Shown one piece after another: positions 1 through 64,000 of a DNA stretch of 64,000 nucleotides. Position numbers and translations under genes: made by a program. The DNA lies in assembly GCF_024436435.1 (NCBI RefSeq), contig NZ_JAFMZP010000004.1:310001-374000 (forward strand). The letters run 5' to 3'. Each line of letters starts with the position of its first letter. The stretch's first letter is position 1. The notes beneath the pieces are model-generated. The model was not told the DNA's origin. It was given only the letters and a program-made list of their open reading frames with translations, and did no database searches. This DNA comes from Desertivirga xinjiangensis (lineage in GTDB: Bacteria; Bacteroidota; Bacteroidia; Sphingobacteriales; Sphingobacteriaceae).

Positions 1-1019
1 ACCTGAATGAATATTTAAAAGAACATGGGGTAGAGGTTATCGATACTGACTTAGGCGAGCGTATTGTGCAGCTGGCTGAAGAACCACCAAGTCATATTGT
101 ACTGCCCTGTATCCATAAGAAGAAAGAAGAGATCGGGGAGTTGTTCCATACGCATTTGGGTACAGCTGCGGGTGAGTCTGATCCCCAGGTACTGACCGAG
201 GCTGCCCGTCAGCACCTTCGCGAGTCTTTTTTAACGCGTCGCCTGGCGCTAACGGGTGTAAACTTCGCAGTAGCCGAAACGGGTGAGTTTGTGGTGTGTA
301 CCAATGAGGGAAATGCGGATATGGGGTCCCACCTGGCGGATGTACATATCGCCAGTATGGGTATAGAGAAGATCATTCCGCGGAGGAAGGACCTGGGATT
401 TTTCCTGCGCCTGCTGGCCAGGAGCGCTACCGGTCAGCCTATTACTACCTATTCAAGTCACTTCAGGAAACCAAGAGCGGGCCAGGAGATGCATATCATC
501 CTGGTAGATAACGGCCGGACGGTTCAGCTGGGTCGTGAAGATTTTCGCAACTCGCTGAAATGCATCCGCTGCGGGGCCTGCATGAACACCTGTCCGGTTT
601 ACCGGCGCAGCGGTGGGCATAGCTATCATAATGCTATAGCGGGCCCTATCGGATCGATCCTGGCTCCGAACCTGGATATGAAAGCTTATGCGGATCTTCC
701 CTTTGCTTCGACCCTTTGCGGCTCCTGCAGCAATGTTTGCCCGGTGAAGATCGATATTCATGACCAGCTGTATAAATGGCGGCAGGTTCTGGTAAAAGAA
801 GGGCATGTGAGTCCGGTTAAAGCCATGGGAATGAAAGCGATGGCCTTCACCTTTGCCATGCCGAGGTTCTTTGCTTTTGCAGGTAAAGCAGGCCGTGTGG
901 TGATGAAATACCTGCCCTTTGTGGTAAGCAATAAGCTGAATCCCTGGTATAAGGAGCGGGAGATGCCTAAGCCACCGAAGGAATCGTTCAGGGAGTGGTA
1001 CAAGAGGGAGAGAAGATAG
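1..1019 (+). CDS. lutB: LutB-type lactate utilization iron-sulfur protein, 5' truncated
   Basis: This is the C-terminal part of a LutB/YkgF family protein, a subunit of the LutABC complex that oxidises L-lactate to pyruvate. The reading frame is open from base 3, so the true start lies before the window; about 338 codons are visible of a family that is usually near 460 residues. The visible part holds the end of the LUD domain and two ferredoxin-like 4Fe-4S clusters: the first is CIRCGACMNTCP (bases about 561-596) and the second CGSCSNVCP (about 716-742). The hydrophobic and basic tail after the clusters is typical of the family. lutC follows 82 bp downstream on the same strand, and lutA is expected upstream outside the window. 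The assignment is strong; lactate as the substrate is inferred from the family. Confidence 0.93.
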   Translation, partial: LNEYLKEHGVEVIDTDLGERIVQLAEEPPSHIVLPCIHKKKEEIGELFHTHLGTAAGESDPQVLTEAARQHLRESFLTRRLALTGVNFAVAETGEFVVCTNEGNADMGSHLADVHIASMGIEKIIPRRKDLGFFLRLLARSATGQPITTYSSHFRKPRAGQEMHIILVDNGRTVQLGREDFRNSLKCIRCGACMNTCPVYRRSGGHSYHNAIAGPIGSILAPNLDMKAYADLPFASTLCGSCSNVCPVKIDIHDQLYKWRQVLVKEGHVSPVKAMGMKAMAFTFAMPRFFAFAGKAGRVVMKYLPFVVSNKLNPWYKEREMPKPPKESFREWYKRERR

Positions 1020-1029
1020 GTTTTAAGTA

Positions 1030-1080
1030 GTAAGTTATAAATTATAGGTTCAGGATGCAGACTTACAGCATATAACTTAC
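1030..1080. repeat. inverted repeat between lutB and lutC
   Basis: Two perfectly complementary 10-base arms, gtaagttata at 1030-1039 and tataacttac at 1071-1080, are separated by 31 bases. The surrounding sequence is full of variants of taagttata. It may form a weak intra-operon hairpin affecting the lutB/lutC ratio, or be a copy of a dispersed AT-rich intergenic repeat. The function is not known. Confidence 0.5.
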
Positions 1081-1101
1081 AACTTATATAATGTTTATAA
1101 A

Positions 1102-1683
1102 ATGAGTAGCCGAGAAAAAATATTAGCTGCGGTGAGAGCCAATAAGCCGGATCTGCAGCCTTTGCCTGATGTGATTATTCCGGTACGGGAGGAAGGATTG
1201 ATCGAAGAATACAGGCGGGTGGCCGAAGGAATAGGAGCTAAGGTGTATGAAGTAGGGGGGATTGCTGAAGTGAAGGAATTACTAGCCGCTTCGTTTGAGC
1301 CGTCTCAGCGGATAGTGAGTCCGCTGGAGGACTTTGCCGATATGGCCGAAGGGATTGAAGCGGGTATAGATCCGCATTCTTTTGCCGATGTGGAACTGGC
1401 TATTGTCAGGGCAGAAATAGGAGTTTCAGAAAACAGTGCCTTGTGGGTACCCGAAGGCAATGTCTCCCAGCGGGTAATTCCGTTTATCTGCCAGCACCTG
1501 GCAATTCTGATAAACCGGGAGCGGATCGTGCCAACGCTGCAGCAAGCCTACAGCCTGATCGGTGAAATTAACTATGGTTACGGGGTATTTATTGCCGGCC
1601 CTTCCAAAACTGCAGATATTGAACAGTCGCTGGTATTGGGAGCACATGGTCCCAGAAGTTTGCGGGTGTTTATTGTAGGATAA
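1102..1683 (+). CDS. lutC: LutC/YkgG-type lactate utilization protein
   Basis: A 193-residue single LUD-domain protein, the third subunit of the LutABC L-lactate oxidation system, cytoplasmic. The length fits LutC, and the sequence shows the LUD fold signature with an ENSALWVPEG-type segment near residues 111-120 and the C-terminal HGPRSL motif near residues 180-185, seen in LutC/YkgG proteins. It starts at an ATG 82 bp after lutB and is probably cotranscribed with it. There are no iron-sulfur cysteines, as expected for this subunit. Followed by 117 bp of AT-rich DNA before fucP. Confidence 0.9.
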   Translation: MSSREKILAAVRANKPDLQPLPDVIIPVREEGLIEEYRRVAEGIGAKVYEVGGIAEVKELLAASFEPSQRIVSPLEDFADMAEGIEAGIDPHSFADVELAIVRAEIGVSENSALWVPEGNVSQRVIPFICQHLAILINRERIVPTLQQAYSLIGEINYGYGVFIAGPSKTADIEQSLVLGAHGPRSLRVFIVG

Positions 1684-1800
1684 CTTGCGGGCGGGAGGGA
1701 TAATATTGTTTATTATTAGAGCAATTAAATAGAATTTTTGGCTCATTTTTTTCCCCAGTTTTGACTCCTATAACTAACTAAACAAAATTTCTAAGCGCAT

Positions 1801-3069
1801 ATGGATAAGCGAAACAAATATTTATTTCCTTTAATACTAATAACGGTGCTATTCTTTTTATGGGGCTTCGCACACAACTTAAATCCAATTCTTATACCCC
1901 ATCTAAAGAAGGCCTGCCAGTTAAATGATCTTGAATCATCGCTTATTGACTCAGCCTTTTTTATAGCTTATTTTTTAATGGCGCTTCCTGCCGGGTATTT
2001 TATGAAAAAGTACGGCTATAAAGGCGGGATAATTTTAGGCCTGATCCTTTTTGCTACGGGCGCGTTTTTGTTTTATCCTGCAGCATCTTTGAGAGATTTC
2101 GGTTTCTTTTTGTTCGCATTATTTGTTATTGCAAGCGGCCTGACGTTCCTGGAAACTGCGGCTAATCCTTATATGAATGAGTTGGGGGACCCTGCAACAG
2201 CAACCCAACGTTTAAACTTTGCGCAGTCTTTCAACGGCCTGGCCGCCACATTGGCTCCTTTAATAGGAGGAAACCTTATTTTATCTGGAAAGACATTAAC
2301 TGAGGCGGAAAAAGCGCAGATGACAGCGGGCCAGTTGGATGCTTATCTGAATGTAGAAGCTTCTGCTGTTAAGGTTCCTTATCTGGTAATAGGTATAATC
2401 GTATTATTGGTCGCTATATTACTATGGAGAGCAAAGCTACCGGAAATTGTAGAAGAGGAAGATTCGGCGCTTGAGGTAAAGGGATCTATCTTTAAGGAAA
2501 GAAATCTGGTTTTCGGAGTAGTAGCTCTGTTTTTTTACGTTGGCGCACAGGTAGGTATAGCGAGCTTCTTTATCCGGTATTCACATTATGTTGCCGGAAT
2601 TGAAGAAAAGACTGCCGCTTACTTGTTGTCGGCGGCACTGTTCGGTTTTATGATCGGGAGATTTGTTGGTACATTCCTGATGAAATATATTGCACCACAT
2701 GTGCTGTTAGCGGTATATAGCATTATCAGTGTTGTCTTGCTGTTTGTGGTGGTATTAGCTACAGGACAGGCAGGGATTTATGCTTTGGTCGGTATCCAGT
2801 TCTTTATGTCTATAATGTTCCCAACCATATTTTCTCTGGGAATCAGGGGGTTGGGAACGAAACGGAAACAAGGTTCATCATTGCTAATAATGGCTATTGT
2901 TGGCGGGGCTATCTTGCCAGTGATAATGGGCCGCGTCTCTGATGCCAACGAGGGAAATATTCAACTAGCCTACATTGTTCCGGTTATTTGTTTCGTAATT
3001 ATTTTCTTTTTTGCTTTATACCAGACAAGAGTAAAAGCTGAGATGGAAAAAGTTCAAATATCCCATTAA
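1801..3069 (+). CDS. fucP: FucP-type L-fucose:H+ symporter (MFS)
   Basis: A 422-residue inner-membrane transporter with about 12 hydrophobic segments, belonging to the fucose/glucose-galactose branch of the major facilitator superfamily. The N-terminus has the LFFLWGFAHNLNPILIPHLK block that marks FucP (residues 17-36), then the loop between helices 2 and 3 (YFMKKYGYKGG) and the family-typical AANPYMNELG near residue 120. It would import L-fucose or a related deoxysugar with a proton. The next gene, a rhamnose-type mutarotase, begins one base after its stop, so the two form an operon for deoxysugar uptake and anomer conversion. Substrate specificity cannot be read from sequence alone. Confidence 0.87.
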   Translation: MDKRNKYLFPLILITVLFFLWGFAHNLNPILIPHLKKACQLNDLESSLIDSAFFIAYFLMALPAGYFMKKYGYKGGIILGLILFATGAFLFYPAASLRDFGFFLFALFVIASGLTFLETAANPYMNELGDPATATQRLNFAQSFNGLAATLAPLIGGNLILSGKTLTEAEKAQMTAGQLDAYLNVEASAVKVPYLVIGIIVLLVAILLWRAKLPEIVEEEDSALEVKGSIFKERNLVFGVVALFFYVGAQVGIASFFIRYSHYVAGIEEKTAAYLLSAALFGFMIGRFVGTFLMKYIAPHVLLAVYSIISVVLLFVVVLATGQAGIYALVGIQFFMSIMFPTIFSLGIRGLGTKRKQGSSLLIMAIVGGAILPVIMGRVSDANEGNIQLAYIVPVICFVIIFFFALYQTRVKAEMEKVQISH

Positions 3070-3070
3070 A

Positions 3071-3406
3071 ATGAAGAAATATTGTTTTGCACTGGATTTG
3101 AAAGATGATCCGCAGCTAATGCAAGAATATGTTGAGATGCATCAAAACGTATGGCCGGAAATAAAGAAAAGTATCAGAGATTCCGGGATTTTGGATATGG
3201 AAATCTATAAGGTGTCTAATCGTCTATTCATGGTGATGGAAGTTGAGGATGGTTATTCATTCGAATCGAAGGCCGAAAATGATGCATCAAACCCAAAAGT
3301 TCAGGACTGGGAACAATTAATGTGGAAATATCAGCAAGCTTTGCCTGGAGCCAGAGAAGGTGAAAAGTGGATGCTAATGGAAAATATATTTAAATTAAAT
3401 GGATGA
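3071..3406 (+). CDS. L-rhamnose mutarotase-like protein (RhaM/DUF718 family)
   Basis: A 111-residue dimeric alpha/beta-barrel protein of the RhaM family, which interconverts the alpha and beta anomers of L-rhamnose or related deoxysugars. Family marks are the N-terminal FALDLKDD strand, EYVEMHQNVWPEI with the catalytic-region His (residues 19-31), IYKVSNRLFMVMEV and the WEQLMWKYQQALP helix. The length is typical. It is tightly coupled to the fucP-type permease, so L-fucose may be the real substrate; fucose and rhamnose mutarotases are not easily separated by sequence. The stop codon overlaps the start of a decayed frame downstream. Confidence 0.85.
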   Translation: MKKYCFALDLKDDPQLMQEYVEMHQNVWPEIKKSIRDSGILDMEIYKVSNRLFMVMEVEDGYSFESKAENDASNPKVQDWEQLMWKYQQALPGAREGEKWMLMENIFKLNG

Positions 3407-3441
3407 TGTTTAGAGGATTCGAGATTTTACATTATTGCTGA

Positions 3442-3567
3442 ACTCCGGACAATTCAGACTACATAGACCAAGTGATTGAGAAGATATACGATAGCATGGA
3501 GCCTCTTGGGTGTAAGACCGAGGGGCTTTTGTTGTTTGATGGAAGGGAGTATTTTAGCGTCTCATGA
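3442..3567 (+). pseudogene. possible fragment of a decayed gene
   Basis: An open stretch of 41 codons lies between an in-frame TGA (3439-3441) and a TGA (3565-3567). It has protein-like composition, including the segment KTEGLLLFDGREYF. An ATG at 3406 in the same frame overlaps the stop of the mutarotase gene, so a former gene may have begun there and been broken by the TGA. I do not recognise the family. The rest of 3568-3738 is AT-rich with no usable frame. Confidence 0.3.
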
Positions 3568-3738
3568 TTGTTGGTTCATGAAATGAAAGGTAATGAGATA
3601 CAGATTTAGAAACGAGGCTTTCTTAACATTGTTTCTATTCCATATCGTGCGAAGGTGAATATTATATATTTTAGAAGATCATTGGTGAACCGGTATTGAA
3701 TGCGTTGCAGATAATAAAACTTACTAACAGATATAATT

Positions 3739-4087
3739 ATGAAACTAAAAGTAGGCCCTGATTAGTGCCATCACCTGATTAAGATGTAACCCTTCAACAG
3801 GCGGATATGATGAATGGCCGGTTAACATAACTGATGCTGTAGCCGCATTCAAAGAGACGGATGTGTTTCAAAAACAATTCAATGGTTCGGTTCCCTCAAT
3901 ATTCGTTTCCCTGTCAGGTGATGGAGAGCTTGTTGACAACCAGGGTACTTCGACAGGATCACGTGCGGTACAGTTATATAACGGACGGGCAATTATCCGG
4001 GTGAAAACGCGTAATGGAAGGAGCAATGTAGCTGCCAGTATTCCAGAAATGACATCCACTATCCCATCAATATTTATAAATCTATAA
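3739..4087 (+). pseudogene. remnant of a lipoprotein, possibly fused to a GH2-like C-terminus
   Basis: An ATG at 3739 begins a signal-peptide-like sequence (MKLK). After a one-base frame change it continues as ALISAIT, a TGA, then LRCNPSTGGYDEW, which looks like a broken lipoprotein signal with its Cys. The frame then stays open to 4087 through VSLSGDGELVDNQG and SRAVQLYNGRAIIRV, a beta-sandwich that resembles the C-terminal domain of GH2-type beta-galactosidases. Total length is far below any such enzyme, so I read it as the leftover ends of a gene that lost its middle. A shorter frame from a GTG at 3863 is open but is probably not a real gene. The GH2 likeness is my inference. Confidence 0.55.
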
Positions 4088-4100
4088 GAAATCAATTATT

Positions 4101-5267
4101 ATGAAATATTCTTTAGGCCTGATATTAGTTCTTCTCAATATCAATACAATTTATGGACAGAAAATTAATGTTAAGAGAGAGTTTAAATTTGCTGAAGAGC
4201 AGGTAAATTATATGCTGAGCGAGATTGAAAGGGCGGATGTAAAGCCTGGCCAGGTTTCTCCCCGGACCTTTGAAAACGGCAAGCTAAAGCTTGTGGTTTC
4301 TAAGGATTGGACCAGCGGTTTTTTTCCAGGCGTTTTATGGTATTTATACGAATACACGGGCGATGCCAAATGGCTGACGCAGGCAAAGAAGTTCACTGCA
4401 AAACTCGAGAAAGAGCAATTTAATAAGGGCACGCACGACCTGGGTTTTATGATCTATTGCAGTTACGGAAATGGTTTCCGCTTAACCAAGGATGAAAACT
4501 ATAAGGAGGTGATCATTCAGGCAGCTAAATCACTTTCAACCCGTTTCAGTCCTCAAACAGGCGTAATTCGTTCATGGGATCATCATAAAGACGTATGGCA
4601 ATTTCCCGTCATTATCGACAATATGATGAACCTGGAGTTGCTTTTCGAGGCCACAAAACTTACCGGAGATTCTTCCTTTTATAAAATTGCGGTAACACAT
4701 GCAAACAATACTATAAAAAACCATTTCAGAAGCGATAACAGCTCTTACCATGTGGTGGATTATAACCCCGAAAATGGTTCTGTTAATAAAAAGATGACGC
4801 ATCAGGGTTATGCCGATGAATCTGCCTGGGCGAGAGGACAAGCCTGGGCCCTTTATGGTTTTACCTTATGTTTCCGGGAAACGGGCAACAGAGCTTATTT
4901 AAACCAGGCAAATAAGATTGCCTCGTTTATATTAAATCATCCAAATCTGCCTAAAGACCTTGTGCCTTATTGGGACTTCAATGCTCCGGGTATACCTGCT
5001 GAACCGAGGGATGCGTCTGCTGCGGCAATCATAGCTTCGGCATTGTACGAACTGGCAGGTTATTCGAATTCAGACATGTATAAAAAGAAGGCAGGTACTA
5101 TCCTTCGAAGTCTGAGTAAAGGGTATCATTCGCCTGCAAAGAAAAATGGTGGTTTCATATTGATACATAGCACTGGTCACAAGCCAGCTAAAAGCGAAAT
5201 TGATGTGCCCCTTGCCTATGCGGATTATTATTACCTGGAGGCTTTATTGAGAAGTAACCGAAAATAG
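4101..5267 (+). CDS. GH88 unsaturated glucuronyl hydrolase
   Basis: A 388-residue secreted or periplasmic enzyme with an N-terminal signal peptide ending near YGQ (residue 20) and an alpha6/alpha6-barrel. Family 88 enzymes hydrate the double bond of 4,5-unsaturated uronic acids left by polysaccharide lyases. The two expected catalytic Asp residues are visible: D113 in HDLGFM and D173 in IIDNMMNLE. Aromatic-rich WTSGFFPGVLWYLY (near 70) and ESAWARGQAW (near 245) are typical sugar-site segments. It begins 13 bp after the decayed remnant and ends at a strong hairpin. With the pectate lyase elsewhere in the window, a role on unsaturated pectin oligosaccharides is plausible; GH105 is the alternative, but the HDLGFM motif favours GH88. 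Confidence 0.87.
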   Translation: MKYSLGLILVLLNINTIYGQKINVKREFKFAEEQVNYMLSEIERADVKPGQVSPRTFENGKLKLVVSKDWTSGFFPGVLWYLYEYTGDAKWLTQAKKFTAKLEKEQFNKGTHDLGFMIYCSYGNGFRLTKDENYKEVIIQAAKSLSTRFSPQTGVIRSWDHHKDVWQFPVIIDNMMNLELLFEATKLTGDSSFYKIAVTHANNTIKNHFRSDNSSYHVVDYNPENGSVNKKMTHQGYADESAWARGQAWALYGFTLCFRETGNRAYLNQANKIASFILNHPNLPKDLVPYWDFNAPGIPAEPRDASAAAIIASALYELAGYSNSDMYKKKAGTILRSLSKGYHSPAKKNGGFILIHSTGHKPAKSEIDVPLAYADYYYLEALLRSNRK

Positions 5268-5290
5268 CGTAGATTGCTTCATGGCGGATG

Positions 5291-5330
5291 GCTTCATGTA
5301 TGCGTAATGCCAAATGCGCATACATGAAGC
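5291..5330 (+). terminator. hairpin after the GH88 gene
   Basis: A perfect 14-bp stem (5291-5304 with 5317-5330, arm gcttcatgtatgcg) encloses a 12-base loop. It starts 23 bp after the GH88 stop. There is no strong T-run after it, so it may be an mRNA-stabilising end or a repeat rather than a classic intrinsic terminator. Confidence 0.7.
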
Positions 5331-5442
5331 TATTCTACTTTAAAGGCAAACAACGCTCTCCGGAACTCTATCAATTAGTATTTATCTAAACTATAAAAGC
5401 TTTTTTGTTGTAGTAATTGTGTTATAACAGTTTTTGCTGCAA

Positions 5443-5808
5443 ATGAAGAAAAAGATATTAATTATTGAGAAGGATGAGGATACACTCCAGATTATATCCC
5501 ATCTTCTTATCGAAGAGGGTTATCAGGTGAGTGCTTCGTCTTCTGAATTCGGAATATTTGAACTCATTCGTAAAGAGATGCCAGATGTTATACTACTGGA
5601 TATCTTAAAGCCTACAGTACAAGGTGCAGCATTAAATCGGGCAATCAGGGCAACAGAAGGTATCAACCGCATACCCATCTTGTCCTATTCGATGTATCTT
5701 AAATTCCATGGGACTGAAAGCGATGGAATTGAGGAAGAACAGAGTGTCCAACCGTTTAATTTGCTTGAATTACTAAATATTATCGAGCGACAGCAGAATG
5801 TAAGATGA
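5443..5808 (+). CDS. single-domain response regulator, atypical receiver
   Basis: A 121-residue receiver (CheY-like) domain with no output domain. I start at the ATG at 5443; a TTG three codons upstream is also in frame. The acidic pocket is E9 and D11, and the phospho-acceptor is D53 in VILLDIL. The switch position carries Ser (ILSYS, near 81-83). The Lys that precedes the Pro-Phe in nearly all receivers is Gln here (VQPF, Q103). Losing this Lys normally impairs phosphorylation-driven switching, so the protein may be a non-canonical receiver. No sensor kinase is adjacent. Confidence 0.8.
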   Translation: MKKKILIIEKDEDTLQIISHLLIEEGYQVSASSSEFGIFELIRKEMPDVILLDILKPTVQGAALNRAIRATEGINRIPILSYSMYLKFHGTESDGIEEEQSVQPFNLLELLNIIERQQNVR

Positions 5809-5874
5809 GCTGAAGACGGCTGAAGAGTCGAGGAAGAAGAGGGTTTGTTGCTTTTATAAATCAATGTTACAAAA

Positions 5875-5907
5875 AAAGGTCTTCAAACGGGGAGGATGAA
5901 GACCTTT
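5875..5907 (+). terminator. hairpin after the response regulator
   Basis: A perfect 11-bp stem (5875-5885 with 5897-5907, arm aaaggtcttca) has an 11-base loop with A-rich and T-rich flanks. It lies 67 bp after the response regulator stop. The remaining intergenic DNA to 6084 is AT-rich with no gene seen. Confidence 0.7.
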
Positions 5908-6084
5908 AAACTAACCAATTATAAACCACTACAAATATAAGAATGTTTGTTAATATGTCAAGGGTTTTTTGATAAAAATAAATTCATCTTAATAGAATCA
6001 TAAAAATGTTGTGAAAATCGCAATCTTAGTTCGCTAAGAGTGGTTTATTTAGTATAATTGTTTTTGCGAAATTAAAGGCATTAA

Positions 6085-6543
6085 ATGATACGACTAAAGC
6101 GTACATCGACCAAAGACCGGGATTTCCGGAATCTCATTGTGGAACTCGACACAGATCTGCAGAGCAGATACAAAGATGTAAAATATCAGTATAATGCCTA
6201 CACAGATGTAGATCACCTTAACACTGCCGTCATAGCTTATATTCAGGATATCGCGGTAGGATGTGGCTGTTTTAAAGAAATAGGTGAAAATACGGTGGAG
6301 ATTAAGCGGATGTTTGTGAATCCCTATTTCAGGGGGTTTGGTGTCGCATCGTCTATTATAGAGGAACTCCTGATTTGGGCTAGACAATTATATTACGAAG
6401 AGGCGGTGCTTGAAACCGGTAAAAAACAACCGGAATCTATCAAGCTCTATGCTAAGCACGGATTTACAATCATAGACAACTTCGGACCCTACATAGGAAT
6501 GGAAGAAAGCGTTTGCATGCGAATGGATCTAACAAACAAATAA
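6085..6543 (+). CDS. GNAT family N-acetyltransferase
   Basis: A 152-residue cytoplasmic acetyltransferase of the GCN5-related superfamily. The acetyl-CoA motif A is clear: VEIKRMFVNPYFRGFGVASSI near residues 71-91, with the R-G-x-G-x-A pyrophosphate loop, followed by LETGKKQPESIKLYAKHGF (motif B) near residues 112-130. The substrate cannot be told; small-molecule or amino-acid acetylation is common for this subgroup. It stands alone, and its TAA stop forms part of the following terminator hairpin. Confidence 0.85.
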   Translation: MIRLKRTSTKDRDFRNLIVELDTDLQSRYKDVKYQYNAYTDVDHLNTAVIAYIQDIAVGCGCFKEIGENTVEIKRMFVNPYFRGFGVASSIIEELLIWARQLYYEEAVLETGKKQPESIKLYAKHGFTIIDNFGPYIGMEESVCMRMDLTNK

Positions 6544-6568
6544 GTCCTGAAATTGATTTCAGGACTTA
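6541..6568 (+). terminator. intrinsic terminator overlapping the GNAT stop codon
   Basis: A perfect 12-bp stem (6541-6552, arm taagtcctgaaa, with 6557-6568) has a 4-base loop and is followed by a T-rich tract. The TAA stop of the acetyltransferase gene is the first three bases of the stem. Confidence 0.85.
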
Positions 6569-6633
6569 TTTGTTTAACTGAGGGAAAAGAACGAGTGTTA
6601 TAGGTAGAGTAGGGTATAATGATTCACTTTATG

Positions 6634-6792
6634 CTATGCAACTAAAAGATTTTGGTCGTTTGAGTTCAGCGTATTTACAAGTTGACTTTTTGCAGCTTTT
6701 ATTAAGCGGAGTTCATCGGCTAGTATACTTAAAAGTTGTTTGTCGAATTTTTCGCTGAGTTTAGTGATTTTAGTTTTAGCTTGACTTTTCAT
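6634..6792 (-). CDS. small hydrophilic protein, 52 residues
   Basis: An ATG at 6792 opens a 52-residue frame rich in Lys, Gln and Leu with an amphipathic helical look (LADELRLIKAAKSQ). An A-rich AAAAGAAACG stretch precedes the start. It lies 34 bp after the 68-residue minus-strand gene, so both may be one transcript. No family is recognised. It is supported only by open frame, composition and position. Confidence 0.4.
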   Translation of the reverse strand: MKSQAKTKITKLSEKFDKQLLSILADELRLIKAAKSQLVNTLNSNDQNLLVA

Positions 6793-6826
6793 AACGTTTC
6801 TTTTAGGTTGTATCTTAATTTTTTAA

Positions 6827-7033
6827 CTAGTCTTTTTCAGGTTCGTCTGGATTATCGCTAAGATTATTCTTTCTGCGTTCAGCTTCTTTTTTTTGTCTTA
6901 AAAGTTGCTCTAAATCCCGTTGATCATCCGCTTGTTCCGGATTTGAAGGGTTGTCCCAGTTTTTTTCCGGTACTGCTTCTTCGTTTTGCTCTTTTAGATC
7001 TTTCGGTAATTTTATTTTGTTTACGACTACCAT
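6827..7033 (-). CDS. small acidic, probably disordered protein, 68 residues
   Basis: A 68-residue frame starts at an ATG (7033) with a GGAAA ribosome-binding-like stretch just upstream. The protein is very hydrophilic (Asp, Glu, Lys, Asn, Pro) with a helical LEQLLRQKKEAERRK segment and an acidic NPDEPEKD tail, and it has no Cys, His or hydrophobic core, so it is probably disordered. It is divergent from the topoisomerase IV subunit B gene. Function unknown. Confidence 0.5.
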   Translation of the reverse strand: MVVVNKIKLPKDLKEQNEEAVPEKNWDNPSNPEQADDQRDLEQLLRQKKEAERRKNNLSDNPDEPEKD

Positions 7034-7338
7034 AATATTTCCAATCTGTTTTTATCTGTTCATATTCCATACCAGAATTGGTAAAAACGAGCGGTTGTTA
7101 AAAGAATATTTCTAATTTGTTTGAATATCAGTTTCTTATAACCGAGATTATTTACCAGGTGCTGTACGGATTATCATACAAACGATTTTTTTATTAGTCC
7201 AGGGTTTCCGAGATGTATGAAAAATAGTACGCAATCAGACAATTGTTGATGATTTGTTATTCTATCAAATGCGAAAATTTTTAGTTTTGTATAAGTTTGA
7301 TGTAGGATCAATCTTTATCTTTCCAAATCCGATAGAAT
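7034..7338. promoter_or_regulatory. divergent intergenic region upstream of parE
   Basis: This 305-bp AT-rich gap separates the divergent small gene and parE, so it should hold promoters in both directions. A match to the Bacteroidota -7 element, TAnnTTTG, lies at 7292-7299 (taagtttg), 39 bp before the parE ATG. No good -33 TTTG is found at the expected 19-bp distance, so the call is weak. Confidence 0.35.
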
Positions 7339-9234
7339 ATGGCAGAGAATTTAAGCGAGAACGTAAATTATAGTGAGGATAGTATCCGGTCATTAGACTG
7401 GAAAGAGCACATCCGTCTTAGGCCAGGTATGTATATTGGCAAGCTGGGAGACGGATCCGCATACGATGATGGTATTTATGTTTTGTTAAAGGAAATAGTT
7501 GATAACTCAATAGACGAGTTTGTGATGGGAGCGGGCAGAACGATTGAGGTCAATATTAGCGAGCATAAAGTAAATATCCGCGACTATGGCCGGGGTATTC
7601 CGTTGGGCAAGGTAATAGATTGTGTTTCAAAAATTAACACAGGTGGTAAATACGATTCAAAAGCTTTCCAAAAATCAGTAGGTCTGAACGGGGTGGGTAC
7701 AAAAGCCGTTAACGCATTATCTACAAGTTTTACAGTTCAGTCTTACCGCGATGGCAAAACGAAGATCGCAGAGTTTGCAAGGGGCGAACTCATCAGAGAC
7801 GAGGCTGAAAAAGACACTACTCAGCGGAATGGAACTGCTATAAACTTTATTCCGGATGATTCTATCTTTAGAAATTACAGGTTTATTCCGGAGTTTATCG
7901 AAAATATGATCTGGAATTACGTCTTCTTGAATTCAGGCCTAACTATAAATTTCAATGGTCAAAAATATTTTTCAGAGCGGGGACTGCATGACTTATTGGT
8001 AAAGAATACCGATCAGGAAGGAATGCGGTATCCTATTATTCACCTTAAAGGTGAAGATATTGAAATTGCGATGACCCATGGTCAGCAGTATGGAGAGGAG
8101 TATTATTCTTTCGTGAACGGTCAGCATACCACTCAGGGCGGAACACATCAGGCCGCTTTCAGGGAGGCTGTGGTCAAGACCGTGCGTGAGTTCTATAAAA
8201 AGGAATTCGATGCCGCCGATATCCGGGCTTCTATTGTGGCTGCAATTGCAATTAAAGTGCAGGAGCCCGTATTCGAATCGCAAACCAAGACCAAACTAGG
8301 CTCGCAAAATATCGGACCGGAAGGCCCTTCTGTCAGGGGTTTTATCAATGATTTTGTGAAAAAAGCATTAGATGATTATTTGCATAAGCATACCGAAACT
8401 GCTGATGCCTTATTGAAGCGGATTCAACAGTCTGAACGGGAACGAAAGGATATAGCTGGAATTAAAAAGCTGGCGAATGAGCGTGCAAAAAAGGCTTCTC
8501 TGCATAACCGGAAACTCCGTGACTGTAAAATACACTTTGACGATAATCATGAACGTAAACAGGAAACAACTTTATTCATTACGGAGGGGGACTCTGCAAG
8601 TGGTTCGATAACCAAATCGAGGGATGTGATGACCCAGGCTGTGTTCAGTTTAAAGGGAAAACCGCTTAATTGCTTCGGGCTTACCAAAAAAGTGGTTTAC
8701 GAAAATGAGGAGTTTAACTTATTGCAGCATGCGCTTAATATAGAGGATGGTCTGGATGCCCTGCGGTATAATAATATTGTTATAGCAACTGACGCGGATG
8801 TGGACGGGATGCACATTCGTTTGCTGATGATGACATTCTTTCTTCAGTTCTTTCCAGATCTGGTAAAAGCCGGACATGTATCTATCCTCCAAACCCCTTT
8901 ATTTAGGGTGCGCAATAAAAAAGAAACCATTTATTGCTACAGCGATGAAGAGCGGCAAAGGGCAATAGCGAAACTGGGAGTAAAGCCTGAAATCACACGG
9001 TTTAAAGGTTTGGGCGAAATATCACCCGACGAGTTCGGGTTATTTATTGGAAAGGACATCCGCCTTGATCCCGTAATTTTGAAAGACGCCAACATTCATT
9101 CTTTGCTGGAATATTTTATGGGAAAAAATACACCTAACCGCCAACAACATATAGTAGGTAACCTGCGAGTGGAAAAGGATGACGCTCAGTTTGCGGCCAG
9201 CGCAGAAACTATAGAGGCTGAAACCGCTGCATAG
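7339..9234 (+). CDS. parE: DNA topoisomerase IV subunit B
   Basis: A 631-residue ATPase subunit of a type IIA topoisomerase, which with ParC decatenates daughter chromosomes. The GHKL ATP site is complete: [10 protein letters not shown] (52-61), DYGRGIPLG (82-90) and [13 protein letters not shown] (115-127). The QTKTKLGS switch Lys lies near residues 315-322. The TOPRIM motifs are EGDSASGS (416-423) and DADVDG (485-490), where Mg2+ binds. Length is normal for Bacteroidota ParE and shorter than GyrB of Gammaproteobacteria. ParC is not next to it here; cytidine deaminase follows after 9 bp. GyrB is the alternative, but the length and the [15 protein letters not shown] start favour ParE. Confidence 0.88.
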
Positions 9235-9243
9235 ATTTTAAGG

Positions 9244-9753
9244 ATGGTTACCGAAAAAACACTAAGTATAGCTTTCCATATTTATAATACGATAGCAGAA
9301 CTGGGCCCTGAAGATAAACAGTTGTGTCTGGAAGCAGAGAAAGCCCTTAACTCTTCTTATTCTCCCTATTCTGGTTTCAGGGTTGGGGCGGCAATATTGC
9401 TGGAAAGTGGAAAAATAATCCATGGGAGCAATCAGGAGAATGCTGCTTTTCCGTCCGGCCTATGTGCAGAGCGTGCAGCGTTGTTTAATTTTGGTTCCAA
9501 CTATCCGAATGAGAAGATTACCCATATAGCTATCACCTCTTATACAGACAAGTTTGTTGTCGAAAATCCGGTAACTCCTTGTGGCGCTTGTTTGCAGGTT
9601 CTGGCAGAGTATGAGAGGAAGCAAGTTTCGGAAATTGAGGTTTTACTTTACTGTTTAAATGGCGCCGTGTGGAAAATAAAGGGCGCGAAAGCATTTTTAC
9701 CGTTCCTGTTTTTTGAGAATAGGCTTAATAGAAGCGATGATAAAACCGCATAA
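9244..9753 (+). CDS. cdd: cytidine deaminase
   Basis: A 169-residue zinc enzyme of pyrimidine salvage that deaminates cytidine and deoxycytidine to uridine forms. The active site is clear: C74-A-E76 in GLCAERAAL (zinc ligand and catalytic Glu) and P-C113-G-A-C116 (two further zinc ligands). SSYSPYSGFRVGAAIL (residues 37-52) is the substrate-binding segment. Three zinc-ligand Cys and this length fit the tetrameric class, with an extra N-terminal stretch. It is 9 bp after parE and very likely cotranscribed. A small hairpin follows the stop. Confidence 0.93.
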   Translation: MVTEKTLSIAFHIYNTIAELGPEDKQLCLEAEKALNSSYSPYSGFRVGAAILLESGKIIHGSNQENAAFPSGLCAERAALFNFGSNYPNEKITHIAITSYTDKFVVENPVTPCGACLQVLAEYERKQVSEIEVLLYCLNGAVWKIKGAKAFLPFLFFENRLNRSDDKTA

Positions 9754-9754
9754 A

Positions 9755-9777
9755 CCAAGCTGCCGCCGACAGCTTGG
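9755..9777 (+). terminator. short hairpin after cdd
   Basis: Arms ccaagctg (9755-9762) and cagcttgg (9770-9777) enclose a 7-base loop directly after the cdd stop. It can serve both cdd and the convergent gene ending at 9795. No long T-run follows. Confidence 0.6.
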
Positions 9778-9794
9778 CTCTATCTAAAACTAAA

Positions 9795-10229
9795 TTAACT
9801 AAAAGAACTTGAAACATTGGTTATTTTCCAACCCCGGGTGGTGTTAGCCAATGTCACATAGTTTATTTTCGAGAAGTTCTCATATTTCATGGTTACCTTA
9901 ACCACGGCTTGCGAATTGTTTTGCTCTACTACATTGTATGTCGTACTGCAGTTTTGTTTTACGTCTGAAGTGTTTTTCAGAGAATTAACCATGTCAAACT
10001 TGCTGTAATTTATGATTTTATCACCTCGGGTGACAGTAAACTTCACATCGTTATCAAGAACATCAGAGAATCCTTTAACCTTTCCTAAGGAAACCGCATC
10101 GATATAAGTTTTGAGTGCATAATCCATACTTAGTTTACTAATAGTGTTAGGCTCATCGCGGGCGAATGAACGGGCTGACATTGATACTAAGAGAAGCAAG
10201 GTGGCGAAGAGAGTTTTGAGCGTTTTCAT
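9795..10229 (-). CDS. secreted NTF2-like (lumazine-binding-type) protein
   Basis: A 144-residue protein with an N-terminal signal peptide (hydrophobic residues 7-17, cleavage likely near SFA-RDE) followed by a small alpha+beta domain of about 120 residues. The order ALKTYIDAVSLGKVKGFSDVL, then VKFTVTRGD, then VTMKYENFSKINYVTL and a final GWKITNVSSSF strand is that of the NTF2-like/putative lumazine-binding family. Members are often of unknown role in the periplasm. It is convergent with cdd and divergent from the acyltransferase. Function is not assigned. Confidence 0.65.
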   Translation of the reverse strand: MKTLKTLFATLLLLVSMSARSFARDEPNTISKLSMDYALKTYIDAVSLGKVKGFSDVLDNDVKFTVTRGDKIINYSKFDMVNSLKNTSDVKQNCSTTYNVVEQNNSQAVVKVTMKYENFSKINYVTLANTTRGWKITNVSSSFS

Positions 10230-10504
10230 TGTGTTTGTTATTTGAGAGTTTATATCTAAATAGACGTAAGTTTTATTAATGCGTTACATTGGCATGAAAA
10301 AATTTCAGCGTGCTGAAAAGTGATTAGCATCAAACTTTATAAAAAGGCAATTAGCCTCAAGGATTCTCGTCATAGTGCAAATAGCGCTCAGTGTTTTGCG
10401 TTGTTACATGAACAATGAATAAATTATATCTAATTCGCAAAACTTCTCAAAAAACTGTAACAATAACAGGATTGATTTGTAAATAATACAGTCTACCTGT
10501 TACT

Positions 10505-11602
10505 ATGGAAAAAAAAGCGTATTTCGCATCGATAGCCAACCTGCGTGTAATTGCTATCATGGCTATCATTTTGAATCATTCCCAGCTTGGAATTGAAGCC
10601 GATACCCACTACTCTTTGACATATCTTATTTATGGCCAGTTTTCCAAATTCGGATCTCTGTTATTTATGATCATTTCAGGTTTCCTCTTCGAAAAAACAA
10701 TCTCGAAGTACACAACAGAACAGCTTCTCTACCGAAAAACCACAACCATTCTTTTTCCCTCCCTGCTATTTATTCTACCCTGGATTATCCTGAATATAGG
10801 GGTTTTGCCTTTTATCGGCGAACAAACAGCCGTTATCAGCAAGAGCTTTATTTACACTGAGCTGTACAATATTTTTTTTCGATCAATATATTGGTTCCCT
10901 ATTAATCTCTTTTTGATCCTGATGATTAATAGCTTCATTCGCGGGCGGCGGAGTCTGAGCTTATTGCTCATCCCGGCAGTTTTGATCACCATTTTTTATA
11001 GCGTCAACATTTATTACCATTGGGTTCCCCGGCGACATAATAGCGCCATTCTAGCCTTTTTTACCTTCTTTTTTGCCGGGCGCTTGTTACATATCTACTA
11101 TCCTCAGGTAAAGAATATTATTAAAAACGCCTCTCGCAACCTGTTTTTAAAATTACTTTTTTGTGGCCTGAGTATTACTTTCTTCGTATGTGCGGTTTTT
11201 GAGAGCTATTATATCCAGGAAAATGTTCAGGGCACGGATCCAAACAATATTCTGCGCATGAGTAATATACTCTATACTATCGTATTTCTAACCTTCCTCT
11301 ATGGGATAAGGAACAGAGTTGATTTTACTAAATATTTTGCAGATAAAACCGTTTTTCTTATTTATCTCATACATCCTTACTATCTTTATGTAGGGAAGTT
11401 TTTATCCGGCAAGATCATAAAATTCGGACAATTGCATACTGCGGACTATATACCCTTAGAACTAGCTTATGGAACAGTAATTTTCATCTTGTCAGTATTT
11501 TCAGCCAGGTTGCTTTTGAAAAGCCCTGTTTTCAATTCTATAATAAGCGGTGATATATGGGTGAAGAGAGCCGGGATTGAGGCCCGCCAGGTTTCTGGGT
11601 AA
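10505..11602 (+). CDS. membrane acyltransferase, family 3
   Basis: A 365-residue polytopic inner-membrane protein with about ten hydrophobic segments, of the acyltransferase 3 (OafA/NodX) family that O-acetylates extracellular polysaccharides and other glycans. The signature N-terminal helix is LRVIAIMAIILNHSQ (residues 13-27), with the conserved Arg and His, followed by SGFLFEK. The protein is at the short end for the family and has no SGNH domain. Neighbours are the divergent NTF2-like gene and the pectate lyase 45 bp downstream. The substrate glycan is unknown. Confidence 0.8.
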   Translation: MEKKAYFASIANLRVIAIMAIILNHSQLGIEADTHYSLTYLIYGQFSKFGSLLFMIISGFLFEKTISKYTTEQLLYRKTTTILFPSLLFILPWIILNIGVLPFIGEQTAVISKSFIYTELYNIFFRSIYWFPINLFLILMINSFIRGRRSLSLLLIPAVLITIFYSVNIYYHWVPRRHNSAILAFFTFFFAGRLLHIYYPQVKNIIKNASRNLFLKLLFCGLSITFFVCAVFESYYIQENVQGTDPNNILRMSNILYTIVFLTFLYGIRNRVDFTKYFADKTVFLIYLIHPYYLYVGKFLSGKIIKFGQLHTADYIPLELAYGTVIFILSVFSARLLLKSPVFNSIISGDIWVKRAGIEARQVSG

Positions 11603-11647
11603 CAAAAAAATTAATTTTTTAATATAGATTTCAATGGAGGTACAAGC

Positions 11648-13069
11648 ATGTTTTTTAGGAAAAGAGGCTTAAAGTACCAGATAGGGAGATTTCTAGCTGC
11701 GTTATTACTATGTATTATTGGATGCCCTGTTGTTTCACAACCGATAGCTTTTCCGGGAGCAGAGGGTTTCGGTAAGTATGCGACGGGAGGGCGTGGAGGT
11801 AAGGTATTGCGGGTTATAAACTTGAATGACAATGGGCCCGGTAGTTTACGAAATGCACTTGACGCGAAGTATCCCAGAGTTATAGTTTTTTCTGTATCAG
11901 GAACCATTCATCTTAAGTCGAAGCTAACTATCAGTGGCAACAATGTAACCATTGCTGGACAAACTGCTCCCGGGGATGGCATCTGTATAGCTGATTATCC
12001 GGTAGGTATCAATGCGAGTAATGTCATTCTGCGATATATTCGTTTTCGAATGGGAGACAGATATCAGAATAAAGGAATGATTGACGGAGGAGGCTCGGAC
12101 GATGCCCTAAGTGGCGGAAGTAAACAAAAGAATATTATTATTGATCATTGTACAATGAGCTGGAGTACTGACGAAGCCTTTTCCCTTTACGCAGGCGACA
12201 GTACCACCCTGCAATGGAACCTCATCTCGGAGCCACTTAATTATTCCTATCATTTCGAAAAAGGCGATAAAGACTTTGAGCAGCATGGATTTGGAGGCAT
12301 CTGGGGTGGAGCACACCTGTCAGCACATCATAATCTTTTTGCACATTGTAACAGCCGCACCCCCCGTTTTGAAGGCAACCGGCATATTCCACAGGAGTTT
12401 GTAGACTTTAGAAATAATGTAATATTTAACTGGGGGACCAATAATGTGTACGGGGGCGAGGGAGGTAATTACAACCTTGTGAATAATTATTACAAATACG
12501 GACCTTCTACAAAGGAAAATGTGCGATACAGAATTGCAAATCCATATAAACTCGAGGGAAGGCTTCCCTTCGGAAAATTTTTTATCGAGGGAAATTATGT
12601 CGATGGCTCATCAGAAGTAAGCAATGATAACTGGATGGGGGTTGAAATGAACCAGGGGACTGAAGAAGACAAGATGCTTGCAAAAGTTAATTCAGCCTTT
12701 CCTGCAGAGCCTATTACCACACATTCAGCGAAAGATACGTATAAATTGGTCCTTCGCAGCGCAGGCGCAAGTTTGCCCGCCCGGGATACCATCGATCAGC
12801 GAATCATCAGAGATGTAGAAAGCAGAATGGGCCGCCTGATAGATGTGCAGGGAGGTTATAAACATGGTGCCGAATATAGTAAGAGCAAAAAAGCCTGGCC
12901 TGAACTAAAAACCAGCGGAGTTCTTTTGGACTCAGATGAAGACGGTATGCCGGACGATTGGGAAAAGGTTCATAAACTAGATCCCTCGAAGGCCGGAGAT
13001 GCTAATCAGTACAGGCTGGAAAAACAATATACGAATGTCGAAGTTTATCTGAACTCTCTGGTAAAATAA
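11648..13069 (+). CDS. pectate lyase, PL1 family
   Basis: A 473-residue secreted enzyme with an N-terminal hydrophobic signal (residues 14-29) followed by IAFPGAEGFGKYATGGRGG, the usual start of the mature part of Bacteroidota PL1 lyases. It has right-handed parallel beta-helix repeats such as IIIDHCTMSWSTDEAFS (near 165) and AHHNLFAHCNSRTPRFEG (226-243), where an Arg of SRTPR is the likely catalytic base. It cleaves pectate by beta-elimination and leaves unsaturated galacturonides. A C-terminal DSDEDGMPDDWE segment (near 427-438) is a calcium-loop motif. It sits between an acyltransferase and a small unknown frame, with no SusC/D next to it. Confidence 0.9.
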   Translation: MFFRKRGLKYQIGRFLAALLLCIIGCPVVSQPIAFPGAEGFGKYATGGRGGKVLRVINLNDNGPGSLRNALDAKYPRVIVFSVSGTIHLKSKLTISGNNVTIAGQTAPGDGICIADYPVGINASNVILRYIRFRMGDRYQNKGMIDGGGSDDALSGGSKQKNIIIDHCTMSWSTDEAFSLYAGDSTTLQWNLISEPLNYSYHFEKGDKDFEQHGFGGIWGGAHLSAHHNLFAHCNSRTPRFEGNRHIPQEFVDFRNNVIFNWGTNNVYGGEGGNYNLVNNYYKYGPSTKENVRYRIANPYKLEGRLPFGKFFIEGNYVDGSSEVSNDNWMGVEMNQGTEEDKMLAKVNSAFPAEPITTHSAKDTYKLVLRSAGASLPARDTIDQRIIRDVESRMGRLIDVQGGYKHGAEYSKSKKAWPELKTSGVLLDSDEDGMPDDWEKVHKLDPSKAGDANQYRLEKQYTNVEVYLNSLVK

Positions 13070-13117
13070 TACAATCCAGACTGCGGGGGATTACTATAAA
13101 TTCGTTTTGCGCTTATA

Positions 13118-13279
13118 TTAATCATTGCGTATAAGGTCCGGCAAATTGAGGATTGGATACAAATTACCGGGAATCAGGATGTACTGATATCCGTTTTCAA
13201 TGATAAGATTATTGTTAAACTCTCCGACTACTTCTCTTAAGTAACCCGCATACAAAACATACTTCCCTTCCCTGTACAT
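13118..13279 (-). CDS. small hypothetical protein, 53 residues
   Basis: A minus-strand frame from an ATG at 13279 encodes 53 residues with regular strand-like sequence (KYVLYAGYLREVVGEF, GYQYILIPGN). The same frame is open for about 29 more codons upstream without an ATG, which might mean a truncated gene. It lies in the 358-bp gap between the pectate lyase and the aldo/keto reductase, where nothing else is seen. The family is not recognised. Confidence 0.3.
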   Translation of the reverse strand: MYREGKYVLYAGYLREVVGEFNNNLIIENGYQYILIPGNLYPILNLPDLIRND

Positions 13280-13427
13280 AATTTTAAGTTTATATGTTGA
13301 ATTATACGTGTTACGTTTGGTATGTGTTACAGCCGTTTTAGGGATAAACGTCGGGGTGAAAATAATTGTAATTTAAATTCTTTTAATTGCCATTATATAC
13401 GATAATTGTAAAAGGCAAAAGTTAAAA

Positions 13428-14321
13428 ATGGAAAAAATATATTTAAGTGATGCAGGTCCGAAAGTATCGCCTGCTATTTATGGTTTCTACAGGTGGAATA
13501 ACGAGGTGAGTGATACCACCGCAACCATGGAAAAAATCGTTAACTTATGTCTTGAGTTAGGGATCAATACTTTTGACCATGCAGATTCCAATGGAGGGTA
13601 TCAGTGTGAGGAGACATTCGGAAACCTAATAGCAAAAAAATCATTTAAAAGGGAAGATATCGTTTTGTTTACCAAGTGTGGCCTGCGTTTACCTCACGTG
13701 AGCCAGCCTGGAGTGTATGTCAGACATTATGATACTTCGAGTGACCATATCCAAAAAAGCGTAGAAGATTCATTAAGAAAACTTAAAACGGATTATATAG
13801 ATATCTTTTTACTGGATCATCTGGATCCAATTTCAAACCTTGAAGAAACGGCGTTTACTCTGGAAAAGCTGAAAGACTCGGGTAAAATCAAGAATATCGG
13901 CGTTGCTAACTTCTCGGTATTTCAACATCAGCTTCTGGCGTCTTATCTTAAAAAGCGTATTGTTACCAATCATATTGAATTGAATTTGCTAAACACTACC
14001 GCATTGGATAACGGGCAGATTGATTATATTAAGCAACGGTATATGCGGCCATTGGCTTCTTCGCCTTTGGCAAGAGGAAGGATACTGGAGGGGGGCGATC
14101 CTCAGGCAGTAAGGGTGCGGGCCAAACTCGAGGAGATTAGTGAAAAGTATCATGTTGATAAAGAATCACTGGCTGTGGCTTGGTTAATTAAACTGGGAGC
14201 ACTACCTCTTATTGGCACAACCAGTGAACAACGTATCCGAAATATTGCGGAGTCCTTTAATATCGATCTTAGTCACCAGGACTGGTGGGAGTTGTATAAT
14301 GCTTCCAGGGGAGAGCTTTAG
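13428..14321 (+). CDS. aldo/keto reductase-like protein (YdhF type) with altered catalytic residues
   Basis: A 297-residue TIM-barrel protein clearly of the YdhF branch of aldo/keto reductases, with FDHADSNGGYQCEETFG (49-65), FTKCG (81-85), TDYIDIFLLDHLDP (121-134), the IGVANFS turn and a C-terminal LIGTTSEQRIRN cofactor segment. In canonical members the catalytic set is Asp50, Tyr55, Lys and His. Here D50 and K83 remain, but position 55 is Asn (DHADSNGG) and the His position is Asp130, with a His at 131. The NADPH-binding part looks intact. It could be an inactive or functionally changed member. It stands alone and shares a terminator with the convergent operon. Confidence 0.82.
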   Translation: MEKIYLSDAGPKVSPAIYGFYRWNNEVSDTTATMEKIVNLCLELGINTFDHADSNGGYQCEETFGNLIAKKSFKREDIVLFTKCGLRLPHVSQPGVYVRHYDTSSDHIQKSVEDSLRKLKTDYIDIFLLDHLDPISNLEETAFTLEKLKDSGKIKNIGVANFSVFQHQLLASYLKKRIVTNHIELNLLNTTALDNGQIDYIKQRYMRPLASSPLARGRILEGGDPQAVRVRAKLEEISEKYHVDKESLAVAWLIKLGALPLIGTTSEQRIRNIAESFNIDLSHQDWWELYNASRGEL

Positions 14322-14341
14322 GAAGAGATGATTAAATTAAA

Positions 14342-14366
14342 AAGCCACAGACGTATTCTGTGGCTT
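14342..14366. terminator. bidirectional terminator
   Basis: Arms aagccacag (14342-14350) and ctgtggctt (14358-14366) with a 7-base loop lie between the ends of the convergent aldo/keto reductase and GNAT genes. A-rich and T-rich flanks allow use in both directions. Confidence 0.8.
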
Positions 14367-14374
14367 AATTGCGT

Positions 14375-14803
14375 CTACAATTCTTTTTTCATCATAAAGT
14401 GCGGGATACTTACTTCTTCAAATTCATCCCCTAAAATCTCATATCCTAATTTCTGATAAAAGCCAACTGCTGTTTTCCGAGCATGTAGAAATAATTTGAG
14501 GAAGCCCGCTTTTTTTGCGTGTTCTTCCGCAAAACCAATAAGCTTAGTGCCAATGTGTTTTCCTTGAAGTTTAGGTTGCACTGCCATTTGTTGTAGCTGA
14601 ATGACATTTTCCGAGATTGTTCTGAGGAGGCAGCATGCTATCATTGTGTCCTGTTTAAAACATCCTATAAGGATGGTGCTTTTTTCCTTCTCAAGATATT
14701 CCTCATCAAAATGCAAGCCCAGAGGTTTACGCAGAACCTGGCTTCTTAAGGTGACCATTTCTTTATATTCGTCGCTTCCATGGCTGATAATTTTAAACTC
14801 CAT
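14375..14803 (-). CDS. GNAT family N-acetyltransferase
   Basis: A 142-residue GCN5-related acetyltransferase. The start has the TLRSQVLRKPLGL segment typical of ElaA-like and related members, and the acetyl-CoA site is LQQMAVQPKLQGKHIGTKLI (residues 69-88) with Q-x-K-x-x-G. HARKTAVGFYQKLGYE follows as motif B. It is the last gene of a minus-strand run with crtB, idi and an unknown membrane-anchored protein, 17 bp after that gene. The link with isoprenoids is positional only, and the substrate is unknown. Confidence 0.83.
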   Translation of the reverse strand: MEFKIISHGSDEYKEMVTLRSQVLRKPLGLHFDEEYLEKEKSTILIGCFKQDTMIACCLLRTISENVIQLQQMAVQPKLQGKHIGTKLIGFAEEHAKKAGFLKLFLHARKTAVGFYQKLGYEILGDEFEEVSIPHFMMKKEL

Positions 14804-14820
14804 ATAAAACCTCTTTCAGT

Positions 14821-15231
14821 TCAATTAATTGAGAATGGATATTTGCTTAAAAAAGTTTGTCCCATAGCATTCTTTTCATACCTGGCCAGGCAGGATCTTT
14901 TCAGGTCATTGTTGATGTTATCCCCGTCCAGGGAAATATCAACACCCTTGGGAAAGTTTCCTCTCTTAAAAAAAAATACTCGTGTGGTGCCGTACTTGGT
15001 ATGCGGCATCAATTTGCCGTATTGCTCCATCTCATTCCACAAGGTGTCTGCGACACTAACTGCATAAATACGGATCACAGGTCCAGTGTTCTGCTCGTTA
15101 CGTTTAAAGTCCAATTCCTCGAAGTTTCCTTTGAGATCGGACGTTCCGGGTTGAGTAAAGGAGTCTTTTATCATCCACAACAATCCAACAATTACAGGCA
15201 CCAGTATAAAATATTTTCTTTTAAAACTCAT
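14821..15231 (-). CDS. membrane-anchored protein of unknown function
   Basis: A 136-residue protein with one N-terminal hydrophobic segment (residues 7-20) that acts as signal or anchor, followed by a soluble domain of about 110 residues. That domain has IRIYAVSVADTLWNEMEQYGK and GTTRVFFFKRG segments and ends in LARYEKNAMGQTFLSKYPF. I recognise no family. Its start overlaps the end of idi by 11 bases, so translation is coupled to the carotenoid precursor operon. Confidence 0.65.
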   Translation of the reverse strand: MSFKRKYFILVPVIVGLLWMIKDSFTQPGTSDLKGNFEELDFKRNEQNTGPVIRIYAVSVADTLWNEMEQYGKLMPHTKYGTTRVFFFKRGNFPKGVDISLDGDNINNDLKRSCLARYEKNAMGQTFLSKYPFSIN

Positions 15232-15751
15232 TATTGCTTAATATATCTTTCACCTTTGGGTATGCAATTAAAAACCAGAAAGTGAAATCTTTTTTGTTTT
15301 CTTTTAGAAGTAAATCTATCTCTGAAGGGAACAGCCATTTATAATCGCATACTTCGTCTGGATTTGGGTCAACCTGCCCAGTGTAGTCACCAATTAAAAT
15401 ATGATCAAACTCATGTTCAATAAGTCCGTTTGGAAAGGAGGTTTGATAGGTAAATGAGGCAACCTCTTGTAGCTCGCAGTTAAATCCCATTTCTTCATAT
15501 AAACGGCGCTTAGCCGCGCTTAACGTAGTTTCTCCTGGAAAGGGATGGCTGCAGCATGCATTGGTCCACAGTCCCGGGGAATGATATTTGGACACTGCTC
15601 TTTTATGCAGGAGCATCTTCCCTTCATTGTTCCTTATAAAAACGGAGAAAGCCCTGTGAAGAAACCCTTTTTGATGCGCCTCTAACTTCTCCATAGTTCC
15701 AAGAGGTCGGTCATTCGAATCCACCAAAATCACCTCGGTAATAGTCTTCAT
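15221..15751 (-). CDS. idi: isopentenyl-diphosphate delta-isomerase, type I
   Basis: A 176-residue Nudix-fold enzyme that interconverts isopentenyl and dimethylallyl diphosphate, the first step toward carotenoids and other prenyl lipids. The active-site Cys lies in TNACCSHP (C66/C67) and the metal site in the Nudix-like AKRRLYEEMGF helix (80-90, E86 and E87). H32 in HRAFSVFI is a further expected ligand. Length is standard. It lies 5 bp after crtB and overlaps the next gene by 11 bases, forming an operon. Confidence 0.95.
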   Translation of the reverse strand: MKTITEVILVDSNDRPLGTMEKLEAHQKGFLHRAFSVFIRNNEGKMLLHKRAVSKYHSPGLWTNACCSHPFPGETTLSAAKRRLYEEMGFNCELQEVASFTYQTSFPNGLIEHEFDHILIGDYTGQVDPNPDEVCDYKWLFPSEIDLLLKENKKDFTFWFLIAYPKVKDILSNNEF

Positions 15752-15756
15752 TTAAC

Positions 15757-16602
15757 TCATATTAGATTAAGCTGATTTCTTAATCCCGCCTTACATACAA
15801 TAACCAGTTTCATGTGATTTGAAATGCGGATCCGTTTTGCAAGAATAACCTGCGGATGCGTACGTTTAACTTTTTTAAAGAGTGCTAGATAATATTTGTA
15901 AGCTACGTATACACCAAATCTGGCACTAAGGGGCAATAATTTTATGCCTTTATAAGCCATTTTAAAATCCTCTTCAATATCATCTTCTATTTTTTGCTTT
16001 TCAAATTCATCAAAGCGATTTTTCTGAAAATCCGGAAAATAGGCTCGTTCGAGATCATCTACATCAGATTGTAAATCTCTCAAAAAATTTATTTTTTGAA
16101 AGGCAGCACCCAAAGCTCTTGCATATCCCTTAAGCGTTTCAAACTGCTTTTTATTGCCTTTGCAAAATACCGAAAGACACATTAACCCGACAACTTCTGC
16201 CGACCCATAGATGTATTGCTGATATTCCGCCTGTGTAAAACAAGATTGTTGGTCAAGATCTGTCTCCATGCTGTTGAAAAATGCCACTATGAGCTCTCTG
16301 TCTATCTGATATTGATGTACTGTTTGTTGAAAGCTTTGCAATATCGGATTAAGACTGATCTTATCATCAATCGCCCTGAAAGTATCTTCCTTGAAATGCT
16401 TCAGCAAGGTTTTTTTATCGTGATCATGAAACGTATCGACAATTTCGTCGGCTAGCCTCACCATTCCATAAATAGCGCAAACGGGAGTTCTGAGATCCTT
16501 TCTGAGAAGGTTGATTGCAGAAAAAAAAGAGGTACTGTATGCCCGAGCCACCGATTTGCTGCAATTTCCTGCAACATGATCGTACATGATTACATTATTC
16601 AT
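15757..16602 (-). CDS. crtB: phytoene synthase
   Basis: A 281-residue all-alpha prenyl synthase that joins two geranylgeranyl diphosphates into phytoene. Both Asp-rich magnesium sites are present: ADEIVDTF (51-58) and RDLQSDVDDLERAYFP (175-190), along with RAYSTSFF (20-27) near the N-terminus. Squalene-synthase-like relatives share the fold, but the ERAYFP and NFLRDL motifs and the idi partner favour CrtB. It is first in the crtB-idi-unknown-GNAT minus-strand operon. Desaturase, cyclase and hydroxylase genes are not in the window. Confidence 0.9.
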   Translation of the reverse strand: MNNVIMYDHVAGNCSKSVARAYSTSFFSAINLLRKDLRTPVCAIYGMVRLADEIVDTFHDHDKKTLLKHFKEDTFRAIDDKISLNPILQSFQQTVHQYQIDRELIVAFFNSMETDLDQQSCFTQAEYQQYIYGSAEVVGLMCLSVFCKGNKKQFETLKGYARALGAAFQKINFLRDLQSDVDDLERAYFPDFQKNRFDEFEKQKIEDDIEEDFKMAYKGIKLLPLSARFGVYVAYKYYLALFKKVKRTHPQVILAKRIRISNHMKLVIVCKAGLRNQLNLI

Positions 16603-16622
16603 CTGGTCTATGTCGAAAATAT

Positions 16623-16664
16623 AAAACCGTTTTGCACTATTTAAGTTTAGAGCAAAACGGTTTT
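16623..16664 (-). terminator. terminator between GH43 and crtB
   Basis: A perfect 13-bp stem (16623-16635 with 16652-16664, arm aaaaccgttttgc) has a 16-base loop and lies just after the GH43 stop and 21 bp before the crtB start. It would insulate the carotenoid operon from the GH43 transcript. Confidence 0.8.
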
Positions 16665-16684
16665 TATTTCTAAAAACTGATGGC

Positions 16685-18352
16685 TCAGTTTTGAATTACT
16701 TTTTCAATCCTGAACCAATCAAAATCTGCATATCCCGAATCATTAGTTACTGTTTCACGGGTAGCAAAAAGTCCTACTTTGGCACCTTTCCATTTGCCAA
16801 CTTCGGCCTGAAATTCGTCGCCAGCATCAGTATAGGAGAGGCCATCTAAGCTATAACTAAACCGACATTTAGCGCCATCGGTGATTTTTACTCGGAAGTA
16901 AATATCGGCCTTTGGGTTACTGAGTTTTAAAATTGTTTTTTCATCTTCAGGTTTTCCTCGGTCTGCATCCTTACAAATTGTATATACCAGGTACACGCCA
17001 TCTTTCTTACTTTTGAGTGCCAGGTTGGCGTAGCTTAGGCCCATGATGGCCAGGCCAGTTTTTTCGTTTTCTATTTTAGTATTGTTCGGAGAGAAATTCA
17101 GTTTGGTGGTCGCCATGAATATGTCTGCCGGGAATTTTTGTGACAGAACATTAGGTGTTTCCCAAAGATTTTTAGCTTCCCCGGGTATTTCATCGGTGAA
17201 TAACCTTAGAGTGCCTTTTGCCGGATTACTGAAAGACCAGGTAGCCTTTGAATTGGCATGCCATTGCCATTGTAGCCCAAGTTTTGTCCCGTTAAATTCA
17301 TCGCTTTCTATTGGTGTTACTATTGGATGTGTTTTTCCAACATCCGGTTTTTTATAGGTAAGCACAGGGTCGCCTGTCCCATCGCCGTCCGAATCAGTTC
17401 CTATTACCGGCCAATTATCAATCCATTTCATTGGATTGAGATGGACTACCCTACCATAAGCTTCCTTGTCCTGGAAATGCAGGAACCAGTCTTCTCCGCT
17501 TTGAGTGTTAACCCAAGCTCCCTGATGCGGTCCATTAACCGGCGTTTTTCCCTGAGCCATTACCACCTTTCGCTCATAGGGACCATAGACATTTTTCGAA
17601 CGTAAAACCAGTTGCCAGCCCGTAGGTACGCCCCCGGCCGGAGCAAAAATATAATAATAACCATTTCGCTTATAAAATTTGGGACCTTCAATGGTGACAT
17701 CAGTTTCGTGCCCATCGTAAACCAACACTCCCTGATCAATCGTTTTGGTGCCTTCGCTGTTCATTTTTTTCACCACGATCACGCTTTTTATACCAGCCCT
17801 GCTTCCCGCATAAGCGTGCACAAGGTAAACTTTTCCATCTTCATCCCAGAGAGGGCATGGGTCTATCAAGCCTTTTCCTGCTTCAACGAGTATTGGTTCA
17901 GACCATGGACCGGCTGGATTTTTAGCCTTTGTAAGAAAAATTCCAAAATCGGGATCAGGGTAATAGATCAGAAATTCACCATTTCTGTATCTTATAGAGG
18001 GGGCCCAAACCCCGTTGCCATGTTGAGGTTTCGAAAAATGATCAAAAGGCGCCAGGCGAGTTACAGCATGTCCGATGATGGTCCAGTTTACAAGGTCTTT
18101 GGAATGTAGTACCGGTAAGCCTGGAATGTCTTCGAAAGATGAAGAAATTAAGTAAAAGTCATTGCCCACTCTGATAGCATCAGGATCTGAGTAATCGGCA
18201 TTTAAAACCGGGTTTTTATAAGTACCGTTGCGCTGGTCAGAAACCCAAACCTCTGATACGTAATCTGGCTGGCTTTTGACTTGTCCATTGCCGGATACTG
18301 AAGCAAAAAGGAAAGCGGAAAAAAGAACGGTTTTTAACTGATCTATATTCAT
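16685..18352 (-). CDS. glycoside hydrolase family 43 with C-terminal jelly-roll domain
   Basis: A 555-residue secreted enzyme with a signal peptide (cleavage near residues 20-24), a five-bladed beta-propeller (about 40-330) and a C-terminal beta-sandwich (about 345-553) of the GH43 C2/DUF1349 type. The three catalytic acids are visible: Asp in YSDPDAIR (55-61), D164 in GLIDPCPLWD and E222 in TIEGPKFY. Family members are arabinofuranosidases, xylosidases or galactan-active enzymes. A DSDGDGTGDP loop near residue 320 is a calcium-type insert. It is followed by the crtB operon behind a terminator and preceded by the CE8 esterase on the same strand, so action on pectin side chains is a reasonable inference. 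Confidence 0.88.
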   Translation of the reverse strand: MNIDQLKTVLFSAFLFASVSGNGQVKSQPDYVSEVWVSDQRNGTYKNPVLNADYSDPDAIRVGNDFYLISSSFEDIPGLPVLHSKDLVNWTIIGHAVTRLAPFDHFSKPQHGNGVWAPSIRYRNGEFLIYYPDPDFGIFLTKAKNPAGPWSEPILVEAGKGLIDPCPLWDEDGKVYLVHAYAGSRAGIKSVIVVKKMNSEGTKTIDQGVLVYDGHETDVTIEGPKFYKRNGYYYIFAPAGGVPTGWQLVLRSKNVYGPYERKVVMAQGKTPVNGPHQGAWVNTQSGEDWFLHFQDKEAYGRVVHLNPMKWIDNWPVIGTDSDGDGTGDPVLTYKKPDVGKTHPIVTPIESDEFNGTKLGLQWQWHANSKATWSFSNPAKGTLRLFTDEIPGEAKNLWETPNVLSQKFPADIFMATTKLNFSPNNTKIENEKTGLAIMGLSYANLALKSKKDGVYLVYTICKDADRGKPEDEKTILKLSNPKADIYFRVKITDGAKCRFSYSLDGLSYTDAGDEFQAEVGKWKGAKVGLFATRETVTNDSGYADFDWFRIEKVIQN

Positions 18353-18426
18353 TGTGTGTTAAAGGTTATAATTTGAAGTTTAGACTAGCGAATGCGCTTG
18401 AATTGCTCATTTAAATAATTGATTAC

Positions 18427-19431
18427 TTATTTAGTTGCAGGAACCCAAGGTTTTGAACCTGAAAAAATATTTTGTATCGTGTATTTTTCAACCTGTTTTT
18501 TCGTTAGCTGTCTAGACCATGAAACTCGCTTGCTGGTGTCAGCTCCTGCACCCGTGTTCGCGTATTCGGCATAAAAAGCAGTCTTCTCTTTATCAGGGAA
18601 CATCTTGTCTCCTTTCCATGGATTCCAGCCTTCAGGCACTATGTGGTCACCCATTTCTGTACGGATAAAGACCGTCTGTGCATATGGTCGCCAGGGTCTT
18701 CCTAAAAACACCTTTGTTGCTGCTGAATCTGCTATCAGCTTGCAGTCAAGAAAGACGTATCCGAACGCTTGCCCGGGACGGGTAGCAGCAGCTGTAATGT
18801 ATGAATTGCTAAGGCTTTTAATTGTACAACGTTCGAATACTACTGTTGCTTCACCGAAGATAAAATCGGTGGTCCCTTCAATATGGCAATTTCTAAAATA
18901 CTGGCGGCTGGTTTCTTTTGCGGTATACAGGGTATCCTGGTTTCCGGTTATCTTGCAATTGGTAATTATTATGCGATCTCCCTCTGTATGCAAGGCTACG
19001 GCTTGCCCCACTCTGCCTGCAGTATTTTCGATAGTAAGGTTTTCAATATGGATATCATTGCCTTGAATAAGAAGGGTATAAGAATTAAATGTTGAGAATT
19101 TCTCCAGGCCCAAAGCATCTTTACCCTTGGCGTTCAATTTTCCGGAATAGTCGTTCCAACTGATAACAGTATTTTCGGGGTTTTCTCCTACGAGCGAAAG
19201 ATTTGATTTCCAGGAAGGGATCACAACCTTTTCTTTGTATACTCCCTTTTTTATATAAATGATAACCCGCTGATGACCAAGATCGCGTACCGAATTTATA
19301 GCTTCCTGTATTGTCGTATAATCTGCGCTTCCATCCTGTGATACCGTAATTTTATCAGGATACGTTTTGAGCTGTGCCCTGGTACCAGTAATAGTAAAAA
19401 GTAAAAGTAGTGTAGTTACAAATGATTTCAC
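18427..19431 (-). CDS. pectin methylesterase, CE8
   Basis: A 334-residue secreted enzyme (signal peptide to about residue 19) with a parallel beta-helix that removes methyl groups from homogalacturonan. The catalytic set is intact: Q143 in VGQAVAL, D166 in GNQDTLY, D189 in TTDFIFGEATVVFE, and R245/W247 in LGRPWRPYAQTVF. It lies 74 bp upstream of GH43 in the same direction, so the two may be cotranscribed. Demethylation makes pectin a substrate for the PL1 lyase at 11.6 kb. Confidence 0.93.
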   Translation of the reverse strand: MKSFVTTLLLLFTITGTRAQLKTYPDKITVSQDGSADYTTIQEAINSVRDLGHQRVIIYIKKGVYKEKVVIPSWKSNLSLVGENPENTVISWNDYSGKLNAKGKDALGLEKFSTFNSYTLLIQGNDIHIENLTIENTAGRVGQAVALHTEGDRIIITNCKITGNQDTLYTAKETSRQYFRNCHIEGTTDFIFGEATVVFERCTIKSLSNSYITAAATRPGQAFGYVFLDCKLIADSAATKVFLGRPWRPYAQTVFIRTEMGDHIVPEGWNPWKGDKMFPDKEKTAFYAEYANTGAGADTSKRVSWSRQLTKKQVEKYTIQNIFSGSKPWVPATK

Positions 19432-19700
19432 GGTCAGTTTATTTGTTTTAGTATTTGAAACGAGATAATTGGTTATATCCCTAAATACAAGAGTAGCAAG
19501 TTTTAAATTTTTTAGCTTAAGAATGGGAATATATTTTTGTGCAATCGTTCCCGATAAGGCCTTTTATACCAAATGATTGTAATATTTTAGTTGGAAAATA
19601 CCAACGTTTGCATAAAGGCTGTCTTTATACCTATAGAGTGCCGGAATAAAACCAGGTAAACTTTGTGCAAATAATGAAAGTTCAAGAGCAAAAAGGGCAG

Positions 19701-19796
19701 TTATTCTTCGTCTTCCAGGACGGCTGCATTTGCTATCTCATAGGCCATCCAGCCATATGCCATTAAAACGCATAAAATTATAATTGCCAGTGTCAT
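19701..19796 (-). CDS. candidate 31-residue single-span membrane protein
   Basis: A short frame from ATG 19796 encodes 31 residues: a hydrophobic helix (LAIIILCVLMAYGWMAY) and an acidic C-terminus (AAVLEDEE). This fits a bitopic small protein of the CydX/FixS size class, but no partner oxidase lies nearby. It sits in the 573-bp gap between the CE8 and purM genes, which otherwise holds AT-rich DNA and the purM terminator. No strong ribosome-binding site is seen. Confidence 0.4.
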   Translation of the reverse strand: MTLAIIILCVLMAYGWMAYEIANAAVLEDEE

Positions 19797-19944
19797 GGTA
19801 AATATTTTGGTTTATAATTTATACAAGTTCGCGAAAAGATTTCAAATTGAATATCTTTTTTTTAAAAAAATAGAGTATTTCATTCTCATGCGTGTAAACA
19901 CCGGAAGATAAGAGGGAGAACTACAAATCTGTTGATTTTTGTAA

Positions 19945-19978
19945 ATAAAAAAAAAGACCTGCAAAATTATCAAGTCTT
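19945..19978 (-). terminator. intrinsic terminator of purM
   Basis: On the minus strand, arm aagacttg pairs with caggtctt (one G-U pair) around a 9-base loop (plus-strand arms 19954-19961 and 19971-19978), followed by nine T residues. It lies 26 bp after the purM stop and is a textbook intrinsic terminator. Confidence 0.8.
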
Positions 19979-20004
19979 ATAGGTCCTTCTGTGAGATATT
20001 GAGA

Positions 20005-21183
20005 TTAATGATAAATAAATTCGCCGTATTCTGATCTAACAGTCACCTTTTTTGTATCAGCTGCTTCAACTCTTCCAACCACCTGGGCACTGATGCCGAA
20101 GCCCTCGGAAATTTTAATGATTTCAGAAGCGATAGCCTCAGGTACATAAATTTCCATACGATGACCCATGTTAAATACTTTGTACATTTCTTCCCAGCTG
20201 GTGGCCGATTCTTCCTGGATCAACTTAAACAGCGGAGGGATGGGGAATAGGTTATCTTTTATGATGTGAAGGTTGTCAACAAAATGAAGTACTTTAGTTT
20301 GGGCTCCACCACTGCAATGCACCATTCCATTGATTTGCGAACGAAAAGCTTCGAGAATCTTAATGATCACCGGAGCGTAAGTACGTGTGGGTGAAAGTAC
20401 CAGTTTACCTGCTGACACAGTTTCATTCGTTCCTATTTCTATTTGGTCGGTAAGCTTTTTATTGCCGGCAAATATCAATTCATAAGGAACTGCAGGATCG
20501 TAACTTTCAGGATATTTCTCTGCCACATATTTATGGAAAACATCGTGACGTGCAGAAGTTAAGCCATTAGATCCCATACCTCCATTATATTCCTTCTCGT
20601 AGGATGCTTTCCCGTAAGAAGAAAGGCCAACAATAACATCACCAGCTTTGATGCGGTCGTTAGAAATTACCTCATCTCTCTTCATGCGGCAGGTAACGGT
20701 TGAATCAACAATGATGGTGCGAACCAGGTCGCCGACATCAGCCGTTTCTCCCCCGGTCGAGTAAATTCCCATTCCCAGAGCTCTGAGGTCAGAAAGAATT
20801 TCTTCTGTACCATTGATAATTTCGGCAATAACTTCGCCAGGGATCAAATTCTTGTTTCTGCCTATAGTAGAGGAAAGTAGGATATTATTTGTCGCACCCA
20901 CACAGAGAAGGTCGTCGATATTCATGATAATCGCATCTTGCGCTATCCCTTTCCAAACGGAAATATTGCCGGTCTCTTTCCAGTAGACGTAGGCAAGCGA
21001 TGATTTTGTTCCTGCACCATCAGCATGCATAATATTACACCAGGCATCATCTCCACCTAGAATATCAGGAATGATCTTGCAAAATGCTTTTGGGAATAAG
21101 CCTTTATCTATGTTTTTTATTGCGTTGTGAACGTCCTCTTTGCCGGCAGAAACACCGCGCTGATTGTATTTTAAGTCTGACAT
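20005..21183 (-). CDS. purM: phosphoribosylformylglycinamidine cyclo-ligase (AIR synthase)
   Basis: A 392-residue purine biosynthesis enzyme that closes the imidazole ring of AIR with ATP. The N-terminal half has the nucleotide and FGAM site segments KYNQRGVSAGKEDVH, ADGAGTKSSLAYVYW and NIDDLLCVGAT, and the second half has STGGETADVGDL and NMGHRMEIYVPE. The length and the divergence from the E. coli form are normal for Bacteroidota. I start at ATG 21183; a TTG three codons upstream would add MQP. A -7 type element lies only 6 bases upstream of this ATG, which suggests a leaderless message. Confidence 0.88.
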   Translation of the reverse strand: MSDLKYNQRGVSAGKEDVHNAIKNIDKGLFPKAFCKIIPDILGGDDAWCNIMHADGAGTKSSLAYVYWKETGNISVWKGIAQDAIIMNIDDLLCVGATNNILLSSTIGRNKNLIPGEVIAEIINGTEEILSDLRALGMGIYSTGGETADVGDLVRTIIVDSTVTCRMKRDEVISNDRIKAGDVIVGLSSYGKASYEKEYNGGMGSNGLTSARHDVFHKYVAEKYPESYDPAVPYELIFAGNKKLTDQIEIGTNETVSAGKLVLSPTRTYAPVIIKILEAFRSQINGMVHCSGGAQTKVLHFVDNLHIIKDNLFPIPPLFKLIQEESATSWEEMYKVFNMGHRMEIYVPEAIASEIIKISEGFGISAQVVGRVEAADTKKVTVRSEYGEFIYH

Positions 21184-21189
21184 CGGCTG

Positions 21190-21197
21190 CAAAGTTA
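21190..21197 (-). promoter_or_regulatory. -7 promoter element of purM
   Basis: On the minus strand the octamer TAACTTTG matches the Bacteroidota -7 consensus TAnnTTTG. A TCTG, one base off the TTTG -33 element, lies 19 bases upstream (21217-21220). Only six bases separate the octamer from the ATG at 21183. Confidence 0.65.
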
Positions 21198-21231
21198 GCT
21201 GTTAGATATGAGAATGCAGAATAGGTAATGA

Positions 21232-21267
21232 AAGAAGCCGCCTCAAAATAAATTGCGGCGGCTTCTT
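21232..21267. terminator. terminator after glnN
   Basis: An 11-bp stem (21232-21242 with 21257-21267, arm aagaagccgcc) with a 14-base loop lies 18 bp after the glnN stop. It is GC-rich with T-rich flanks and probably ends the glnN message before purM. Confidence 0.8.
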
Positions 21268-21284
21268 TTTAAGGTATCTGATCC

Positions 21285-23459
21285 CTATTTGATAAATAAA
21301 AGTTCTCTGAATTTTGGCAGAGGCCATTTATCATCAGCAATCAGTTGCTCAAGCTTATCAACGTGGTATCGGATCGGCTCGAAGTAAGATTTTACTTTCT
21401 CATCGTAAGCAATTGACTTCTCACGAACATCTTCAATAACATTAGCTTCCTTACGTGCATTGATCATTTCCTTCACGTTGGTTCTGATGAAATTCACGTG
21501 ATCGGAGATTTTAGTAATGATCTCCATTTGCGCTGCGTAACTGTCCTCTTTAAGTCCGATTTCTTTTAAACCTTTCACGTTAGTGATGAGGTCTGTTTGA
21601 TACGCTACGGAAGCAGGGATGATCACGTTATTGACCAGTTCGCCCATCACACGGGCTTCGATCTGAAGTTTCTTGTAATAGCTTTCCAGAAGGATTTCAT
21701 GACGGGCATGCGCTTCACGTTTGCTATAAACGCCTGATTCCTCAAAAAGCTTTTCGGTTTTTTCAGTGATCAGAACATCAAGTGCTTTAGGTGTGGTCTT
21801 GATGTTTGAAAGTCCCCTGGCTTCAGCTTCCTGCGCCCATTCGTCGCTATAACCGTTCCCTTCAAAACGGATGGCTTTTGATTCTTTGATATAGCGTTTG
21901 ATCACAGTCATGATCGCTACGTCTTTTTTCTCACCCTTCTTTAAAAGTTTATCGACGTCAACCTTAAACTTGTTCAATTGATCCGCAACGATCATATTAA
22001 GAATGGTCATTGGGTTTGCAGAGTTTGCTGAAGATCCTACAGCGCGTAATTCAAATTTATTTCCAGTAAACGCAAATGGCGAAGTACGGTTACGATCCGT
22101 GTTATCCAATAAGATCTGAGGAACTTTAGGAATGTTAGTCCATAAAGAAGCTTCATTCTTCATTTTGCTGGTAACACGGGAAGTTTCAATCTCATCCAAA
22201 ACGTCGTTTAACTGAGTTCCAAGGAAGATTGAAATAATTGCAGGAGGCGCTTCGTTCGCACCCAGACGGTGATCATTACTAACTGATGCAATTGATGCCC
22301 TCAACAGGTCTGCATAATCGTGAACAGCTTTAATAGTGTTTACAAAGAATGTAAGGAACATCAGGTTGTTCTTTGGCGTTTTTCCTGGTGAAAGAAGGTT
22401 TTTGCCAGTGTTGGTGATCAGGGACCAGTTGTTATGTTTACCAGAACCGTTTACGCCTGCAAATGGCTTTTCGTGTAATAACACCTTAAAGTTATGACGG
22501 CGTGCCACCTTATCCATTAGATCCATCAAAAGCTGATTGTGATCTATCGCAAGGTTAATTTCTTCGTAAATCGGTGCACACTCAAACTGTGAAGGAGCAA
22601 CTTCATTATGACGTGTTTTTAGAGGAATTCCCAATTTGATGGACTCGATCTCCAATTCCTGCATAAAAGCAAGCACCCGGTCTGGAATAGAGCCGAAGTA
22701 GTGATCTTCCAGTTGTTGGTTCTTAGCCGACATATGACCGAAAAGAGCTCTTCCGGTTAGATATAGGTCCGGACGTGCATTGAACAGTGCAAGGTCGACA
22801 AGAAAGTATTCCTGTTCAATACCCAGTGAGGCATTAACCTTTTCTATGCTTTTGTCGAAAAACTGAGCGACTGAAACAGCAGCTTTATCAAGCGCGGATA
22901 GTGCCTTTAACAGAGGCGCCTTATTATCGAGGGATTCACCCGTGTACGAAACAAATACAGTAGGAATACAAAGCGTTTTGCCCATCAGAAAAGCTGGCGA
23001 CGACGGATCCCAGGCAGTATAGCCACGGGCTTCGAATGTGCTTCTGATACCACCGTTAGGAAAACTTGAGGCATCTGGTTCCTGTTGAGCCAGGGCATCG
23101 CCAGAAAATTTCTCAATCGCTGTACCATCGCCTGCCGGTTCAAAGAAAGAATCATGTTTCTCAGCAGTGGTTCCTGTTAACGGTTGAAACCAGTGTGTAT
23201 AATGTGTTGCACCTTGTGCTATCGCCCATGATTTCATTGCCGAGGCAACCTGTTCAGCAATATCTCTTTCAATTCTGGTTCCGTGAACAATTGAATCGTT
23301 TACACTATCAAAAGCATCTTTTGATAAATATTCTTTGATTTTTTTCTTATCGAATACATTGCAGGCATAAAAGTCGGAAACTTTGTCGGAAGGCGCCTTC
23401 ACTTCAGGGATTGTCCTTGAAAGTACTGTATTTAATGCCTGAAAACGGAGATTTGACAT
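21285..23459 (-). CDS. glnN: glutamine synthetase type III
   Basis: A 724-residue GSIII enzyme making glutamine from glutamate, ammonia and ATP; this large form is typical of Bacteroidota and some cyanobacteria. Landmarks are the THWFQPLTG segment (88-96), EQEYFLVD (215-222), RHNEVAPSQFECAPIYE (283-299) and NGSGKHNNWS (337-346), which hold metal and substrate ligands. Length is within a few residues of family members. It starts at ATG 23459 and is divergent from the TonB gene. It probably has its own promoter in the 194-bp gap; no specific nitrogen-control site is recognised. Confidence 0.95.
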   Translation of the reverse strand: MSNLRFQALNTVLSRTIPEVKAPSDKVSDFYACNVFDKKKIKEYLSKDAFDSVNDSIVHGTRIERDIAEQVASAMKSWAIAQGATHYTHWFQPLTGTTAEKHDSFFEPAGDGTAIEKFSGDALAQQEPDASSFPNGGIRSTFEARGYTAWDPSSPAFLMGKTLCIPTVFVSYTGESLDNKAPLLKALSALDKAAVSVAQFFDKSIEKVNASLGIEQEYFLVDLALFNARPDLYLTGRALFGHMSAKNQQLEDHYFGSIPDRVLAFMQELEIESIKLGIPLKTRHNEVAPSQFECAPIYEEINLAIDHNQLLMDLMDKVARRHNFKVLLHEKPFAGVNGSGKHNNWSLITNTGKNLLSPGKTPKNNLMFLTFFVNTIKAVHDYADLLRASIASVSNDHRLGANEAPPAIISIFLGTQLNDVLDEIETSRVTSKMKNEASLWTNIPKVPQILLDNTDRNRTSPFAFTGNKFELRAVGSSANSANPMTILNMIVADQLNKFKVDVDKLLKKGEKKDVAIMTVIKRYIKESKAIRFEGNGYSDEWAQEAEARGLSNIKTTPKALDVLITEKTEKLFEESGVYSKREAHARHEILLESYYKKLQIEARVMGELVNNVIIPASVAYQTDLITNVKGLKEIGLKEDSYAAQMEIITKISDHVNFIRTNVKEMINARKEANVIEDVREKSIAYDEKVKSYFEPIRYHVDKLEQLIADDKWPLPKFRELLFIK

Positions 23460-23653
23460 GATTTAGTGTTTTACTATGTGTGACTATTTTTGATTTTTCT
23501 ATTCTCAGTTTCAAATATTTGGAAAATCTCTTGAATTAGCTAATGATTTGGAGAAAAAAGGCTTTTTAATTATAAAATATAATAGTGCAATAAAATTTTT
23601 GTTGGTTTATGGAATACATCGGGTCCCGGGCATCATAAGTAAAACAACCTATT

Positions 23654-24496
23654 ATGCTTAGTTCCAAATTCAATCTTTACAATGCCGGGTGGCTCGACGT
23701 TGTATTTGCAAACAGAAATCAAACTTATGGCGCTTATGAGTTAAGAAAAAACTACTCTGCAAGATTAGCAAAATCATTACTGGCAGCAGTAACCCTTTTT
23801 GTGATACTGGTTTGTTCACCTGCTATATATAAATATTTTAAAGAGGAACCGCTTATTGAGCCACCGGTTGAGCTGCTCGACGAACAGATGTTTACGGCGA
23901 CCGTCGTGAACATTAAACCGCCTAAAAAAATAGAAGTTCCGGCAGCCGCAAAGGGCCAGGCTAAACCTGTAAGGGGAAAGTCGGTTGGCTGGACCACTCC
24001 AAAAGTGGTAGATGCGAGCCAGGTAACTCAGGATGTACCCGCAACTGAAGATCTAATGACATCGGTAATAAGTACCAGTACTCAGGATGGGCCAGAAATA
24101 GGAGGCAATGTGATAGAAGGCCTGGAAGGAAAAGGAGGAAATGGAACCTCCGGAGAAACAGGGAATGGGGTTACTGGAGAAACAATATTTGAGGTTGTAG
24201 AGCATCAACCAATGTTTCCTGGTGGATTAGAGGCTTTTGCCAACTACCTGCGAAAAAATCTCAGATATCCTGCTGCTGCATCAGAGATCGGAGTAACGGG
24301 GAGGGTGTTTGTCAATTTTATAGTGGAGAAGGATGGAAGTTTGACTGATATTAAAGTGGTAAAAGGGATAGGGCATGGCTGTGATGAGGAGGCGGTGCGA
24401 GTATTGAAAAAGTCTCCCCGATGGGCTCCTGGAATACAGAATCAACAAAGGGTAAGGGTTATGTTTACGATTCCTATTGTGTTTCAAATGGAGTGA
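23654..24496 (+). CDS. TonB-type energy transducer
   Basis: A 280-residue periplasm-spanning protein that couples inner-membrane proton-motive force to outer-membrane receptors such as SusC. It has a cytoplasmic start with NQTYGAYELRKNY (22-34), one transmembrane helix (about 39-56), a proline-, lysine- and glycine-rich linker and a C-terminal TonB domain (about 180-280) with PMFPGGLEAFANYL, YPAAASEIGVTGRVFVNF and the closing RVMFTIPIVFQ. ExbB/ExbD are not adjacent. The ANRNQTYGAYELR start is common in Bacteroidota TonB proteins. Confidence 0.9.
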   Translation: MLSSKFNLYNAGWLDVVFANRNQTYGAYELRKNYSARLAKSLLAAVTLFVILVCSPAIYKYFKEEPLIEPPVELLDEQMFTATVVNIKPPKKIEVPAAAKGQAKPVRGKSVGWTTPKVVDASQVTQDVPATEDLMTSVISTSTQDGPEIGGNVIEGLEGKGGNGTSGETGNGVTGETIFEVVEHQPMFPGGLEAFANYLRKNLRYPAAASEIGVTGRVFVNFIVEKDGSLTDIKVVKGIGHGCDEEAVRVLKKSPRWAPGIQNQQRVRVMFTIPIVFQME

Positions 24497-24548
24497 GTTG
24501 TTTTAATTGAAAAATGTCATTATGTTGGCTGAAAATCTGCGGGAATAA

Positions 24549-25505
24549 ATGCTGACTGAAATTTCGAAGGAAGAGTGGATCAATATTACGAAGGATACTG
24601 AATGTGCTTCGATATTTATTGATCCAGTTTTTTTAGAACCAATAAGCCGGGTTTTCAGATACTCTATAAAATACTTTATGGCTGAATTTAAGGCAAAACC
24701 AGCGCTTGGTTTTGCCTGCTTTGTAAAAGGGAAATCAATTAAGGTCCCTACTCATTTTATTTATTCAGGGCTGTGGTGGGATTTAAAATATGATACTATC
24801 AAATTCCGAAACTTGTTAATAGAGGCGATTGGCGATTTAAAGAGGTCTTACAATTCCATAGAATTTCGTTTGCCTCCGCCCGTGAGTGATATCCGGCCTT
24901 TCCAATGGCAGGACTTTTCATATCAAGTTAGTTATACCTATACAAGAAATACGACAGACCTTAACTTTGAGTATAATATAAAGTCTCGTGTAAAGAAGTC
25001 ATTTGAGAGGAAGATTGTACCATCTGTTTCATTTTCTTTTAGCGATGTCTGGAATCATCAGATACATGATCTTAAGCGCTTTCATTTTTCAGATCGCTTG
25101 CTAGGAAAGACCAAATCACTTTTTAAAGCCTGGTTTGAAAATGGTTTTATGCTTATTTATGAAGCACGAAGTCCTGAGGGCTTAGTTGGATCATCGTGTG
25201 TGCTATATGACCAGCACCAGTCGAAAGCATATAATCTATTGATAAGTTCAGCGAATTCTAATTATCATACAGGAGTTCATGCCGCACTGTATAACTTTAT
25301 CTTTAACGACCTTCGATCCAGGGGTATCAATAATTTCGACCTTTACGGAGCGGATTTAAGAGGCGTTGCTGATTTTAAATCCAGTTTTGATGCGATATTA
25401 GAGGCGCACTATACAACCAGATATAATGGCAGAGCTGCATTTGTGAAAAACCTTAAAAGCGGGCTAAAGAATAAACTTATTGCTATAAAAGGAAAGGTCC
25501 TCTAG
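24549..25505 (+). CDS. FemAB/GNAT-like peptidoglycan or glycan acyltransferase
   Basis: A 318-residue cytoplasmic protein of the FemAB-like/acetyltransferase-6 group (double GNAT fold). Segments RNTTDLNFEYNIKSRVKKSF (about 138-157) and the C-terminal HAALYNFIFNDLRSRGINNF and FDLYGADLRGVADFKSSF are typical of these transferases found in polysaccharide clusters of Bacteroidota. Members transfer aminoacyl or acyl groups to peptidoglycan or surface sugars. Its end overlaps the convergent asparagine synthase-like gene by four bases. The substrate is unknown. Confidence 0.7.
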   Translation: MLTEISKEEWINITKDTECASIFIDPVFLEPISRVFRYSIKYFMAEFKAKPALGFACFVKGKSIKVPTHFIYSGLWWDLKYDTIKFRNLLIEAIGDLKRSYNSIEFRLPPPVSDIRPFQWQDFSYQVSYTYTRNTTDLNFEYNIKSRVKKSFERKIVPSVSFSFSDVWNHQIHDLKRFHFSDRLLGKTKSLFKAWFENGFMLIYEARSPEGLVGSSCVLYDQHQSKAYNLLISSANSNYHTGVHAALYNFIFNDLRSRGINNFDLYGADLRGVADFKSSFDAILEAHYTTRYNGRAAFVKNLKSGLKNKLIAIKGKVL

Positions 25506-27304
25506 TCGATCCACTCTTCAAGCCAAAGTTCTAGTGCTAAAAGTATCCAGATCTGTCCGCTGAAATAGCTTTGGGGATTTCGTTGAAAACGGCTCAGTGT
25601 GCTTGAAATTATTTGAGGGTTCAGCAAATTTCTCTCACTTAATGTCCGAATTTTTTGCTTAGTAAATTCTTTAAGGTTATTCGAAAGCCAGATACCAACC
25701 GGCATTGAAAAGCCCTTTTTGGGTCGGTCCAATAAATGTTTAGGAATATACTGATGCGCAATTTCTTTCAACAAGTATTTAGCCTTTCTTTCTGGACATT
25801 TTTTGTCTCCAGGTAACGCTGTAATATATTCAACCAGGTCAATATCCAGTAGGGGATCCCGGTTTTCAATACCGAAATGCATTAAACACCTGTCGGCTTT
25901 CATAAGAAGATCGTCAGGAAGGTAGTTTAAAAGATCAAAGTTTAAAAGAGTATTTAATTTGTCATCAGAGTTATGGTCAAACTCGAGTTCGTTGGCAGTC
26001 CCTGTAAGCAAGAGTGTTTCCTCTTTTGTAAAATAACCACGAAGGGCTTTGTGGAAATTTAAAGGATTACTTTGACTGAAAATATTTATCAGGCGACGTT
26101 TTTTTAAACTCGGGGGAAAAGGTACTATGCCGGCAAACGGGCTGTACTTTAAGGATTGGAAGTAAGAATTGTAACCACCAAAAAGTTCATCTCCTCCTTC
26201 CGCAGAATGCAGTACCTTAACGTGCTTCTGTGTTAATTGGCCGGCCAAAAGTAAAGGGATAGCTCCGCTGTCACCCATTGGTTCATCGAAAGTTTGGCCT
26301 AAAGAGGTAATCAGATCATGGATTAATGAGTTGTTGAAATATAGTGTATGATGTTCGCTGCCTATATGATCAGCAATTTTTTGAGCATCGTGGGCTTCAT
26401 TATATTTGGCTTCCTTAAATCCAATGGTAAAGGTCTGAATCTTATTTGCTAGCTGTTTTTGGGCAACTGCTGCCACTGTCGAGCTATCATATCCGCCACT
26501 TAAAAGAAAACCTGTTGGTGCATTTGAAATAAACCTGCTGGTAATAGATCGTACTAATTTTTCATGAGTATTCTTTAAGATTGAAGCCGTGTTTTCATCA
26601 CCGGCTATTACGGATGTATTTAAATGCCAGTATCTGGTTTTCTCCAGCTTTCCGGAAGATATATCGAGGGATATAACTTCTCCAGGGCTAACTTTGAATA
26701 CATTATGTAAAATGCTGTATTTGGATGGAAAGTAACCATACTCAAGATACAAGCTGAGAGCAGCCATGTTTATTTTTTTAGGAACGATGAGCTGCTTTAA
26801 AAACACCCGTAATTCGGATCCAAACAATAGTGTGTTGTTTTCAAAATAATAAAAAAGGGGCTTTACTCCAATTTTGTCTCTGACAAGAAAAAACTTGTTT
26901 TTTATTCCGTCGTAAATAGAGAAAGCGAATACTCCGTTTAATTTTTTCAAATAAGTATCTGGCCAGGTGATGTAGGTTTGAAGCAATACTTCTGTATCCG
27001 AATCTGATTTGAATTTCACACCATAATTCGAAAGTTCTAACTTTAATTCTTTATAGTTGTAAATAGTTCCGTTGAAAACCAAAACATAATTTCCACAATC
27101 ACTCTTGAAGGGCTGGTGCCCTCTGGCAGATAAATCAATTATAGATAGTCTGCTGTTTCCCATTGCTATCGAAGAATTGTTTGTTCTGCTGAAATAAAAA
27201 CCAGCATCATCCGGCCCCCGGTGTTTAAGAAGCGTTAGTGAATCACTTATATCTTGTTCTGAAAGTTTACCCGAAAAGTCAACAAATCCTGATATACCGC
27301 ACAT
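25502..27304 (-). CDS. asnB: asparagine synthase (glutamine-hydrolysing)-like amidotransferase
   Basis: A 600-residue two-domain enzyme. The N-terminal Ntn glutaminase has the nucleophile Cys2 (MCGISGF), LKHRGPDD (26-33) and SRLSIIDLS, and the C-terminal PP-loop synthetase has LLSGGYDSS (the usual SGG-x-DSS). AsnB homologues in surface-polysaccharide clusters often amidate sugar carboxylates rather than make free asparagine. It is followed two bases upstream by the large C25 protease gene on the same strand, so both are expressed together. A glycan-modifying role is inferred from this setting, not shown by the sequence. Confidence 0.85.
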   Translation of the reverse strand: MCGISGFVDFSGKLSEQDISDSLTLLKHRGPDDAGFYFSRTNNSSIAMGNSRLSIIDLSARGHQPFKSDCGNYVLVFNGTIYNYKELKLELSNYGVKFKSDSDTEVLLQTYITWPDTYLKKLNGVFAFSIYDGIKNKFFLVRDKIGVKPLFYYFENNTLLFGSELRVFLKQLIVPKKINMAALSLYLEYGYFPSKYSILHNVFKVSPGEVISLDISSGKLEKTRYWHLNTSVIAGDENTASILKNTHEKLVRSITSRFISNAPTGFLLSGGYDSSTVAAVAQKQLANKIQTFTIGFKEAKYNEAHDAQKIADHIGSEHHTLYFNNSLIHDLITSLGQTFDEPMGDSGAIPLLLAGQLTQKHVKVLHSAEGGDELFGGYNSYFQSLKYSPFAGIVPFPPSLKKRRLINIFSQSNPLNFHKALRGYFTKEETLLLTGTANELEFDHNSDDKLNTLLNFDLLNYLPDDLLMKADRCLMHFGIENRDPLLDIDLVEYITALPGDKKCPERKAKYLLKEIAHQYIPKHLLDRPKKGFSMPVGIWLSNNLKEFTKQKIRTLSERNLLNPQIISSTLSRFQRNPQSYFSGQIWILLALELWLEEWID

Positions 27305-27305
27305 A

Positions 27306-30300
27306 TTATCTCATCAGGTAGATTTTACCAAAGTTGTTTTTGAAAAATTTATCGCCTGCGGTGCTTCTGTGTTTTATTGCTGTACTGTCATTGTTTTCGA
27401 CCAGAACCCTGTAAAAATAAACTCCATTAGCCAGGCGATCACCGAATTGATCAGTTCCGTTCCAGGTAAACTGTGAGATGTTATTACCTATTCTCAAATC
27501 TCCAAGTTCTTCTTTCAATACCTCTCTTACTATTTTACCGGTAGCTGTAAGTATTTGTATTTTTAATTTGTCAGGAATTTTGTCACCCGTAAGGGTGAAA
27601 ACAAATTTCATACTTGTTGTAAAAGGATTGGGGTACGGATAAAAGTTAGATATACTCGATTCGTTTACTACTTCAAAATCAATTTGGTAATCAGTAGTTT
27701 CATTGTAGTTTCCTAAAGCGTCCTTACCACGAACCTTTAAAGTGTATGTACCATCCTCAAACCGGTCTGGGCGATATTCAATAACGGCTTTGTTATTGAC
27801 AGTACTGGTGGACGGCGTGAAGCTTAGTTTGCTGGATGAGAAATACTCTCGTTTGTATTCTGAATCACTCTCTTCCTGCTTTTTATGAGAAATCTCTACA
27901 GAAGAGGTATCGGCAATTTTAAAATATTTGCTGTCATCTAAAACGCTGATGTTAATAACAGGTTTTGGCGACACTAATTCGCTGTTGATAATGTTTTTTC
28001 CATCGAAAAGGACATTCACAAGAGGCGCTCGATTATCATTGATAACCGTGAAAAATTGGTTCAGATAGTTGTTTGACTGTTGTCTATCCTTGTCGTCCTT
28101 GGGTTTGAATTCTATTTTAAGGGTATTGCTGCCTTTTAAGCCCTTGGTTGGGATCTTCACCGTCACGCTTGTACTATCACCGGGGTTCAGAGGGGCGAAC
28201 GTATCAATGTAAGTCGTCGTAGCGCTGCGGTCGGATTTGGTTAATGTATAAAAGGTAGTGATTGAATCGGTTTTAATTGATGAAATATTTTGATAGGCAA
28301 GTTCCCATTTTACAGTATCTCCTTCCTGGATGACCGGAGTGTAAAAGTTATTTTTTAGAGATGTGTTTATCGACCCCTCGGGATACCCATCATATAAAAC
28401 TTTCCAGGATTTTAATTGCGCCGGAGTTCTGTTTGTTTTATCCGCTAAAGAAACATTGAATTTCAAAAAGGGATATTCGTTGGCGTCAATGTCGCTTAAA
28501 TCAACTGATTCAGATACTGAACTTCTCTGAATCAGGTTGCTCTCTACCCCATTTTCTTTGACGCCGATGATGTTTAGTGACAGTTCGTCGTAGGCATCTG
28601 CCTCAAACTCATATTGTAAGCTCTCCCATTTTTTTGATGGTCCTACCAATTCGGACGCATACGATCCCTGTGTAAAAGGGTAGTAATATTCTTTTTGAAA
28701 TTTAATGACCTGTCTTCGGGCAGGAGTGCTGGAATTGGGATCGGCAGTTATTTCAATTGCAGTGCCTGGTGCACTACCTTTTTGCCCCCAGAACATATAT
28801 GGCTCACCGGGACCAACAGATTGGAAGGTACTTAAACCTACGGATTGAAGTGCGGTTTTAGCTTGAGCGGAAAGGTCTTTCAGCGAAATATTCCTCCCGT
28901 TATGACCGACTACATAGTAATTCGCAGGGATATTATTGATATAACGAATTAAGCTGTCCACTTCAATAGAGTTATTGATGTTGAAATGGAACTCTCCGGA
29001 ATTGACAAATTCTCCTGGAATATTAAATGCAGAAGTATAGGTAAATGTTGTCAGTGTTGACGGATTTAAAGCGATAATGCTGACTCCTGTAAAATTAGTA
29101 TCTCCAAAACCGAGTCTCCCGCCAGGATCAGAACGGTATGCTCTTTCTTCGCCTGATGTTACATCATCACCCAAGGTTTGTATATTAGTAATAAACGTAG
29201 TATTATTAAATGCCACTCTTCCATGGTCACTTATCCAATGCGTACCTTTGAACGATAAATCTTCAAACTGATTTTTATGGGATTGATTCCATCCGTTGGG
29301 GCTTTGTTCAATATAAGTAAAAGAGGCATCCTGCCAGGAATCTTCAGAACCAGCCAATTTGACCCTCCAATAGTAAACCTTATGATTTTCGAGCGAAATG
29401 CCAGGTTGCCAGGTTGCAATATTATTTTGTGTGACGTTCCCTGAAGATTTCTTCCATCCGCTGTTGAATGAACGAATGGTGTCGATTTCAAAATTGAACT
29501 CAATGTCGTTAGAAAATAAGTTTGATGCCTGTGCTTTTAATTCCACAGAAGGGTTTGATATAATACTATTTACTAGAGGGGAAAGAATGGTTACTCCATT
29601 CGAAGGCATAATAAAGTTGAAGCTAGCGGTATTATTTACTTCGTTCAATTCATCAAAACTATTATTTGCGTCCAGGCTTATGGTAAATTTGTTGCTCCCA
29701 CCAAGTTTCAAATTCTCTCTTTTGATATAAAAAAATAGTGTGTCTGTATTATATACCGGATCAAAAGTCCGGGCAGGGTAGGTGAGTATGGTATTGTCTG
29801 GCAATGTGTGTTTGACAGAAACACTTAGTGGGGAGTTCAGGGCTTTGCCAAGGTTTTTTGTAATGATTGCCACTGCAAATGAATCGCTTGCTGCTGTAAT
29901 ATTTTCGGGATAGATAAATAAGTCTTTATTTTCCAGATAATAATCAGGTTTTGTTGGACTATAGAATTTTAAAGCAGGATCCCCCTGCCATAAATATTGC
30001 CTTGAATGTGTCCGGTTCAAAATATCACTACTGTTCTGATAGCTTTTTATGGTTGCCTTCAAATTCTCAGCGATCGATTTGCCGTAATTATTTTTAAATA
30101 AATTGCGGTATAAAATTGTGCTGAAATTACCCAAATAGCTAGCTACCCCTTCATCGGAAGTGGCCAGCCAACCGATCGCTGCTTTCCATGGCTGGAAGAT
30201 CATCTTTTCTCCAAGCGAAATTTGAGTAAAAGGGTTTCCTGCGTTACAACCGTTAATCATGTAGACTAACAATTTGTTTTGGTTCTGAAGTTCTTCCGGT

Positions 30301-32228
30301 TCTCCGAAGTTAACTTCGGTTGCTTGAGCACTACCATGTCCAAAAAAAGAGAGCAAGCCAGCTCCCTTGTTAATGCTAGCTACTATTTTATTCTTCAGGT
30401 TATCTGTAATAGGTTCAGACACATTCTTTTGAAAATTTATTGCTTTTGCTCCAAAACTTTCTTTAGCTGCTTCACGAAGAAAGCTGTTTTGAAAGCCTGA
30501 CCACTGTGTGTTCTCATACACTGTGTTGCCTCCACTAACATGAATGAAATTTTTTCTCCAGATCGAATCAGGTTGTTGTTCATACGTCTTCAATTTATTT
30601 AAATAGATTTCAACTTCAGCAGGTGTTTGAGCAGCGACTCGACCCGTTGAAATGGCCGGTTCCCATACGGTTCCGTCCAATCCGCTTGTTAACATATTGT
30701 CTGATGGGGGATTGCCGATACCGGGCACCAGGTCCTTTTCAAATTCGTTTCTTAAAAAGAAATGAGATTTACCCTTGCCTAATAAGAGCAGATATTCCGG
30801 TTTTCGAGCTGCTTTTTCTATTAGATATTTACAGAAATGCCGGATAGCTAAAGGGTGGTGAATGCCATAATAAAATTGATTGTAAAGCTGGTCAGTGGTA
30901 ACAACTAGAGGTTTGTATCCGGTCTGAGCACGGTAGTCTGCATATTCCTGGGCTTTAGCTAAAAGTGAGGTATGTGTAACAATCAAAAAGTTTTTATCGG
31001 AATTAGAAGGCGAAAAGTTTACAAAGTTTACCGGCGTAATTTCAGGCGTCCCAAAATTCGAATGATCATAAACAAATATTTCTTTATCGTTTCCGGCACC
31101 AGGAACGATAGCTTCTAATATTCCGTTACTTTGGTTGGCTTCGATTCTTATATTATTAGTCAAATCTAAAACAATGGGCGTGATTAAGGAGGAATTGCTA
31201 AATCTTATCAGGGAGGTGTTTTCTGTTTGAAATCCTTTCAACGTAAATTTCAAAAATTGCTGACCCTGTAGATTGTATTGTCTTGGATATTGAATTTTTA
31301 AATAACCAGGAGCCTGGTAATCAGTGTAATTGGCATAGGTGGAACTTGCTGCAAGATCTTTTACAGCTGAAAAACGGAAATATGTGGTGCCGCCTAATTC
31401 GTTAGCTCCTAGGTTGAACTTGTCCCTCACGACATTGTATTCTCTATACAATATGTCTCTTTTAGTTACGAAATTACTACCGTCCTTACTTACTTCGATG
31501 CGCAGATGATGGTTGTTTGTGTTCCCTGTTTGGGAGTTCGAACGTCCGGCTACATAAGCTTCGACATCGATTGAGGCAGCTCCTGAAAACAAAAATGGGG
31601 TGGAAAGGGCCTTTATCTGGGAGCTGGCATGATGGATTGTTGAACCTAGGATTCCTTCTCCGGCAGTATATTCGGAAAGACTGGTTTCTGCCAAAATGTA
31701 GGCTCCCGGATAGTAACCGCCGTCAGTAAAGAAACTAACCTCAGTATGCATAAAATAAGATTCGGCCGTTAAACCAGTCGAAATGCCTGTGAAACCAGTA
31801 AAGCGTTTGCCAGGAACTGAGTTTGACCATGTCAGAAAATAAGCTGCCGTGTCCGTGTACAAGCTGTAATAGTCGTGTGGCTGGTTTGCCGGATCAGCGT
31901 ACAAAGGTTTATCTAGTTTGCCATCATTTTTAGAAGCATAAAATTCTAAATAATCGCCCACATCCAGTTGAGCATCACCTTCACCCGATATAAATAGGGC
32001 GATCTGTTGACCTTTAGAAAATAATTGAATGTTTTTTGGATTTATCTCCGAAACCGGCAGTCCCGCCTGTTGAAGCTGATTTTGTGTTATCCGGTAAACT
32101 CCGTCTTTGCTAATTTTAATTTTATAGTAAGTTTGAGAAAAATTAATCCAATCATTACCATAAGGGGTTTGAGAAAAAATCAAACAGGAAGGTAATAAAG
32201 TAAAAAAAAGAAGAAGCTTAAATTTCAT
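27306..32228 (-). CDS. large C25 (gingipain-like) protease, PorU2-like, secreted
   Basis: A 1640-residue exported protein with a signal peptide ending near FSQ (residue 20). The order is an N-terminal beta-rich region (20-400), a C25 caspase-like peptidase domain (about 410-760) with H631 in FFGHGS and C661 in INGCNAG as the dyad, a CARDB-like beta-sandwich (about 770-870), further Ig-like domains, an interleukin-like/ILEI-type domain with YYVVGHNGRNISL (about 1100-1160), and a C-terminal sorting-like domain with YPYPNPFTTSMKF and an LANGVYFYRV strand. C25 proteases of this shape include the type IX secretion sortase PorU and its relative PorU2. PorU of P. gingivalis is much shorter, so PorU2-like is the better fit. 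It sits inside a glycan cluster, upstream of asnB on the same strand. Confidence 0.8.
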   Translation of the reverse strand: MKFKLLLFFTLLPSCLIFSQTPYGNDWINFSQTYYKIKISKDGVYRITQNQLQQAGLPVSEINPKNIQLFSKGQQIALFISGEGDAQLDVGDYLEFYASKNDGKLDKPLYADPANQPHDYYSLYTDTAAYFLTWSNSVPGKRFTGFTGISTGLTAESYFMHTEVSFFTDGGYYPGAYILAETSLSEYTAGEGILGSTIHHASSQIKALSTPFLFSGAASIDVEAYVAGRSNSQTGNTNNHHLRIEVSKDGSNFVTKRDILYREYNVVRDKFNLGANELGGTTYFRFSAVKDLAASSTYANYTDYQAPGYLKIQYPRQYNLQGQQFLKFTLKGFQTENTSLIRFSNSSLITPIVLDLTNNIRIEANQSNGILEAIVPGAGNDKEIFVYDHSNFGTPEITPVNFVNFSPSNSDKNFLIVTHTSLLAKAQEYADYRAQTGYKPLVVTTDQLYNQFYYGIHHPLAIRHFCKYLIEKAARKPEYLLLLGKGKSHFFLRNEFEKDLVPGIGNPPSDNMLTSGLDGTVWEPAISTGRVAAQTPAEVEIYLNKLKTYEQQPDSIWRKNFIHVSGGNTVYENTQWSGFQNSFLREAAKESFGAKAINFQKNVSEPITDNLKNKIVASINKGAGLLSFFGHGSAQATEVNFGEPEELQNQNKLLVYMINGCNAGNPFTQISLGEKMIFQPWKAAIGWLATSDEGVASYLGNFSTILYRNLFKNNYGKSIAENLKATIKSYQNSSDILNRTHSRQYLWQGDPALKFYSPTKPDYYLENKDLFIYPENITAASDSFAVAIITKNLGKALNSPLSVSVKHTLPDNTILTYPARTFDPVYNTDTLFFYIKRENLKLGGSNKFTISLDANNSFDELNEVNNTASFNFIMPSNGVTILSPLVNSIISNPSVELKAQASNLFSNDIEFNFEIDTIRSFNSGWKKSSGNVTQNNIATWQPGISLENHKVYYWRVKLAGSEDSWQDASFTYIEQSPNGWNQSHKNQFEDLSFKGTHWISDHGRVAFNNTTFITNIQTLGDDVTSGEERAYRSDPGGRLGFGDTNFTGVSIIALNPSTLTTFTYTSAFNIPGEFVNSGEFHFNINNSIEVDSLIRYINNIPANYYVVGHNGRNISLKDLSAQAKTALQSVGLSTFQSVGPGEPYMFWGQKGSAPGTAIEITADPNSSTPARRQVIKFQKEYYYPFTQGSYASELVGPSKKWESLQYEFEADAYDELSLNIIGVKENGVESNLIQRSSVSESVDLSDIDANEYPFLKFNVSLADKTNRTPAQLKSWKVLYDGYPEGSINTSLKNNFYTPVIQEGDTVKWELAYQNISSIKTDSITTFYTLTKSDRSATTTYIDTFAPLNPGDSTSVTVKIPTKGLKGSNTLKIEFKPKDDKDRQQSNNYLNQFFTVINDNRAPLVNVLFDGKNIINSELVSPKPVINISVLDDSKYFKIADTSSVEISHKKQEESDSEYKREYFSSSKLSFTPSTSTVNNKAVIEYRPDRFEDGTYTLKVRGKDALGNYNETTDYQIDFEVVNESSISNFYPYPNPFTTSMKFVFTLTGDKIPDKLKIQILTATGKIVREVLKEELGDLRIGNNISQFTWNGTDQFGDRLANGVYFYRVLVENNDSTAIKHRSTAGDKFFKNNFGKIYLMR

Positions 32229-32235
32229 ACTTCAC

Positions 32236-32243
32236 CAAATTTA
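32236..32243 (-). promoter_or_regulatory. -7-like element close to the C25 protease start
   Basis: Minus-strand octamer TAAATTTG matches TAnnTTTG and ends 7 bases before the ATG at 32228, in the 51-bp divergent gap with the GT4 gene. No -33 match is seen at 19 bases, so it is only suggestive. Confidence 0.4.
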
Positions 32244-32279
32244 ATATTTTTAGTTTACCCATTTAGTGCTGAGTGCTTA

Positions 32280-33470
32280 ATGCAGAAAAAAAAAACTTAC
32301 GTATTAGTATTACCCAGCTGGTATCCTAGCAAAGTGCATCCTTTCAATGGTGATTTCAATGAAAGAACAGTAAATGCTCTATCATCAGAAGTTGACCAAA
32401 TTGTGTTATACGTAGTAAAGAAGGAAAAAGGTTGGCAAATCGATACCACATGGTCGCACACTGAAAACTTGATAACCTGTAAAGTCTATTACCCGGGCTT
32501 GAATCTGCCAGTTATCGGCAAGTACATTTCAGTATTTAGTTATTATATAATAACTAAATATTATATCAGGAAAATTATTTCCAGGTATGGACTTCCTTCT
32601 CTCGTTCATATGTATGTGATCCTATATGCTGGCATTTTAGCGCCCTGGATTAAGAAAAAATACCGGCTGCGTATTGTGATGACGGAGCACTGGACTGCTT
32701 TTTATGACTATGCAGCCCATAACCTGTACCAATATCCTGGTTTGATACAAAACCTGATTAAAAAGCTATACAAAAGCGTTGATCATCTGATGCCTGTTGC
32801 AGATGCTTTAGCCCGTCAAATAAAACCTTGGGCACCTGCCGTGCAGCAAACGGTTATTCCCAATGTTGTGAATACTCGTATTTTTAGTCCGCAAATATCT
32901 CCTGAGAATCAATGTTCAGGGATTGAAAAAGGGAAGAAACTGCGTTTTTTACACGTATCCTCCATGGAATACCAAAAAAATCCGGAAGGTATCTTACGTG
33001 CGTTTGAATCGGTGTTAAAGAAAGGGACTCTTGCAGAATTATGGCTAGTAGGGCCGGTGGGAGCGAGCCTGCAATTGATGATTGACAAATCAGAGCTTTT
33101 AAGGGGCGCAGTACAGGTAAAGGGGGAAGTTCCTTATAAAGATGTGGCTGTTTACATGCGGAAAGCTCAGTGCTTATTGATGTTCAGTCGGTTTGAAAAC
33201 CTTCCCTGCGTTATTCTTGAGGCTTTGTGCTGTGGCCTGCCTGTTATCGCAACAGACGTTGGAGGTGTAAAGGAAATTATAGATCCCTCAAACGGAATTT
33301 TGATACATTCTGAAGATGGAAAAGCGCTCGAAGAAGCGATTACTTCGATCGTCAACAATTATGATCTTTACAACGTGCAAAAGATCTCAAAAAATGCTAT
33401 CGAACATTATAATTATTCGACGATTGCAAAACGGATTTCAAAAATATACAACGAAGTTTCGTTGATTTAG
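32280..33470 (+). CDS. glycosyltransferase family 4
   Basis: A 396-residue GT-B-fold transferase using a nucleotide sugar. The N-terminal acceptor half opens with LVLPSWYPSKVHPFNGDF, the middle has MTEHWTAFYDYAAHN and the C-terminal donor half has FSRFENLPCVILEALCCGLP, the E-x7-E motif, followed by VIATDVGGVKEII. It starts the plus-strand part of the surface-glycan cluster and is divergent from the C25 protease. The sugar donor cannot be told from sequence. Confidence 0.9.
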   Translation: MQKKKTYVLVLPSWYPSKVHPFNGDFNERTVNALSSEVDQIVLYVVKKEKGWQIDTTWSHTENLITCKVYYPGLNLPVIGKYISVFSYYIITKYYIRKIISRYGLPSLVHMYVILYAGILAPWIKKKYRLRIVMTEHWTAFYDYAAHNLYQYPGLIQNLIKKLYKSVDHLMPVADALARQIKPWAPAVQQTVIPNVVNTRIFSPQISPENQCSGIEKGKKLRFLHVSSMEYQKNPEGILRAFESVLKKGTLAELWLVGPVGASLQLMIDKSELLRGAVQVKGEVPYKDVAVYMRKAQCLLMFSRFENLPCVILEALCCGLPVIATDVGGVKEIIDPSNGILIHSEDGKALEEAITSIVNNYDLYNVQKISKNAIEHYNYSTIAKRISKIYNEVSLI

Positions 33471-33480
33471 ATGTTGATTG

Positions 33481-34692
33481 ATGCTCAGGAAGATTGTATA
33501 TACTTTTCAAACGAGTTTAGCCAGCGCTTTTACAGCTTTATTAACTGTTTGGCTTACAGTGAGGTTTTTAGGAGCTGAAGGGCGAGGGGTTATTAGCTTG
33601 TTTCTGATAAATATTTCAGTAATTCAGATATTTACCTCTATTGTAGGTGGAGCGGGCCTGGTTTATCTTGTTCCGCGTTACGGGGTGAGCCGGGTGTTTT
33701 TTCCGAGTCTAGCCTGGGCTATCATCTGTTCTTTACTGGGTAGTTTTTTAATGGAAAAGCTGTCCCTCGTACAATCATCATTTTTTATTCATACCATTGT
33801 TCTTTCTTTTTTTCAAGCTATAATACTCAATAACCTGCAGATTCTGATAGCTAAGGATAGGGTGTCCGTCTATAATTTCTGCCGTTTATTGCAGCCCGCA
33901 ATGGTTTTCGCGGTATTTGGCCTGCAATTGATGATTCAATCTCATCATTCAGTCAGTCTTTTCTTTAATTCTTTGTATGTGAGTTTTACCATCGTTCTAT
34001 GTATTAGCTCTTTTTTTACGTTTAAAGGTGAGCGTTTTTCAGGCAGATACTTTGAGTGGGAAGTAATCAGCACTTTTTTTCATGTTGGTGGCCTTAACGA
34101 ACTTAATAATATAATGCAGCTTGCCAATGGCAGGTTTTCATTCTATATTGTTGAGAAAACTTTAGGAGTGGCGGCACTTGGCATCTTTTCCCTTGCAATC
34201 AGTCTTACAGAAGCAGTGTGGATGTTTGGTCGCAGTATAAGTACGATTCATCATAGTGAAGTTTCGCGAAAAGAGGAGAGCGGCTTGAAGAACAACGAAA
34301 AGTTGATTAAAATGTCCTTTTTGGGAACTTTAACTATGTTGATTATTGCTCTGTTGCTGCCAGCTAGACTATATCGCGAGGTCTTCGGCTTGGAGTTTAA
34401 AGAAATAAAGTGTGTAATTCTTTTGCTCGCTCCGGGAGTAATTGCTTTATCTGGCGCTATGGTGATCTCCCATTACTTTTCGGCGATTAAAAAAATTCAT
34501 TTCAATACGGTGTCTTCAGCAATAGGTTCCCTCATCATAATTGTATGCTCTTTGATGCTTGTTCCTCAGATGGGAATACATGGCGCAGCGCTGGCCAATA
34601 GCCTTTCATGGATAACCACTTCCTTGATAATATTTTTCCAATACCGGAAGTTAAAAAAAGTATATTCAGGAAGTTTATCTGATATCAGTTAA
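33481..34692 (+). CDS. polysaccharide flippase (Wzx/MATE-like)
   Basis: A 403-residue inner-membrane protein with about 12 hydrophobic helices and the start MLRKIVYTFQTSLASAFTAL followed by RFLGAEGRGVISL, typical of PST/Wzx flippases that move lipid-linked oligosaccharides to the periplasmic side. I use ATG 33481, since a TTG one codon upstream is the only other start. It lies 10 bp after the GT4 gene and is part of the same operon. No Wzy polymerase is recognised nearby. Confidence 0.8.
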   Translation: MLRKIVYTFQTSLASAFTALLTVWLTVRFLGAEGRGVISLFLINISVIQIFTSIVGGAGLVYLVPRYGVSRVFFPSLAWAIICSLLGSFLMEKLSLVQSSFFIHTIVLSFFQAIILNNLQILIAKDRVSVYNFCRLLQPAMVFAVFGLQLMIQSHHSVSLFFNSLYVSFTIVLCISSFFTFKGERFSGRYFEWEVISTFFHVGGLNELNNIMQLANGRFSFYIVEKTLGVAALGIFSLAISLTEAVWMFGRSISTIHHSEVSRKEESGLKNNEKLIKMSFLGTLTMLIIALLLPARLYREVFGLEFKEIKCVILLLAPGVIALSGAMVISHYFSAIKKIHFNTVSSAIGSLIIIVCSLMLVPQMGIHGAALANSLSWITTSLIIFFQYRKLKKVYSGSLSDIS

Positions 34693-34720
34693 TATATTTA
34701 TGCATTAAACCAATACTTTG

Positions 34721-36022
34721 ATGAAATTGCCGTCCAGTTTGGAAATATCAAACTTTATACGTTTCAATCTTTTTAATCCCTTTTTTTATAAAGATAAAAT
34801 CAGTAGCGCTGTTGATAATCCTGAGCAGTTCAAAAAAGCGATCTGGATTGCGGTGTTGTTACGCTTTATGTGGTTTTTCTTTATAGGGCACAGCGATCTT
34901 GAAATTTATAAATATTGGATGATTTTTTTGAAAGATCTGCCTATATTTTCTTCTTACAATATCCCCACCTATGCTGAATTTGATGTATTGCCGCTCACAG
35001 CAATAATCCTAAAGATTGTTACTTCTATTATCGAACTTATTCCCAACGGTATAAATATTCCCGGATTTGCGTATACAGGGATTCGTTTTGCTAATCTACT
35101 TATTGAGGCAGGATGTATTTATCTGCTACACAAAGAGCTTAAAAATCCATTTATTACATTCTTTTTGCTCTTTAATCCTGCCAGTATATTAGACGGCTAT
35201 TTGTGGGGACAAATGGATGTTACGTATACTCTGCTTTTTGTTCTATCTCTGGTATATTTTTTAGGGCGCAAGCCCCTTTTATCGGGACTTTTTATCGGGT
35301 TAAGCATTGCTTTTAAAACACAGACCTTGTTGTTTTTGCCTCTTTTCGGTCTTATTATTTTAATCAGGAAGGAAAATTGGGCCTCGTTTTTTAGGCTGGT
35401 TTCGGTCGCTTTAATTATTACTTCGACGCTTTACCTGCCTTTTATGCTGGGGGGCAAAGAATTTTGGGCACCGGTTATGGTAAGTTTTACAGCTTACGGT
35501 CGTTATGATTTTATATCGGTGAATGCCTTGAATATCTGGTGGGGAATGTTTGCTCAGTATGATTTGCAATTCCCTGATAACCATGCGCTCGTTTTCGGCC
35601 TGATATCCAGAAGACACTTTGCTTTGAGCTGTTTTGCGGTAGTATATAGCCTCATTTTGATTAAAACCCTGAAAATAAAGCTGAACAATGAGAACATCTT
35701 CAGGCTGTTTTCCATCCTTTGTTTTAGTTACTTTATGCTTTTGCCCGAGATGCATGAGCGATACCTATATCCCTTTTTTATTTTCTATGTTTTTGTTCTT
35801 CGAAAAGATAAAACCTGGTATGTGCTTTTCTGGTTAGTTAATGCTTTTTATGCATTTAACCTCCTTTACGGTGGATGGCTTGCCTGGTCTGGATTGCGGA
35901 CAATCACATTTTTTAATATCTCAATCGTAGCGTCTTATGTCATTTTTCTGGTATGGATGTATTATATCTTTACAGAAATGAGGGTGCTTAAAACTTCAAG
36001 TCAATTAAAGAACCAGGAATGA
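34721..36022 (+). CDS. GT-C membrane glycosyltransferase
   Basis: A 433-residue polytopic protein with about ten helices, resembling GT-C transferases that use polyprenyl-phosphate-linked sugars on the periplasmic side. Family marks are LLFNPASILDGYLWGQMDV (150-168), GLSIAFKTQTLLFLPL and the luminal-side PEMHERYLYPFFIF (about 344-357). The preceding in-frame TTG is one codon upstream. Its stop overlaps the start of the GtrB-like GT2 by four bases, and that enzyme could make its lipid-linked donor. The acceptor and sugar are unknown. Confidence 0.78.
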   Translation: MKLPSSLEISNFIRFNLFNPFFYKDKISSAVDNPEQFKKAIWIAVLLRFMWFFFIGHSDLEIYKYWMIFLKDLPIFSSYNIPTYAEFDVLPLTAIILKIVTSIIELIPNGINIPGFAYTGIRFANLLIEAGCIYLLHKELKNPFITFFLLFNPASILDGYLWGQMDVTYTLLFVLSLVYFLGRKPLLSGLFIGLSIAFKTQTLLFLPLFGLIILIRKENWASFFRLVSVALIITSTLYLPFMLGGKEFWAPVMVSFTAYGRYDFISVNALNIWWGMFAQYDLQFPDNHALVFGLISRRHFALSCFAVVYSLILIKTLKIKLNNENIFRLFSILCFSYFMLLPEMHERYLYPFFIFYVFVLRKDKTWYVLFWLVNAFYAFNLLYGGWLAWSGLRTITFFNISIVASYVIFLVWMYYIFTEMRVLKTSSQLKNQE

Positions 36023-36954
36023 AAATATTATCTGTAATTGTTCCCTGCTATAATGAAGAGGCGGTTATTTTGAAAACTCATCAGCGGTTATTAGCTGTCT
36101 TATCAAAATTGGTACTGTTTCAATTTGAAATAATTTATGTTAACGACGGTAGTACCGACAACACGCTAACCTATCTCGAAAAAATAGCATCGGAAGACAA
36201 GGCGATAAAAATTCTTTCTTTTTCCCGAAACTTTGGGCACCAGCCCGCTATTTCGGCTGGCCTAGCTCATTGTAGCGGTAACATAGCTATAGTCATTGAT
36301 GCTGATCTTCAGGATCCGCCTGAATTAATACCTGAAATGATTCAGATGTGGGAAAAAGATTTCCAGGTGGTTTATGGCAAGAGACGTACCCGGAAAGAGA
36401 AAGGATGGTTTAAATTATTGTTGGTAAAGTTTTTTTATCGCTTCATTAACGTCCTTTCAGATATTGAAATACCAGTTAACACAGGCGACTTCCGTCTAGT
36501 GGATCGCCGGGTAATTGATATTTTAAACATGATGCCCGAAAAATACCGTTACGTTCGGGGTATGGTCAGTTGGGCAGGGTTCAAGCAATGCGAAATTTTA
36601 TATGACCGCGATAGCCGGTTTGCAGGCGACTCAAAGTATCCGATGAAGCGATTGCTAAAGTTGGCTGCCGATGGTATCTTTTCATTTTCCTTAGTTCCGT
36701 TGCGTGTCGCTTCATGGATCGGGGCCAGCACCGCTCTGCTTTCCGTAATAGGCATCATTTATGCCTTCTTAAATAGGGTACTTACAAAAAATTGGGTGCC
36801 TGGATGGACATTGCTTTTTATAGCGGTAATGTTTTTAGGCGGTGTAACCTTGCTTGTTCTTGGTATCATTGGGGAGTACATCGGAAGAATTTACGGAGAA
36901 GTGAAGCAAAGACCTTTGTATCTCATCGAAAGCAAAACAGGTTTTGACCAATGA
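36019..36954 (+). CDS. DPM/GtrB-like polyprenyl-phosphate glycosyltransferase (GT2)
   Basis: A 311-residue enzyme that attaches a sugar from a nucleotide donor to polyprenyl phosphate. It has the GT-A domain with VPCYNEE (8-14), NDGSTDN (42-48), FSRNFGHQPA and the metal-binding DADLQDPPE (about 94-102), followed by two C-terminal transmembrane helices. This is the GtrB/ArnC type. Start ATG 36019 overlaps the previous stop (ATGA). Paired with the GT-C protein, it forms a donor-synthesis and transfer module. Confidence 0.9.
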   Translation: MKILSVIVPCYNEEAVILKTHQRLLAVLSKLVLFQFEIIYVNDGSTDNTLTYLEKIASEDKAIKILSFSRNFGHQPAISAGLAHCSGNIAIVIDADLQDPPELIPEMIQMWEKDFQVVYGKRRTRKEKGWFKLLLVKFFYRFINVLSDIEIPVNTGDFRLVDRRVIDILNMMPEKYRYVRGMVSWAGFKQCEILYDRDSRFAGDSKYPMKRLLKLAADGIFSFSLVPLRVASWIGASTALLSVIGIIYAFLNRVLTKNWVPGWTLLFIAVMFLGGVTLLVLGIIGEYIGRIYGEVKQRPLYLIESKTGFDQ

Positions 36955-37030
36955 TTGAGCAGGGTGCGATAGTTTCATCGCATTTAATATTTGCAGTAAT
37001 TACCGATCATTTTTACCACTTAAATATATA

Positions 37031-37843
37031 ATGGTGTTAATCCGAGTTTTAAACCGTTTTTGTAATCGCTACATTACTCTTAAAAGTTTTTCTGAGAATA
37101 TTTTCCAGACAATTCAGTTGTTTTGGTTTTTCCGACTGGCAAGCTTAACGTATTTGAAAGGAGTAAATAAAAAAGACGGACATCGTATAAAGATGCTCAC
37201 GCTAAATATCTTCAATAAAAAGACTAAGCTTTGGTTTAGACCAACACAAGGCGACTTGTTAATATTTAACGAGGTGTTCGTCGAGAAACAGTACAACCTT
37301 CCCATAAGCGATGAAAAATTAGATACTATCATTGATCTGGGTGCTAATGTTGGCTTTTCCAGTTTGTTTTTCATAAAAAAATATAATCCGTCAAAACTCA
37401 TTCTTGTAGAACCATCAGAAAAAAATCTTACCGTGGCAAAACTAAATCTGAACTATTGGATTGGAACAAATCAGTGCCACTTTTATATGGCTGCGGTCCA
37501 TTATAAAAAAGGTACGGTTTACCTTGATGAAAGCTTAGCTCCTTATAACTTCAAAACAAATACGACAGGAAGTAGCGGTGCAGTTAATACCGTCACTATT
37601 CCACAGATCATGCATGAGCACGGTTTGAACACAGTTGATCTTTTAAAAATTGATATTGAGGGAGCTGAAAGTTATTTATTTCAGCAGGACACGGATTGGC
37701 TCAGATCTATTAGAACAATTGTTATTGAACTTCACTCACCCTTGAATGAACGTTGGTTGAAAGAGAAGCTTGAGCCTTATGGGTTCGAAATAATATCCGA
37801 GCCGAAAAATCATACTATTTTTGTAGCGATCAATAAAAGATAA
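37031..37843 (+). CDS. FkbM family methyltransferase
   Basis: A 270-residue Rossmann-fold SAM-dependent enzyme. The SAM site is IDLGANVGFSSLFF (about 101-114) and the FkbM hallmarks are LILVEPSEKNLTVAKLNL and LLKIDIEGAESYLF (about 205-218). Family members O-methylate sugars of surface glycans, antibiotics and lipids. It ends the plus-strand glycan run, 76 bp after the GT2 gene, so methylation of the same glycan is a fair inference. Confidence 0.87.
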   Translation: MVLIRVLNRFCNRYITLKSFSENIFQTIQLFWFFRLASLTYLKGVNKKDGHRIKMLTLNIFNKKTKLWFRPTQGDLLIFNEVFVEKQYNLPISDEKLDTIIDLGANVGFSSLFFIKKYNPSKLILVEPSEKNLTVAKLNLNYWIGTNQCHFYMAAVHYKKGTVYLDESLAPYNFKTNTTGSSGAVNTVTIPQIMHEHGLNTVDLLKIDIEGAESYLFQQDTDWLRSIRTIVIELHSPLNERWLKEKLEPYGFEIISEPKNHTIFVAINKR

Positions 37844-37882
37844 ATTAAATAGCCAACAGGCAAGTAGATTTCTATCCAACAC

Positions 37883-38269
37883 ATGCTCAACATCACCTCC
37901 ATCCACCACATAGCCATCATCTGCTCAGATTACGAGCGTTCAAAACAATTTTACACCCAAATTCTAGGCCTTGAAGTAATCTCCGAATATTATCGCAACG
38001 AAAGAGACTCCTACAAACTCGACTTGAAAATCGGTGATGCACAGATCGAACTTTTTTCCTTTCCATGCACCCCAGAAAGACCCTCAAGGCCGGAAGCCCG
38101 CGGATTGCGTCACCTTGCTTTTCAGACAGATGATATCGATAAGGCTGTTGAGCAGTTAAAAGAAAACAACATTGAAGTTGAGCCCATCCGCACTGACGAA
38201 TTAACCGGCAAGCGCTTCACTTTTTTTGCTGATCCAGATCTTCTTCCCCTTGAGCTCTACGAAAAATAG
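37883..38269 (+). CDS. gloA2: glyoxalase I-like VOC protein (GloA2/YaeR type)
   Basis: A 128-residue vicinal-oxygen-chelate protein, closely like E. coli YaeR across its length. Hallmarks are IHHIAIICSDYERSKQFY (7-24), the conserved FSFPCTPERPSRPEARGLRHLAF patch (the 50s to 90s) and FADPDLLPLELYE at the end. Metal ligands are H9, E54, H75-area and E126-area by analogy. Whether it degrades methylglyoxal is not established for YaeR-type members. The next gene begins inside it. Confidence 0.85.
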   Translation: MLNITSIHHIAIICSDYERSKQFYTQILGLEVISEYYRNERDSYKLDLKIGDAQIELFSFPCTPERPSRPEARGLRHLAFQTDDIDKAVEQLKENNIEVEPIRTDELTGKRFTFFADPDLLPLELYEK

Positions 38270-38975
38270 TATTTTCAGATTTAAGCAGTTTGAAGTTGAT
38301 CAGTCGGGCTGTGCCATGAAGATCAATACTGATGGCAGTATCCTTGGCGCACTGGCAGGAGGCGAGAATGCCGCGAGGATACTTGATATTGGTACCGGCA
38401 CCGGAGTAGTTGCACTGATGCTGGCACAAAGATTTCCGGAAGCGCATGTTGATGCGGTTGAAATCGAGAAGGTCGCAGCAGCTACCGCCGAACGTAACTT
38501 CAAGGGATCTGTGTTTGCAGGAAGGCTTACCATGTTTCCGTTCGCATTCCAGGAATTCTTCAATGCCAACCCAGAAAGTAGGTACGATCTCATCGTAAGT
38601 AATCCTCCATTCTTTCTTGATTCTCTAAAAAATCCTGATAAGAATAAACAAACAGCGCGGCACACAACGAACGATTTTTTTGAAGCGCTGGTAAAGCTAT
38701 CGGCCAAACATTTAAATGCCGGCGGGGTGCTTACTTTAATATTGCCACCATCTACATTTTTAATCTGCAGAGAATTGGCCGAGAAAGAAGGTTTGTATCT
38801 CGTAGAGCAAGTTGATATAAAGTCCTTTGACGATTCTGAAGTTCACAGGAAATTAGTTAGCTTCAGCTTTCAGGAGCAAGTCACCAGTCACAGTACATTC
38901 GTAATCTATGCTTCACGCAATCAGTATTCCCAACAATTTGTGAATGCATTGGGAAGCTTCTTTACAATATTTTAG
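38250..38975 (+). CDS. trmN6: tRNA1(Val) (adenine(37)-N6)-methyltransferase
   Basis: A 241-residue SAM methyltransferase that makes m6A37 in tRNA-Val. The family start FRFKQFEVDQSGCAMKINTDG is followed by the SAM site DIGTGTGVVALMLA and the catalytic SNPPFF, then KQTARH. No ATG lies upstream of the conserved FRFKQF; I use the TTG at 38250, which overlaps the VOC gene by 20 bases, and an ATT at 38271 or a TTG at 38226 are other options. Position and length fit TrmN6/YfiC. Confidence 0.83.
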   Translation: MSSTKNSIFRFKQFEVDQSGCAMKINTDGSILGALAGGENAARILDIGTGTGVVALMLAQRFPEAHVDAVEIEKVAAATAERNFKGSVFAGRLTMFPFAFQEFFNANPESRYDLIVSNPPFFLDSLKNPDKNKQTARHTTNDFFEALVKLSAKHLNAGGVLTLILPPSTFLICRELAEKEGLYLVEQVDIKSFDDSEVHRKLVSFSFQEQVTSHSTFVIYASRNQYSQQFVNALGSFFTIF

Positions 38976-38986
38976 ATATTTTTCAC

Positions 38987-39481
38987 ATGAAACGCATCGG
39001 ATTAATTTCAGACACCCATGGCTATTTAGATGATGCTGTATTTAAATATTTTGATCAATGTGATGAAATATGGCATGCCGGCGATTTTGGAACCATTGAA
39101 ATCGCGGATAGATTAGCTGCATTTAAGCCTCTGCGTGGTGTATATGGAAATATTGACGGAAAAGATGTTCGTTTGGTATACCCAGAGCATCTGCGATTCA
39201 AATGTGAAGAAACAGATGTTTGGATCACTCATATAGGTGGCTACCCCGGAAAATATAATCCGAAAATAAAATCTGAAATCTATCAAAATCCCCCAAAATT
39301 GTTCATCGCCGGACATTCTCATATTTTGAAAGTTTTATATGACAAGAAAATCGGTACTTTACACTTAAATCCTGGTGCTGCAGGCAAACAAGGATGGCAC
39401 AAAATGCGTTCTTTGTTAAGATTCAGCATTTCTGAGGAAAAAATCCATACCTTAGAAGCGATAGAATTGGGGATTAGATAA
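38987..39481 (+). CDS. metallophosphoesterase, YfcE/MJ0936 family
   Basis: A 164-residue calcineurin-like phosphoesterase with all five metal-ligand motifs: SDTHG (8-12), GDFG, GNIDG, ITHIGG and GHSHI (about 108-112). It is single-domain and cytoplasmic. Members of this group act on phosphodiesters such as bis-pNPP or 2',3'-cyclic nucleotides in vitro; the natural substrate is not defined. It lies 11 bp after trmN6 and 22 bp before fbp. Confidence 0.88.
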
Positions 39482-39503
39482 TGTAAAAAATACACTAAGT
39501 ACT

Positions 39504-40625
39504 ATGTCAGCAGTCAAAACTTTAGGTCAATTTATCATTGAAAAACAAAAAGACTTCCCTTATGCCAAGGGAGAATTATCGCGTTTGTTGAGAGACATCG
39601 CTATTGCCGCCAAAATTGTTAACCGGGAAGTGAACAAAGCCGGTCTTGTTAATATCCTTGGTGAAGTTGGAACCAAGAACGCTCATGGCGAGTCGCAAAA
39701 AAAACTTGATGTATATGCAAATGAACAGTTCATCTCTGCTCTTACATGCGGAGGCGAATGTTGTATCATTGTATCAGAAGAAAACGATGATGCAGTGTAT
39801 ATTGAATCTGAAGTATCTAAGAATGCAAAGTACATAGTAGCTATTGATCCCCTTGACGGTTCTTCGAACATAGATGTGAATGTTTCTGTTGGAACCATAT
39901 TTTCAATTTACCGTCGAAAATCAACTGAAGGTAAACCCACTATTGAAGATGCCTTACAAAATGGCACAGAACAGGTGGCTGCAGGTTATATAGTTTATGG
40001 CTCTTCAACCATGCTTGTATATACTACAGGAGTTGGAGTAAATGGATTTACCCTGGATCCGTCCATCGGAGAGTTTTGTCTCTCTCATCCGAATATGACC
40101 ATACCTAAAGACGGAAATATTTATTCCATCAACGAAGGAAATTATGTGCATTTTCCTTCGGGAGTTAAACGTTATCTAAAATACTGCCAGGTGGAAGATC
40201 CTGCAACTAACCGTCCTTACGTCTCCCGTTATATCGGATCTATGGTTGCAGACTTACATCGAAATCTGTTGAAAGGCGGCATCTTTATTTATCCAACCAC
40301 TTCTAGTGCGCCAAAAGGTAAATTAAGGTTGGTATACGAGTGTAATCCAATGGCGTTTATCATTGAGCAGGCAGGCGGAAGGGCAACTACTGGTTTCGAA
40401 CGTATTCTGGATCTTGAAGTTGAATCATTACATCAGCGTTCAGCTATATTCCTTGGTTCAGAAAATATGGTACGCAAAGCGGAAGAAATGATGCGTGACT
40501 TCTCGCCTGAGATTGCGCCTAAAAAGGCGTTTGAAATAGACAGCCCTGTAGCTGTTGCAGACGGTGGTGGCACCATCACAGAAAATGTATTGAGTAAGCT
40601 AGGAGTGGTAGGAGGGATCGACTAG
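39504..40625 (+). CDS. fbp: fructose-1,6-bisphosphatase class I
   Basis: A 373-residue gluconeogenic enzyme hydrolysing fructose 1,6-bisphosphate. The metal site is EEND (92-95) and the signature is [19 protein letters not shown] (113-131). The N-terminal [21 protein letters not shown] and a C-terminal extension of about 35 residues make it somewhat longer than mammalian FBPase-1. It overlaps the convergent rnhA by four bases. It forms a loose operon with the genes upstream. Confidence 0.95.
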
Positions 40626-41098
40626 ATCAATCCATCCCCTCTGGAAGATTCAGCTTCAAAAACTGAATCAATCAACAATTTATCTCTTTGTTGATACGCT
40701 GCGACTGCTAAACGGTCGCAGCGCTCGTTTTCGGGATGCCCGGCATGTCCCTTGATCCACTTAAAATTTACTTTATGTAATTTATAAACCTGGAGAAAGC
40801 GGAGCCAAAGATCTTTGTTCTTTTTTCCAGCGAAGCCCTTATTCAGCCATCCAAACACCCACTTCTTTTCTACAGCATCCACCACATATTTTGAGTCTGA
40901 GTAAACAAGTACTTCCTGACCTGGTTTTTTTAAAGCTTCCAGCCCTACAATCACTGCCAAAAGCTCCATCCTGTTGTTTGTGGTTTTTCTAAAGCCACCC
41001 GAAAGTTCTTTATAACGCGGTCCTGCGCGTAGTATAGTTCCATAGCCCCCCGGACCAGGGTTGCCACTTGAGGCACCGTCTGTGAATAGTTCAATCAT
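40622..41098 (-). CDS. rnhA: ribonuclease HI
   Basis: A 158-residue RNase HI that removes RNA from RNA:DNA hybrids. The catalytic acids D7 ([10 protein letters not shown]), E45 (NNRMELLAV), D68 (VYSDSKYV) and D128 (NERCDRLA), and H118 in GHAG are all present. It lacks the extra N-terminal hybrid-binding domain. A -7-like element TACCTTTG ends 7 bases before its ATG. Confidence 0.93.
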
Positions 41099-41105
41099 AA
41101 AGGGG

Positions 41106-41113
41106 CAAAGGTA
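41106..41113 (-). promoter_or_regulatory. -7-like element of rnhA
   Basis: Minus-strand TACCTTTG matches TAnnTTTG and ends 7 bases upstream of the rnhA ATG. A -33 match at 19 bases is absent. The same short spacing is seen at purM and the C25 protease. Confidence 0.45.
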
Positions 41114-41264
41114 AAAGGATATTATGAGTTTATGCTAAGCTAATGGAGAAGTTTGGGGCTCAGATTTAGGCTTCTGAAAACAGCCTGCAGCTTTTTATTG
41201 CTGATCTTTTTTAAGATGAATTTATAAATTGATGATAATCAGTTAATAAAAAATGTACTATAAA

Positions 41265-41295
41265 TTTGCATAATGCCATAATTGGCTTATTTTTG
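41265..41295 (+). promoter_or_regulatory. promoter of the tRNA-His gene
   Basis: A full match to the Bacteroidota sigma-ABfr promoter: -33 TTTG at 41265-41268, exactly 19 bases, then -7 TATTTTTG at 41288-41295 (TAnnTTTG). Transcription would start a few bases upstream of the tRNA at 41310. Confidence 0.8.
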
Positions 41296-41309
41296 CATCA
41301 TAATAACAC

Positions 41310-41384
41310 GGTGGTTTTAGCTCAGTTGGTTAGAGCGCCTGATTGTGGTTCAGGAGGTCGTGGGTTCGAGCCCCATATTCCACC
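41310..41384 (+). tRNA. tRNA-His, anticodon GTG
   Basis: Cloverleaf read by eye: G-1 at 41310 facing C73 at 41384, D arm gctc/gagc (41320-41336), anticodon stem cctga/tcagg with loop ttGTGgt (GTG at 41345-41347), variable loop aggtc, and T arm gtggg/cccat with loop ttcgagc. The G-1:C73 pair is the His identity mark. CCA is not encoded. The acceptor stem gtggttt/attccac leaves two consecutive U-U oppositions at positions 5:68 and 6:67. Confidence 0.92.
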
Positions 41385-41385
41385 C

Positions 41386-41428
41386 AAAACCGGCTTTACA
41401 TATACGTAAAGCCGGTTTTTGTTTTTTG
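41386..41428 (+). terminator. intrinsic terminator of tRNA-His
   Basis: A perfect 14-bp stem (41386-41399, arm aaaaccggctttac, with 41406-41419), a 6-base loop and a T-rich tract to 41428 directly follow the tRNA. Confidence 0.92.
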
Positions 41429-41483
41429 CGTCCATAAAAGAAAGGGGATCAGTGCCAAAATCTGTGGACTAAGCAAAAATCTA

Positions 41484-41561
41484 GGCACACGCGACACGCG
41501 TTCGCCAGCATACGCCAATGCGGTTTTTGAGGCCCCTTGGCGCACGCGTGCCGCGTGTACC
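41484..41561. repeat. pair of inverted CACGCG-rich palindromes
   Basis: Two 23-base units, 41484-41506 and 41539-41561, are inverted copies of each other (20 of 23 positions match) and each is itself partly palindromic around acacgcg. They are separated by 32 bases, so the pair can form a long hairpin. Related units are found at 44820-44842, 57034-57053 and 57141-57167. This arrangement resembles REP-type elements. Confidence 0.65.
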
Positions 41562-41613
41562 ATAAAGCCTTCACAAATCAATATTAGCTCTTGAAAAGAT
41601 AGCTCCACAACTT

Positions 41614-42006
41614 TTATGTTTTATCCTCCTTTTCCCGAAGGATCACCAATATTAAAACAGAGAAAATCAGAGTAAGAATTGAAAAGCATTTCTCAAAGTT
41701 AGTTTCTGCGAAAAGGTTTCCGATAGTATTCAACACAAATACAACAAAAAAGAACCATAATGTGATCGTCGTAAACTTCAGCGGGAGTTTAAGCCGACTG
41801 AATTGACCTTTCGCTACCAGTATAAGAGCAAGGAACAAATTGATCAGAATGGAAATACTTTCAAAAACATACATCTCCTCTTCTGTTTTTAAGCGGCCGC
41901 CCCAGGTTATTTTATACGGAATGGCTCCTCCCAGAATCAGCGAATGAAAAATTATTACCAGAACAAGGATTATCAGTAAGATTTTAATGGCTGTTTTTGC
42001 TTTCAT
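41614..42006 (-). CDS. four-helix membrane protein of unknown function
   Basis: A 130-residue inner-membrane protein with about four hydrophobic helices (near 7-27, 45-65, 77-97 and 105-124) and the polar loop WGGRLKTEEEMYVFE after helix 1. Similar small membrane proteins occur in Bacteroidota without known role. It stands alone between the repeat region after tRNA-His and the LysR gene. Confidence 0.6.
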   Translation of the reverse strand: MKAKTAIKILLIILVLVIIFHSLILGGAIPYKITWGGRLKTEEEMYVFESISILINLFLALILVAKGQFSRLKLPLKFTTITLWFFFVVFVLNTIGNLFAETNFEKCFSILTLIFSVLILVILREKEDKT

Positions 42007-42096
42007 TTTGTTTTGATGCTTACAATTATAGTGATTTAGAACCTTTCGGGAGAAGAAATTGGCAGCCGCGCTAGGTACTACAAGAGCCAGTAAAAT

Positions 42097-42969
42097 TTAG
42101 GAATATTTATCGATAAACCATTTCAAGGCCGGACTGGAATTCGACTTCTTATACGCCAATATCACTTCTGTAGCGATCGGAATATCATTCAACTTGAAAA
42201 ACGACACATTTAAGTTGGAGTATTGCTGTTCCAGCGATGATGGTAGAATAGAAACTCCCAAACCTGCTTCTATAAGCTGCAAGATGGAGTGAACATTATT
42301 GGCCTCATGTACGATGTTAGGTTTGAATCCCAGTCGCTCGCAAATTTCTACCAATTTATCATAATAGTGAGGCGCATAATCTTTATTAAAGAAGATAAAA
42401 GGACTTCCTTTAATAAAACCTGCCAGATCATCCTGATTGGTAAACTTCTTTTTTGCTGATGGAACAACAACTGTAAAGGGATCAAAAAATAGTGAATGCA
42501 ATTTCAGTTTTTCGGAATGTACCGGTGCTCTTAATATGCCTACGTCCAGTTTTCCCTGTTCTAAAGCCTCAATCTGCTTCACAGTAGGGACTTCATATAA
42601 GCTCGTCCTGATATAAGGAAAGACTTCCCGCATGGTCTTCAAAACTTCAGCTAGGTGGTGTTCGTAAACGGAACTTATATAACCGATCTTCAGCTCGCCG
42701 CTTTCGCTAAGATGAATTTGCCGGACTATAGTCTTGCTTTCTTCCAGCCTTGCAAGAATAGCGTCCACTTCCCCTTTAAAATATTGACCGGCATCTGTTA
42801 ATATAACGCGCTTATTGCTCCGGACAAATAATTGTGCGCCCAGCTCTTCCTCCAGCTCTTTGATTTGCCGGCTTAGTGGCGGCTGTGAAATAAAAAGCGC
42901 CGCTGCAGCTTTTCTAAAATGCAATTGTTCTGCCACAGTCTTGAAATATAAGAGATGTCGTAATTCCAT
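42097..42969 (-). CDS. LysR-type transcriptional regulator
   Basis: A 290-residue regulator with an N-terminal winged helix (MELRHLLYF, then FRKAAAALFISQPPLSRQIKELEEELG at about 19-45) and a C-terminal two-lobed effector-binding domain. I start at ATG 42969; a TTG two codons upstream would add MN. It is divergent from a methyltransferase gene, and the 102-bp gap has a clear palindrome, as is usual for LysR targets. The effector is unknown. Confidence 0.9.
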   Translation of the reverse strand: MELRHLLYFKTVAEQLHFRKAAAALFISQPPLSRQIKELEEELGAQLFVRSNKRVILTDAGQYFKGEVDAILARLEESKTIVRQIHLSESGELKIGYISSVYEHHLAEVLKTMREVFPYIRTSLYEVPTVKQIEALEQGKLDVGILRAPVHSEKLKLHSLFFDPFTVVVPSAKKKFTNQDDLAGFIKGSPFIFFNKDYAPHYYDKLVEICERLGFKPNIVHEANNVHSILQLIEAGLGVSILPSSLEQQYSNLNVSFFKLNDIPIATEVILAYKKSNSSPALKWFIDKYS

Positions 42970-42994
42970 GTTCAATTTATTGATACCTGGTAAA

Positions 42995-43009
42995 TATCAT
43001 AACTTGATA
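42995..43009. promoter_or_regulatory. candidate LysR operator
   Basis: TATCA-N5-TGATA (42995-43009) is a 15-base palindrome containing a T-N11-A core, centred in the gap between the divergent LysR and methyltransferase genes. Outer ATACC (42983-42987) and GGTAT (43015-43019) half-sites nearly share its centre. Confidence 0.55.
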
Positions 43010-43071
43010 AAAATGGTATTTTTCAAATATTAACATTACTTCTAGTTTAGGCAAAAGAAAATTTAGTTAAT

Positions 43072-43794
43072 ATGAAAGAAGATTATTCATCAAAATCAAC
43101 GGTTGAGGAGATCAGGACGAGATTCGACAATGATGTAGAACGGTTCTCGAACCTGGAAACTGCTCAGCAAACAGTTATAGATGCACAATATTGTCTGGAG
43201 ATTATTACTGAGGCTGTCAGCTACCTAACGCCAAAAGCCAAAAGTTTATTAGACATTGGCTGCGGAGCCGGGAATTATAGTCTGAAGATGCTCCGGAAGA
43301 TCCCGCAACTGAGCTGCACTCTTATTGACTTAAGCCTTCCAATGCTTCTAAAAGCACAAGAACGGATCACTAAAGAAACCGGGGGAACCGTCAATATCTT
43401 TCAGTCAGATATTCGTGAAGTTGATTTGCCAGAGGAAGAATATTGTGTTGCCATGGCAGGATCTGTTCTTCATCATCTAAGAGATGACAGTGAGTGGGAA
43501 TTGGTTTTCAATAAGATATACCGTGCGCTCAAACCTGGTGCTAGCTTTTGGATATGTGATTTAGTTGTTCATGACGTACCAGCCATTCAGCAGCTCTTTA
43601 AAGATAACTATGGCGACTTTTTAGAAGGATTGGGAGGAAAGGATTATAGGGAAAAAGTGCTTGCCTATATTGAAAGGGAAGATAGTCCGAGGTCTGTAAA
43701 TTTTCAAATGGATCTTATGAAGAAGGTAGGCTTCAGGCATGTTGAACTTCTACATAAAAATGCCTGTTTCGCCGCCTTTGGCGGTATAAAGTGA
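43072..43794 (+). CDS. class I SAM-dependent methyltransferase
   Basis: A 240-residue methyltransferase with SAM site LLDIGCGAGNYSLKML (about 59-74), acidic LIDLSLPMLLKA (motif post I) and SVLHHL with IYRALKPGASFWICDL (motifs II and III). The overall shape recalls CmoA or UbiE-like methyltransferases, but no specific match is certain. It is divergent from LysR, which probably controls it. The substrate is unknown. Confidence 0.82.
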   Translation: MKEDYSSKSTVEEIRTRFDNDVERFSNLETAQQTVIDAQYCLEIITEAVSYLTPKAKSLLDIGCGAGNYSLKMLRKIPQLSCTLIDLSLPMLLKAQERITKETGGTVNIFQSDIREVDLPEEEYCVAMAGSVLHHLRDDSEWELVFNKIYRALKPGASFWICDLVVHDVPAIQQLFKDNYGDFLEGLGGKDYREKVLAYIEREDSPRSVNFQMDLMKKVGFRHVELLHKNACFAAFGGIK

Positions 43795-43899
43795 AATTAG
43801 AGGATTCTGAAATTAAGGAATCCTTTTCTTATTTGCGCTGTTATCTAAGAGTTTCTCTTAGCTCTTAAAACCGATCACGTAAATGCCTGTTAGGAGCAT

Positions 43900-44796
43900 A
43901 TGATTATTGAAACAAACATCCGCGCCATCAAGGTGATACTGCTTGTCTGGAAGTGGTTAATTTTTTATCTGTCTTTATCTATTGCGGTCGCCGTTCTTTA
44001 TACACGCTATAATTTTAATATTTCAATTTCAAATGCTGAAATCTCTATGCTAGGCATCGCTCTTTCCATATTGATGGGGTTTAGGGTTAGCGCTGCGTAT
44101 GAGCGCTGGTGGGAAGCACGAAAGATTTGGGGAGCGGTAGTAAATAATTCGCGAAGTTTTGCCAGGCAAGTGATTACTTTTTGCCATGACTCCGGTGTTG
44201 AAGGCGAACTGGTGAAATCCCTTATATACCGTCAAATTGCATTTGTACATGCCATGGCATGCCGTTTAAGACAAGTGGATTGTGCAGTGTTGATAGAACC
44301 TCTGCTTTATGACGATGAGTACGAGAAGATCATCGTCAAGTCTCACATTCCCAATTTACTGTTGCTTCATAATACCTATGCAGTTAAGCAGCTCCAGAAA
44401 GATAATTATATTACCGATTTTGAATTGATGCGTGTGGAGGAAACCCTGTATCAGTTAACAGATAACCTCGGGGCAGCAGAGAGAATCAAAAATACTCCTT
44501 TCCCTGTACCATACAGTTATTTTACCTGGCTTTTAGTGCATCTTTTCGCAATACTGATTCCTTTCGGAATGGTAGATGCTTTCGGATACCTCACTATTCC
44601 AGTGGCCCTTTGTGCTACGTTCATATTCCTTGTAATTGACCAGATCGCAGTTGAAATACAAGATCCCTTCTCCAACCGGGAGAACGATATCCCAGTATCA
44701 GCCATTTGTCAAAATATAGAGATTGATTTAAAAGAGATGATGGGTGATACCAATTTACCTCAAACGAAGACGCCTGAAGGAGGGGTGTTGATGTAG
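43900..44796 (+). CDS. bestrophin family ion channel-like protein
   Basis: A 298-residue membrane protein of the bacterial bestrophin (YneE/UPF0187) family, pentameric anion or cation channels. The family signature GFRVSAAYERWWEARKIWG (60-78) is intact, with hydrophobic helices near 14-34, 45-60, 207-227 and 229-249, and the C-terminal EIQDPFSNRENDIP motif (about 260-273). It follows the methyltransferase after 105 bp. Confidence 0.9.
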   Translation: MIIETNIRAIKVILLVWKWLIFYLSLSIAVAVLYTRYNFNISISNAEISMLGIALSILMGFRVSAAYERWWEARKIWGAVVNNSRSFARQVITFCHDSGVEGELVKSLIYRQIAFVHAMACRLRQVDCAVLIEPLLYDDEYEKIIVKSHIPNLLLLHNTYAVKQLQKDNYITDFELMRVEETLYQLTDNLGAAERIKNTPFPVPYSYFTWLLVHLFAILIPFGMVDAFGYLTIPVALCATFIFLVIDQIAVEIQDPFSNRENDIPVSAICQNIEIDLKEMMGDTNLPQTKTPEGGVLM

Positions 44797-44819
44797 GAGG
44801 GAGATGCATAACTGTACTA

Positions 44820-44842
44820 AGCACACGCGGCACGCGTGTGCT
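44820..44842. repeat. CACGCG palindrome copy
   Basis: Perfect 10-base arms (agcacacgcg / cgcgtgtgct) around gca. Same family as the pair at 41.5 kb and the copies near 57 kb; located 24 bp after the bestrophin gene. Confidence 0.7.
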
Positions 44843-44898
44843 TGAACTGTGATTAATGATCTAACTAAATGAACGAGATGCTTTCGTAAAGCTAAAAA

Positions 44899-44945
44899 AA
44901 AACCCTGGTGTCAAAATATCAATAGTTAGGGTTTTGCTTCAACCT
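44899..44945 (-). terminator. terminator overlapping the susD-like stop
   Basis: On the minus strand, arm aaaaccct (plus 44938-44945) lies inside the last codons of the SusD-like gene, and the other arm agggtttt (44899-44906) is followed by more T residues, after a 31-base gap that includes the stop codon. Confidence 0.6.
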
Positions 44946-46709
44946 ACCCGCATACGCTTGGAGTATCGATGTTGTAAATGGAAACAGCTCGCTTTTATTC
45001 GGTGTGAAAAATCTGGCAATTCCCTGATGCAAAGGTAAATTATCAATTGTCGCCCCTGATATCAAATGCTGCCGCCACTCCGTACGGGTCCAACCCGTAG
45101 CTGGATTGGGTACTTGAGTTGGCGTGTTAAAAGGATCTGTTCCGAAGAATTGAATCTCTTCCCCATTGTTCCTCCAGTAGATATATTCCGGGACAGAGGC
45201 ATAAGGGCCACTCGCATCCCTTATCTGGACGATTCTTTGCCGCGCTTCCTCAAGTTTGGTTGATAACAAATTCCAACGTATCAGGTCATATTTCCGAATA
45301 GCTTCACCACCGAATTCCAGGTACCGTTCGTTTACGATGGCGTTAAAAAAGCCTGTTCTATCTGTGGGAGTTACACCGATACTACCGTTGTTTTCGGCGA
45401 AAGCGCGGGTTCTAACCTCCTCAAAAGCTGCGATGGCGGCTGCGGAAGGACCATTATTTAATTCATTATCAGCCTCGGCAAACATTAACAACACGTCAGC
45501 GAACCTTATCAAGGGCCAGTTATAACCAAGGTTTAAAACGGTTCCAGGTAATAAAGGATTCCGCCAGTCGCGACGAAATTTCCCGTCAGTTAACTCACCC
45601 AGCCTTCTCAAGCTTTTAAGATTCGTTGCTCCAACGGAATAATAGGTTATAGACACCTCGCGCCGGGTATCCAATTGATTAAAAGCGTAAAAATAATTAG
45701 GCAGCACTAATAGTCCGCCGCCTCCCTGACCGTATCTGGAGGCAGCATTAAGGCTTGGGCCATTATATTGTCCCATCCTGCTATCCGAATTGCTGTTTCC
45801 ACCGCCAGCGCCCACTTCAAAAATAATCTCACCAAAAGGGTCCGCGGTAAAAGAGGTAAGCTTGCGCCAGACATCCTCAAAAGAAGGATTTAAGGTGTGC
45901 TGATTGCGGTTCTGCATCAGCTCTGCGCATTCGTCCCTTGCTATTTTATAGTATTCAAGGTAGTCACTTCTCCGCTCCATCACTTTAGAATCCGTCCTCA
46001 GGGAGTATCCTCCCCGAAACAATGCTAATTTTGCCCTCAAAGCCATTACAGCCCCCTTAGTAATTCTCTCATTTCTTGTAACCTCAGTTCTCCAGGGCAC
46101 AAGACCTTTCGCTGTAGCGAGATCCGCAATTAATTTATCATAAGTACTATCCCGGTTTGACTGCGGGATGAAAAGATCAGGCTGCCGGTAGGAGGGAACC
46201 ATTGGGGCCGGTACATCTCCCCAGTTCCTGATCAGTTCAAAGAGATATTGTGCGCGTAACGTTAAAGCCTCCCCGTGCAAACGTCTTAACTCCATCTGTT
46301 CGGTGGCTGTACCATTGCTATACAGTGGCATCAAAGGAATCTGTTCAATACACAGGTTGGCTTTTTCCAGCCCCCGGTATAGCTGATTGAACGGATTGGT
46401 AAGTTCAGTATTGGAAAGTAATAGCTGGTACCTGCCAATGCCACGGCGGCCATTGTCAATATTGCCGCTAACTATCGCTTCATCAGAATCGTATGGATAG
46501 TAAAGGTTTATCCGGATACCGTAGCCATTATCGCCCTGAAGATCGTCATAAGCACCCAATACGGCCGTCGTTGCGTTTGAAACATCCGAAAAGGCCTGCT
46601 CTACATCATATTGCGATTCCGGCTCCACTTCAAGAAATTTTTTACATCCCGCAGCAGTTACCAATAAGCATAAAATCATTGCGGAGATTTTTATTTTAGA
46701 TGAATTCAT
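44919..46709 (-). CDS. SusD/RagB-type outer-membrane lipoprotein
   Basis: A 596-residue glycan-binding lipoprotein that lids a SusC transporter. I start at ATG 46709, which gives a clean lipoprotein signal with the lipobox VTAAGC (C22). It has SusD features such as YDVEQAFSDVSNATTAVLGAYDDLQ, ANLCIEQIPL and, near the C-terminus, NERYLEFGGEAIRKYDLIRW. An upstream in-frame extension of 27 residues has no start-site support. It lies 19 bp after the SusC gene. The substrate is not evident; no glycosidase is adjacent. Confidence 0.93.
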   Translation of the reverse strand: MNSSKIKISAMILCLLVTAAGCKKFLEVEPESQYDVEQAFSDVSNATTAVLGAYDDLQGDNGYGIRINLYYPYDSDEAIVSGNIDNGRRGIGRYQLLLSNTELTNPFNQLYRGLEKANLCIEQIPLMPLYSNGTATEQMELRRLHGEALTLRAQYLFELIRNWGDVPAPMVPSYRQPDLFIPQSNRDSTYDKLIADLATAKGLVPWRTEVTRNERITKGAVMALRAKLALFRGGYSLRTDSKVMERRSDYLEYYKIARDECAELMQNRNQHTLNPSFEDVWRKLTSFTADPFGEIIFEVGAGGGNSNSDSRMGQYNGPSLNAASRYGQGGGGLLVLPNYFYAFNQLDTRREVSITYYSVGATNLKSLRRLGELTDGKFRRDWRNPLLPGTVLNLGYNWPLIRFADVLLMFAEADNELNNGPSAAAIAAFEEVRTRAFAENNGSIGVTPTDRTGFFNAIVNERYLEFGGEAIRKYDLIRWNLLSTKLEEARQRIVQIRDASGPYASVPEYIYWRNNGEEIQFFGTDPFNTPTQVPNPATGWTRTEWRQHLISGATIDNLPLHQGIARFFTPNKSELFPFTTSILQAYAGRLKQNPNY

Positions 46710-46728
46710 TTTTTTAAGAATTAAATAC

Positions 46729-49700
46729 CTACAATGAAATATTTGCTCCAAAAACCCAGGTCCTGGAGCGCGGATAGCCAGCGAAATCAACGCCCTGAGT
46801 AAGTGGGTCGGATCTTCTGGTACTTATTTCAGGATCAAAACCCGTATAATTGGTGATCGTTGCCAGGTTGTTAACTGTTGCATAGACCCTTAGGCCGGCT
46901 ATTTTAACCTTATCAATAATCCTTTTTGGGAGGGTATAACCCAATGTTACGTTATTAATACGAAGGAAAGATCCATCCTCAATTGCCCACGAATGCAGGT
47001 AATAGCGTTGATTGCGTACAGGAGCCCATATTCCGGCATTCTCGTTCAATGCCGCAAGCGCCGCCGGATCTGTAACTACCTGGCCACTTGAGTTAATCGT
47101 GGTCCAGCGGTTCTTCATAGTCTCCAGCATATTCAGGTTCAGAAAAGATCCGTCAGTCCACTCAATTTTATTGGCGTTATAAATATCGTTTCCGTAAACA
47201 AAGTTCACGAAGACGCTCATGTCGAAGTTCTTATAATTAAACTGGTTATGCCAACCACCAGTAAACGCCGGGTTAGCATCGCCAATAACCTGCCTGTCAT
47301 TGTCCAGGGTAATCAACTTGTCGTCGTTTAGGTCCCTAAGTTTTAATGAGCCTGGCTGGGCAACTCCAAAGATGCCAGAACCATTTGGTACTCCACTTTT
47401 TAACGTGTAAACACCGTTAGCGTAGTCGAAATCCTCGACCTTGTAAAATCCATCGGTAACAAAGCCGTACATCAATCCAACCGGATCACCTACCCGAACC
47501 AGGTAATCGTCAGCTCCGTCAGATCCCTGCCAACCGGAGCTCCTTGTTTGCTGAGTAATAGGGCCCAGGCTTTCTACTTTGTTCCTATTAAAAGCAATAT
47601 TGAAGTTAGATGTCCAGGAGAAATCCCGTTTCTGTAAGACACTTCCATTTATTTGGAATTCCACACCGCGGTTAGAAGTTGAGCCAACATTCTGGATCTG
47701 GGATGTATATCCGGTTGTAGAAGGAATAGCTACCTGTAATAGCAGATCGTTACCTTTATTTTTGTAAATATCAGCTGTGAACTGAATACGTCCTCTCAGG
47801 AAAGAAAGATCAAATCCCAAATTCTGCGACACTGTCTTCTCCCATTGTAAATCTTCATTTGCCAGAGCTGCCGGTGCAAATGCAGGGAGGACCGTATGAT
47901 TTAAGGCATACTCGCCCGTTACGCCATACAATTGCATATATAAAAGATCTCCTATCCGGTTGTTCCCTGCAACACCATAACCAACCCTGATCTTCGCATC
48001 GCTTAGCCAATCAAACTTGCGCATAAAATTTTCCTGGGATATCCGGTAAGCCAAGGTTCCGGATGGGAACATCAGCAGCCCTTTATCGTATCGGAACTTG
48101 GACGACCGGTCGGCCCGCAGAGAAAACGATCCCAGGAACTTGTCATCATAAGAGTAGCGCGCCTGACCAAAAAGCGAGAAGATCCTGTTTGGAGGAGTTA
48201 TGGACGATGTTGGCCTGGGTTGTGTTGAACCACTGGGAGGTGAGCCCAGGCTCATATTTGCCAAAGCTTTCTCAGCGGTGATGTCGGCAGGAAAAAAACG
48301 GGTTTCCACAAAATTATTTTTAGACTTAAGCTGGTAGATCTCCTGACCAACCAGTAAGCTGATATCATGATGCTCCTTTATATCATTCTTCACATATTGA
48401 AGCGTGTTGGAGTTGTTGATCGTGGTGTTATTCTGAGTAGTAATAGACGCCACCGGCAGCGATGCAAAATTTCTTGCAGTCGGTGTAATTTTACTATAGA
48501 ACAGCTCCTGTCTTGTGTTAGAAGCATCATAACCTAGGGTTGACTTAAAGGTAAGACCCTTAATAATCTCATAGCTGAAACTACCGCTGACATTAGTGCT
48601 GTTTGAAGGAACTTTCCGGTATTCAGCCTCAGTCAAGATCACCGGGTTCTGGATCTGATTCGAGTTCAGAAAATAATTCTCATCAAATTCATCCGTTGCT
48701 GGTGCTGTGGGAAGTTCGAATGGCCTGTAAACAATGCTGTGGCGAAGTCTGTTGGTGTTCCTGGTTCCAGTGGTAGTGGTACCTGCACCCATTATTTCCT
48801 GATCAAGATAGCGGGCGGTAACAGTGATCTTAAACTTGTCGGACGCTCTGTGGTCCAGTTTAAGATTCGCCAGGTAGCGTTTAAATCCTGATTGAAGCAA
48901 GATTCCGTCCTCGTCATTCGCCGTAAGGCTCAGGTTAAATGTCGTCTCTTTCGATCCTCCGTTTACGGAAACATTGTGACTCTGAAAGTAAGCATTCCGT
49001 CCAAACACTTCGTCCTGCCAATCAATAAACGGCTTATCCCTATACACCTGAAGCGTATCCCATGTTGAACCATAGTTCCTGGCGAAATTGTCAATATCTG
49101 ATTGGCCCGCTCTTGAGCGTTCGTATTGCCAAACAACAAAATCATACGAATTCAGCACATCCATCGTTTTTGATATAGATCGGAAGCCCTGTGTTCCGGT
49201 ATAATTCACCGTAGTTTTTCCTGGTTTTCCAGACTTCGTAGTAATGATCACTACGCCGTTTGCACCCCTGGCGCCGTAAATGGCAGTTGTCGAAGCATCC
49301 TTCAATACGTCGATCGAAGCAATGTCCTGTGGTGCGATAACATTCAGTGCGTTTTCAACCTGAATCCCGTCCACAATATATATAGGCGAATTGTCCTGTG
49401 TAATAGAGCCTCCTCCTCGTATTCTCACAACCACGTCAGCTCCCGGAGCACCTTCTGTGGTCGTAACCTGTACCCCCGCGAGCCGGCCGGTAATTGCTTC
49501 AGCAGCGGATGAAAGTGGCACATCTTTTATTTGCCTGCCAGACAAGGATGATATCGAGCCGGTAACGTCCCGCCGGCTTACAGTTTCGTAACCTACCACC
49601 ACCACTTCATTAAGCTGACTGCTTGACTCGGGCAGTACCACATTTAATGTTCGCTGCCCGTTTAACCTTATTTCCTTGGTTTCATAACCAAGGTATGAAA

Positions 49701-49989
49701 AAATCAGGGTGGCGTCTTCCGGGGCCTGTATAGAAAACTCTCCATTGACATTAGTCGAAATTCCCTTGTTAGTGCCTTTTATGATTACAGAAACACCTAT
49801 AAGGGCCTCTCCTTTATTGTCGGTAACTTTTCCACTGATCGAGACCTGTTTGGGGGCTTTTATTTCCGTCGACATTTCTCTTGCAGCAAAAAGGGGATAA
49901 GAAGCCAACAAGGGACTCGCTATAAGAAGTCCATAGGCATAGCTAAGACTGAAATGAAAAATTTTCAGAATGGTAGAGAAGTATTTCAT
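46729..49989 (-). CDS. SusC/RagA-type TonB-dependent receptor
   Basis: A 1086-residue outer-membrane importer. After the signal segment come a carboxypeptidase-regulatory-like domain (about 48-125: VSISGKVTDNKGEALIGVSV), the TonB box region NEVVVVGYETVSRRDVTGS (126-144), the plug with RIRGGGSI, SIDVLKDASTTAIYGARGANGVVI (about 228-251) and a 22-strand barrel ending in WVFGANISL. Start ATG 49989. It is followed by the SusD-like gene and forms a transport pair. No regulator or glycosidase is next to it. Confidence 0.95.
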   Translation of the reverse strand: MKYFSTILKIFHFSLSYAYGLLIASPLLASYPLFAAREMSTEIKAPKQVSISGKVTDNKGEALIGVSVIIKGTNKGISTNVNGEFSIQAPEDATLIFSYLGYETKEIRLNGQRTLNVVLPESSSQLNEVVVVGYETVSRRDVTGSISSLSGRQIKDVPLSSAAEAITGRLAGVQVTTTEGAPGADVVVRIRGGGSITQDNSPIYIVDGIQVENALNVIAPQDIASIDVLKDASTTAIYGARGANGVVIITTKSGKPGKTTVNYTGTQGFRSISKTMDVLNSYDFVVWQYERSRAGQSDIDNFARNYGSTWDTLQVYRDKPFIDWQDEVFGRNAYFQSHNVSVNGGSKETTFNLSLTANDEDGILLQSGFKRYLANLKLDHRASDKFKITVTARYLDQEIMGAGTTTTGTRNTNRLRHSIVYRPFELPTAPATDEFDENYFLNSNQIQNPVILTEAEYRKVPSNSTNVSGSFSYEIIKGLTFKSTLGYDASNTRQELFYSKITPTARNFASLPVASITTQNNTTINNSNTLQYVKNDIKEHHDISLLVGQEIYQLKSKNNFVETRFFPADITAEKALANMSLGSPPSGSTQPRPTSSITPPNRIFSLFGQARYSYDDKFLGSFSLRADRSSKFRYDKGLLMFPSGTLAYRISQENFMRKFDWLSDAKIRVGYGVAGNNRIGDLLYMQLYGVTGEYALNHTVLPAFAPAALANEDLQWEKTVSQNLGFDLSFLRGRIQFTADIYKNKGNDLLLQVAIPSTTGYTSQIQNVGSTSNRGVEFQINGSVLQKRDFSWTSNFNIAFNRNKVESLGPITQQTRSSGWQGSDGADDYLVRVGDPVGLMYGFVTDGFYKVEDFDYANGVYTLKSGVPNGSGIFGVAQPGSLKLRDLNDDKLITLDNDRQVIGDANPAFTGGWHNQFNYKNFDMSVFVNFVYGNDIYNANKIEWTDGSFLNLNMLETMKNRWTTINSSGQVVTDPAALAALNENAGIWAPVRNQRYYLHSWAIEDGSFLRINNVTLGYTLPKRIIDKVKIAGLRVYATVNNLATITNYTGFDPEISTRRSDPLTQGVDFAGYPRSRTWVFGANISL

Positions 49990-50383
49990 TTTGCAGATAA
50001 TTAAGTAGATGCAGGGGGGGTGATAGGCGGTTGATCAATAAAGATGATTTGTCCTTAGGGAGGACAGCAATGGGAGAGGTAGTTTAGAAAGTATTTCATT
50101 TCTGATTCGGTTAATTGTGTATCAATGCACATAGCTACGCAAATCAGCCAAAACCGCGGGTACTGTTATTTTAGCACCCTATTCAACGTAGTAACATGCG
50201 CGTCCGCCAACCAACAAAATCAGAGGTACTATGAGAAGACAAAAGCGGCTTAAAATAGCTTGCCCGCTTTTATTATTTAGGTAGATGCTTTTATCGGTCA
50301 GCTATACTAATTTACAGACTTTCTTATTAAATAAAAAATAAAATTATAGTCTATGATGGGGCATCATGGAGTCTGATGACTCC
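49990..50383. other. intergenic region upstream of the SusC gene
   Basis: The 394-bp gap holds a hairpin (aaaagcgg 50241-50248 with ccgctttt 50264-50271) and a second copy of the gaagtatttcatttt stretch that overlaps the SusC start (first at about 49978-49992, second near 50089-50103). The second copy may be a small duplication. The SusC promoter must lie here, but no clear TAnnTTTG element was found. No gene is seen. Confidence 0.4.
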
Positions 50384-50977
50384 TTAAACTCCAGCATAGC
50401 CCGTCTCTACACCTCCTGCCCGTTTGTAACTGGCGATAATTACTCCGGTCGATGTAACAGTAGTTTCTGTTAAAGTAAGCGCGGCGGGAACCGAGTATTC
50501 ATCAAATAGTTTCTTTCCTTTACCAAGGATCAAAGGGTGGATTTTGAGCCGAAGTTCATCTATTAAGTCATGCTTGAGAAGTAAATGGATAAGCTCGCTG
50601 CTCCCCCAAACCTGGATGTCCCGGCCTTCTGAATTTTTAAGCTTTTCGATATCAGCCAGGCTTTCGAGGAATACGGAGTTTTCCCAATCTGATTCTTTCC
50701 TGGTTCTGGAAAGCACGTATTTCGTGCCTTCACTGATGCCGGGCCAAAACGCTTTATGTTTAGGCCAGTAGGCCTCCCAGATATCAAATGTTCGTCTGCC
50801 TAAAAGATAGTCTGCAGGTCTCAGCTCTTGCTCCACCACCTTATCGTATATTTCGTCACTTAAGGGTGCAACCCAGCCGCCGAATTTGAAACCGCCTGAA
50901 GTATCTTCTTCTGGTCCGCCTGGTGCCTGCATTACTCCATCTAATGTGATCATTGAAAATACAATTATTTTTCTCAT
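50384..50977 (-). CDS. dihydrofolate reductase-like protein (RibD C-terminal domain)
   Basis: A 197-residue protein of the RibD-C/DHFR-like fold (YwjB/YyaP type), common in Bacteroidota as a stand-alone domain. I start at ATG 50977 (MRKIIVFSMITLDGVMQAPGG). Typical segments are YLLGRRTFDIWEAYWP, IQVWGSSELIHLLLKHDLIDEL and IHPLILGKGKKLF. A longer in-frame upstream part has no support. It is probably an NAD(P)H-dependent reductase of unknown substrate. Confidence 0.85.
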   Translation of the reverse strand: MRKIIVFSMITLDGVMQAPGGPEEDTSGGFKFGGWVAPLSDEIYDKVVEQELRPADYLLGRRTFDIWEAYWPKHKAFWPGISEGTKYVLSRTRKESDWENSVFLESLADIEKLKNSEGRDIQVWGSSELIHLLLKHDLIDELRLKIHPLILGKGKKLFDEYSVPAALTLTETTVTSTGVIIASYKRAGGVETGYAGV

Positions 50978-51096
50978 GGCATTTTTTTTTGGTTCAATAC
51001 AAAATTCGTTAAGAAATATTGTTTTGGTGCTGTGCATATGCGACAATTTTAGGGTGGTAGAATACGGAATTTGTTTAGAATTTCTGGATGGTGCGT

Positions 51097-51115
51097 AGCG
51101 AGTTGGAAACTCGCT
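51097..51115. repeat. short palindrome in the gap before the sugar dehydrogenase
   Basis: Arms agcgagtt (51097-51104) and aactcgct (51108-51115) around gga, inside the 334-bp gap 50978-51311. The rest of the gap is a mosaic of short inverted fragments (ctcaaaactc and the like) with no gene seen. It may be a REP-like element unrelated to the CACGCG family. Confidence 0.5.
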
Positions 51116-51311
51116 CTTATTGGAGGATCTTGAGTTCGCTGTGCTCAAAACTCAGGACAGGGCTCGAGCAAGACCGACTTGCCGCGGCCATACGGTTACC
51201 TCTTAAGCTCGTTTCAAACTTCAGCATCCACCGTACAAACTCTATTCTTTTCAAAATCAGAAACTCATTTGAACATACTCTGTTAAACTTTTACATCTAA
51301 AAATAACACCT

Positions 51312-52535
51312 ATGAAAACACTCCTCACCCGGATATTTGGGGTAACCCTTTTATTGGCCGGCCTCATCTACGGTTGTAAAAAAGGCGATGGTTTTTGGGA
51401 CACAATTGTCCCTGAAACGGAAGAAGAAACTACCTCCGCACAAATTAACGGATATGTATTCCGCCCGGCACTCGTTCAGGCTACAGACGCAAACATTGCG
51501 CAGCTCAAAGTACCGGCGGGATTTAAGGTTGCAAAGTTCGCTGATCAGCTGGGCAAGCCCCGTATCCTGTTAGCCGGTAACAATGGCGTAGTGTATGCCT
51601 CGGATCGTGAGGCAGGACTGGTAACGATGCTTAAAGACAATAACAATGACGGACTTGCTGAGGTAAGACAAATTGTAGCTACAATTAAACAGGCTCATGG
51701 TCTGGCAATTTACAACAACCAGATGTACATCACTTCTGTACGGGAAGTTTATAGGAGTAACATAAACCCTGACGGAACGCTGACTCAACCTCAAATGATC
51801 ATCAACAATCTACCCGACGGCGGACAACATCCCAACAGAACACTTGCATTCGGCCCAGATGGAATGCTGTACATCACGGTTGGAAGTACATGTAATGCAT
51901 GCGATGAACCCAATGGCAAGAATGCAACGATCCTGCGGGCTAATGCAGATGGTAGTAATATCAGTGTTTATGCAAAGGGCTTGCGTAATACTATCGGATT
52001 CGGCTGGCATCCCCAAACGGGCGAACTATGGGGAATGGATCATGGAATCGATTGGCTTGGGGACAACGAACAGAAAGAAGAGCTTAATCTGATCAAACAT
52101 AATGGCAATTATGGCTGGCCTTACATTTACGGCGATGGAAAGTATAACCCTGGTACCAATCCCCCTCCGGGCGATACCACTTATCAGCAATACCTGCAAA
52201 TGACCACCTTACCAAGCTTGCTTTACGATGCCCATGCGGCTCCTATGCAGATGGTATTCTATACTAAAAACTTATTCCCTTCTGAGTATGTAAACGATGC
52301 CTTTGTAACTATGAGAGGCTCCTGGAACAGAAGTCAGCCTGTAGGATACAAGGTTGTGAGGCTGCGTTTTGAAAATGGCCAGCCTGTAAGGTTTGAGGAT
52401 TTTCTAACCGGATTCCTGGTAAATAACAATCGTGCTCATTTTGCCCGGCCAGTAGGCTTAACTGTTCATTCAGACGGCTCTCTATTGGTAGGTGATGATA
52501 CAAACGGAGTGATTTACCGGATAAGCAGACAGTAA
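51312..52535 (+). CDS. PQQ-type sugar dehydrogenase lipoprotein (sorbosone/glucose dehydrogenase family)
   Basis: A 407-residue lipoprotein (lipobox LIYGC, C22) with a six-bladed beta-propeller of the PQQ-dependent soluble aldose dehydrogenase/sorbosone dehydrogenase family. Family marks are HGLAIYNNQMYIT, TLAFGPDGMLYITVGSTCN, the catalytic-region GLRNTIGFGWHP (about 223-234) and DHGIDWLGDN (about 243-252), ELNLIKHNGNYGWPYIYGDG. It would oxidise sugars or sugar-like aldehydes on the outer side of a membrane. No quinone partner is adjacent. A strong terminator follows. Confidence 0.87.
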   Translation: MKTLLTRIFGVTLLLAGLIYGCKKGDGFWDTIVPETEEETTSAQINGYVFRPALVQATDANIAQLKVPAGFKVAKFADQLGKPRILLAGNNGVVYASDREAGLVTMLKDNNNDGLAEVRQIVATIKQAHGLAIYNNQMYITSVREVYRSNINPDGTLTQPQMIINNLPDGGQHPNRTLAFGPDGMLYITVGSTCNACDEPNGKNATILRANADGSNISVYAKGLRNTIGFGWHPQTGELWGMDHGIDWLGDNEQKEELNLIKHNGNYGWPYIYGDGKYNPGTNPPPGDTTYQQYLQMTTLPSLLYDAHAAPMQMVFYTKNLFPSEYVNDAFVTMRGSWNRSQPVGYKVVRLRFENGQPVRFEDFLTGFLVNNNRAHFARPVGLTVHSDGSLLVGDDTNGVIYRISRQ

Positions 52536-52542
52536 AAATCAA

Positions 52543-52581
52543 AAAAGAAGTTCTTCAGATTGAGACTGAGGAGCTTCTTTT
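52543..52581 (+). terminator. intrinsic terminator of the sugar dehydrogenase gene
   Basis: A 16-bp stem with two G-U pairs (52543-52558 with 52566-52581) and a 7-base loop, T-rich at its end, starts 8 bp after the stop. Confidence 0.85.
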
Positions 52582-52776
52582 GAAAAATGTTTTACTCGAT
52601 CAGTGAGCTTCTTTTTTTAGCTCACACACAGCTGGTGCCTGCTTTGGTAACCATTCAAACGCAAGCTTTGCTACTTCCTGCCGGGGATGGAATTCAATAG
52701 CTCATTCTATAGCAAAAGTATTGAGAATGCTTGTCCCGCTAATCCCAACAACGTACCCCCGCCATATTATTTAGAT

Positions 52777-52809
52777 CGTGACCAAACCGTGATTAAACCG
52801 TGACAATAC
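52777..52809. repeat. three tandem 11-bp direct repeats
   Basis: Units cgtgaccaaac, cgtgattaaac and cgtgacaatac stand end to end. Every unit keeps CGTGA and a final AC, and the 11-bp period is about one helical turn, as in multi-site protein binding. They lie about 130 bp upstream of the DUF6266 gene, in a 401-bp gap (52536-52936) with no other gene seen. Confidence 0.7.
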
Positions 52810-52936
52810 CCTAGTCTGACGTCTTTGATACTTACGAGGTAGGGTGAAAAAATGATCTTCGTCACTTCTCGTTAAAAGACCGTTTAGGATTTGGGGGAAT
52901 CTGTATCTTTAACTTAAATCATTAATTATCATTCAT

Positions 52937-53680
52937 ATGGCAATCTTTTATAACGGTATTAGCGGCCCTTTCAGCGGCAAGGTAGGTGACGTTGTAGGCA
53001 GTAAATGGAGAGATATTAATTATATCCGGGCGAAGCCAAAACGAACTAAAAAACCTAAACAATTAGGGCAAATAACAACTAACAATTCATTTACTCTCAT
53101 ACATCAAACACTCATGAACATTGAGAGTCTCGTGAATGAGTGTTTTGCGTCTTATCCTGGAAAGGGGACGGGCAGGAACTCGGCTCATTCGTATAACGGA
53201 ACTCGGGCTATCATTCAAACCGGGAATGGACCAGCTATAGATTTCAGCAGGTTTCTGTTTAGTTGGGGAGATTTGGATGGCACCAGAGAAACAAAGGCCT
53301 GGGCAAATGGACCATTAACATTGTTTGTTTCCTGGGACACCTCAACAACGACCAAAAAAGCCAGTCCGGACGACGAGGTGATTTGCCTCACCTATTCCCG
53401 TAAATTGTGTGCGTTTTTAATAATACGGAAAACTGTTCGCAAGGATGGACAGCTGCAATATGAGTTGCCCCGCGGCCTTGCAGGCCAGGAAATCGAGGTA
53501 ATGATAGCGTTTAAGTCACATAAAAACGGAAGCTTTTCGCAGAGCCAGTATGTAGGAAGAGTCGATCTGGAACAGAAGAAAGTCAGCGAAGCAGCAACGG
53601 AAAAAGTTACAGATGAGCAGCCAATATTCTGTAAGCCTATCAATCTGCCGTCAGGATCGCTCTTTAGCTGCCAACGTTAA
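52937..53680 (+). CDS. DUF6266 family protein
   Basis: A 247-residue protein with the DUF6266 start: GISGPFSGKVGDVVGSKWRDINYIRAKP-like sequence (8-35), then a QTLMNIESLVNECF helix and a beta-rich body. The family is common and often multicopy in Bacteroidota; it is of unknown function and sometimes suggested to be structural or phage-like. The C-terminal 40 residues are more variable. It is a lone gene with a large hairpin after it. Confidence 0.75.
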   Translation: MAIFYNGISGPFSGKVGDVVGSKWRDINYIRAKPKRTKKPKQLGQITTNNSFTLIHQTLMNIESLVNECFASYPGKGTGRNSAHSYNGTRAIIQTGNGPAIDFSRFLFSWGDLDGTRETKAWANGPLTLFVSWDTSTTTKKASPDDEVICLTYSRKLCAFLIIRKTVRKDGQLQYELPRGLAGQEIEVMIAFKSHKNGSFSQSQYVGRVDLEQKKVSEAATEKVTDEQPIFCKPINLPSGSLFSCQR

Positions 53681-53740
53681 CGAAACCTGCACTTTGGTTA
53701 CTCAACACGTGGTCTTAGATCAACACTTCATCGGCCAGAC

Positions 53741-53788
53741 ATGGCCAACAAACAGGACCGGCATGATGCCGTCCTGTTTGTTGGCCAT
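53741..53788. repeat. long near-perfect hairpin
   Basis: Arms starting at 53741 (atggccaacaaacaggac) and ending at 53788 pair over about 22 bp with one bulged base, with a tga loop. It is 61 bp past the DUF6266 stop. There is no T-run, so it could be a repeat element or an RNA-protecting end rather than a terminator. The rest of 53681-53914 has no gene. Confidence 0.65.
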
Positions 53789-53914
53789 CTGTAAACTTGC
53801 TGAATACTAATAATGTTGTCACCTACCACGCTTGAAATTAGTGTATGAATAAAAGCTTTTCTTTTCATCACAAAGCTCTGGTTTGACAGAATAAATAGCT
53901 TATGCTACTAATTT

Positions 53915-54508
53915 CTAGTTTTGCGTGAATTCGCCTGAAGCGTTGATCCTCACCTCGTCGCTGATCATTGGTGCTGGAAACTTGCTGCCAATACTGAAGT
54001 CAGAACGTTTAATAGTACCTGAAAGGGAAAATCCAGCCGTTGCTTTCTTGCTCATCTGGTTCTCGACAGTTCCGTTGTAAGTTAAGTCAAGGACTACTGG
54101 TTTGGTAACGCCGTGGATAGTTAAATCACCAGCCAGCTTGAACTGATTTTTGCCTGCCTTTTTCAATGAAGTGCTTTTAAACGTCAGGTTAGGATATTTT
54201 TCTGCATCAAAGAAATCCGCGCTTTTTAAATGCTTGTTCCTTGCTTCTACCCTGGTATCTATGGAGGCTGTTTTTGCGTTGAGTTCAAAACTGGCATCAC
54301 TAAAATCCGGCTTGGATGATTTTACCTCAACGTTAAAGTCATTAAAAGTTCCAGAGACGTCTGAAATACCCAGGTGTGTTACTGTAAAGCCGAGCTGCGA
54401 ATGTGCAGGATCATTTTTCCATGTTCCGTTGAGGATAGTAAATGCTGATAATGCAAAAAACGCCAAAAGAGATAGGAGTGTTATTCCTGAAAAGGTTACT
54501 TTTTTCAT
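53915..54508 (-). CDS. YceI family protein
   Basis: A 197-residue secreted protein (signal segment about 8-26) with a lipocalin-like YceI barrel that binds long isoprenoid-type ligands in characterised members. Typical segments are WKNDPAHSQLGFTVTHLG (30-47), SGTFNDFN, HLKSADFFDAEKYPNLTF (about 93-110) and GDLTIHGVTKPVVLDL. The promoter region 84 bp upstream has a Crp/Fnr-like site shared with the PhnB/SRPBCC genes. Confidence 0.9.
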   Translation of the reverse strand: MKKVTFSGITLLSLLAFFALSAFTILNGTWKNDPAHSQLGFTVTHLGISDVSGTFNDFNVEVKSSKPDFSDASFELNAKTASIDTRVEARNKHLKSADFFDAEKYPNLTFKSTSLKKAGKNQFKLAGDLTIHGVTKPVVLDLTYNGTVENQMSKKATAGFSLSGTIKRSDFSIGSKFPAPMISDEVRINASGEFTQN

Positions 54509-54591
54509 GTTTGTTGTTTTGTTATGTTTTAAATTTTGACATCTGACATCTGTATTAATATCGGTTTGTCTGCCTTATTTTTTGGATAAGA

Positions 54592-54641
54592 CAAAGTTAC
54601 GCAGAGGAAGATTCAGCTTCCATTGACATAGGATAAGAAAT
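54592..54641 (-). promoter_or_regulatory. promoter and candidate Crp/Fnr site of yceI
   Basis: On the minus strand, a 19-base motif at 54623-54641 containing TTATCCTATGTCAA is followed after 23 bases by TAACTTTG (54592-54599), a -7 match. The same arrangement is found upstream of the PhnB-like gene. A small GGAAG/CTTCC hairpin lies between. Confidence 0.6.
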
Positions 54642-54655
54642 GCCGGAGATTTTAG

Positions 54656-55045
54656 CTAAAGATTCGGAAGCAGGTAAATAACCAGAAGAATACTTACAAC
54701 TAGCAAAGCGATAGTTAGCGAAAGCGAAAGCTGGAACGAGGGATAATACGTGTTTTGAATCAGTTTCCTTTCTATACTTTTATATCTGACAAAAGCCAGC
54801 AACGCTACAACGGCTCCCGTAGCAACAAGTAGTATTCCGATAACCGCAGAATAGCCTTTTCCTTGAACAGCGGGCGCTTGATTCAATGCAATAGAGAACT
54901 GTTTTACAAAGAGGGAGAACTTGACAACCACAAAGCCAAACCCCATGATGGCAATGCTTGTCCGGATCCAGGACAAGAATGTTCTTTCATTCGCCAGGTG
55001 GTCACTTGCACTAATTTTATCGTTGACAGGGTCTTTATCAATCAT
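54656..55045 (-). CDS. DUF202/YidH family membrane protein
   Basis: A 129-residue inner-membrane protein with three hydrophobic helices and the YidH/DUF202 mark DHLANERTFLSWIRTSIAI (15-33). The function is unknown; it is widespread. The gene lies between a small unknown gene and yceI on the same strand. Confidence 0.88.
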   Translation of the reverse strand: MIDKDPVNDKISASDHLANERTFLSWIRTSIAIMGFGFVVVKFSLFVKQFSIALNQAPAVQGKGYSAVIGILLVATGAVVALLAFVRYKSIERKLIQNTYYPSFQLSLSLTIALLVVSILLVIYLLPNL

Positions 55046-55069
55046 ATCTCAAGGGGAGATCCGTACAAA

Positions 55070-55306
55070 CTAGGGTTTTACACCCTTATAATATTTCTCA
55101 ATTTCTACACCAATAGAATTAATATCTTCCTGGGAGACGTGCCCTGTTACCAAACTCCATGAATTATCTCCATTATTGATTAAAGAGATGTTTTGTCCCT
55201 CAAAAGCAAAGTCGAATGTTTCAGTTTCATGAAAGATCTTCAATCGCGTCAACTGATCGCCGGCAATTTTGACATCAATTTCAAATGGTTCTTTAAGACG
55301 GTTCAT
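55070..55306 (-). CDS. small protein of unknown function, 78 residues
   Basis: A 78-residue frame from ATG 55306 (MNRLKEPFEIDVKI); a TTG 45 bases upstream gives a longer but unlikely form. It has alternating beta-strand character (LTRLKIFHETETFDFAFEG, SWSLVTGHV) and ends in an IEKYYKGVKP helix. Similar small proteins are seen in Bacteroidota but I cannot name the family. It lies 24 bp upstream of the DUF202 gene in the same direction. Confidence 0.6.
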   Translation of the reverse strand: MNRLKEPFEIDVKIAGDQLTRLKIFHETETFDFAFEGQNISLINNGDNSWSLVTGHVSQEDINSIGVEIEKYYKGVKP

Positions 55307-55475
55307 AGGTAAATAACTATGTTCCGGAGGTTTTGTTCCTGATTTGATCAATCTATTGATTTTTTTTACCTTGGACAGGTGACACCTTATGAAAGAAAAG
55401 AAAAATTTTAAACATCAATATTGGTGTTCTGTCTTAGCTTCGTCCAATTGGAAAAATAAACCTAATGAGTGTAAA

Positions 55476-56240
55476 ATGAGACCATATATCAAACATATAC
55501 TGATAGGACTTAGTATCCTGAGCCTGTGCTTCAGCATTGCGCCGCGAAAGATGAGAATTTTCCTGGTTGGTGATTCGACCATGTCTGAAAAAGCTCTAAC
55601 TGCTTATCCTGAAACTGGCTGGGGCATGATATTTTCAAAGTTTATAGACACATCCAACACGGTAATTTATAATGTAGCTCAGAATGGCCGAAGTACAAAA
55701 ACTTTTATACAGGAAGGGCGCTGGGCTTCAGTGGTAGATAGCCTGCAAAAAGGAGACATCGTACTTATCCAGTTTGGTCATAATGATGAAGTGCAGACTA
55801 AGCCGCAATCAACCACAGAAGAAATGTTTCAGGAGAACCTGATCCGGTATATCAGGGACGTTAAAGCTAAGAAAGCGATTCCTGTACTCATTACTCCGGC
55901 TGCGAGAAGAAGTTTCCGCAGCGATGGTGGATTGGAAGATACACACAAAGTTTATTCTCAACTGGTACGCAATGTGGCAAAGAAGAAAAAAGTGCATTTG
56001 CTGGAACTGGATAAAAAATGCCAGGACTTGCTTGTTTCATTCGGTCCCGAGAACTCAAAATGGCTTTTTAATCACTTGAAGCCGGGGCAACACCCGAATT
56101 ACCCGGAAGGAAAGCAGGATAATACACACTTCAGTGAACTGGGAGCAAGAAAGATGGCAGAGATTATTTATGCCGAACTGAAGGGCCAAAACCCAGGAGG
56201 GATCAACGATCATTTTTTCAAACCCCAACCTAAAAAATAA
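55476..56240 (+). CDS. rhamnogalacturonan acetylesterase-like SGNH hydrolase (CE12)
   Basis: A 254-residue secreted esterase when started at ATG 55476, which exposes a signal peptide; an ATG at 55389 is 29 codons upstream but gives a Lys- and Asn-rich cytoplasmic-looking leader. SGNH blocks: GDSTMS (block I Ser), NGRSTKTF, QFGHNDE (block III) and DNTHFSELGA with the catalytic Asp-His pair. It would deacetylate rhamnogalacturonan I. A second CE12 gene follows after 11 bp. Confidence 0.88.
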   Translation: MRPYIKHILIGLSILSLCFSIAPRKMRIFLVGDSTMSEKALTAYPETGWGMIFSKFIDTSNTVIYNVAQNGRSTKTFIQEGRWASVVDSLQKGDIVLIQFGHNDEVQTKPQSTTEEMFQENLIRYIRDVKAKKAIPVLITPAARRSFRSDGGLEDTHKVYSQLVRNVAKKKKVHLLELDKKCQDLLVSFGPENSKWLFNHLKPGQHPNYPEGKQDNTHFSELGARKMAEIIYAELKGQNPGGINDHFFKPQPKK

Positions 56241-56251
56241 GGAGTTAACCT

Positions 56252-57025
56252 ATGCGTATTTTAAATAAATTTATCGCTGCAGTCCTTATCTGCGTGTTGT
56301 GTTCTTTTGCTTTGCAGCCCGAAACAATTACTGTCTACCTTATCGGCGACTCTACCGTTTGTACACAACCTGTGTCTCAAGCCCCGGTTACCGGTTGGGG
56401 TACTCCCTTCGCTGTTTTCTTCAACAAGACGGTAAAAGTGGAGAATCATGCCAGGGGTGGGCGAAGTACCCGTACTTTTCTCAGCGAAAATCGTTGGCAG
56501 CCCATAGCCAGTGCGTTAAAAGAGGGGGATTATGTATTCATTCAGTTCGGACACAATGATGAGGCGAAAGAGCCTCAATATGCAGCGCGCTATACTTCTC
56601 CGGAAAATTATCGTAAAAACCTGATCAGGTTTATCCTCGAGACCCGCGCTAAAAATGCAAAACCTGTATTGGTGACCCCGGTTTCCCGCCGTAAATTCAG
56701 CAGCGAAGGCAAGGCACTGGAAACCCATGTGGAATATTCACGAGTGGTCGCTGAAGTGGCGACTGAGTATAAGGTGCCTATGATAGATCTGGATACTAGA
56801 AGTCGTGCACTTTATGAGTCCTTTGGTCCTGAAAACTCAAAATTGTTATTTAATGTTTCTGAACCCGGGACAAATCCCCAGTTTCCGAACGGTGTAAATG
56901 ATGGCACTCATTTTAGCGAATATGGCGCAAGACTGTTGGCCGAGTTGGTGTTAGACGAGATGAAGAACTTGAACCTGGATTTGTTGAAGCGGGTTGTTAA
57001 AAAAGAAGTAAAGCAGGACTTATAG
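56252..57025 (+). CDS. rhamnogalacturonan acetylesterase-like SGNH hydrolase (CE12), second copy
   Basis: A 257-residue secreted esterase of the same family as its upstream neighbour. Blocks are GDSTVC (about 33-38; the Ser is the nucleophile), GGRSTRTFL, QFGHNDEAKE and DGTHFSEYGA (about 217-226). The signal peptide spans about residues 7-21. It is 11 bp downstream of the first copy and is probably cotranscribed. Sequence between the blocks differs enough that the duplication is not recent. Confidence 0.9.
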   Translation: MRILNKFIAAVLICVLCSFALQPETITVYLIGDSTVCTQPVSQAPVTGWGTPFAVFFNKTVKVENHARGGRSTRTFLSENRWQPIASALKEGDYVFIQFGHNDEAKEPQYAARYTSPENYRKNLIRFILETRAKNAKPVLVTPVSRRKFSSEGKALETHVEYSRVVAEVATEYKVPMIDLDTRSRALYESFGPENSKLLFNVSEPGTNPQFPNGVNDGTHFSEYGARLLAELVLDEMKNLNLDLLKRVVKKEVKQDL

Positions 57026-57033
57026 GTTTAGAT

Positions 57034-57053
57034 GTACCCGACATGCGTGTAGC
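57034..57053. repeat. degenerate CACGCG palindrome copy
   Basis: The sequence gtacccgacatgcgtgtagc lies just after the second CE12 gene and resembles the consensus gtacacgcggcacgcgtgtac with several changes. A fainter member of the palindrome family. Confidence 0.4.
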
Positions 57054-57140
57054 ATCTCGTTTAATAATGGTTTGGAAGAGGCAAAACAGCAGCTTAGCCG
57101 ATAAATTACTAACAATGCTTAAGATGAACTAAGCAAGCAG

Positions 57141-57167
57141 CAGGTACACGCAGCAAGCGTGTACCTG
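57141..57167. repeat. CACGCG-type palindrome copy
   Basis: Perfect 10-base arms, caggtacacg (57141-57150) and cgtgtacctg (57158-57167), around cagcaag, sit at the end of the SRPBCC gene (stop at 57171) where they may also act in transcript ending. Confidence 0.65.
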
Positions 57168-57170
57168 ATC

Positions 57171-57620
57171 TTATTTTTCACAGATCTCTTTCAGCTTTTC
57201 TAGTGCTTTGGGATACGTTTGATTAAAATAAGTTAGCATTTCGCTGTTAACATCTACATCCACGGTAAGTTCCGTGATGCCATTACTTTCTTCAAACGTA
57301 TAGTTTTCATAGCCGCCGGCCCAGGCTTCAACTGCCGGCCCTTCAGTGATCTCTTTATCGCCATCCACCACACCAAGGTAAAAAGTAGACACAAATTTAT
57401 AGGGAATATTTTCCTGGATCTTGCCTACCATTCCTTCCTTCTTACCTTCTTTGCTAAGACCAGTGAATAAAATCTTGCTGCCCTTGGTCCAGCTTCCTTC
57501 AAAGTCGGAAGAAGGGTTGAATACGGATGTCCATTGTTTGAAAGTATCTTTTCCCAACATGGTATCATATACCTTTTCTACTCCGGCATTAATGTTGGTT
57601 TTGTATTGCTGTCTTTCCAT
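57171..57620 (-). CDS. SRPBCC (AHSA1-like) domain protein
   Basis: A 149-residue START/Bet v1-like protein with the AHSA1 pattern: INAGVEKVYDTMLGKDTFKQWTSVF (9-33), GSWTKGSKILFTG and a terminal amphipathic helix (LTYFNQTYPKALEKLKEIC). It presents a hydrophobic cavity; the ligand is unknown. It follows the PhnB-like gene by 31 bp, so both belong to the Crp/Fnr-linked operon. Confidence 0.85.
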   Translation of the reverse strand: MERQQYKTNINAGVEKVYDTMLGKDTFKQWTSVFNPSSDFEGSWTKGSKILFTGLSKEGKKEGMVGKIQENIPYKFVSTFYLGVVDGDKEITEGPAVEAWAGGYENYTFEESNGITELTVDVDVNSEMLTYFNQTYPKALEKLKEICEK

Positions 57621-57651
57621 TGGTCTTAGATTAGTTGATTGATGTATCTGA

Positions 57652-58074
57652 TTACTCTTGCTTATTAGCGTAATTTACCATCCAGCACACGCCGTACTTA
57701 TCTTTGAAGGAGCCGAAATAATCGCCCCAGAACATATCATCTAAAGGCATTTCGATGACACCACCTTCAGAAAGCGCGTCGAAGATCCTTTTCGCCTCTT
57801 CGCGACTGTCAGGCGAAATAGAAATGTAATTGTTGTTACCCACATTCAAAACATGTCCCATTGATGGAACGCAGTCTGATGCCATCAGAAACTGGCCGTC
57901 GCCTATCGGTATGGAAACATGCATAGCGCGGTTCTTTTCTTCAGGAGAGAGTGCTTCAGTTCCGGGTGCATCACTCATTTTCTGAATAAATAGCTCCCCG
58001 CCAAAAACAGTCTGGTAAAATTTGAACGCTTCTTCGGCATTGCCGTCGAAATTCAGATATGGATTAACTTTCAT
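57652..58074 (-). CDS. PhnB-like VOC family protein
   Basis: A 140-residue glyoxalase-fold protein of the PhnB/DUF1428-like group. Marks are MKVNPYLNFDGNAEEAFKFYQTVFGGEL (1-28), VSIPIGDGQFLMASD, and MFWGDYFGSFKDKYGVCWMVNY at the C-terminus. The metal-site residues are weakly kept, as usual for PhnB. A -7 element and a candidate Crp/Fnr site lie just upstream. Confidence 0.88.
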   Translation of the reverse strand: MKVNPYLNFDGNAEEAFKFYQTVFGGELFIQKMSDAPGTEALSPEEKNRAMHVSIPIGDGQFLMASDCVPSMGHVLNVGNNNYISISPDSREEAKRIFDALSEGGVIEMPLDDMFWGDYFGSFKDKYGVCWMVNYANKQE

Positions 58075-58094
58075 TGTTGGTTGTTTGATGATGA

Positions 58095-58143
58095 CAAAGT
58101 TATGCCAATCAGCTTTTCATCCACTTGCCATAGGACAAGAAAT
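58095..58143 (-). promoter_or_regulatory. promoter and candidate Crp/Fnr site of the phnB-like operon
   Basis: On the minus strand a 19-base motif at 58125-58143 contains the partial palindrome TTGTCCTATGGCAA (58125-58138), followed after 22 bases by TAACTTTG (58095-58102). The motif matches the one before yceI at 17 of 19 positions, places a factor at a class II-like distance, and lies against the end of the Crp/Fnr gene. Confidence 0.65.
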
Positions 58144-58721
58144 TACACTTCTTTAACCAGCTCTTTCCTGATCCTGCTCAAAGATGTGTCAGTAATGCCA
58201 AGATAGCTGGCTATAAATTTTAAAGGAGCTTCCTGTAAGATCTGGGGATGTTGATACTGTAGCCTCTTATAGCGTTCACTGGCAGAATCAGTGATCATAG
58301 AGATAGTGCGCTGTTTTAGCTGGAACAGGCATTCAGACATCCAGGCCCGGCCCCATTCGTTGAAGCCTTTGATAGAATGGTAGAGCACCTGGAAATTGTC
58401 GAGGTTAATCGCATAGCATTTACAATCGGTCAATGCCTGAAAATGTTCTACAGATGGTATCTGATGAAACAGCGAGACCACATCAATAGCGATCTCATTC
58501 TTTCCAATAAAGCCGGTGGTGATGTCATTCCCATTAAAATCATATACGTACGACCGTACCAGACCTTCGATCACACAAAAATAGGAATTGGCTACCTGGC
58601 CTTTTTTAAGCAGGTAATCTCCTTTACTGAAAACTACCGGGACATGAGCCTGGCAAATTGTTTCAAGCTCAGACTCGGTTAGCAATGGGTGCTGATAGAT
58701 GACTTGCAAAGTTTGCATCAT
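58143..58721 (-). CDS. Crp/Fnr family transcriptional regulator
   Basis: A 192-residue regulator with a cNMP-binding beta-roll (about 20-120: FSKGDYLLKKGQVANSYFCVIEGLVRSY) and a C-terminal winged helix (about 150-192: LKFIASYLGITDTSLSRIRKEL). Phosphate-binding residues of the cAMP pocket are not obvious, so cAMP binding is doubtful. It lies directly upstream of the PhnB/SRPBCC genes and probably controls them and yceI. Both adjacent ATGs at its start are in frame. Confidence 0.9.
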   Translation of the reverse strand: MMQTLQVIYQHPLLTESELETICQAHVPVVFSKGDYLLKKGQVANSYFCVIEGLVRSYVYDFNGNDITTGFIGKNEIAIDVVSLFHQIPSVEHFQALTDCKCYAINLDNFQVLYHSIKGFNEWGRAWMSECLFQLKQRTISMITDSASERYKRLQYQHPQILQEAPLKFIASYLGITDTSLSRIRKELVKEV

Positions 58722-58993
58722 TAAAAATATAAACCTTCCCTCAGAATGTCCTCATTGGAGAAAAATAAATCTCTTTTTGAAGATTTTTTCAACTAAGCAT
58801 TTACACTCGTTAACAGTCATCTAAGGCAAAGATAAATTTCGATGTAAGAATTATTTGCGCTTTGTTTCTTTCTAGTTAGAGAACTGATTTGAACCTTTAT
58901 ATTCAGTTCCTTTCAGCTACTATTATGTATAGAAATCGTAGTGTCAATTAAGGTAAGCATAAGGTATATTTACGTCACTGAATTTTATCACCA
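58722..58993. other. intergenic region before the outer-membrane receptor
   Basis: A 272-bp divergent gap with a small stem (gaactga 58881-58887 with tcagttc 58903-58909). A TATATTTA near 58966 is one base off TAnnTTTG. No gene is seen. Confidence 0.35.
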
Positions 58994-61381
58994 ATGAAAA
59001 AACACTTCTTTTTTTTCTTATGGCTAGCGCAAGTTTCTATCGCATTGTCAGCTCAGGCCCAGCAGAAGACATATTTAATCAGTGCGACTATCATCGATTC
59101 AGCCACTTTAAAACCAGTAGGATTTGCAACAACGCTATTAAAAAAAGGTAATGAAGTTATCAGATCCACCTTGGCTAATGAAATCGGGAATGTAGAAATT
59201 AGAGCCGGAGGCACTGGCAAATTTAGCCTAACAGCAGGCTTTACCGGTTATAGATCTAACACTGTTGAGATCGAGCTATCTGAAAGCTCCAGCGGTGTGA
59301 TACATCTTGGCGAAATTAAAATTGGTAGGGAAAGTAAGGTATTGAAGGAGGTCGTTGTTGTTAGCAAGAAAAATATTATTAACCAGGATGTTGACAAAAT
59401 AACCTATGATGTACAATCCGATCCGGATAGCAAGGGGCAAAACATGCTGGAAATGGTTACTAAGATACCTTTGTTATCTCTGGATGCCGATGATAATGTG
59501 CAGCTAAAAGGTAATTCAAGCTTTAAAATCCTCATTAACGGCAAAGCATCGGGCTTAACAGCAAGGAGCCCTAAAGATGCATTACGCAGTATCCAGGCGG
59601 CAAATGTGTTAAAAGTAGAAGTAATTACGATGCCTTCAGCTAAATACGAAAGTGAAGGTGTTGGAGGAATCATAAATATTATAACCAAGAAACCAGCCGA
59701 AGGCTACAATGGCCTTGTAGGCTTATTTCACAACAATTTGTACGCTGCGGGTGCCTGGGTTAACCTGGGTATAAAGAAAGGTAAGTTCGGAATGTTTGGT
59801 TATGTTGACAGGTACATTACCAACAATCCAGGCTTCAGCTTTGAAAATAGTCGTACCAGCATATTGCCTCAACCCTTTAAACAGGTACAGCGCGGTTCGT
59901 CAGACAGGACAGGAAACATTTTTTTCTCTAATACAGAATTCACTTATGAAATTGACTCACTAAATCTGCTTACAGCTTCAGTTGGTTACAATATGGAGGA
60001 TAGCCGCCAAACTGGGGAGCAAAGCTTCCGGTTTTTTAATAACGATGGAATAGAGGAGGCTGGATATAAATTAGATAATATCAATACTAACAACTTCAGC
60101 GGCCTGGACTGGGGAGCTAATTATCAGATGGGGTTTAGAAAGAACAGTGACAGGCTGGTTACAGTTTCTTATAAATATATTAGATCGGTGTTTGATGGTA
60201 CGATTGATAACAGGTTTGTTGGCGGTAATCTTGGAAACCTATATCAACGAAATGAATCTGGTACGAGGGAACAGACTATTCAGCTGGACTATTATCATCC
60301 ATTCAGAAAACTAACTATCGAAGGTGGCATAAAATACATTACAAGAGACAACCATAGTGATTTGGAAGCTGTTGAAGAGAGCCAGGGTAATGATTTTAAG
60401 TATTTGCAAAACGTTTTTGGCTTTTATAATTCCTATCAATTGAAATTAACAAATTGGGGAATCAAAGCGGGAGTACGCCTGGAGAGAACAAGCGTTGACG
60501 CAGATTTTATTGCAGGAGATGATTTTCAAACCAGTTATACCAATTTAATTCCTTCTTTATCTTTCCAGCGCAAGTTCAGTACCAGCAGTATAACATGGGG
60601 TTATACGCAGCGTATAGAACGGCCCGGAATTGGTCAATTGAATCCATTCATCAATAAGAATAATCCTTTAAACTATAACTATGGAAACCCCAGCTTAAAG
60701 CCCGCATTAAGTCACAGTTTTGAACTTAGCTACAATCGGAACAAAAAAGCAAATACACTGCTATCCTTAAGCTATGCGTTCGCTAATAACATCATCCAGA
60801 GTGTAGTTTTTATCAGGCCAGATTCCATTTCAGTTACAACATATAACAATATTGGCAAATATGACAACTTCGGTCTTAATCTCAATTACAAGTATCCTAT
60901 AACGAAGCAGTTCAATATTAGTATTAATGGAAATATCAAGTTTCTGAGTTTCGAAGGAACCGCTGATGGTAAAAGCTTTAAGCATGATGGATTTCAGGGT
61001 TTCATAGGATCTAATTATTCATATTACTTTAAGAAGGACTGGAAGGCAGGTTCATCCCTTAACGTTGCCAGCCCTTTTATCAAAGTGCAGGGTGAAACAA
61101 GTGGCTATCTCTCCCATTCATTTAACATTAGCAAAGAGCTGTTTAATAAAAAAGCTACGCTGGCTGTAAATTCTAAAAACCCTTTCCTTAAATACCGAAA
61201 CGTTATCACTGACGTAAATACGCCATTGTTTACCCAACGGAACAATAACCAGAATTATACCCGCGGGTTTTTGATTTACTACATTCACAGATTCGGAAAG
61301 CTGAAGGAAAGTATTAAGAAGTCCAAGCGAGGAGTGTCTAATGATGATGTTAAAAAGGAATCATCATCTGATGGAGATTAA
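58994..61381 (+). CDS. outer-membrane beta-barrel family receptor (TonB-dependent type)
   Basis: A 795-residue outer-membrane protein: signal peptide to about residue 22, a carboxypeptidase-regulatory-like fold (about 25-110), a plug domain (about 115-230: KITYDVQSDPDSKGQN, VEVITMPSAKYESEGVGGIINIIT), and a beta-barrel of PF14905 type to the C-terminus. It lacks a SusD partner and is shorter than SusC. It is typical of lone receptors for siderophores, peptides or unknown ligands. It is divergent from Crp/Fnr across a 272-bp gap. Confidence 0.9.
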   Translation: MKKHFFFFLWLAQVSIALSAQAQQKTYLISATIIDSATLKPVGFATTLLKKGNEVIRSTLANEIGNVEIRAGGTGKFSLTAGFTGYRSNTVEIELSESSSGVIHLGEIKIGRESKVLKEVVVVSKKNIINQDVDKITYDVQSDPDSKGQNMLEMVTKIPLLSLDADDNVQLKGNSSFKILINGKASGLTARSPKDALRSIQAANVLKVEVITMPSAKYESEGVGGIINIITKKPAEGYNGLVGLFHNNLYAAGAWVNLGIKKGKFGMFGYVDRYITNNPGFSFENSRTSILPQPFKQVQRGSSDRTGNIFFSNTEFTYEIDSLNLLTASVGYNMEDSRQTGEQSFRFFNNDGIEEAGYKLDNINTNNFSGLDWGANYQMGFRKNSDRLVTVSYKYIRSVFDGTIDNRFVGGNLGNLYQRNESGTREQTIQLDYYHPFRKLTIEGGIKYITRDNHSDLEAVEESQGNDFKYLQNVFGFYNSYQLKLTNWGIKAGVRLERTSVDADFIAGDDFQTSYTNLIPSLSFQRKFSTSSITWGYTQRIERPGIGQLNPFINKNNPLNYNYGNPSLKPALSHSFELSYNRNKKANTLLSLSYAFANNIIQSVVFIRPDSISVTTYNNIGKYDNFGLNLNYKYPITKQFNISINGNIKFLSFEGTADGKSFKHDGFQGFIGSNYSYYFKKDWKAGSSLNVASPFIKVQGETSGYLSHSFNISKELFNKKATLAVNSKNPFLKYRNVITDVNTPLFTQRNNNQNYTRGFLIYYIHRFGKLKESIKKSKRGVSNDDVKKESSSDGD

Positions 61382-61422
61382 GGCGTTGAGGTTTAAACTG
61401 TTACTTTCCGGCTTCGAAGGGA

Positions 61423-62061
61423 TTATAGTCGGAATCCTGAAGGTTTCGATCCTGCATAATCGTACTGGTGAGAACTGCTAATTCCTTTCTGTCTCTCTCG
61501 TAAAATCCCACGAGCGCTATCAGAGGCGCAGATCAATCCTGCGGCCATCATAATCACGTCTTTTAGCACCAGTCGGCCAGCTCCTGACAAATAAGGGAAC
61601 CCGTAATGAGGAGTAGGAAAATCACCTCCTAAATTTGGAACATACACTTCGGGTGTGGTGATTAGAAAACTTAGTGTCACGAGAGACATTACAAAAGTAA
61701 GTAATCCGCCGAGGAGACCAGGCCCCGGGAACCAAATTCCCAGCACGGTCAGAATTCCAATGAGGACGATAGCCGTTCCCAATGCATAGGAAAAGACATA
61801 GGTGCCATTTTCTTTATGCCATGCAATATTCCTTTGGACCGTCTTTCCCTCCGGGTTTTTATACTGATTATATTCCGGTGCTTCTTTACTATAGAAGAAA
61901 GACATTAGCGGGCTATTGGCAACAAATGGAACAATACCGTCTGCCTCGTATTGAAAGACTTTTAAACCACCGATCCAGGCCATGACAATAAAGATGGCAA
62001 TCCTGGTAAAATGGATAAAAGAGGACTGTGCGTTTCCTAAGATGGACAGTAGCGTATGCAT
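61423..62061 (-). CDS. DUF417/YkgB family membrane protein
   Basis: A 212-residue inner-membrane protein with about four helices. Start HFTRIAIFIVMAWIGGLKVFQYEADGI (17-43) and the FVANSPLMSFFY and SYALGTAIVLIGILTVLGIW segments fit the YkgB/DUF417 family, whose members are often stress- or hypochlorite-induced in E. coli. The gene stands between the receptor and the lipoproteins, with a possible Crp/Fnr-like site 47 bp upstream. Confidence 0.83.
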   Translation of the reverse strand: MHTLLSILGNAQSSFIHFTRIAIFIVMAWIGGLKVFQYEADGIVPFVANSPLMSFFYSKEAPEYNQYKNPEGKTVQRNIAWHKENGTYVFSYALGTAIVLIGILTVLGIWFPGPGLLGGLLTFVMSLVTLSFLITTPEVYVPNLGGDFPTPHYGFPYLSGAGRLVLKDVIMMAAGLICASDSARGILRERQKGISSSHQYDYAGSKPSGFRL

Positions 62062-62080
62062 ATGATTTATCTAAGTGCGA

Positions 62081-62121
62081 CAAAATAAGTAAAAAATCAC
62101 ATACGATTTGTCGCGTCACAA
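62081..62121 (-). promoter_or_regulatory. possible Crp/Fnr-like site before the DUF417 gene
   Basis: An FNR-like palindrome (TTG and CAA ends) at 62108-62121 lies 19 bases before a -7-like TTATTTTG (62081-62088). The palindrome ends match the sites at 54.6 and 58.1 kb but its centre differs, so it is weak. Confidence 0.3.
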
Positions 62122-62158
62122 TGATGTTAGTTCAAGGATGCTAATTGAAGCAATTTAA

Positions 62159-62184
62159 AAGAGCTGGTATCAATGCCAGCTCTT
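62159..62184 (-). terminator. terminator after the lipoprotein genes
   Basis: An 11-bp stem with one G-U pair (62159-62169 with 62174-62184, arm aagagctggta) and a 4-base loop has a short T-run on the minus strand. It lies 117 bp after the stop at 62301. Confidence 0.8.
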
Positions 62185-62300
62185 CTAAAACTTGTATTTC
62201 TACCAGGCGAAATTTGATTCCCTAATTTCACCGTAGCTTTTGCTTCAGAGACAGGCCGATCATTTCATCAATGATACAGCCTGCCTGTAAAATTGCTCTT

Positions 62301-63053
62301 CTAAGGTTTGAAGAGACTAACTACATCCAGCTGATTGGAAGCTGCTGTTACAAAATAAGCCTGCACCCTGCCCGTTTCTCCATTCTTCGGAATGTAAAGT
62401 GTGCCCGTGGGAGACTGGCTCTTGTACTCATCGTCATGAAAGGCCCACTGATCGGTAGTGCCTGCTTTCACGAAATACCAGGTATAGTTTTTATTAGGAT
62501 CTTTGAACCCTTCTGCAGATACATAATCAGCGTAAGCCCAGGTGGCAGGCATAACATTTCTGGCTATATAAACGGTTTGACCTGTTTCATTCCTCATGAA
62601 AACATCTATCAGATCGCTGCTCTCGGGGTAATAAATATAGAAGGCCAGTTTATTAGTTGCCGGATCGGGCGAAGGAATTTTAATTTCCAGCGGCGTGCCA
62701 TTGATCATCACGAAGGGGAAAAACCTCTCGAACTCATTCTGCCTTAAATCCAGCTCATTTTGATATACTTCTTTCCCGGAAACGACGTCCCTGATCTTTA
62801 GCAAAGCCTGCTCCTTGCTGGAAGGATAGGTATATACCTTTCCAAAGTTCAACAGCGTGTTAGGGGCAGTTTTGAATTTGTCGTAAACTCCTGTATCTAT
62901 CGAAATCTCGAGTTCGCTATTACCAATGTTGTAGCCCATTATTTGGATACTGATGGCTTTTTGGGTCAATTCATCCTTATTACAGGCGGCTATAACACAT
63001 GCAGTCATGGCCAAAAGCGCCAGTTTTTTTATTTTTTTGATCATCTGTTTCAT
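62301..63053 (-). CDS. lipoprotein, paralogue of the preceding gene
   Basis: A 250-residue exported lipoprotein (lipobox VIAAC, C24). I do not recognise a named family. Its N-terminal 90 residues share the order ISIQIMGYNIGNSELEISID, a long Asn/Thr-rich strand pair, and VSGKEVYQNELDLRQ, with the lipoprotein encoded just upstream at 63056-63865, so the two look like diverged duplicates. It follows that gene after 2 bp and lies at the end of a probable SusC-like receptor operon. Confidence 0.7.
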   Translation of the reverse strand: MKQMIKKIKKLALLAMTACVIAACNKDELTQKAISIQIMGYNIGNSELEISIDTGVYDKFKTAPNTLLNFGKVYTYPSSKEQALLKIRDVVSGKEVYQNELDLRQNEFERFFPFVMINGTPLEIKIPSPDPATNKLAFYIYYPESSDLIDVFMRNETGQTVYIARNVMPATWAYADYVSAEGFKDPNKNYTWYFVKAGTTDQWAFHDDEYKSQSPTGTLYIPKNGETGRVQAYFVTAASNQLDVVSLFKP

Positions 63054-63055
63054 TT

Positions 63056-63865
63056 TTATAGTTCTAACCGGTTCCCAAATCGCATGATATTTCCTGCGGG
63101 AGCTTCAGAGAAGATGTAAAGTTTTGAAGAAGCAGCAGAAGCGGCAGGCTTAGGAGCCGTAGAGTTGAGTGCATTCCAGGTGTAGCTCGTACCATCGATG
63201 TAGGGTATGTTAGTACCGGCTTTGTAAACCCGCACACTGAACAACACTGAGGTCATGGTGCCGTTATAGTCCTGCCTCGCAGTAGAAAATGTGGAAAAGG
63301 TTAGCGGTGCACAGAATTCGTAGGGTTTCACATTCGAGGCACGGGCAAGCTCCTCAAATACTTGTGGTGTAACAAAGTATTTGCCTGCCACAATATCAAC
63401 GGGCTCGGTGTAGTTGGTCACCGTAGGCTGGAACATGTAAATGAGGCTGATCTTATCTGCGGCTACAGCAGGTTTCTCTAGCATTGCACTAATGCGTCCA
63501 TCCATGTAAAGAAAATTCACTTTAGCAGCACCATCTGCTTTTTTCAGTTCCTGTTCTAACACCAGCTTTCCTGTAGTCTCTTCATTCACAGTTAGCTTTA
63601 CCTTGTCCTCATTTGTATTGAACGTGTAAATATTTTTTTGATTGAAACTATTGTTTGGCGCCAGCGAAGCGGCAAAATCAAAACCGCCAACTTTCACCAA
63701 AAGGTTTTCGCTGCTTCCATTAAATCCTGTAACGGTAACAGGCATTAGTTCGCTTTTATCGAGAAAATCATCGCTTCCCTTTTTACATGCAGTTACGGAA
63801 AGCAACAATGCGCCTATACAGGCCGGACAGAATTTATTCAATTTCATCGTTTTCATTTTTATCAT
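63056..63865 (-). CDS. lipoprotein of unknown family downstream of a SusC-like receptor
   Basis: A 269-residue lipoprotein (lipobox SVTAC, C27 from the ATG at 63865; ATGs at 63856 and 63847 are equally possible starts). The body starts with VTVTGFNGSSENLLVKVGGF and has beta-strand character, but no domain is recognised. Its stop is two bases before the next gene. The start is one base past the stop of the receptor fragment, so all three are one operon. It may act as the extracellular partner of the receptor. Confidence 0.7.
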   Translation of the reverse strand: MIKMKTMKLNKFCPACIGALLLSVTACKKGSDDFLDKSELMPVTVTGFNGSSENLLVKVGGFDFAASLAPNNSFNQKNIYTFNTNEDKVKLTVNEETTGKLVLEQELKKADGAAKVNFLYMDGRISAMLEKPAVAADKISLIYMFQPTVTNYTEPVDIVAGKYFVTPQVFEELARASNVKPYEFCAPLTFSTFSTARQDYNGTMTSVLFSVRVYKAGTNIPYIDGTSYTWNALNSTAPKPAASAASSKLYIFSEAPAGNIMRFGNRLEL

Positions 63866-63866
63866 C

Positions 63867-64000
63867 TTATAAATTATAGGATAGGCTCATGCTAAAGGAA
63901 GTGCCGATCTTTCGGAAAAACGTGTCGGTATCGCCTACGCGCCACTGCCTTCCATCCTCGGTAGGTTCGAAATTCCCTTTTTCATATTTGTCGGAAAAAC
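63867..64000 (-). CDS. C-terminal fragment of a SusC-like TonB-dependent receptor
   Basis: The frame entering from the window edge ends at the stop 63867-63869. Its last residues are TDTFFRKIGTSFSMSLSYNL, a terminal beta-strand with aromatic/hydrophobic alternation, as in outer-membrane receptors. Only about 44 codons are visible; the rest is outside the window. The two following lipoprotein genes suggest a receptor operon. Confidence 0.6.
   Translation of the reverse strand, partial: FSDKYEKGNFEPTEDGRQWRVGDTDTFFRKIGTSFSMSLSYNL

Follow-up and report, generated by a model that had tools for sequence, protein, structure and literature searches.

Gene content of the PorU2 locus

The window, a stretch of 64,000 nucleotides from Desertivirga xinjiangensis (contig NZ_JAFMZP010000004.1), contains a cluster of eight open reading frames, all found where the original prediction had placed them. 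They encode a large C25 protein and a set of glycan-related proteins, bordered on both sides by genes that do not belong to the system:

23654..24496, + strand: TonB-family protein (TIGR01352, 46.8 bits), left border of the cassette site, outside the system
24549..25505, + strand: FemAB-like (double GNAT) protein, candidate aminoacyl transferase (VimA-like), from fold and locus conservation
25502..27304, − strand: AsnB-like glutamine amidotransferase, candidate uronic-acid amidotransferase (WbpS-like) (TIGR01536)
27306..32228, − strand: PorU2, putative type IX secretion sortase (C25), 1640 aa (NF052324, PF01364)
27381..27635, − strand: C-terminal FlgD_ig/type A CTD-like domain of PorU2, residues 1532-1616 (TIGR04183, FlgD_ig)
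28773..28988, − strand: ILEI domain of PorU2, residues 1081-1152 (PF15711, 31.3 bits, cutoff 27)
29967..30989, − strand: C25 catalytic domain of PorU2, residues 414-754 (PF01364, 222 bits)
30246..30248, − strand: catalytic Cys, C661
30336..30338, − strand: catalytic His, H631
32280..33470, + strand: GT4 glycosyltransferase (PF00534, 99 bits)
33478..34692, + strand: probable Wzx-type flippase, recognised only via an alignment of 12 relatives
34718..36022, + strand: GT-C (GT87) glycosyltransferase, local addition (PF09594, 31.9 bits, cutoff 25)
36019..36954, + strand: GtrB/PgfS-like GT2, local addition (PF00535, 118 bits)
37031..37843, + strand: FkbM-type methyltransferase, local addition (TIGR01444, 76 bits)
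37883..38975, + strand: glyoxalase-like and TrmN-like genes (named by eye), right border, outside the system

The C25 protein scores 846 bits with the NCBIfam PorU2 model NF052324 (cutoff 450) and 277 bits with the PorU model NF033707, under its cutoff of 420; it is the only PF01364 match in its genome. H631 and C661 are each invariant in 20 of 20 aligned PorU2 proteins, the PorU2 of locus L053, which is broken by a stop, having been excluded from the alignment. In a quick tree (LG+G4) of C25 proteins from which gingipains are absent, 30 PorU2 rows fall on one branch and 19 PorU rows on another (support 100 for each). The input comprised the first 900 residues of 12 of the 21 family PorU2 proteins, the window's included, and 950 residues of the other C25 proteins. 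By sequence, the window protein groups with PorU2, apart from PorU. The PorU2-like identity first proposed is thus upheld, and the C25 protease with its His/Cys pair and ILEI domain is borne out. The sorting-like end is borderline, since FlgD_ig (27.8 bits, cutoff 27) and TIGR04183 (23.4 bits, cutoff 23) barely exceed their cutoffs. A phmmer search of the PDB with PorU2 returned nothing up to E 0.01. No paper using the word PorU2 was found in the literature collection searched, so that its sortase activity is known as a database name only; we treat the protein as a putative sortase with a presumed transpeptidase activity. The same genome encodes PorV (477 bits) and PorV2 (481 bits), and 40 CTD matches over the cutoff, including PorU2 itself, were counted in this genome only. 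It also holds 11 matches to the PF01041 aminotransferase model; inspection by eye of three neighbourhoods, which contain four of these matches, led to no assignment as WbpA, WbpB, WbpD or WbpE.

The AsnB-like gene starts 1 nt after PorU2. Its product passes the Pfam cutoffs and scores 431 bits with TIGR01536, 420 bits with TIGR03108 (under the cutoff of 817) and 278 bits with the AsnB equivalog PRK09431 (under the cutoff of 499); Cys2 and the ATP-loop residues S269, G271, D273 and S274 are invariant in seven of seven aligned proteins. The GT4, GT2, GT87 and FkbM proteins likewise exceed their Pfam cutoffs, in agreement with the identities first assigned to them and to AsnB; with NF047588 the GT2 reaches 290 bits, under the cutoff of 500. 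The flippase and the FemAB-like protein, named in the same prediction, are weak when searched singly and were recovered through their relatives. No flippase model among the Pfam and NCBIfam profiles matched the window flippase alone. The profile of the 12-member alignment, which mixes families and in which Polysacc_synt matches six members other than the window's, finds the lipid III flippase 9g95 with E 1.1 × 10−7. No VimE-like deacetylase was found among the cluster genes of the window.

Conservation of the locus and co-distribution in Sphingobacteriaceae

PorU2 is present in 29 family genomes (28 over the cutoff plus G112, where it is broken), and 26 loci were tabulated, the broken one (L053) among them. 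G009, with a 6.6-kb contig (L056) lacking FemAB, G023, where PorU2 shares a short contig with a FemAB fragment, and G132 were left out of this table. A contig scan with a single protein as query gave six loci, five of which match contigs already used in length and were not recounted.

The gene set varies between genomes. A FemAB-like gene lies near PorU2 in 23 of the 26 loci, often together with GT4 (15/26) and a flippase (16/26 for any of three flippase families, 9/26 for that of the window), and a CE4 deacetylase in five. The AsnB-like gene occurs in seven, always at −1 to +1 nt from the end of PorU2; it was found in none of the five PorU-only loci read. Of the 26 loci, one has GT-C, one FkbM and two the GtrB-like GT2, which marks these genes as local additions; they were rejected as core parts, contrary to the glycan set drawn up in the original prediction. 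The TonB-family gene flanks the site in relatives whether or not they carry the cassette, and the glyoxalase-like/TrmN-like border is kept in relatives that lack it. Cluster f2, present in 15 of 21 loci, was rejected as a PorU2 partner, as it reads by eye as PurL, a housekeeping protein (PurL, PurM, GlnA3, TrmN, FBP and glyoxalase are all names assigned by eye from sequence).

Across 151 family genomes, FemAB was detected in 36 of the 39 that have a sortase (PorU or PorU2) versus 2 of the 112 others (36/3/2/110 for both, sortase only, FemAB only and neither). The corresponding counts for PorV2, excluding cross-matches of up to 53 bits that mostly fall at PorV genes, were 37/2/0/112. The secretion component PorV is present in 123 of the 151 genomes and a sortase match in 39, indicating that secretion is separable from anchoring. 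Removal of the 18 genomes whose FemAB sequences built the profile left 18 of 21 sortase genomes versus 2 of 112, and 15 of 21 versus 0 of 112 when only matches of at least 50 bits were counted. Three of the 36 matches are weak (G122, G132 and G137, 29-36 bits), no better than those of the two genomes having FemAB but no sortase (G029 and G041, 38-45 bits). Sixteen of the 39 genomes have a sortase match to PorU2 alone; FemAB is present in 15 of these, the exception being G009 (71% complete), and PorV2 in all 16, counting fragments in G009 and G137. PorU-only genomes, a class that excludes G112 and G147 (77% complete), number eight; in five of five read, FemAB occupies the same site, accompanied by a flippase in four, the fifth locus (L172) being cut by the contig end. 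Conversely, neither FemAB nor a flippase of the cassette families was found at 20 sortase-less loci, obtained from 22 genomes hand-picked from unmatched rows (all except G015 and G007); the loci of G029 and G041 (L181 and L182) lie outside this set and were read separately.

The number of independent joint changes of sortase and cassette was 4 on supported branches (sign test, 0.125) and 6 on all branches. Two trees were used, one of 34 genomes with a GlnA3 sequence and a quick tree of the 34 rows in which 330 or more columns were filled; the genomes in which sortase and FemAB disagree (G008, G009, G147, G029 and G041) are in neither. Sortase and FemAB were given one label, so that agreement within pairs arises by construction and the trees show only the number of independent pairs. 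Many genomes carry sortase and cassette in physical linkage.

Outside the family, 20 PorU2 loci from 18 genomes were examined: the FemAB model matched none of them, the AsnB model one, the GT4 model one and the GT2 model two, one of the latter weakly. A PorV2-type barrel adjoins PorU2 in three of three such loci tested. On the scale of the phylum, the family FemAB profile found mostly weak matches in 44 of 170 genomes matching the PorU2 model versus 3 of 77 others, so that many genomes have C25 proteins without FemAB. The loci of other families speak against the generality of the original prediction.

These distributions bear on the possibility that the cluster is an ordinary variable surface-polysaccharide locus bordering PorU2 by chance, with sortase and glycan genes functionally unrelated. 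The differing gene sets, the unconserved GT-C, GT2 and FkbM genes, the absence of FemAB from PorU2 loci elsewhere and the mere 4 to 6 independent joint changes are all compatible with it. However, FemAB also accompanies PorU at loci without PorU2 and is missing from every one of the sortase-less loci, which is unexpected for a mere capsule locus, and we judge this explanation unlikely.

Predicted fold and relatives of the FemAB-like protein

The window FemAB-like protein is weak in Pfam alone (PF13480, GNAT, E 0.034) and was recovered through an alignment of its relatives and through fold comparison. PF13480 is the nearest Pfam model, matching 12 of the 21 members. The FemABX family model PF02388 and TIGR03019 each matched a single member other than the window's (E 7e-4 and E 0.03, respectively), and an NCBIfam search with the alignment gave nothing useful. 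The AlphaFold model (pLDDT 93) has the double-GNAT fold of FemABX transferases. In whole-length comparison its nearest fold is the aminoacyl-tRNA-dependent peptide synthase 9wqy (Z 23.8, 267 residues), followed by FemX/FemA (Z 19.7-21.5 over 274-288 residues). The protein is thus predicted, from the model, to fold like aminoacyl-tRNA-dependent transferases. F276-K277 is invariant in the 21 sequences, with K277 conserved in more than 90% of 35, and superposes on the FK of 9wqw. The catalytic lysine described for FemX is Lys305 (PMC12945691), and the FemX alignment in our residue comparison ends short of it.

An alternative role, that of a GNAT using acyl-CoA to N-acylate a sugar in an O-antigen-like glycan rather than that of an aminoacyl transferase, would agree with PF13480 being the closest family and with the tandem acetyl-CoA GNATs that Foldseek also lists. 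Yet the latter rank lower (Z 16.1 or less) than the aminoacyl-tRNA-dependent enzymes (Z 23.8 to 19.7), and the FK motif is matched, making this assignment rather improbable.

In P. gingivalis, vimA sits after recA (PMC3663753). A widened FemAB profile gave 123 and 108 bits, in two genomes, for the gene directly after bcp-like/recA-like genes, recA being recognised by a sequence motif. This profile is unspecific (308 of 395 genomes of the class, with at most five candidates scored in each) and served only to find recA-linked relatives. The recA-linked FemAB proteins scored 58 and 66 bits and other FemAB proteins of the class 36-63 bits; judged by these scores, the relation of the window protein to VimA is one at superfamily level.

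A linking-sugar cassette as the probable function

Taken together, our results suggest that the locus is probably a linking-sugar cassette of the Porphyromonas Wbp/Vim kind, making an amine-bearing sugar to which PorU2 would join cargo. The original prediction was that the protease may join cargo to a glycan made by its neighbours; the recurrence of FemAB, GT4, flippase and AsnB and the tracking of the sortase by FemAB favour that idea, and the VimA/WbpS-like reading is more specific. What was observed is the gene content, the conserved residues, the predicted FemAB fold, the constancy of the site and the shared distribution of the sortase, FemAB and PorV2; we infer the sugar, the amino acid and the sortase activity.

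The AsnB-like enzyme would amidate an amino-uronic sugar nucleotide supplied from elsewhere in the cell, and/or the FemAB-like enzyme would place an amino acid on the sugar amine, probably from aminoacyl-tRNA. GT4 would then add the sugar to a short lipid-linked glycan, which GT-C, GT2 and FkbM might extend or decorate here, and the flippase would export the product, destined to become a surface glycan. Finally, by analogy with published PorU biochemistry, PorU2 would cleave the cargo CTD through Cys661 and His631 and transfer the newly formed C-terminus of the cargo to the free amine that the aminoacyl group carries. PorU2 might instead be a CTD peptidase releasing cargo, or a protease at the surface that does not transpeptidate, with the FemAB cassette serving another amine-bearing surface glycan. 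Its 1640 residues, extra domains, separation from PorU in the tree and purely nominal sortase activity fit this view, which is nevertheless unlikely given FemAB in 15 and PorV2 in 16 of the 16 PorU2-only genomes.

The linking-sugar reading provides candidate genes for the synthesis of such sugars in a new family, the Sphingobacteriaceae, the type being known so far from oral bacteria. It predicts an aminoacyl sugar, amidated in some species, with aminoacyl-tRNA as the suggested amino-acid donor, and makes it possible to test what the T9SS cargo of this family is bound to. More tentatively, FemAB/VimA proteins might be FemX-type enzymes transferring an amino acid from aminoacyl-tRNA to a sugar and so creating the free amine for Gram-negative sortases. 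They would form a separable module whose presence goes with the sortase (PorU or PorU2, with PorV2) rather than with the secretion machine, and which is gained and lost at a fixed chromosomal site. This would be the principle shared by T9SS, exosortase and perhaps rhombosortase anchoring; we regard this reading as a whole as possible but doubtful.

Comparison with known systems

NCBIfam already defines PorU2 and PorV2 (NF052324 and NF052325), and the window C25 protein and the PorV2 of this genome score well over the cutoffs. The descriptions of these models mention no glycan partner. It is the present analysis that connects PorU2 with a FemAB cassette, and the connection holds in the family as far as tested.

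PMC7468200 and PMC11969387 describe T9SS linking sugars of P. gingivalis, T. forsythia and P. intermedia, all of them oral species. As in the Wbp/Vim pathway of P. gingivalis and T. forsythia, where the GNAT/FemAB-like transferase VimA, setting an amino acid on the sugar, serves the T9SS sortase (PMC7468200), a FemAB-like protein accompanies the sortase here. The AsnB-type amidotransferase would have its counterpart in P. gingivalis WbpS, which serves the same sortase and whose gene adjoins wzx (PMC7468200). In contrast to P. gingivalis, where vimA follows recA (PMC3663753) and wbpS lies elsewhere, the window carries FemAB and AsnB at the sortase gene itself, and VimE is not among its genes.

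Exosortase/PEP-CTERM loci likewise pair a VimA-related protein (TIGR03019) and an AsnB-like enzyme (TIGR03108) beside a Gram-negative sortase (PMC7468200). They differ in sortase, secretion route and sorting signal, and the window AsnB falls under the TIGR03108 cutoff. The linking sugar of P. intermedia, an N-alanyl deoxyhexose that is partly O-methylated, also carries an amino acid (PMC11969387); according to that paper, this species is without VimA and VimE and its alanine-transfer pathway is unknown. The present locus, unlike that case, offers a candidate gene set for amino-acid transfer, in another family.

PorU2 as the candidate sortase

All genes of the set on which the original prediction rested, a C25 protease joining cargo to a glycan made by its neighbours, were found in the window at the positions given for them. 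The protease itself is the following:

27306-32228, minus strand, C25 protein PorU2, 1640 residues, 846 bits against NCBIfam NF052324 (cutoff 450)

This model bears the title 'putative type IX secretion system sortase PorU2'; against the PorU model the protein reached 277 bits (cutoff 420). It contains C25, ILEI and a borderline type A CTD-like C-terminus, and H631 and C661 are invariant in all 20 aligned PorU2 proteins. A quick tree, built from 58 C25 proteins without gingipains, placed 30 PorU2 rows in one supported group and 19 PorU rows in another. At one family locus (L053, genome G112, which also encodes PorU) an in-frame stop interrupts PorU2, which looks like a decaying copy, and two genomes of other families (L131, L134) carry two PorU2 copies near each other.

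The Desertivirga xinjiangensis genome (5.5 Mb, 99.98% complete) yielded a single C25 match, one PorV match (477 bits) and one PorV2 match over the cutoff (481 bits). TIGR04183 gave 45 matches, 40 of them, PorU2 itself included, above the cutoff. Thus no CTD sortase candidate other than PorU2 was found to serve the roughly 39 candidate cargo proteins. A SusC/SusD-like pair is predicted at 44919-49989 of the window.

The cassette site in genomes with and without sortase

The cassette occupies a site flanked by TonB/GlnA3/PurM and by PurL/TrmN/FBP. The site was read in five of the eight family genomes that have PorU only. It holds FemAB, GT4 and flippase in two (L167, L168) and two FemAB genes plus flippase in two others (L170, L171), all four without PorU2 at the site, while in the fifth (L172) the stretch ends after FemAB. 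By contrast, at this site in 20 genomes without sortase (a term covering any match to the PorU2 model, which takes in PorU too), no FemAB and no flippase of the cassette families was found, and GT4 gave one weak match only (L200, 30 bits). GlnA3 lay with PurL or TrmN in 16 of these 20 stretches, some with other genes between, and one of the loci (L184) comes from the window's own genus. Together, the PorU-only and the sortase-less sites give the best support for assigning the cassette to sortase function rather than to PorU2 as a single gene or to variation of the capsule. L170-L172 also have a GT-C relative of the window enzyme (180-196 bits) near FBP, close to the cassette site.

Co-distribution in the family

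Sortase was found in 39 of the 151 Sphingobacteriaceae genomes and the FemAB profile in 38; 36 genomes have both. FemAB is lacking in three genomes with sortase (G008, G009, G147), all of them assemblies 71-77% complete, and the G008 sortase match is a 29-bit fragment only. The two with FemAB but no sortase (G029, 45 bits; G041, 38 bits) have clusters resembling other polysaccharide loci; three of the 36 (G122, G132, G137) score no better. Eighteen of the sortase genomes supplied the sequences for the profile. In the remaining 21, FemAB occurs in 18 versus 2 of 112 sortase-less genomes, and at 50 bits or more in 15 versus none. Where PorU2 is the sole sortase match (16 of the 39), FemAB is present in 15.

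With three fragmentary genes included, PorV2 was found in 37 of the 39 genomes with sortase; when cross-matches of at most 53 bits are set aside, it was found in none of the other 112. Since PorV is present in 123 of the 151, FemAB and PorV2 both follow the sortase and not secretion as such. The same counts make a T9SS without a recognised sortase look like the majority state in the family.

Fisher values for this co-distribution ignore relatedness. On housekeeping-gene trees of 34 genomes, all with sortase and FemAB in agreement, the two traits changed jointly and independently four times on supported branches (sign test, p 0.125) and six times on all branches of a second tree.

Gene content at PorU2 loci

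PorU2 occurs in 29 family genomes. Up to 20 kb around the gene was read at 26 loci, the window and 25 further genomes. FemAB was present at 23, a flippase of any of three families at 16, GT4 at 15, AsnB at seven, polysaccharide deacetylase (CE4) at five, methyltransferase MT23 at four, GT2 at two, and GT-C and FkbM at one each. The GT-C/GtrB pair and FkbM of the original prediction may represent glycan decoration in Desertivirga xinjiangensis. The three genomes whose PorU2 locus lacks FemAB (L047, L051, L054) carry it elsewhere: with CE4 and MT23 in G127 (L169, 312 bits), and, as weak matches of 35 and 28 bits, in a GT4-flippase-FemAB run in G122 and G137.

AsnB starts at -1 nt from the PorU2 end at five loci, at 0 at one and at +1 nt at one, a spacing that makes translational coupling of the sortase with the amidotransferase probable. 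Four loci (L042, L049, L053, L175) encode two different FemAB proteins, possibly for two amino acids or two sugars. A membrane protein family, labelled HTTM as a guess, occurs at seven of the 26 (L041, L048, L049, L053, L175, L177, L178).

Fold of the FemAB protein

Sequence models barely detect the window FemAB; its AlphaFold model is confident (pLDDT 93). Foldseek placed Weissella FemX on top. In VIA-align 2 the top rank went to aminoacyl-tRNA-dependent peptide synthases (Z 23.8, 267 residues, 3.6 A) and the next to FemX and FemA (Z 19.7-21.5), followed by aminoacyl-lipid synthase domains (MprF, L-PGS; Z about 15-17) and tandem acetyl-CoA GNATs (Z at most 16.1). In sequence searches a wider FemAB profile matched 9wqw (E 3.6e-5) and FemX (E 0.005). 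F276-K277, invariant in the family set, coincide with the FK of 9wqw. Lys305 is the reactive residue of FemX according to an excerpt of PMC12945691, and the alignment with FemX stops short of it.

Comparison with known systems

Among the PMC papers searched, none naming PorU2 and none joining 'type IX secretion' with 'FemAB' was found; 'PorV2' in an excerpted T9SS passage is PorV plus a citation number. The family FemAB model matched none of 20 PorU2 loci (18 genomes) outside the family. A PorV-like ORF precedes PorU2 by eye in ten of these; three were scored, and each is a PorV2 (501-563 bits, cutoff 325). Phylum-wide, the family profile matched 44 of 170 genomes that have a match to the PorU2 model versus 3 of 77 others, mostly weakly. 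In one genome of another family (G213, contig C1) the wide, unspecific FemAB profile gave 76 bits about 12.5 kb from PorU2. Linking sugars must also be made by other pathways, of which P. intermedia already provides an example (excerpt of PMC11969387).

The proposed cleavage and transfer by PorU2 would follow the general PorU mechanism (PMC10202324, in part), and published A-LPS carries a pentasaccharide linker on O-polysaccharide (PMC13086638, in part). In P. gingivalis, excerpts of PMC7468200 state, VimA determines whether the linking sugar bears Ser or Gly, and amidation of the uronic acid is due to WbpS. Outside the family, the stronger matches of the wide FemAB profile include genes in two genomes of one family (L257, 123 bits; L263, 108 bits) directly after AhpC/TSA (bcp-like, tested by Pfam in L263) and recA-like genes. 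Downstream of each lies a gene for a DUF7033 protein, together with a PIG-L deacetylase in L257 and with two GT4-type proteins, one below its cutoff, in L263. In P. gingivalis vimA comes after recA (PMC3663753), and both genes are therefore probable vimA genes. In a genome of another family encoding PorU2 as well as PorU (L157), FemAB, GT4-like and flippase-like genes (the latter two by eye) stand in a row with a GFO/IDH oxidoreductase, possibly of WbpB type. Several other FemAB proteins are at least as close to the window FemAB as those of L257 and L263, which places its relation to VimA at the superfamily level; gene context and modelled fold suggest a functional parallel between the two.
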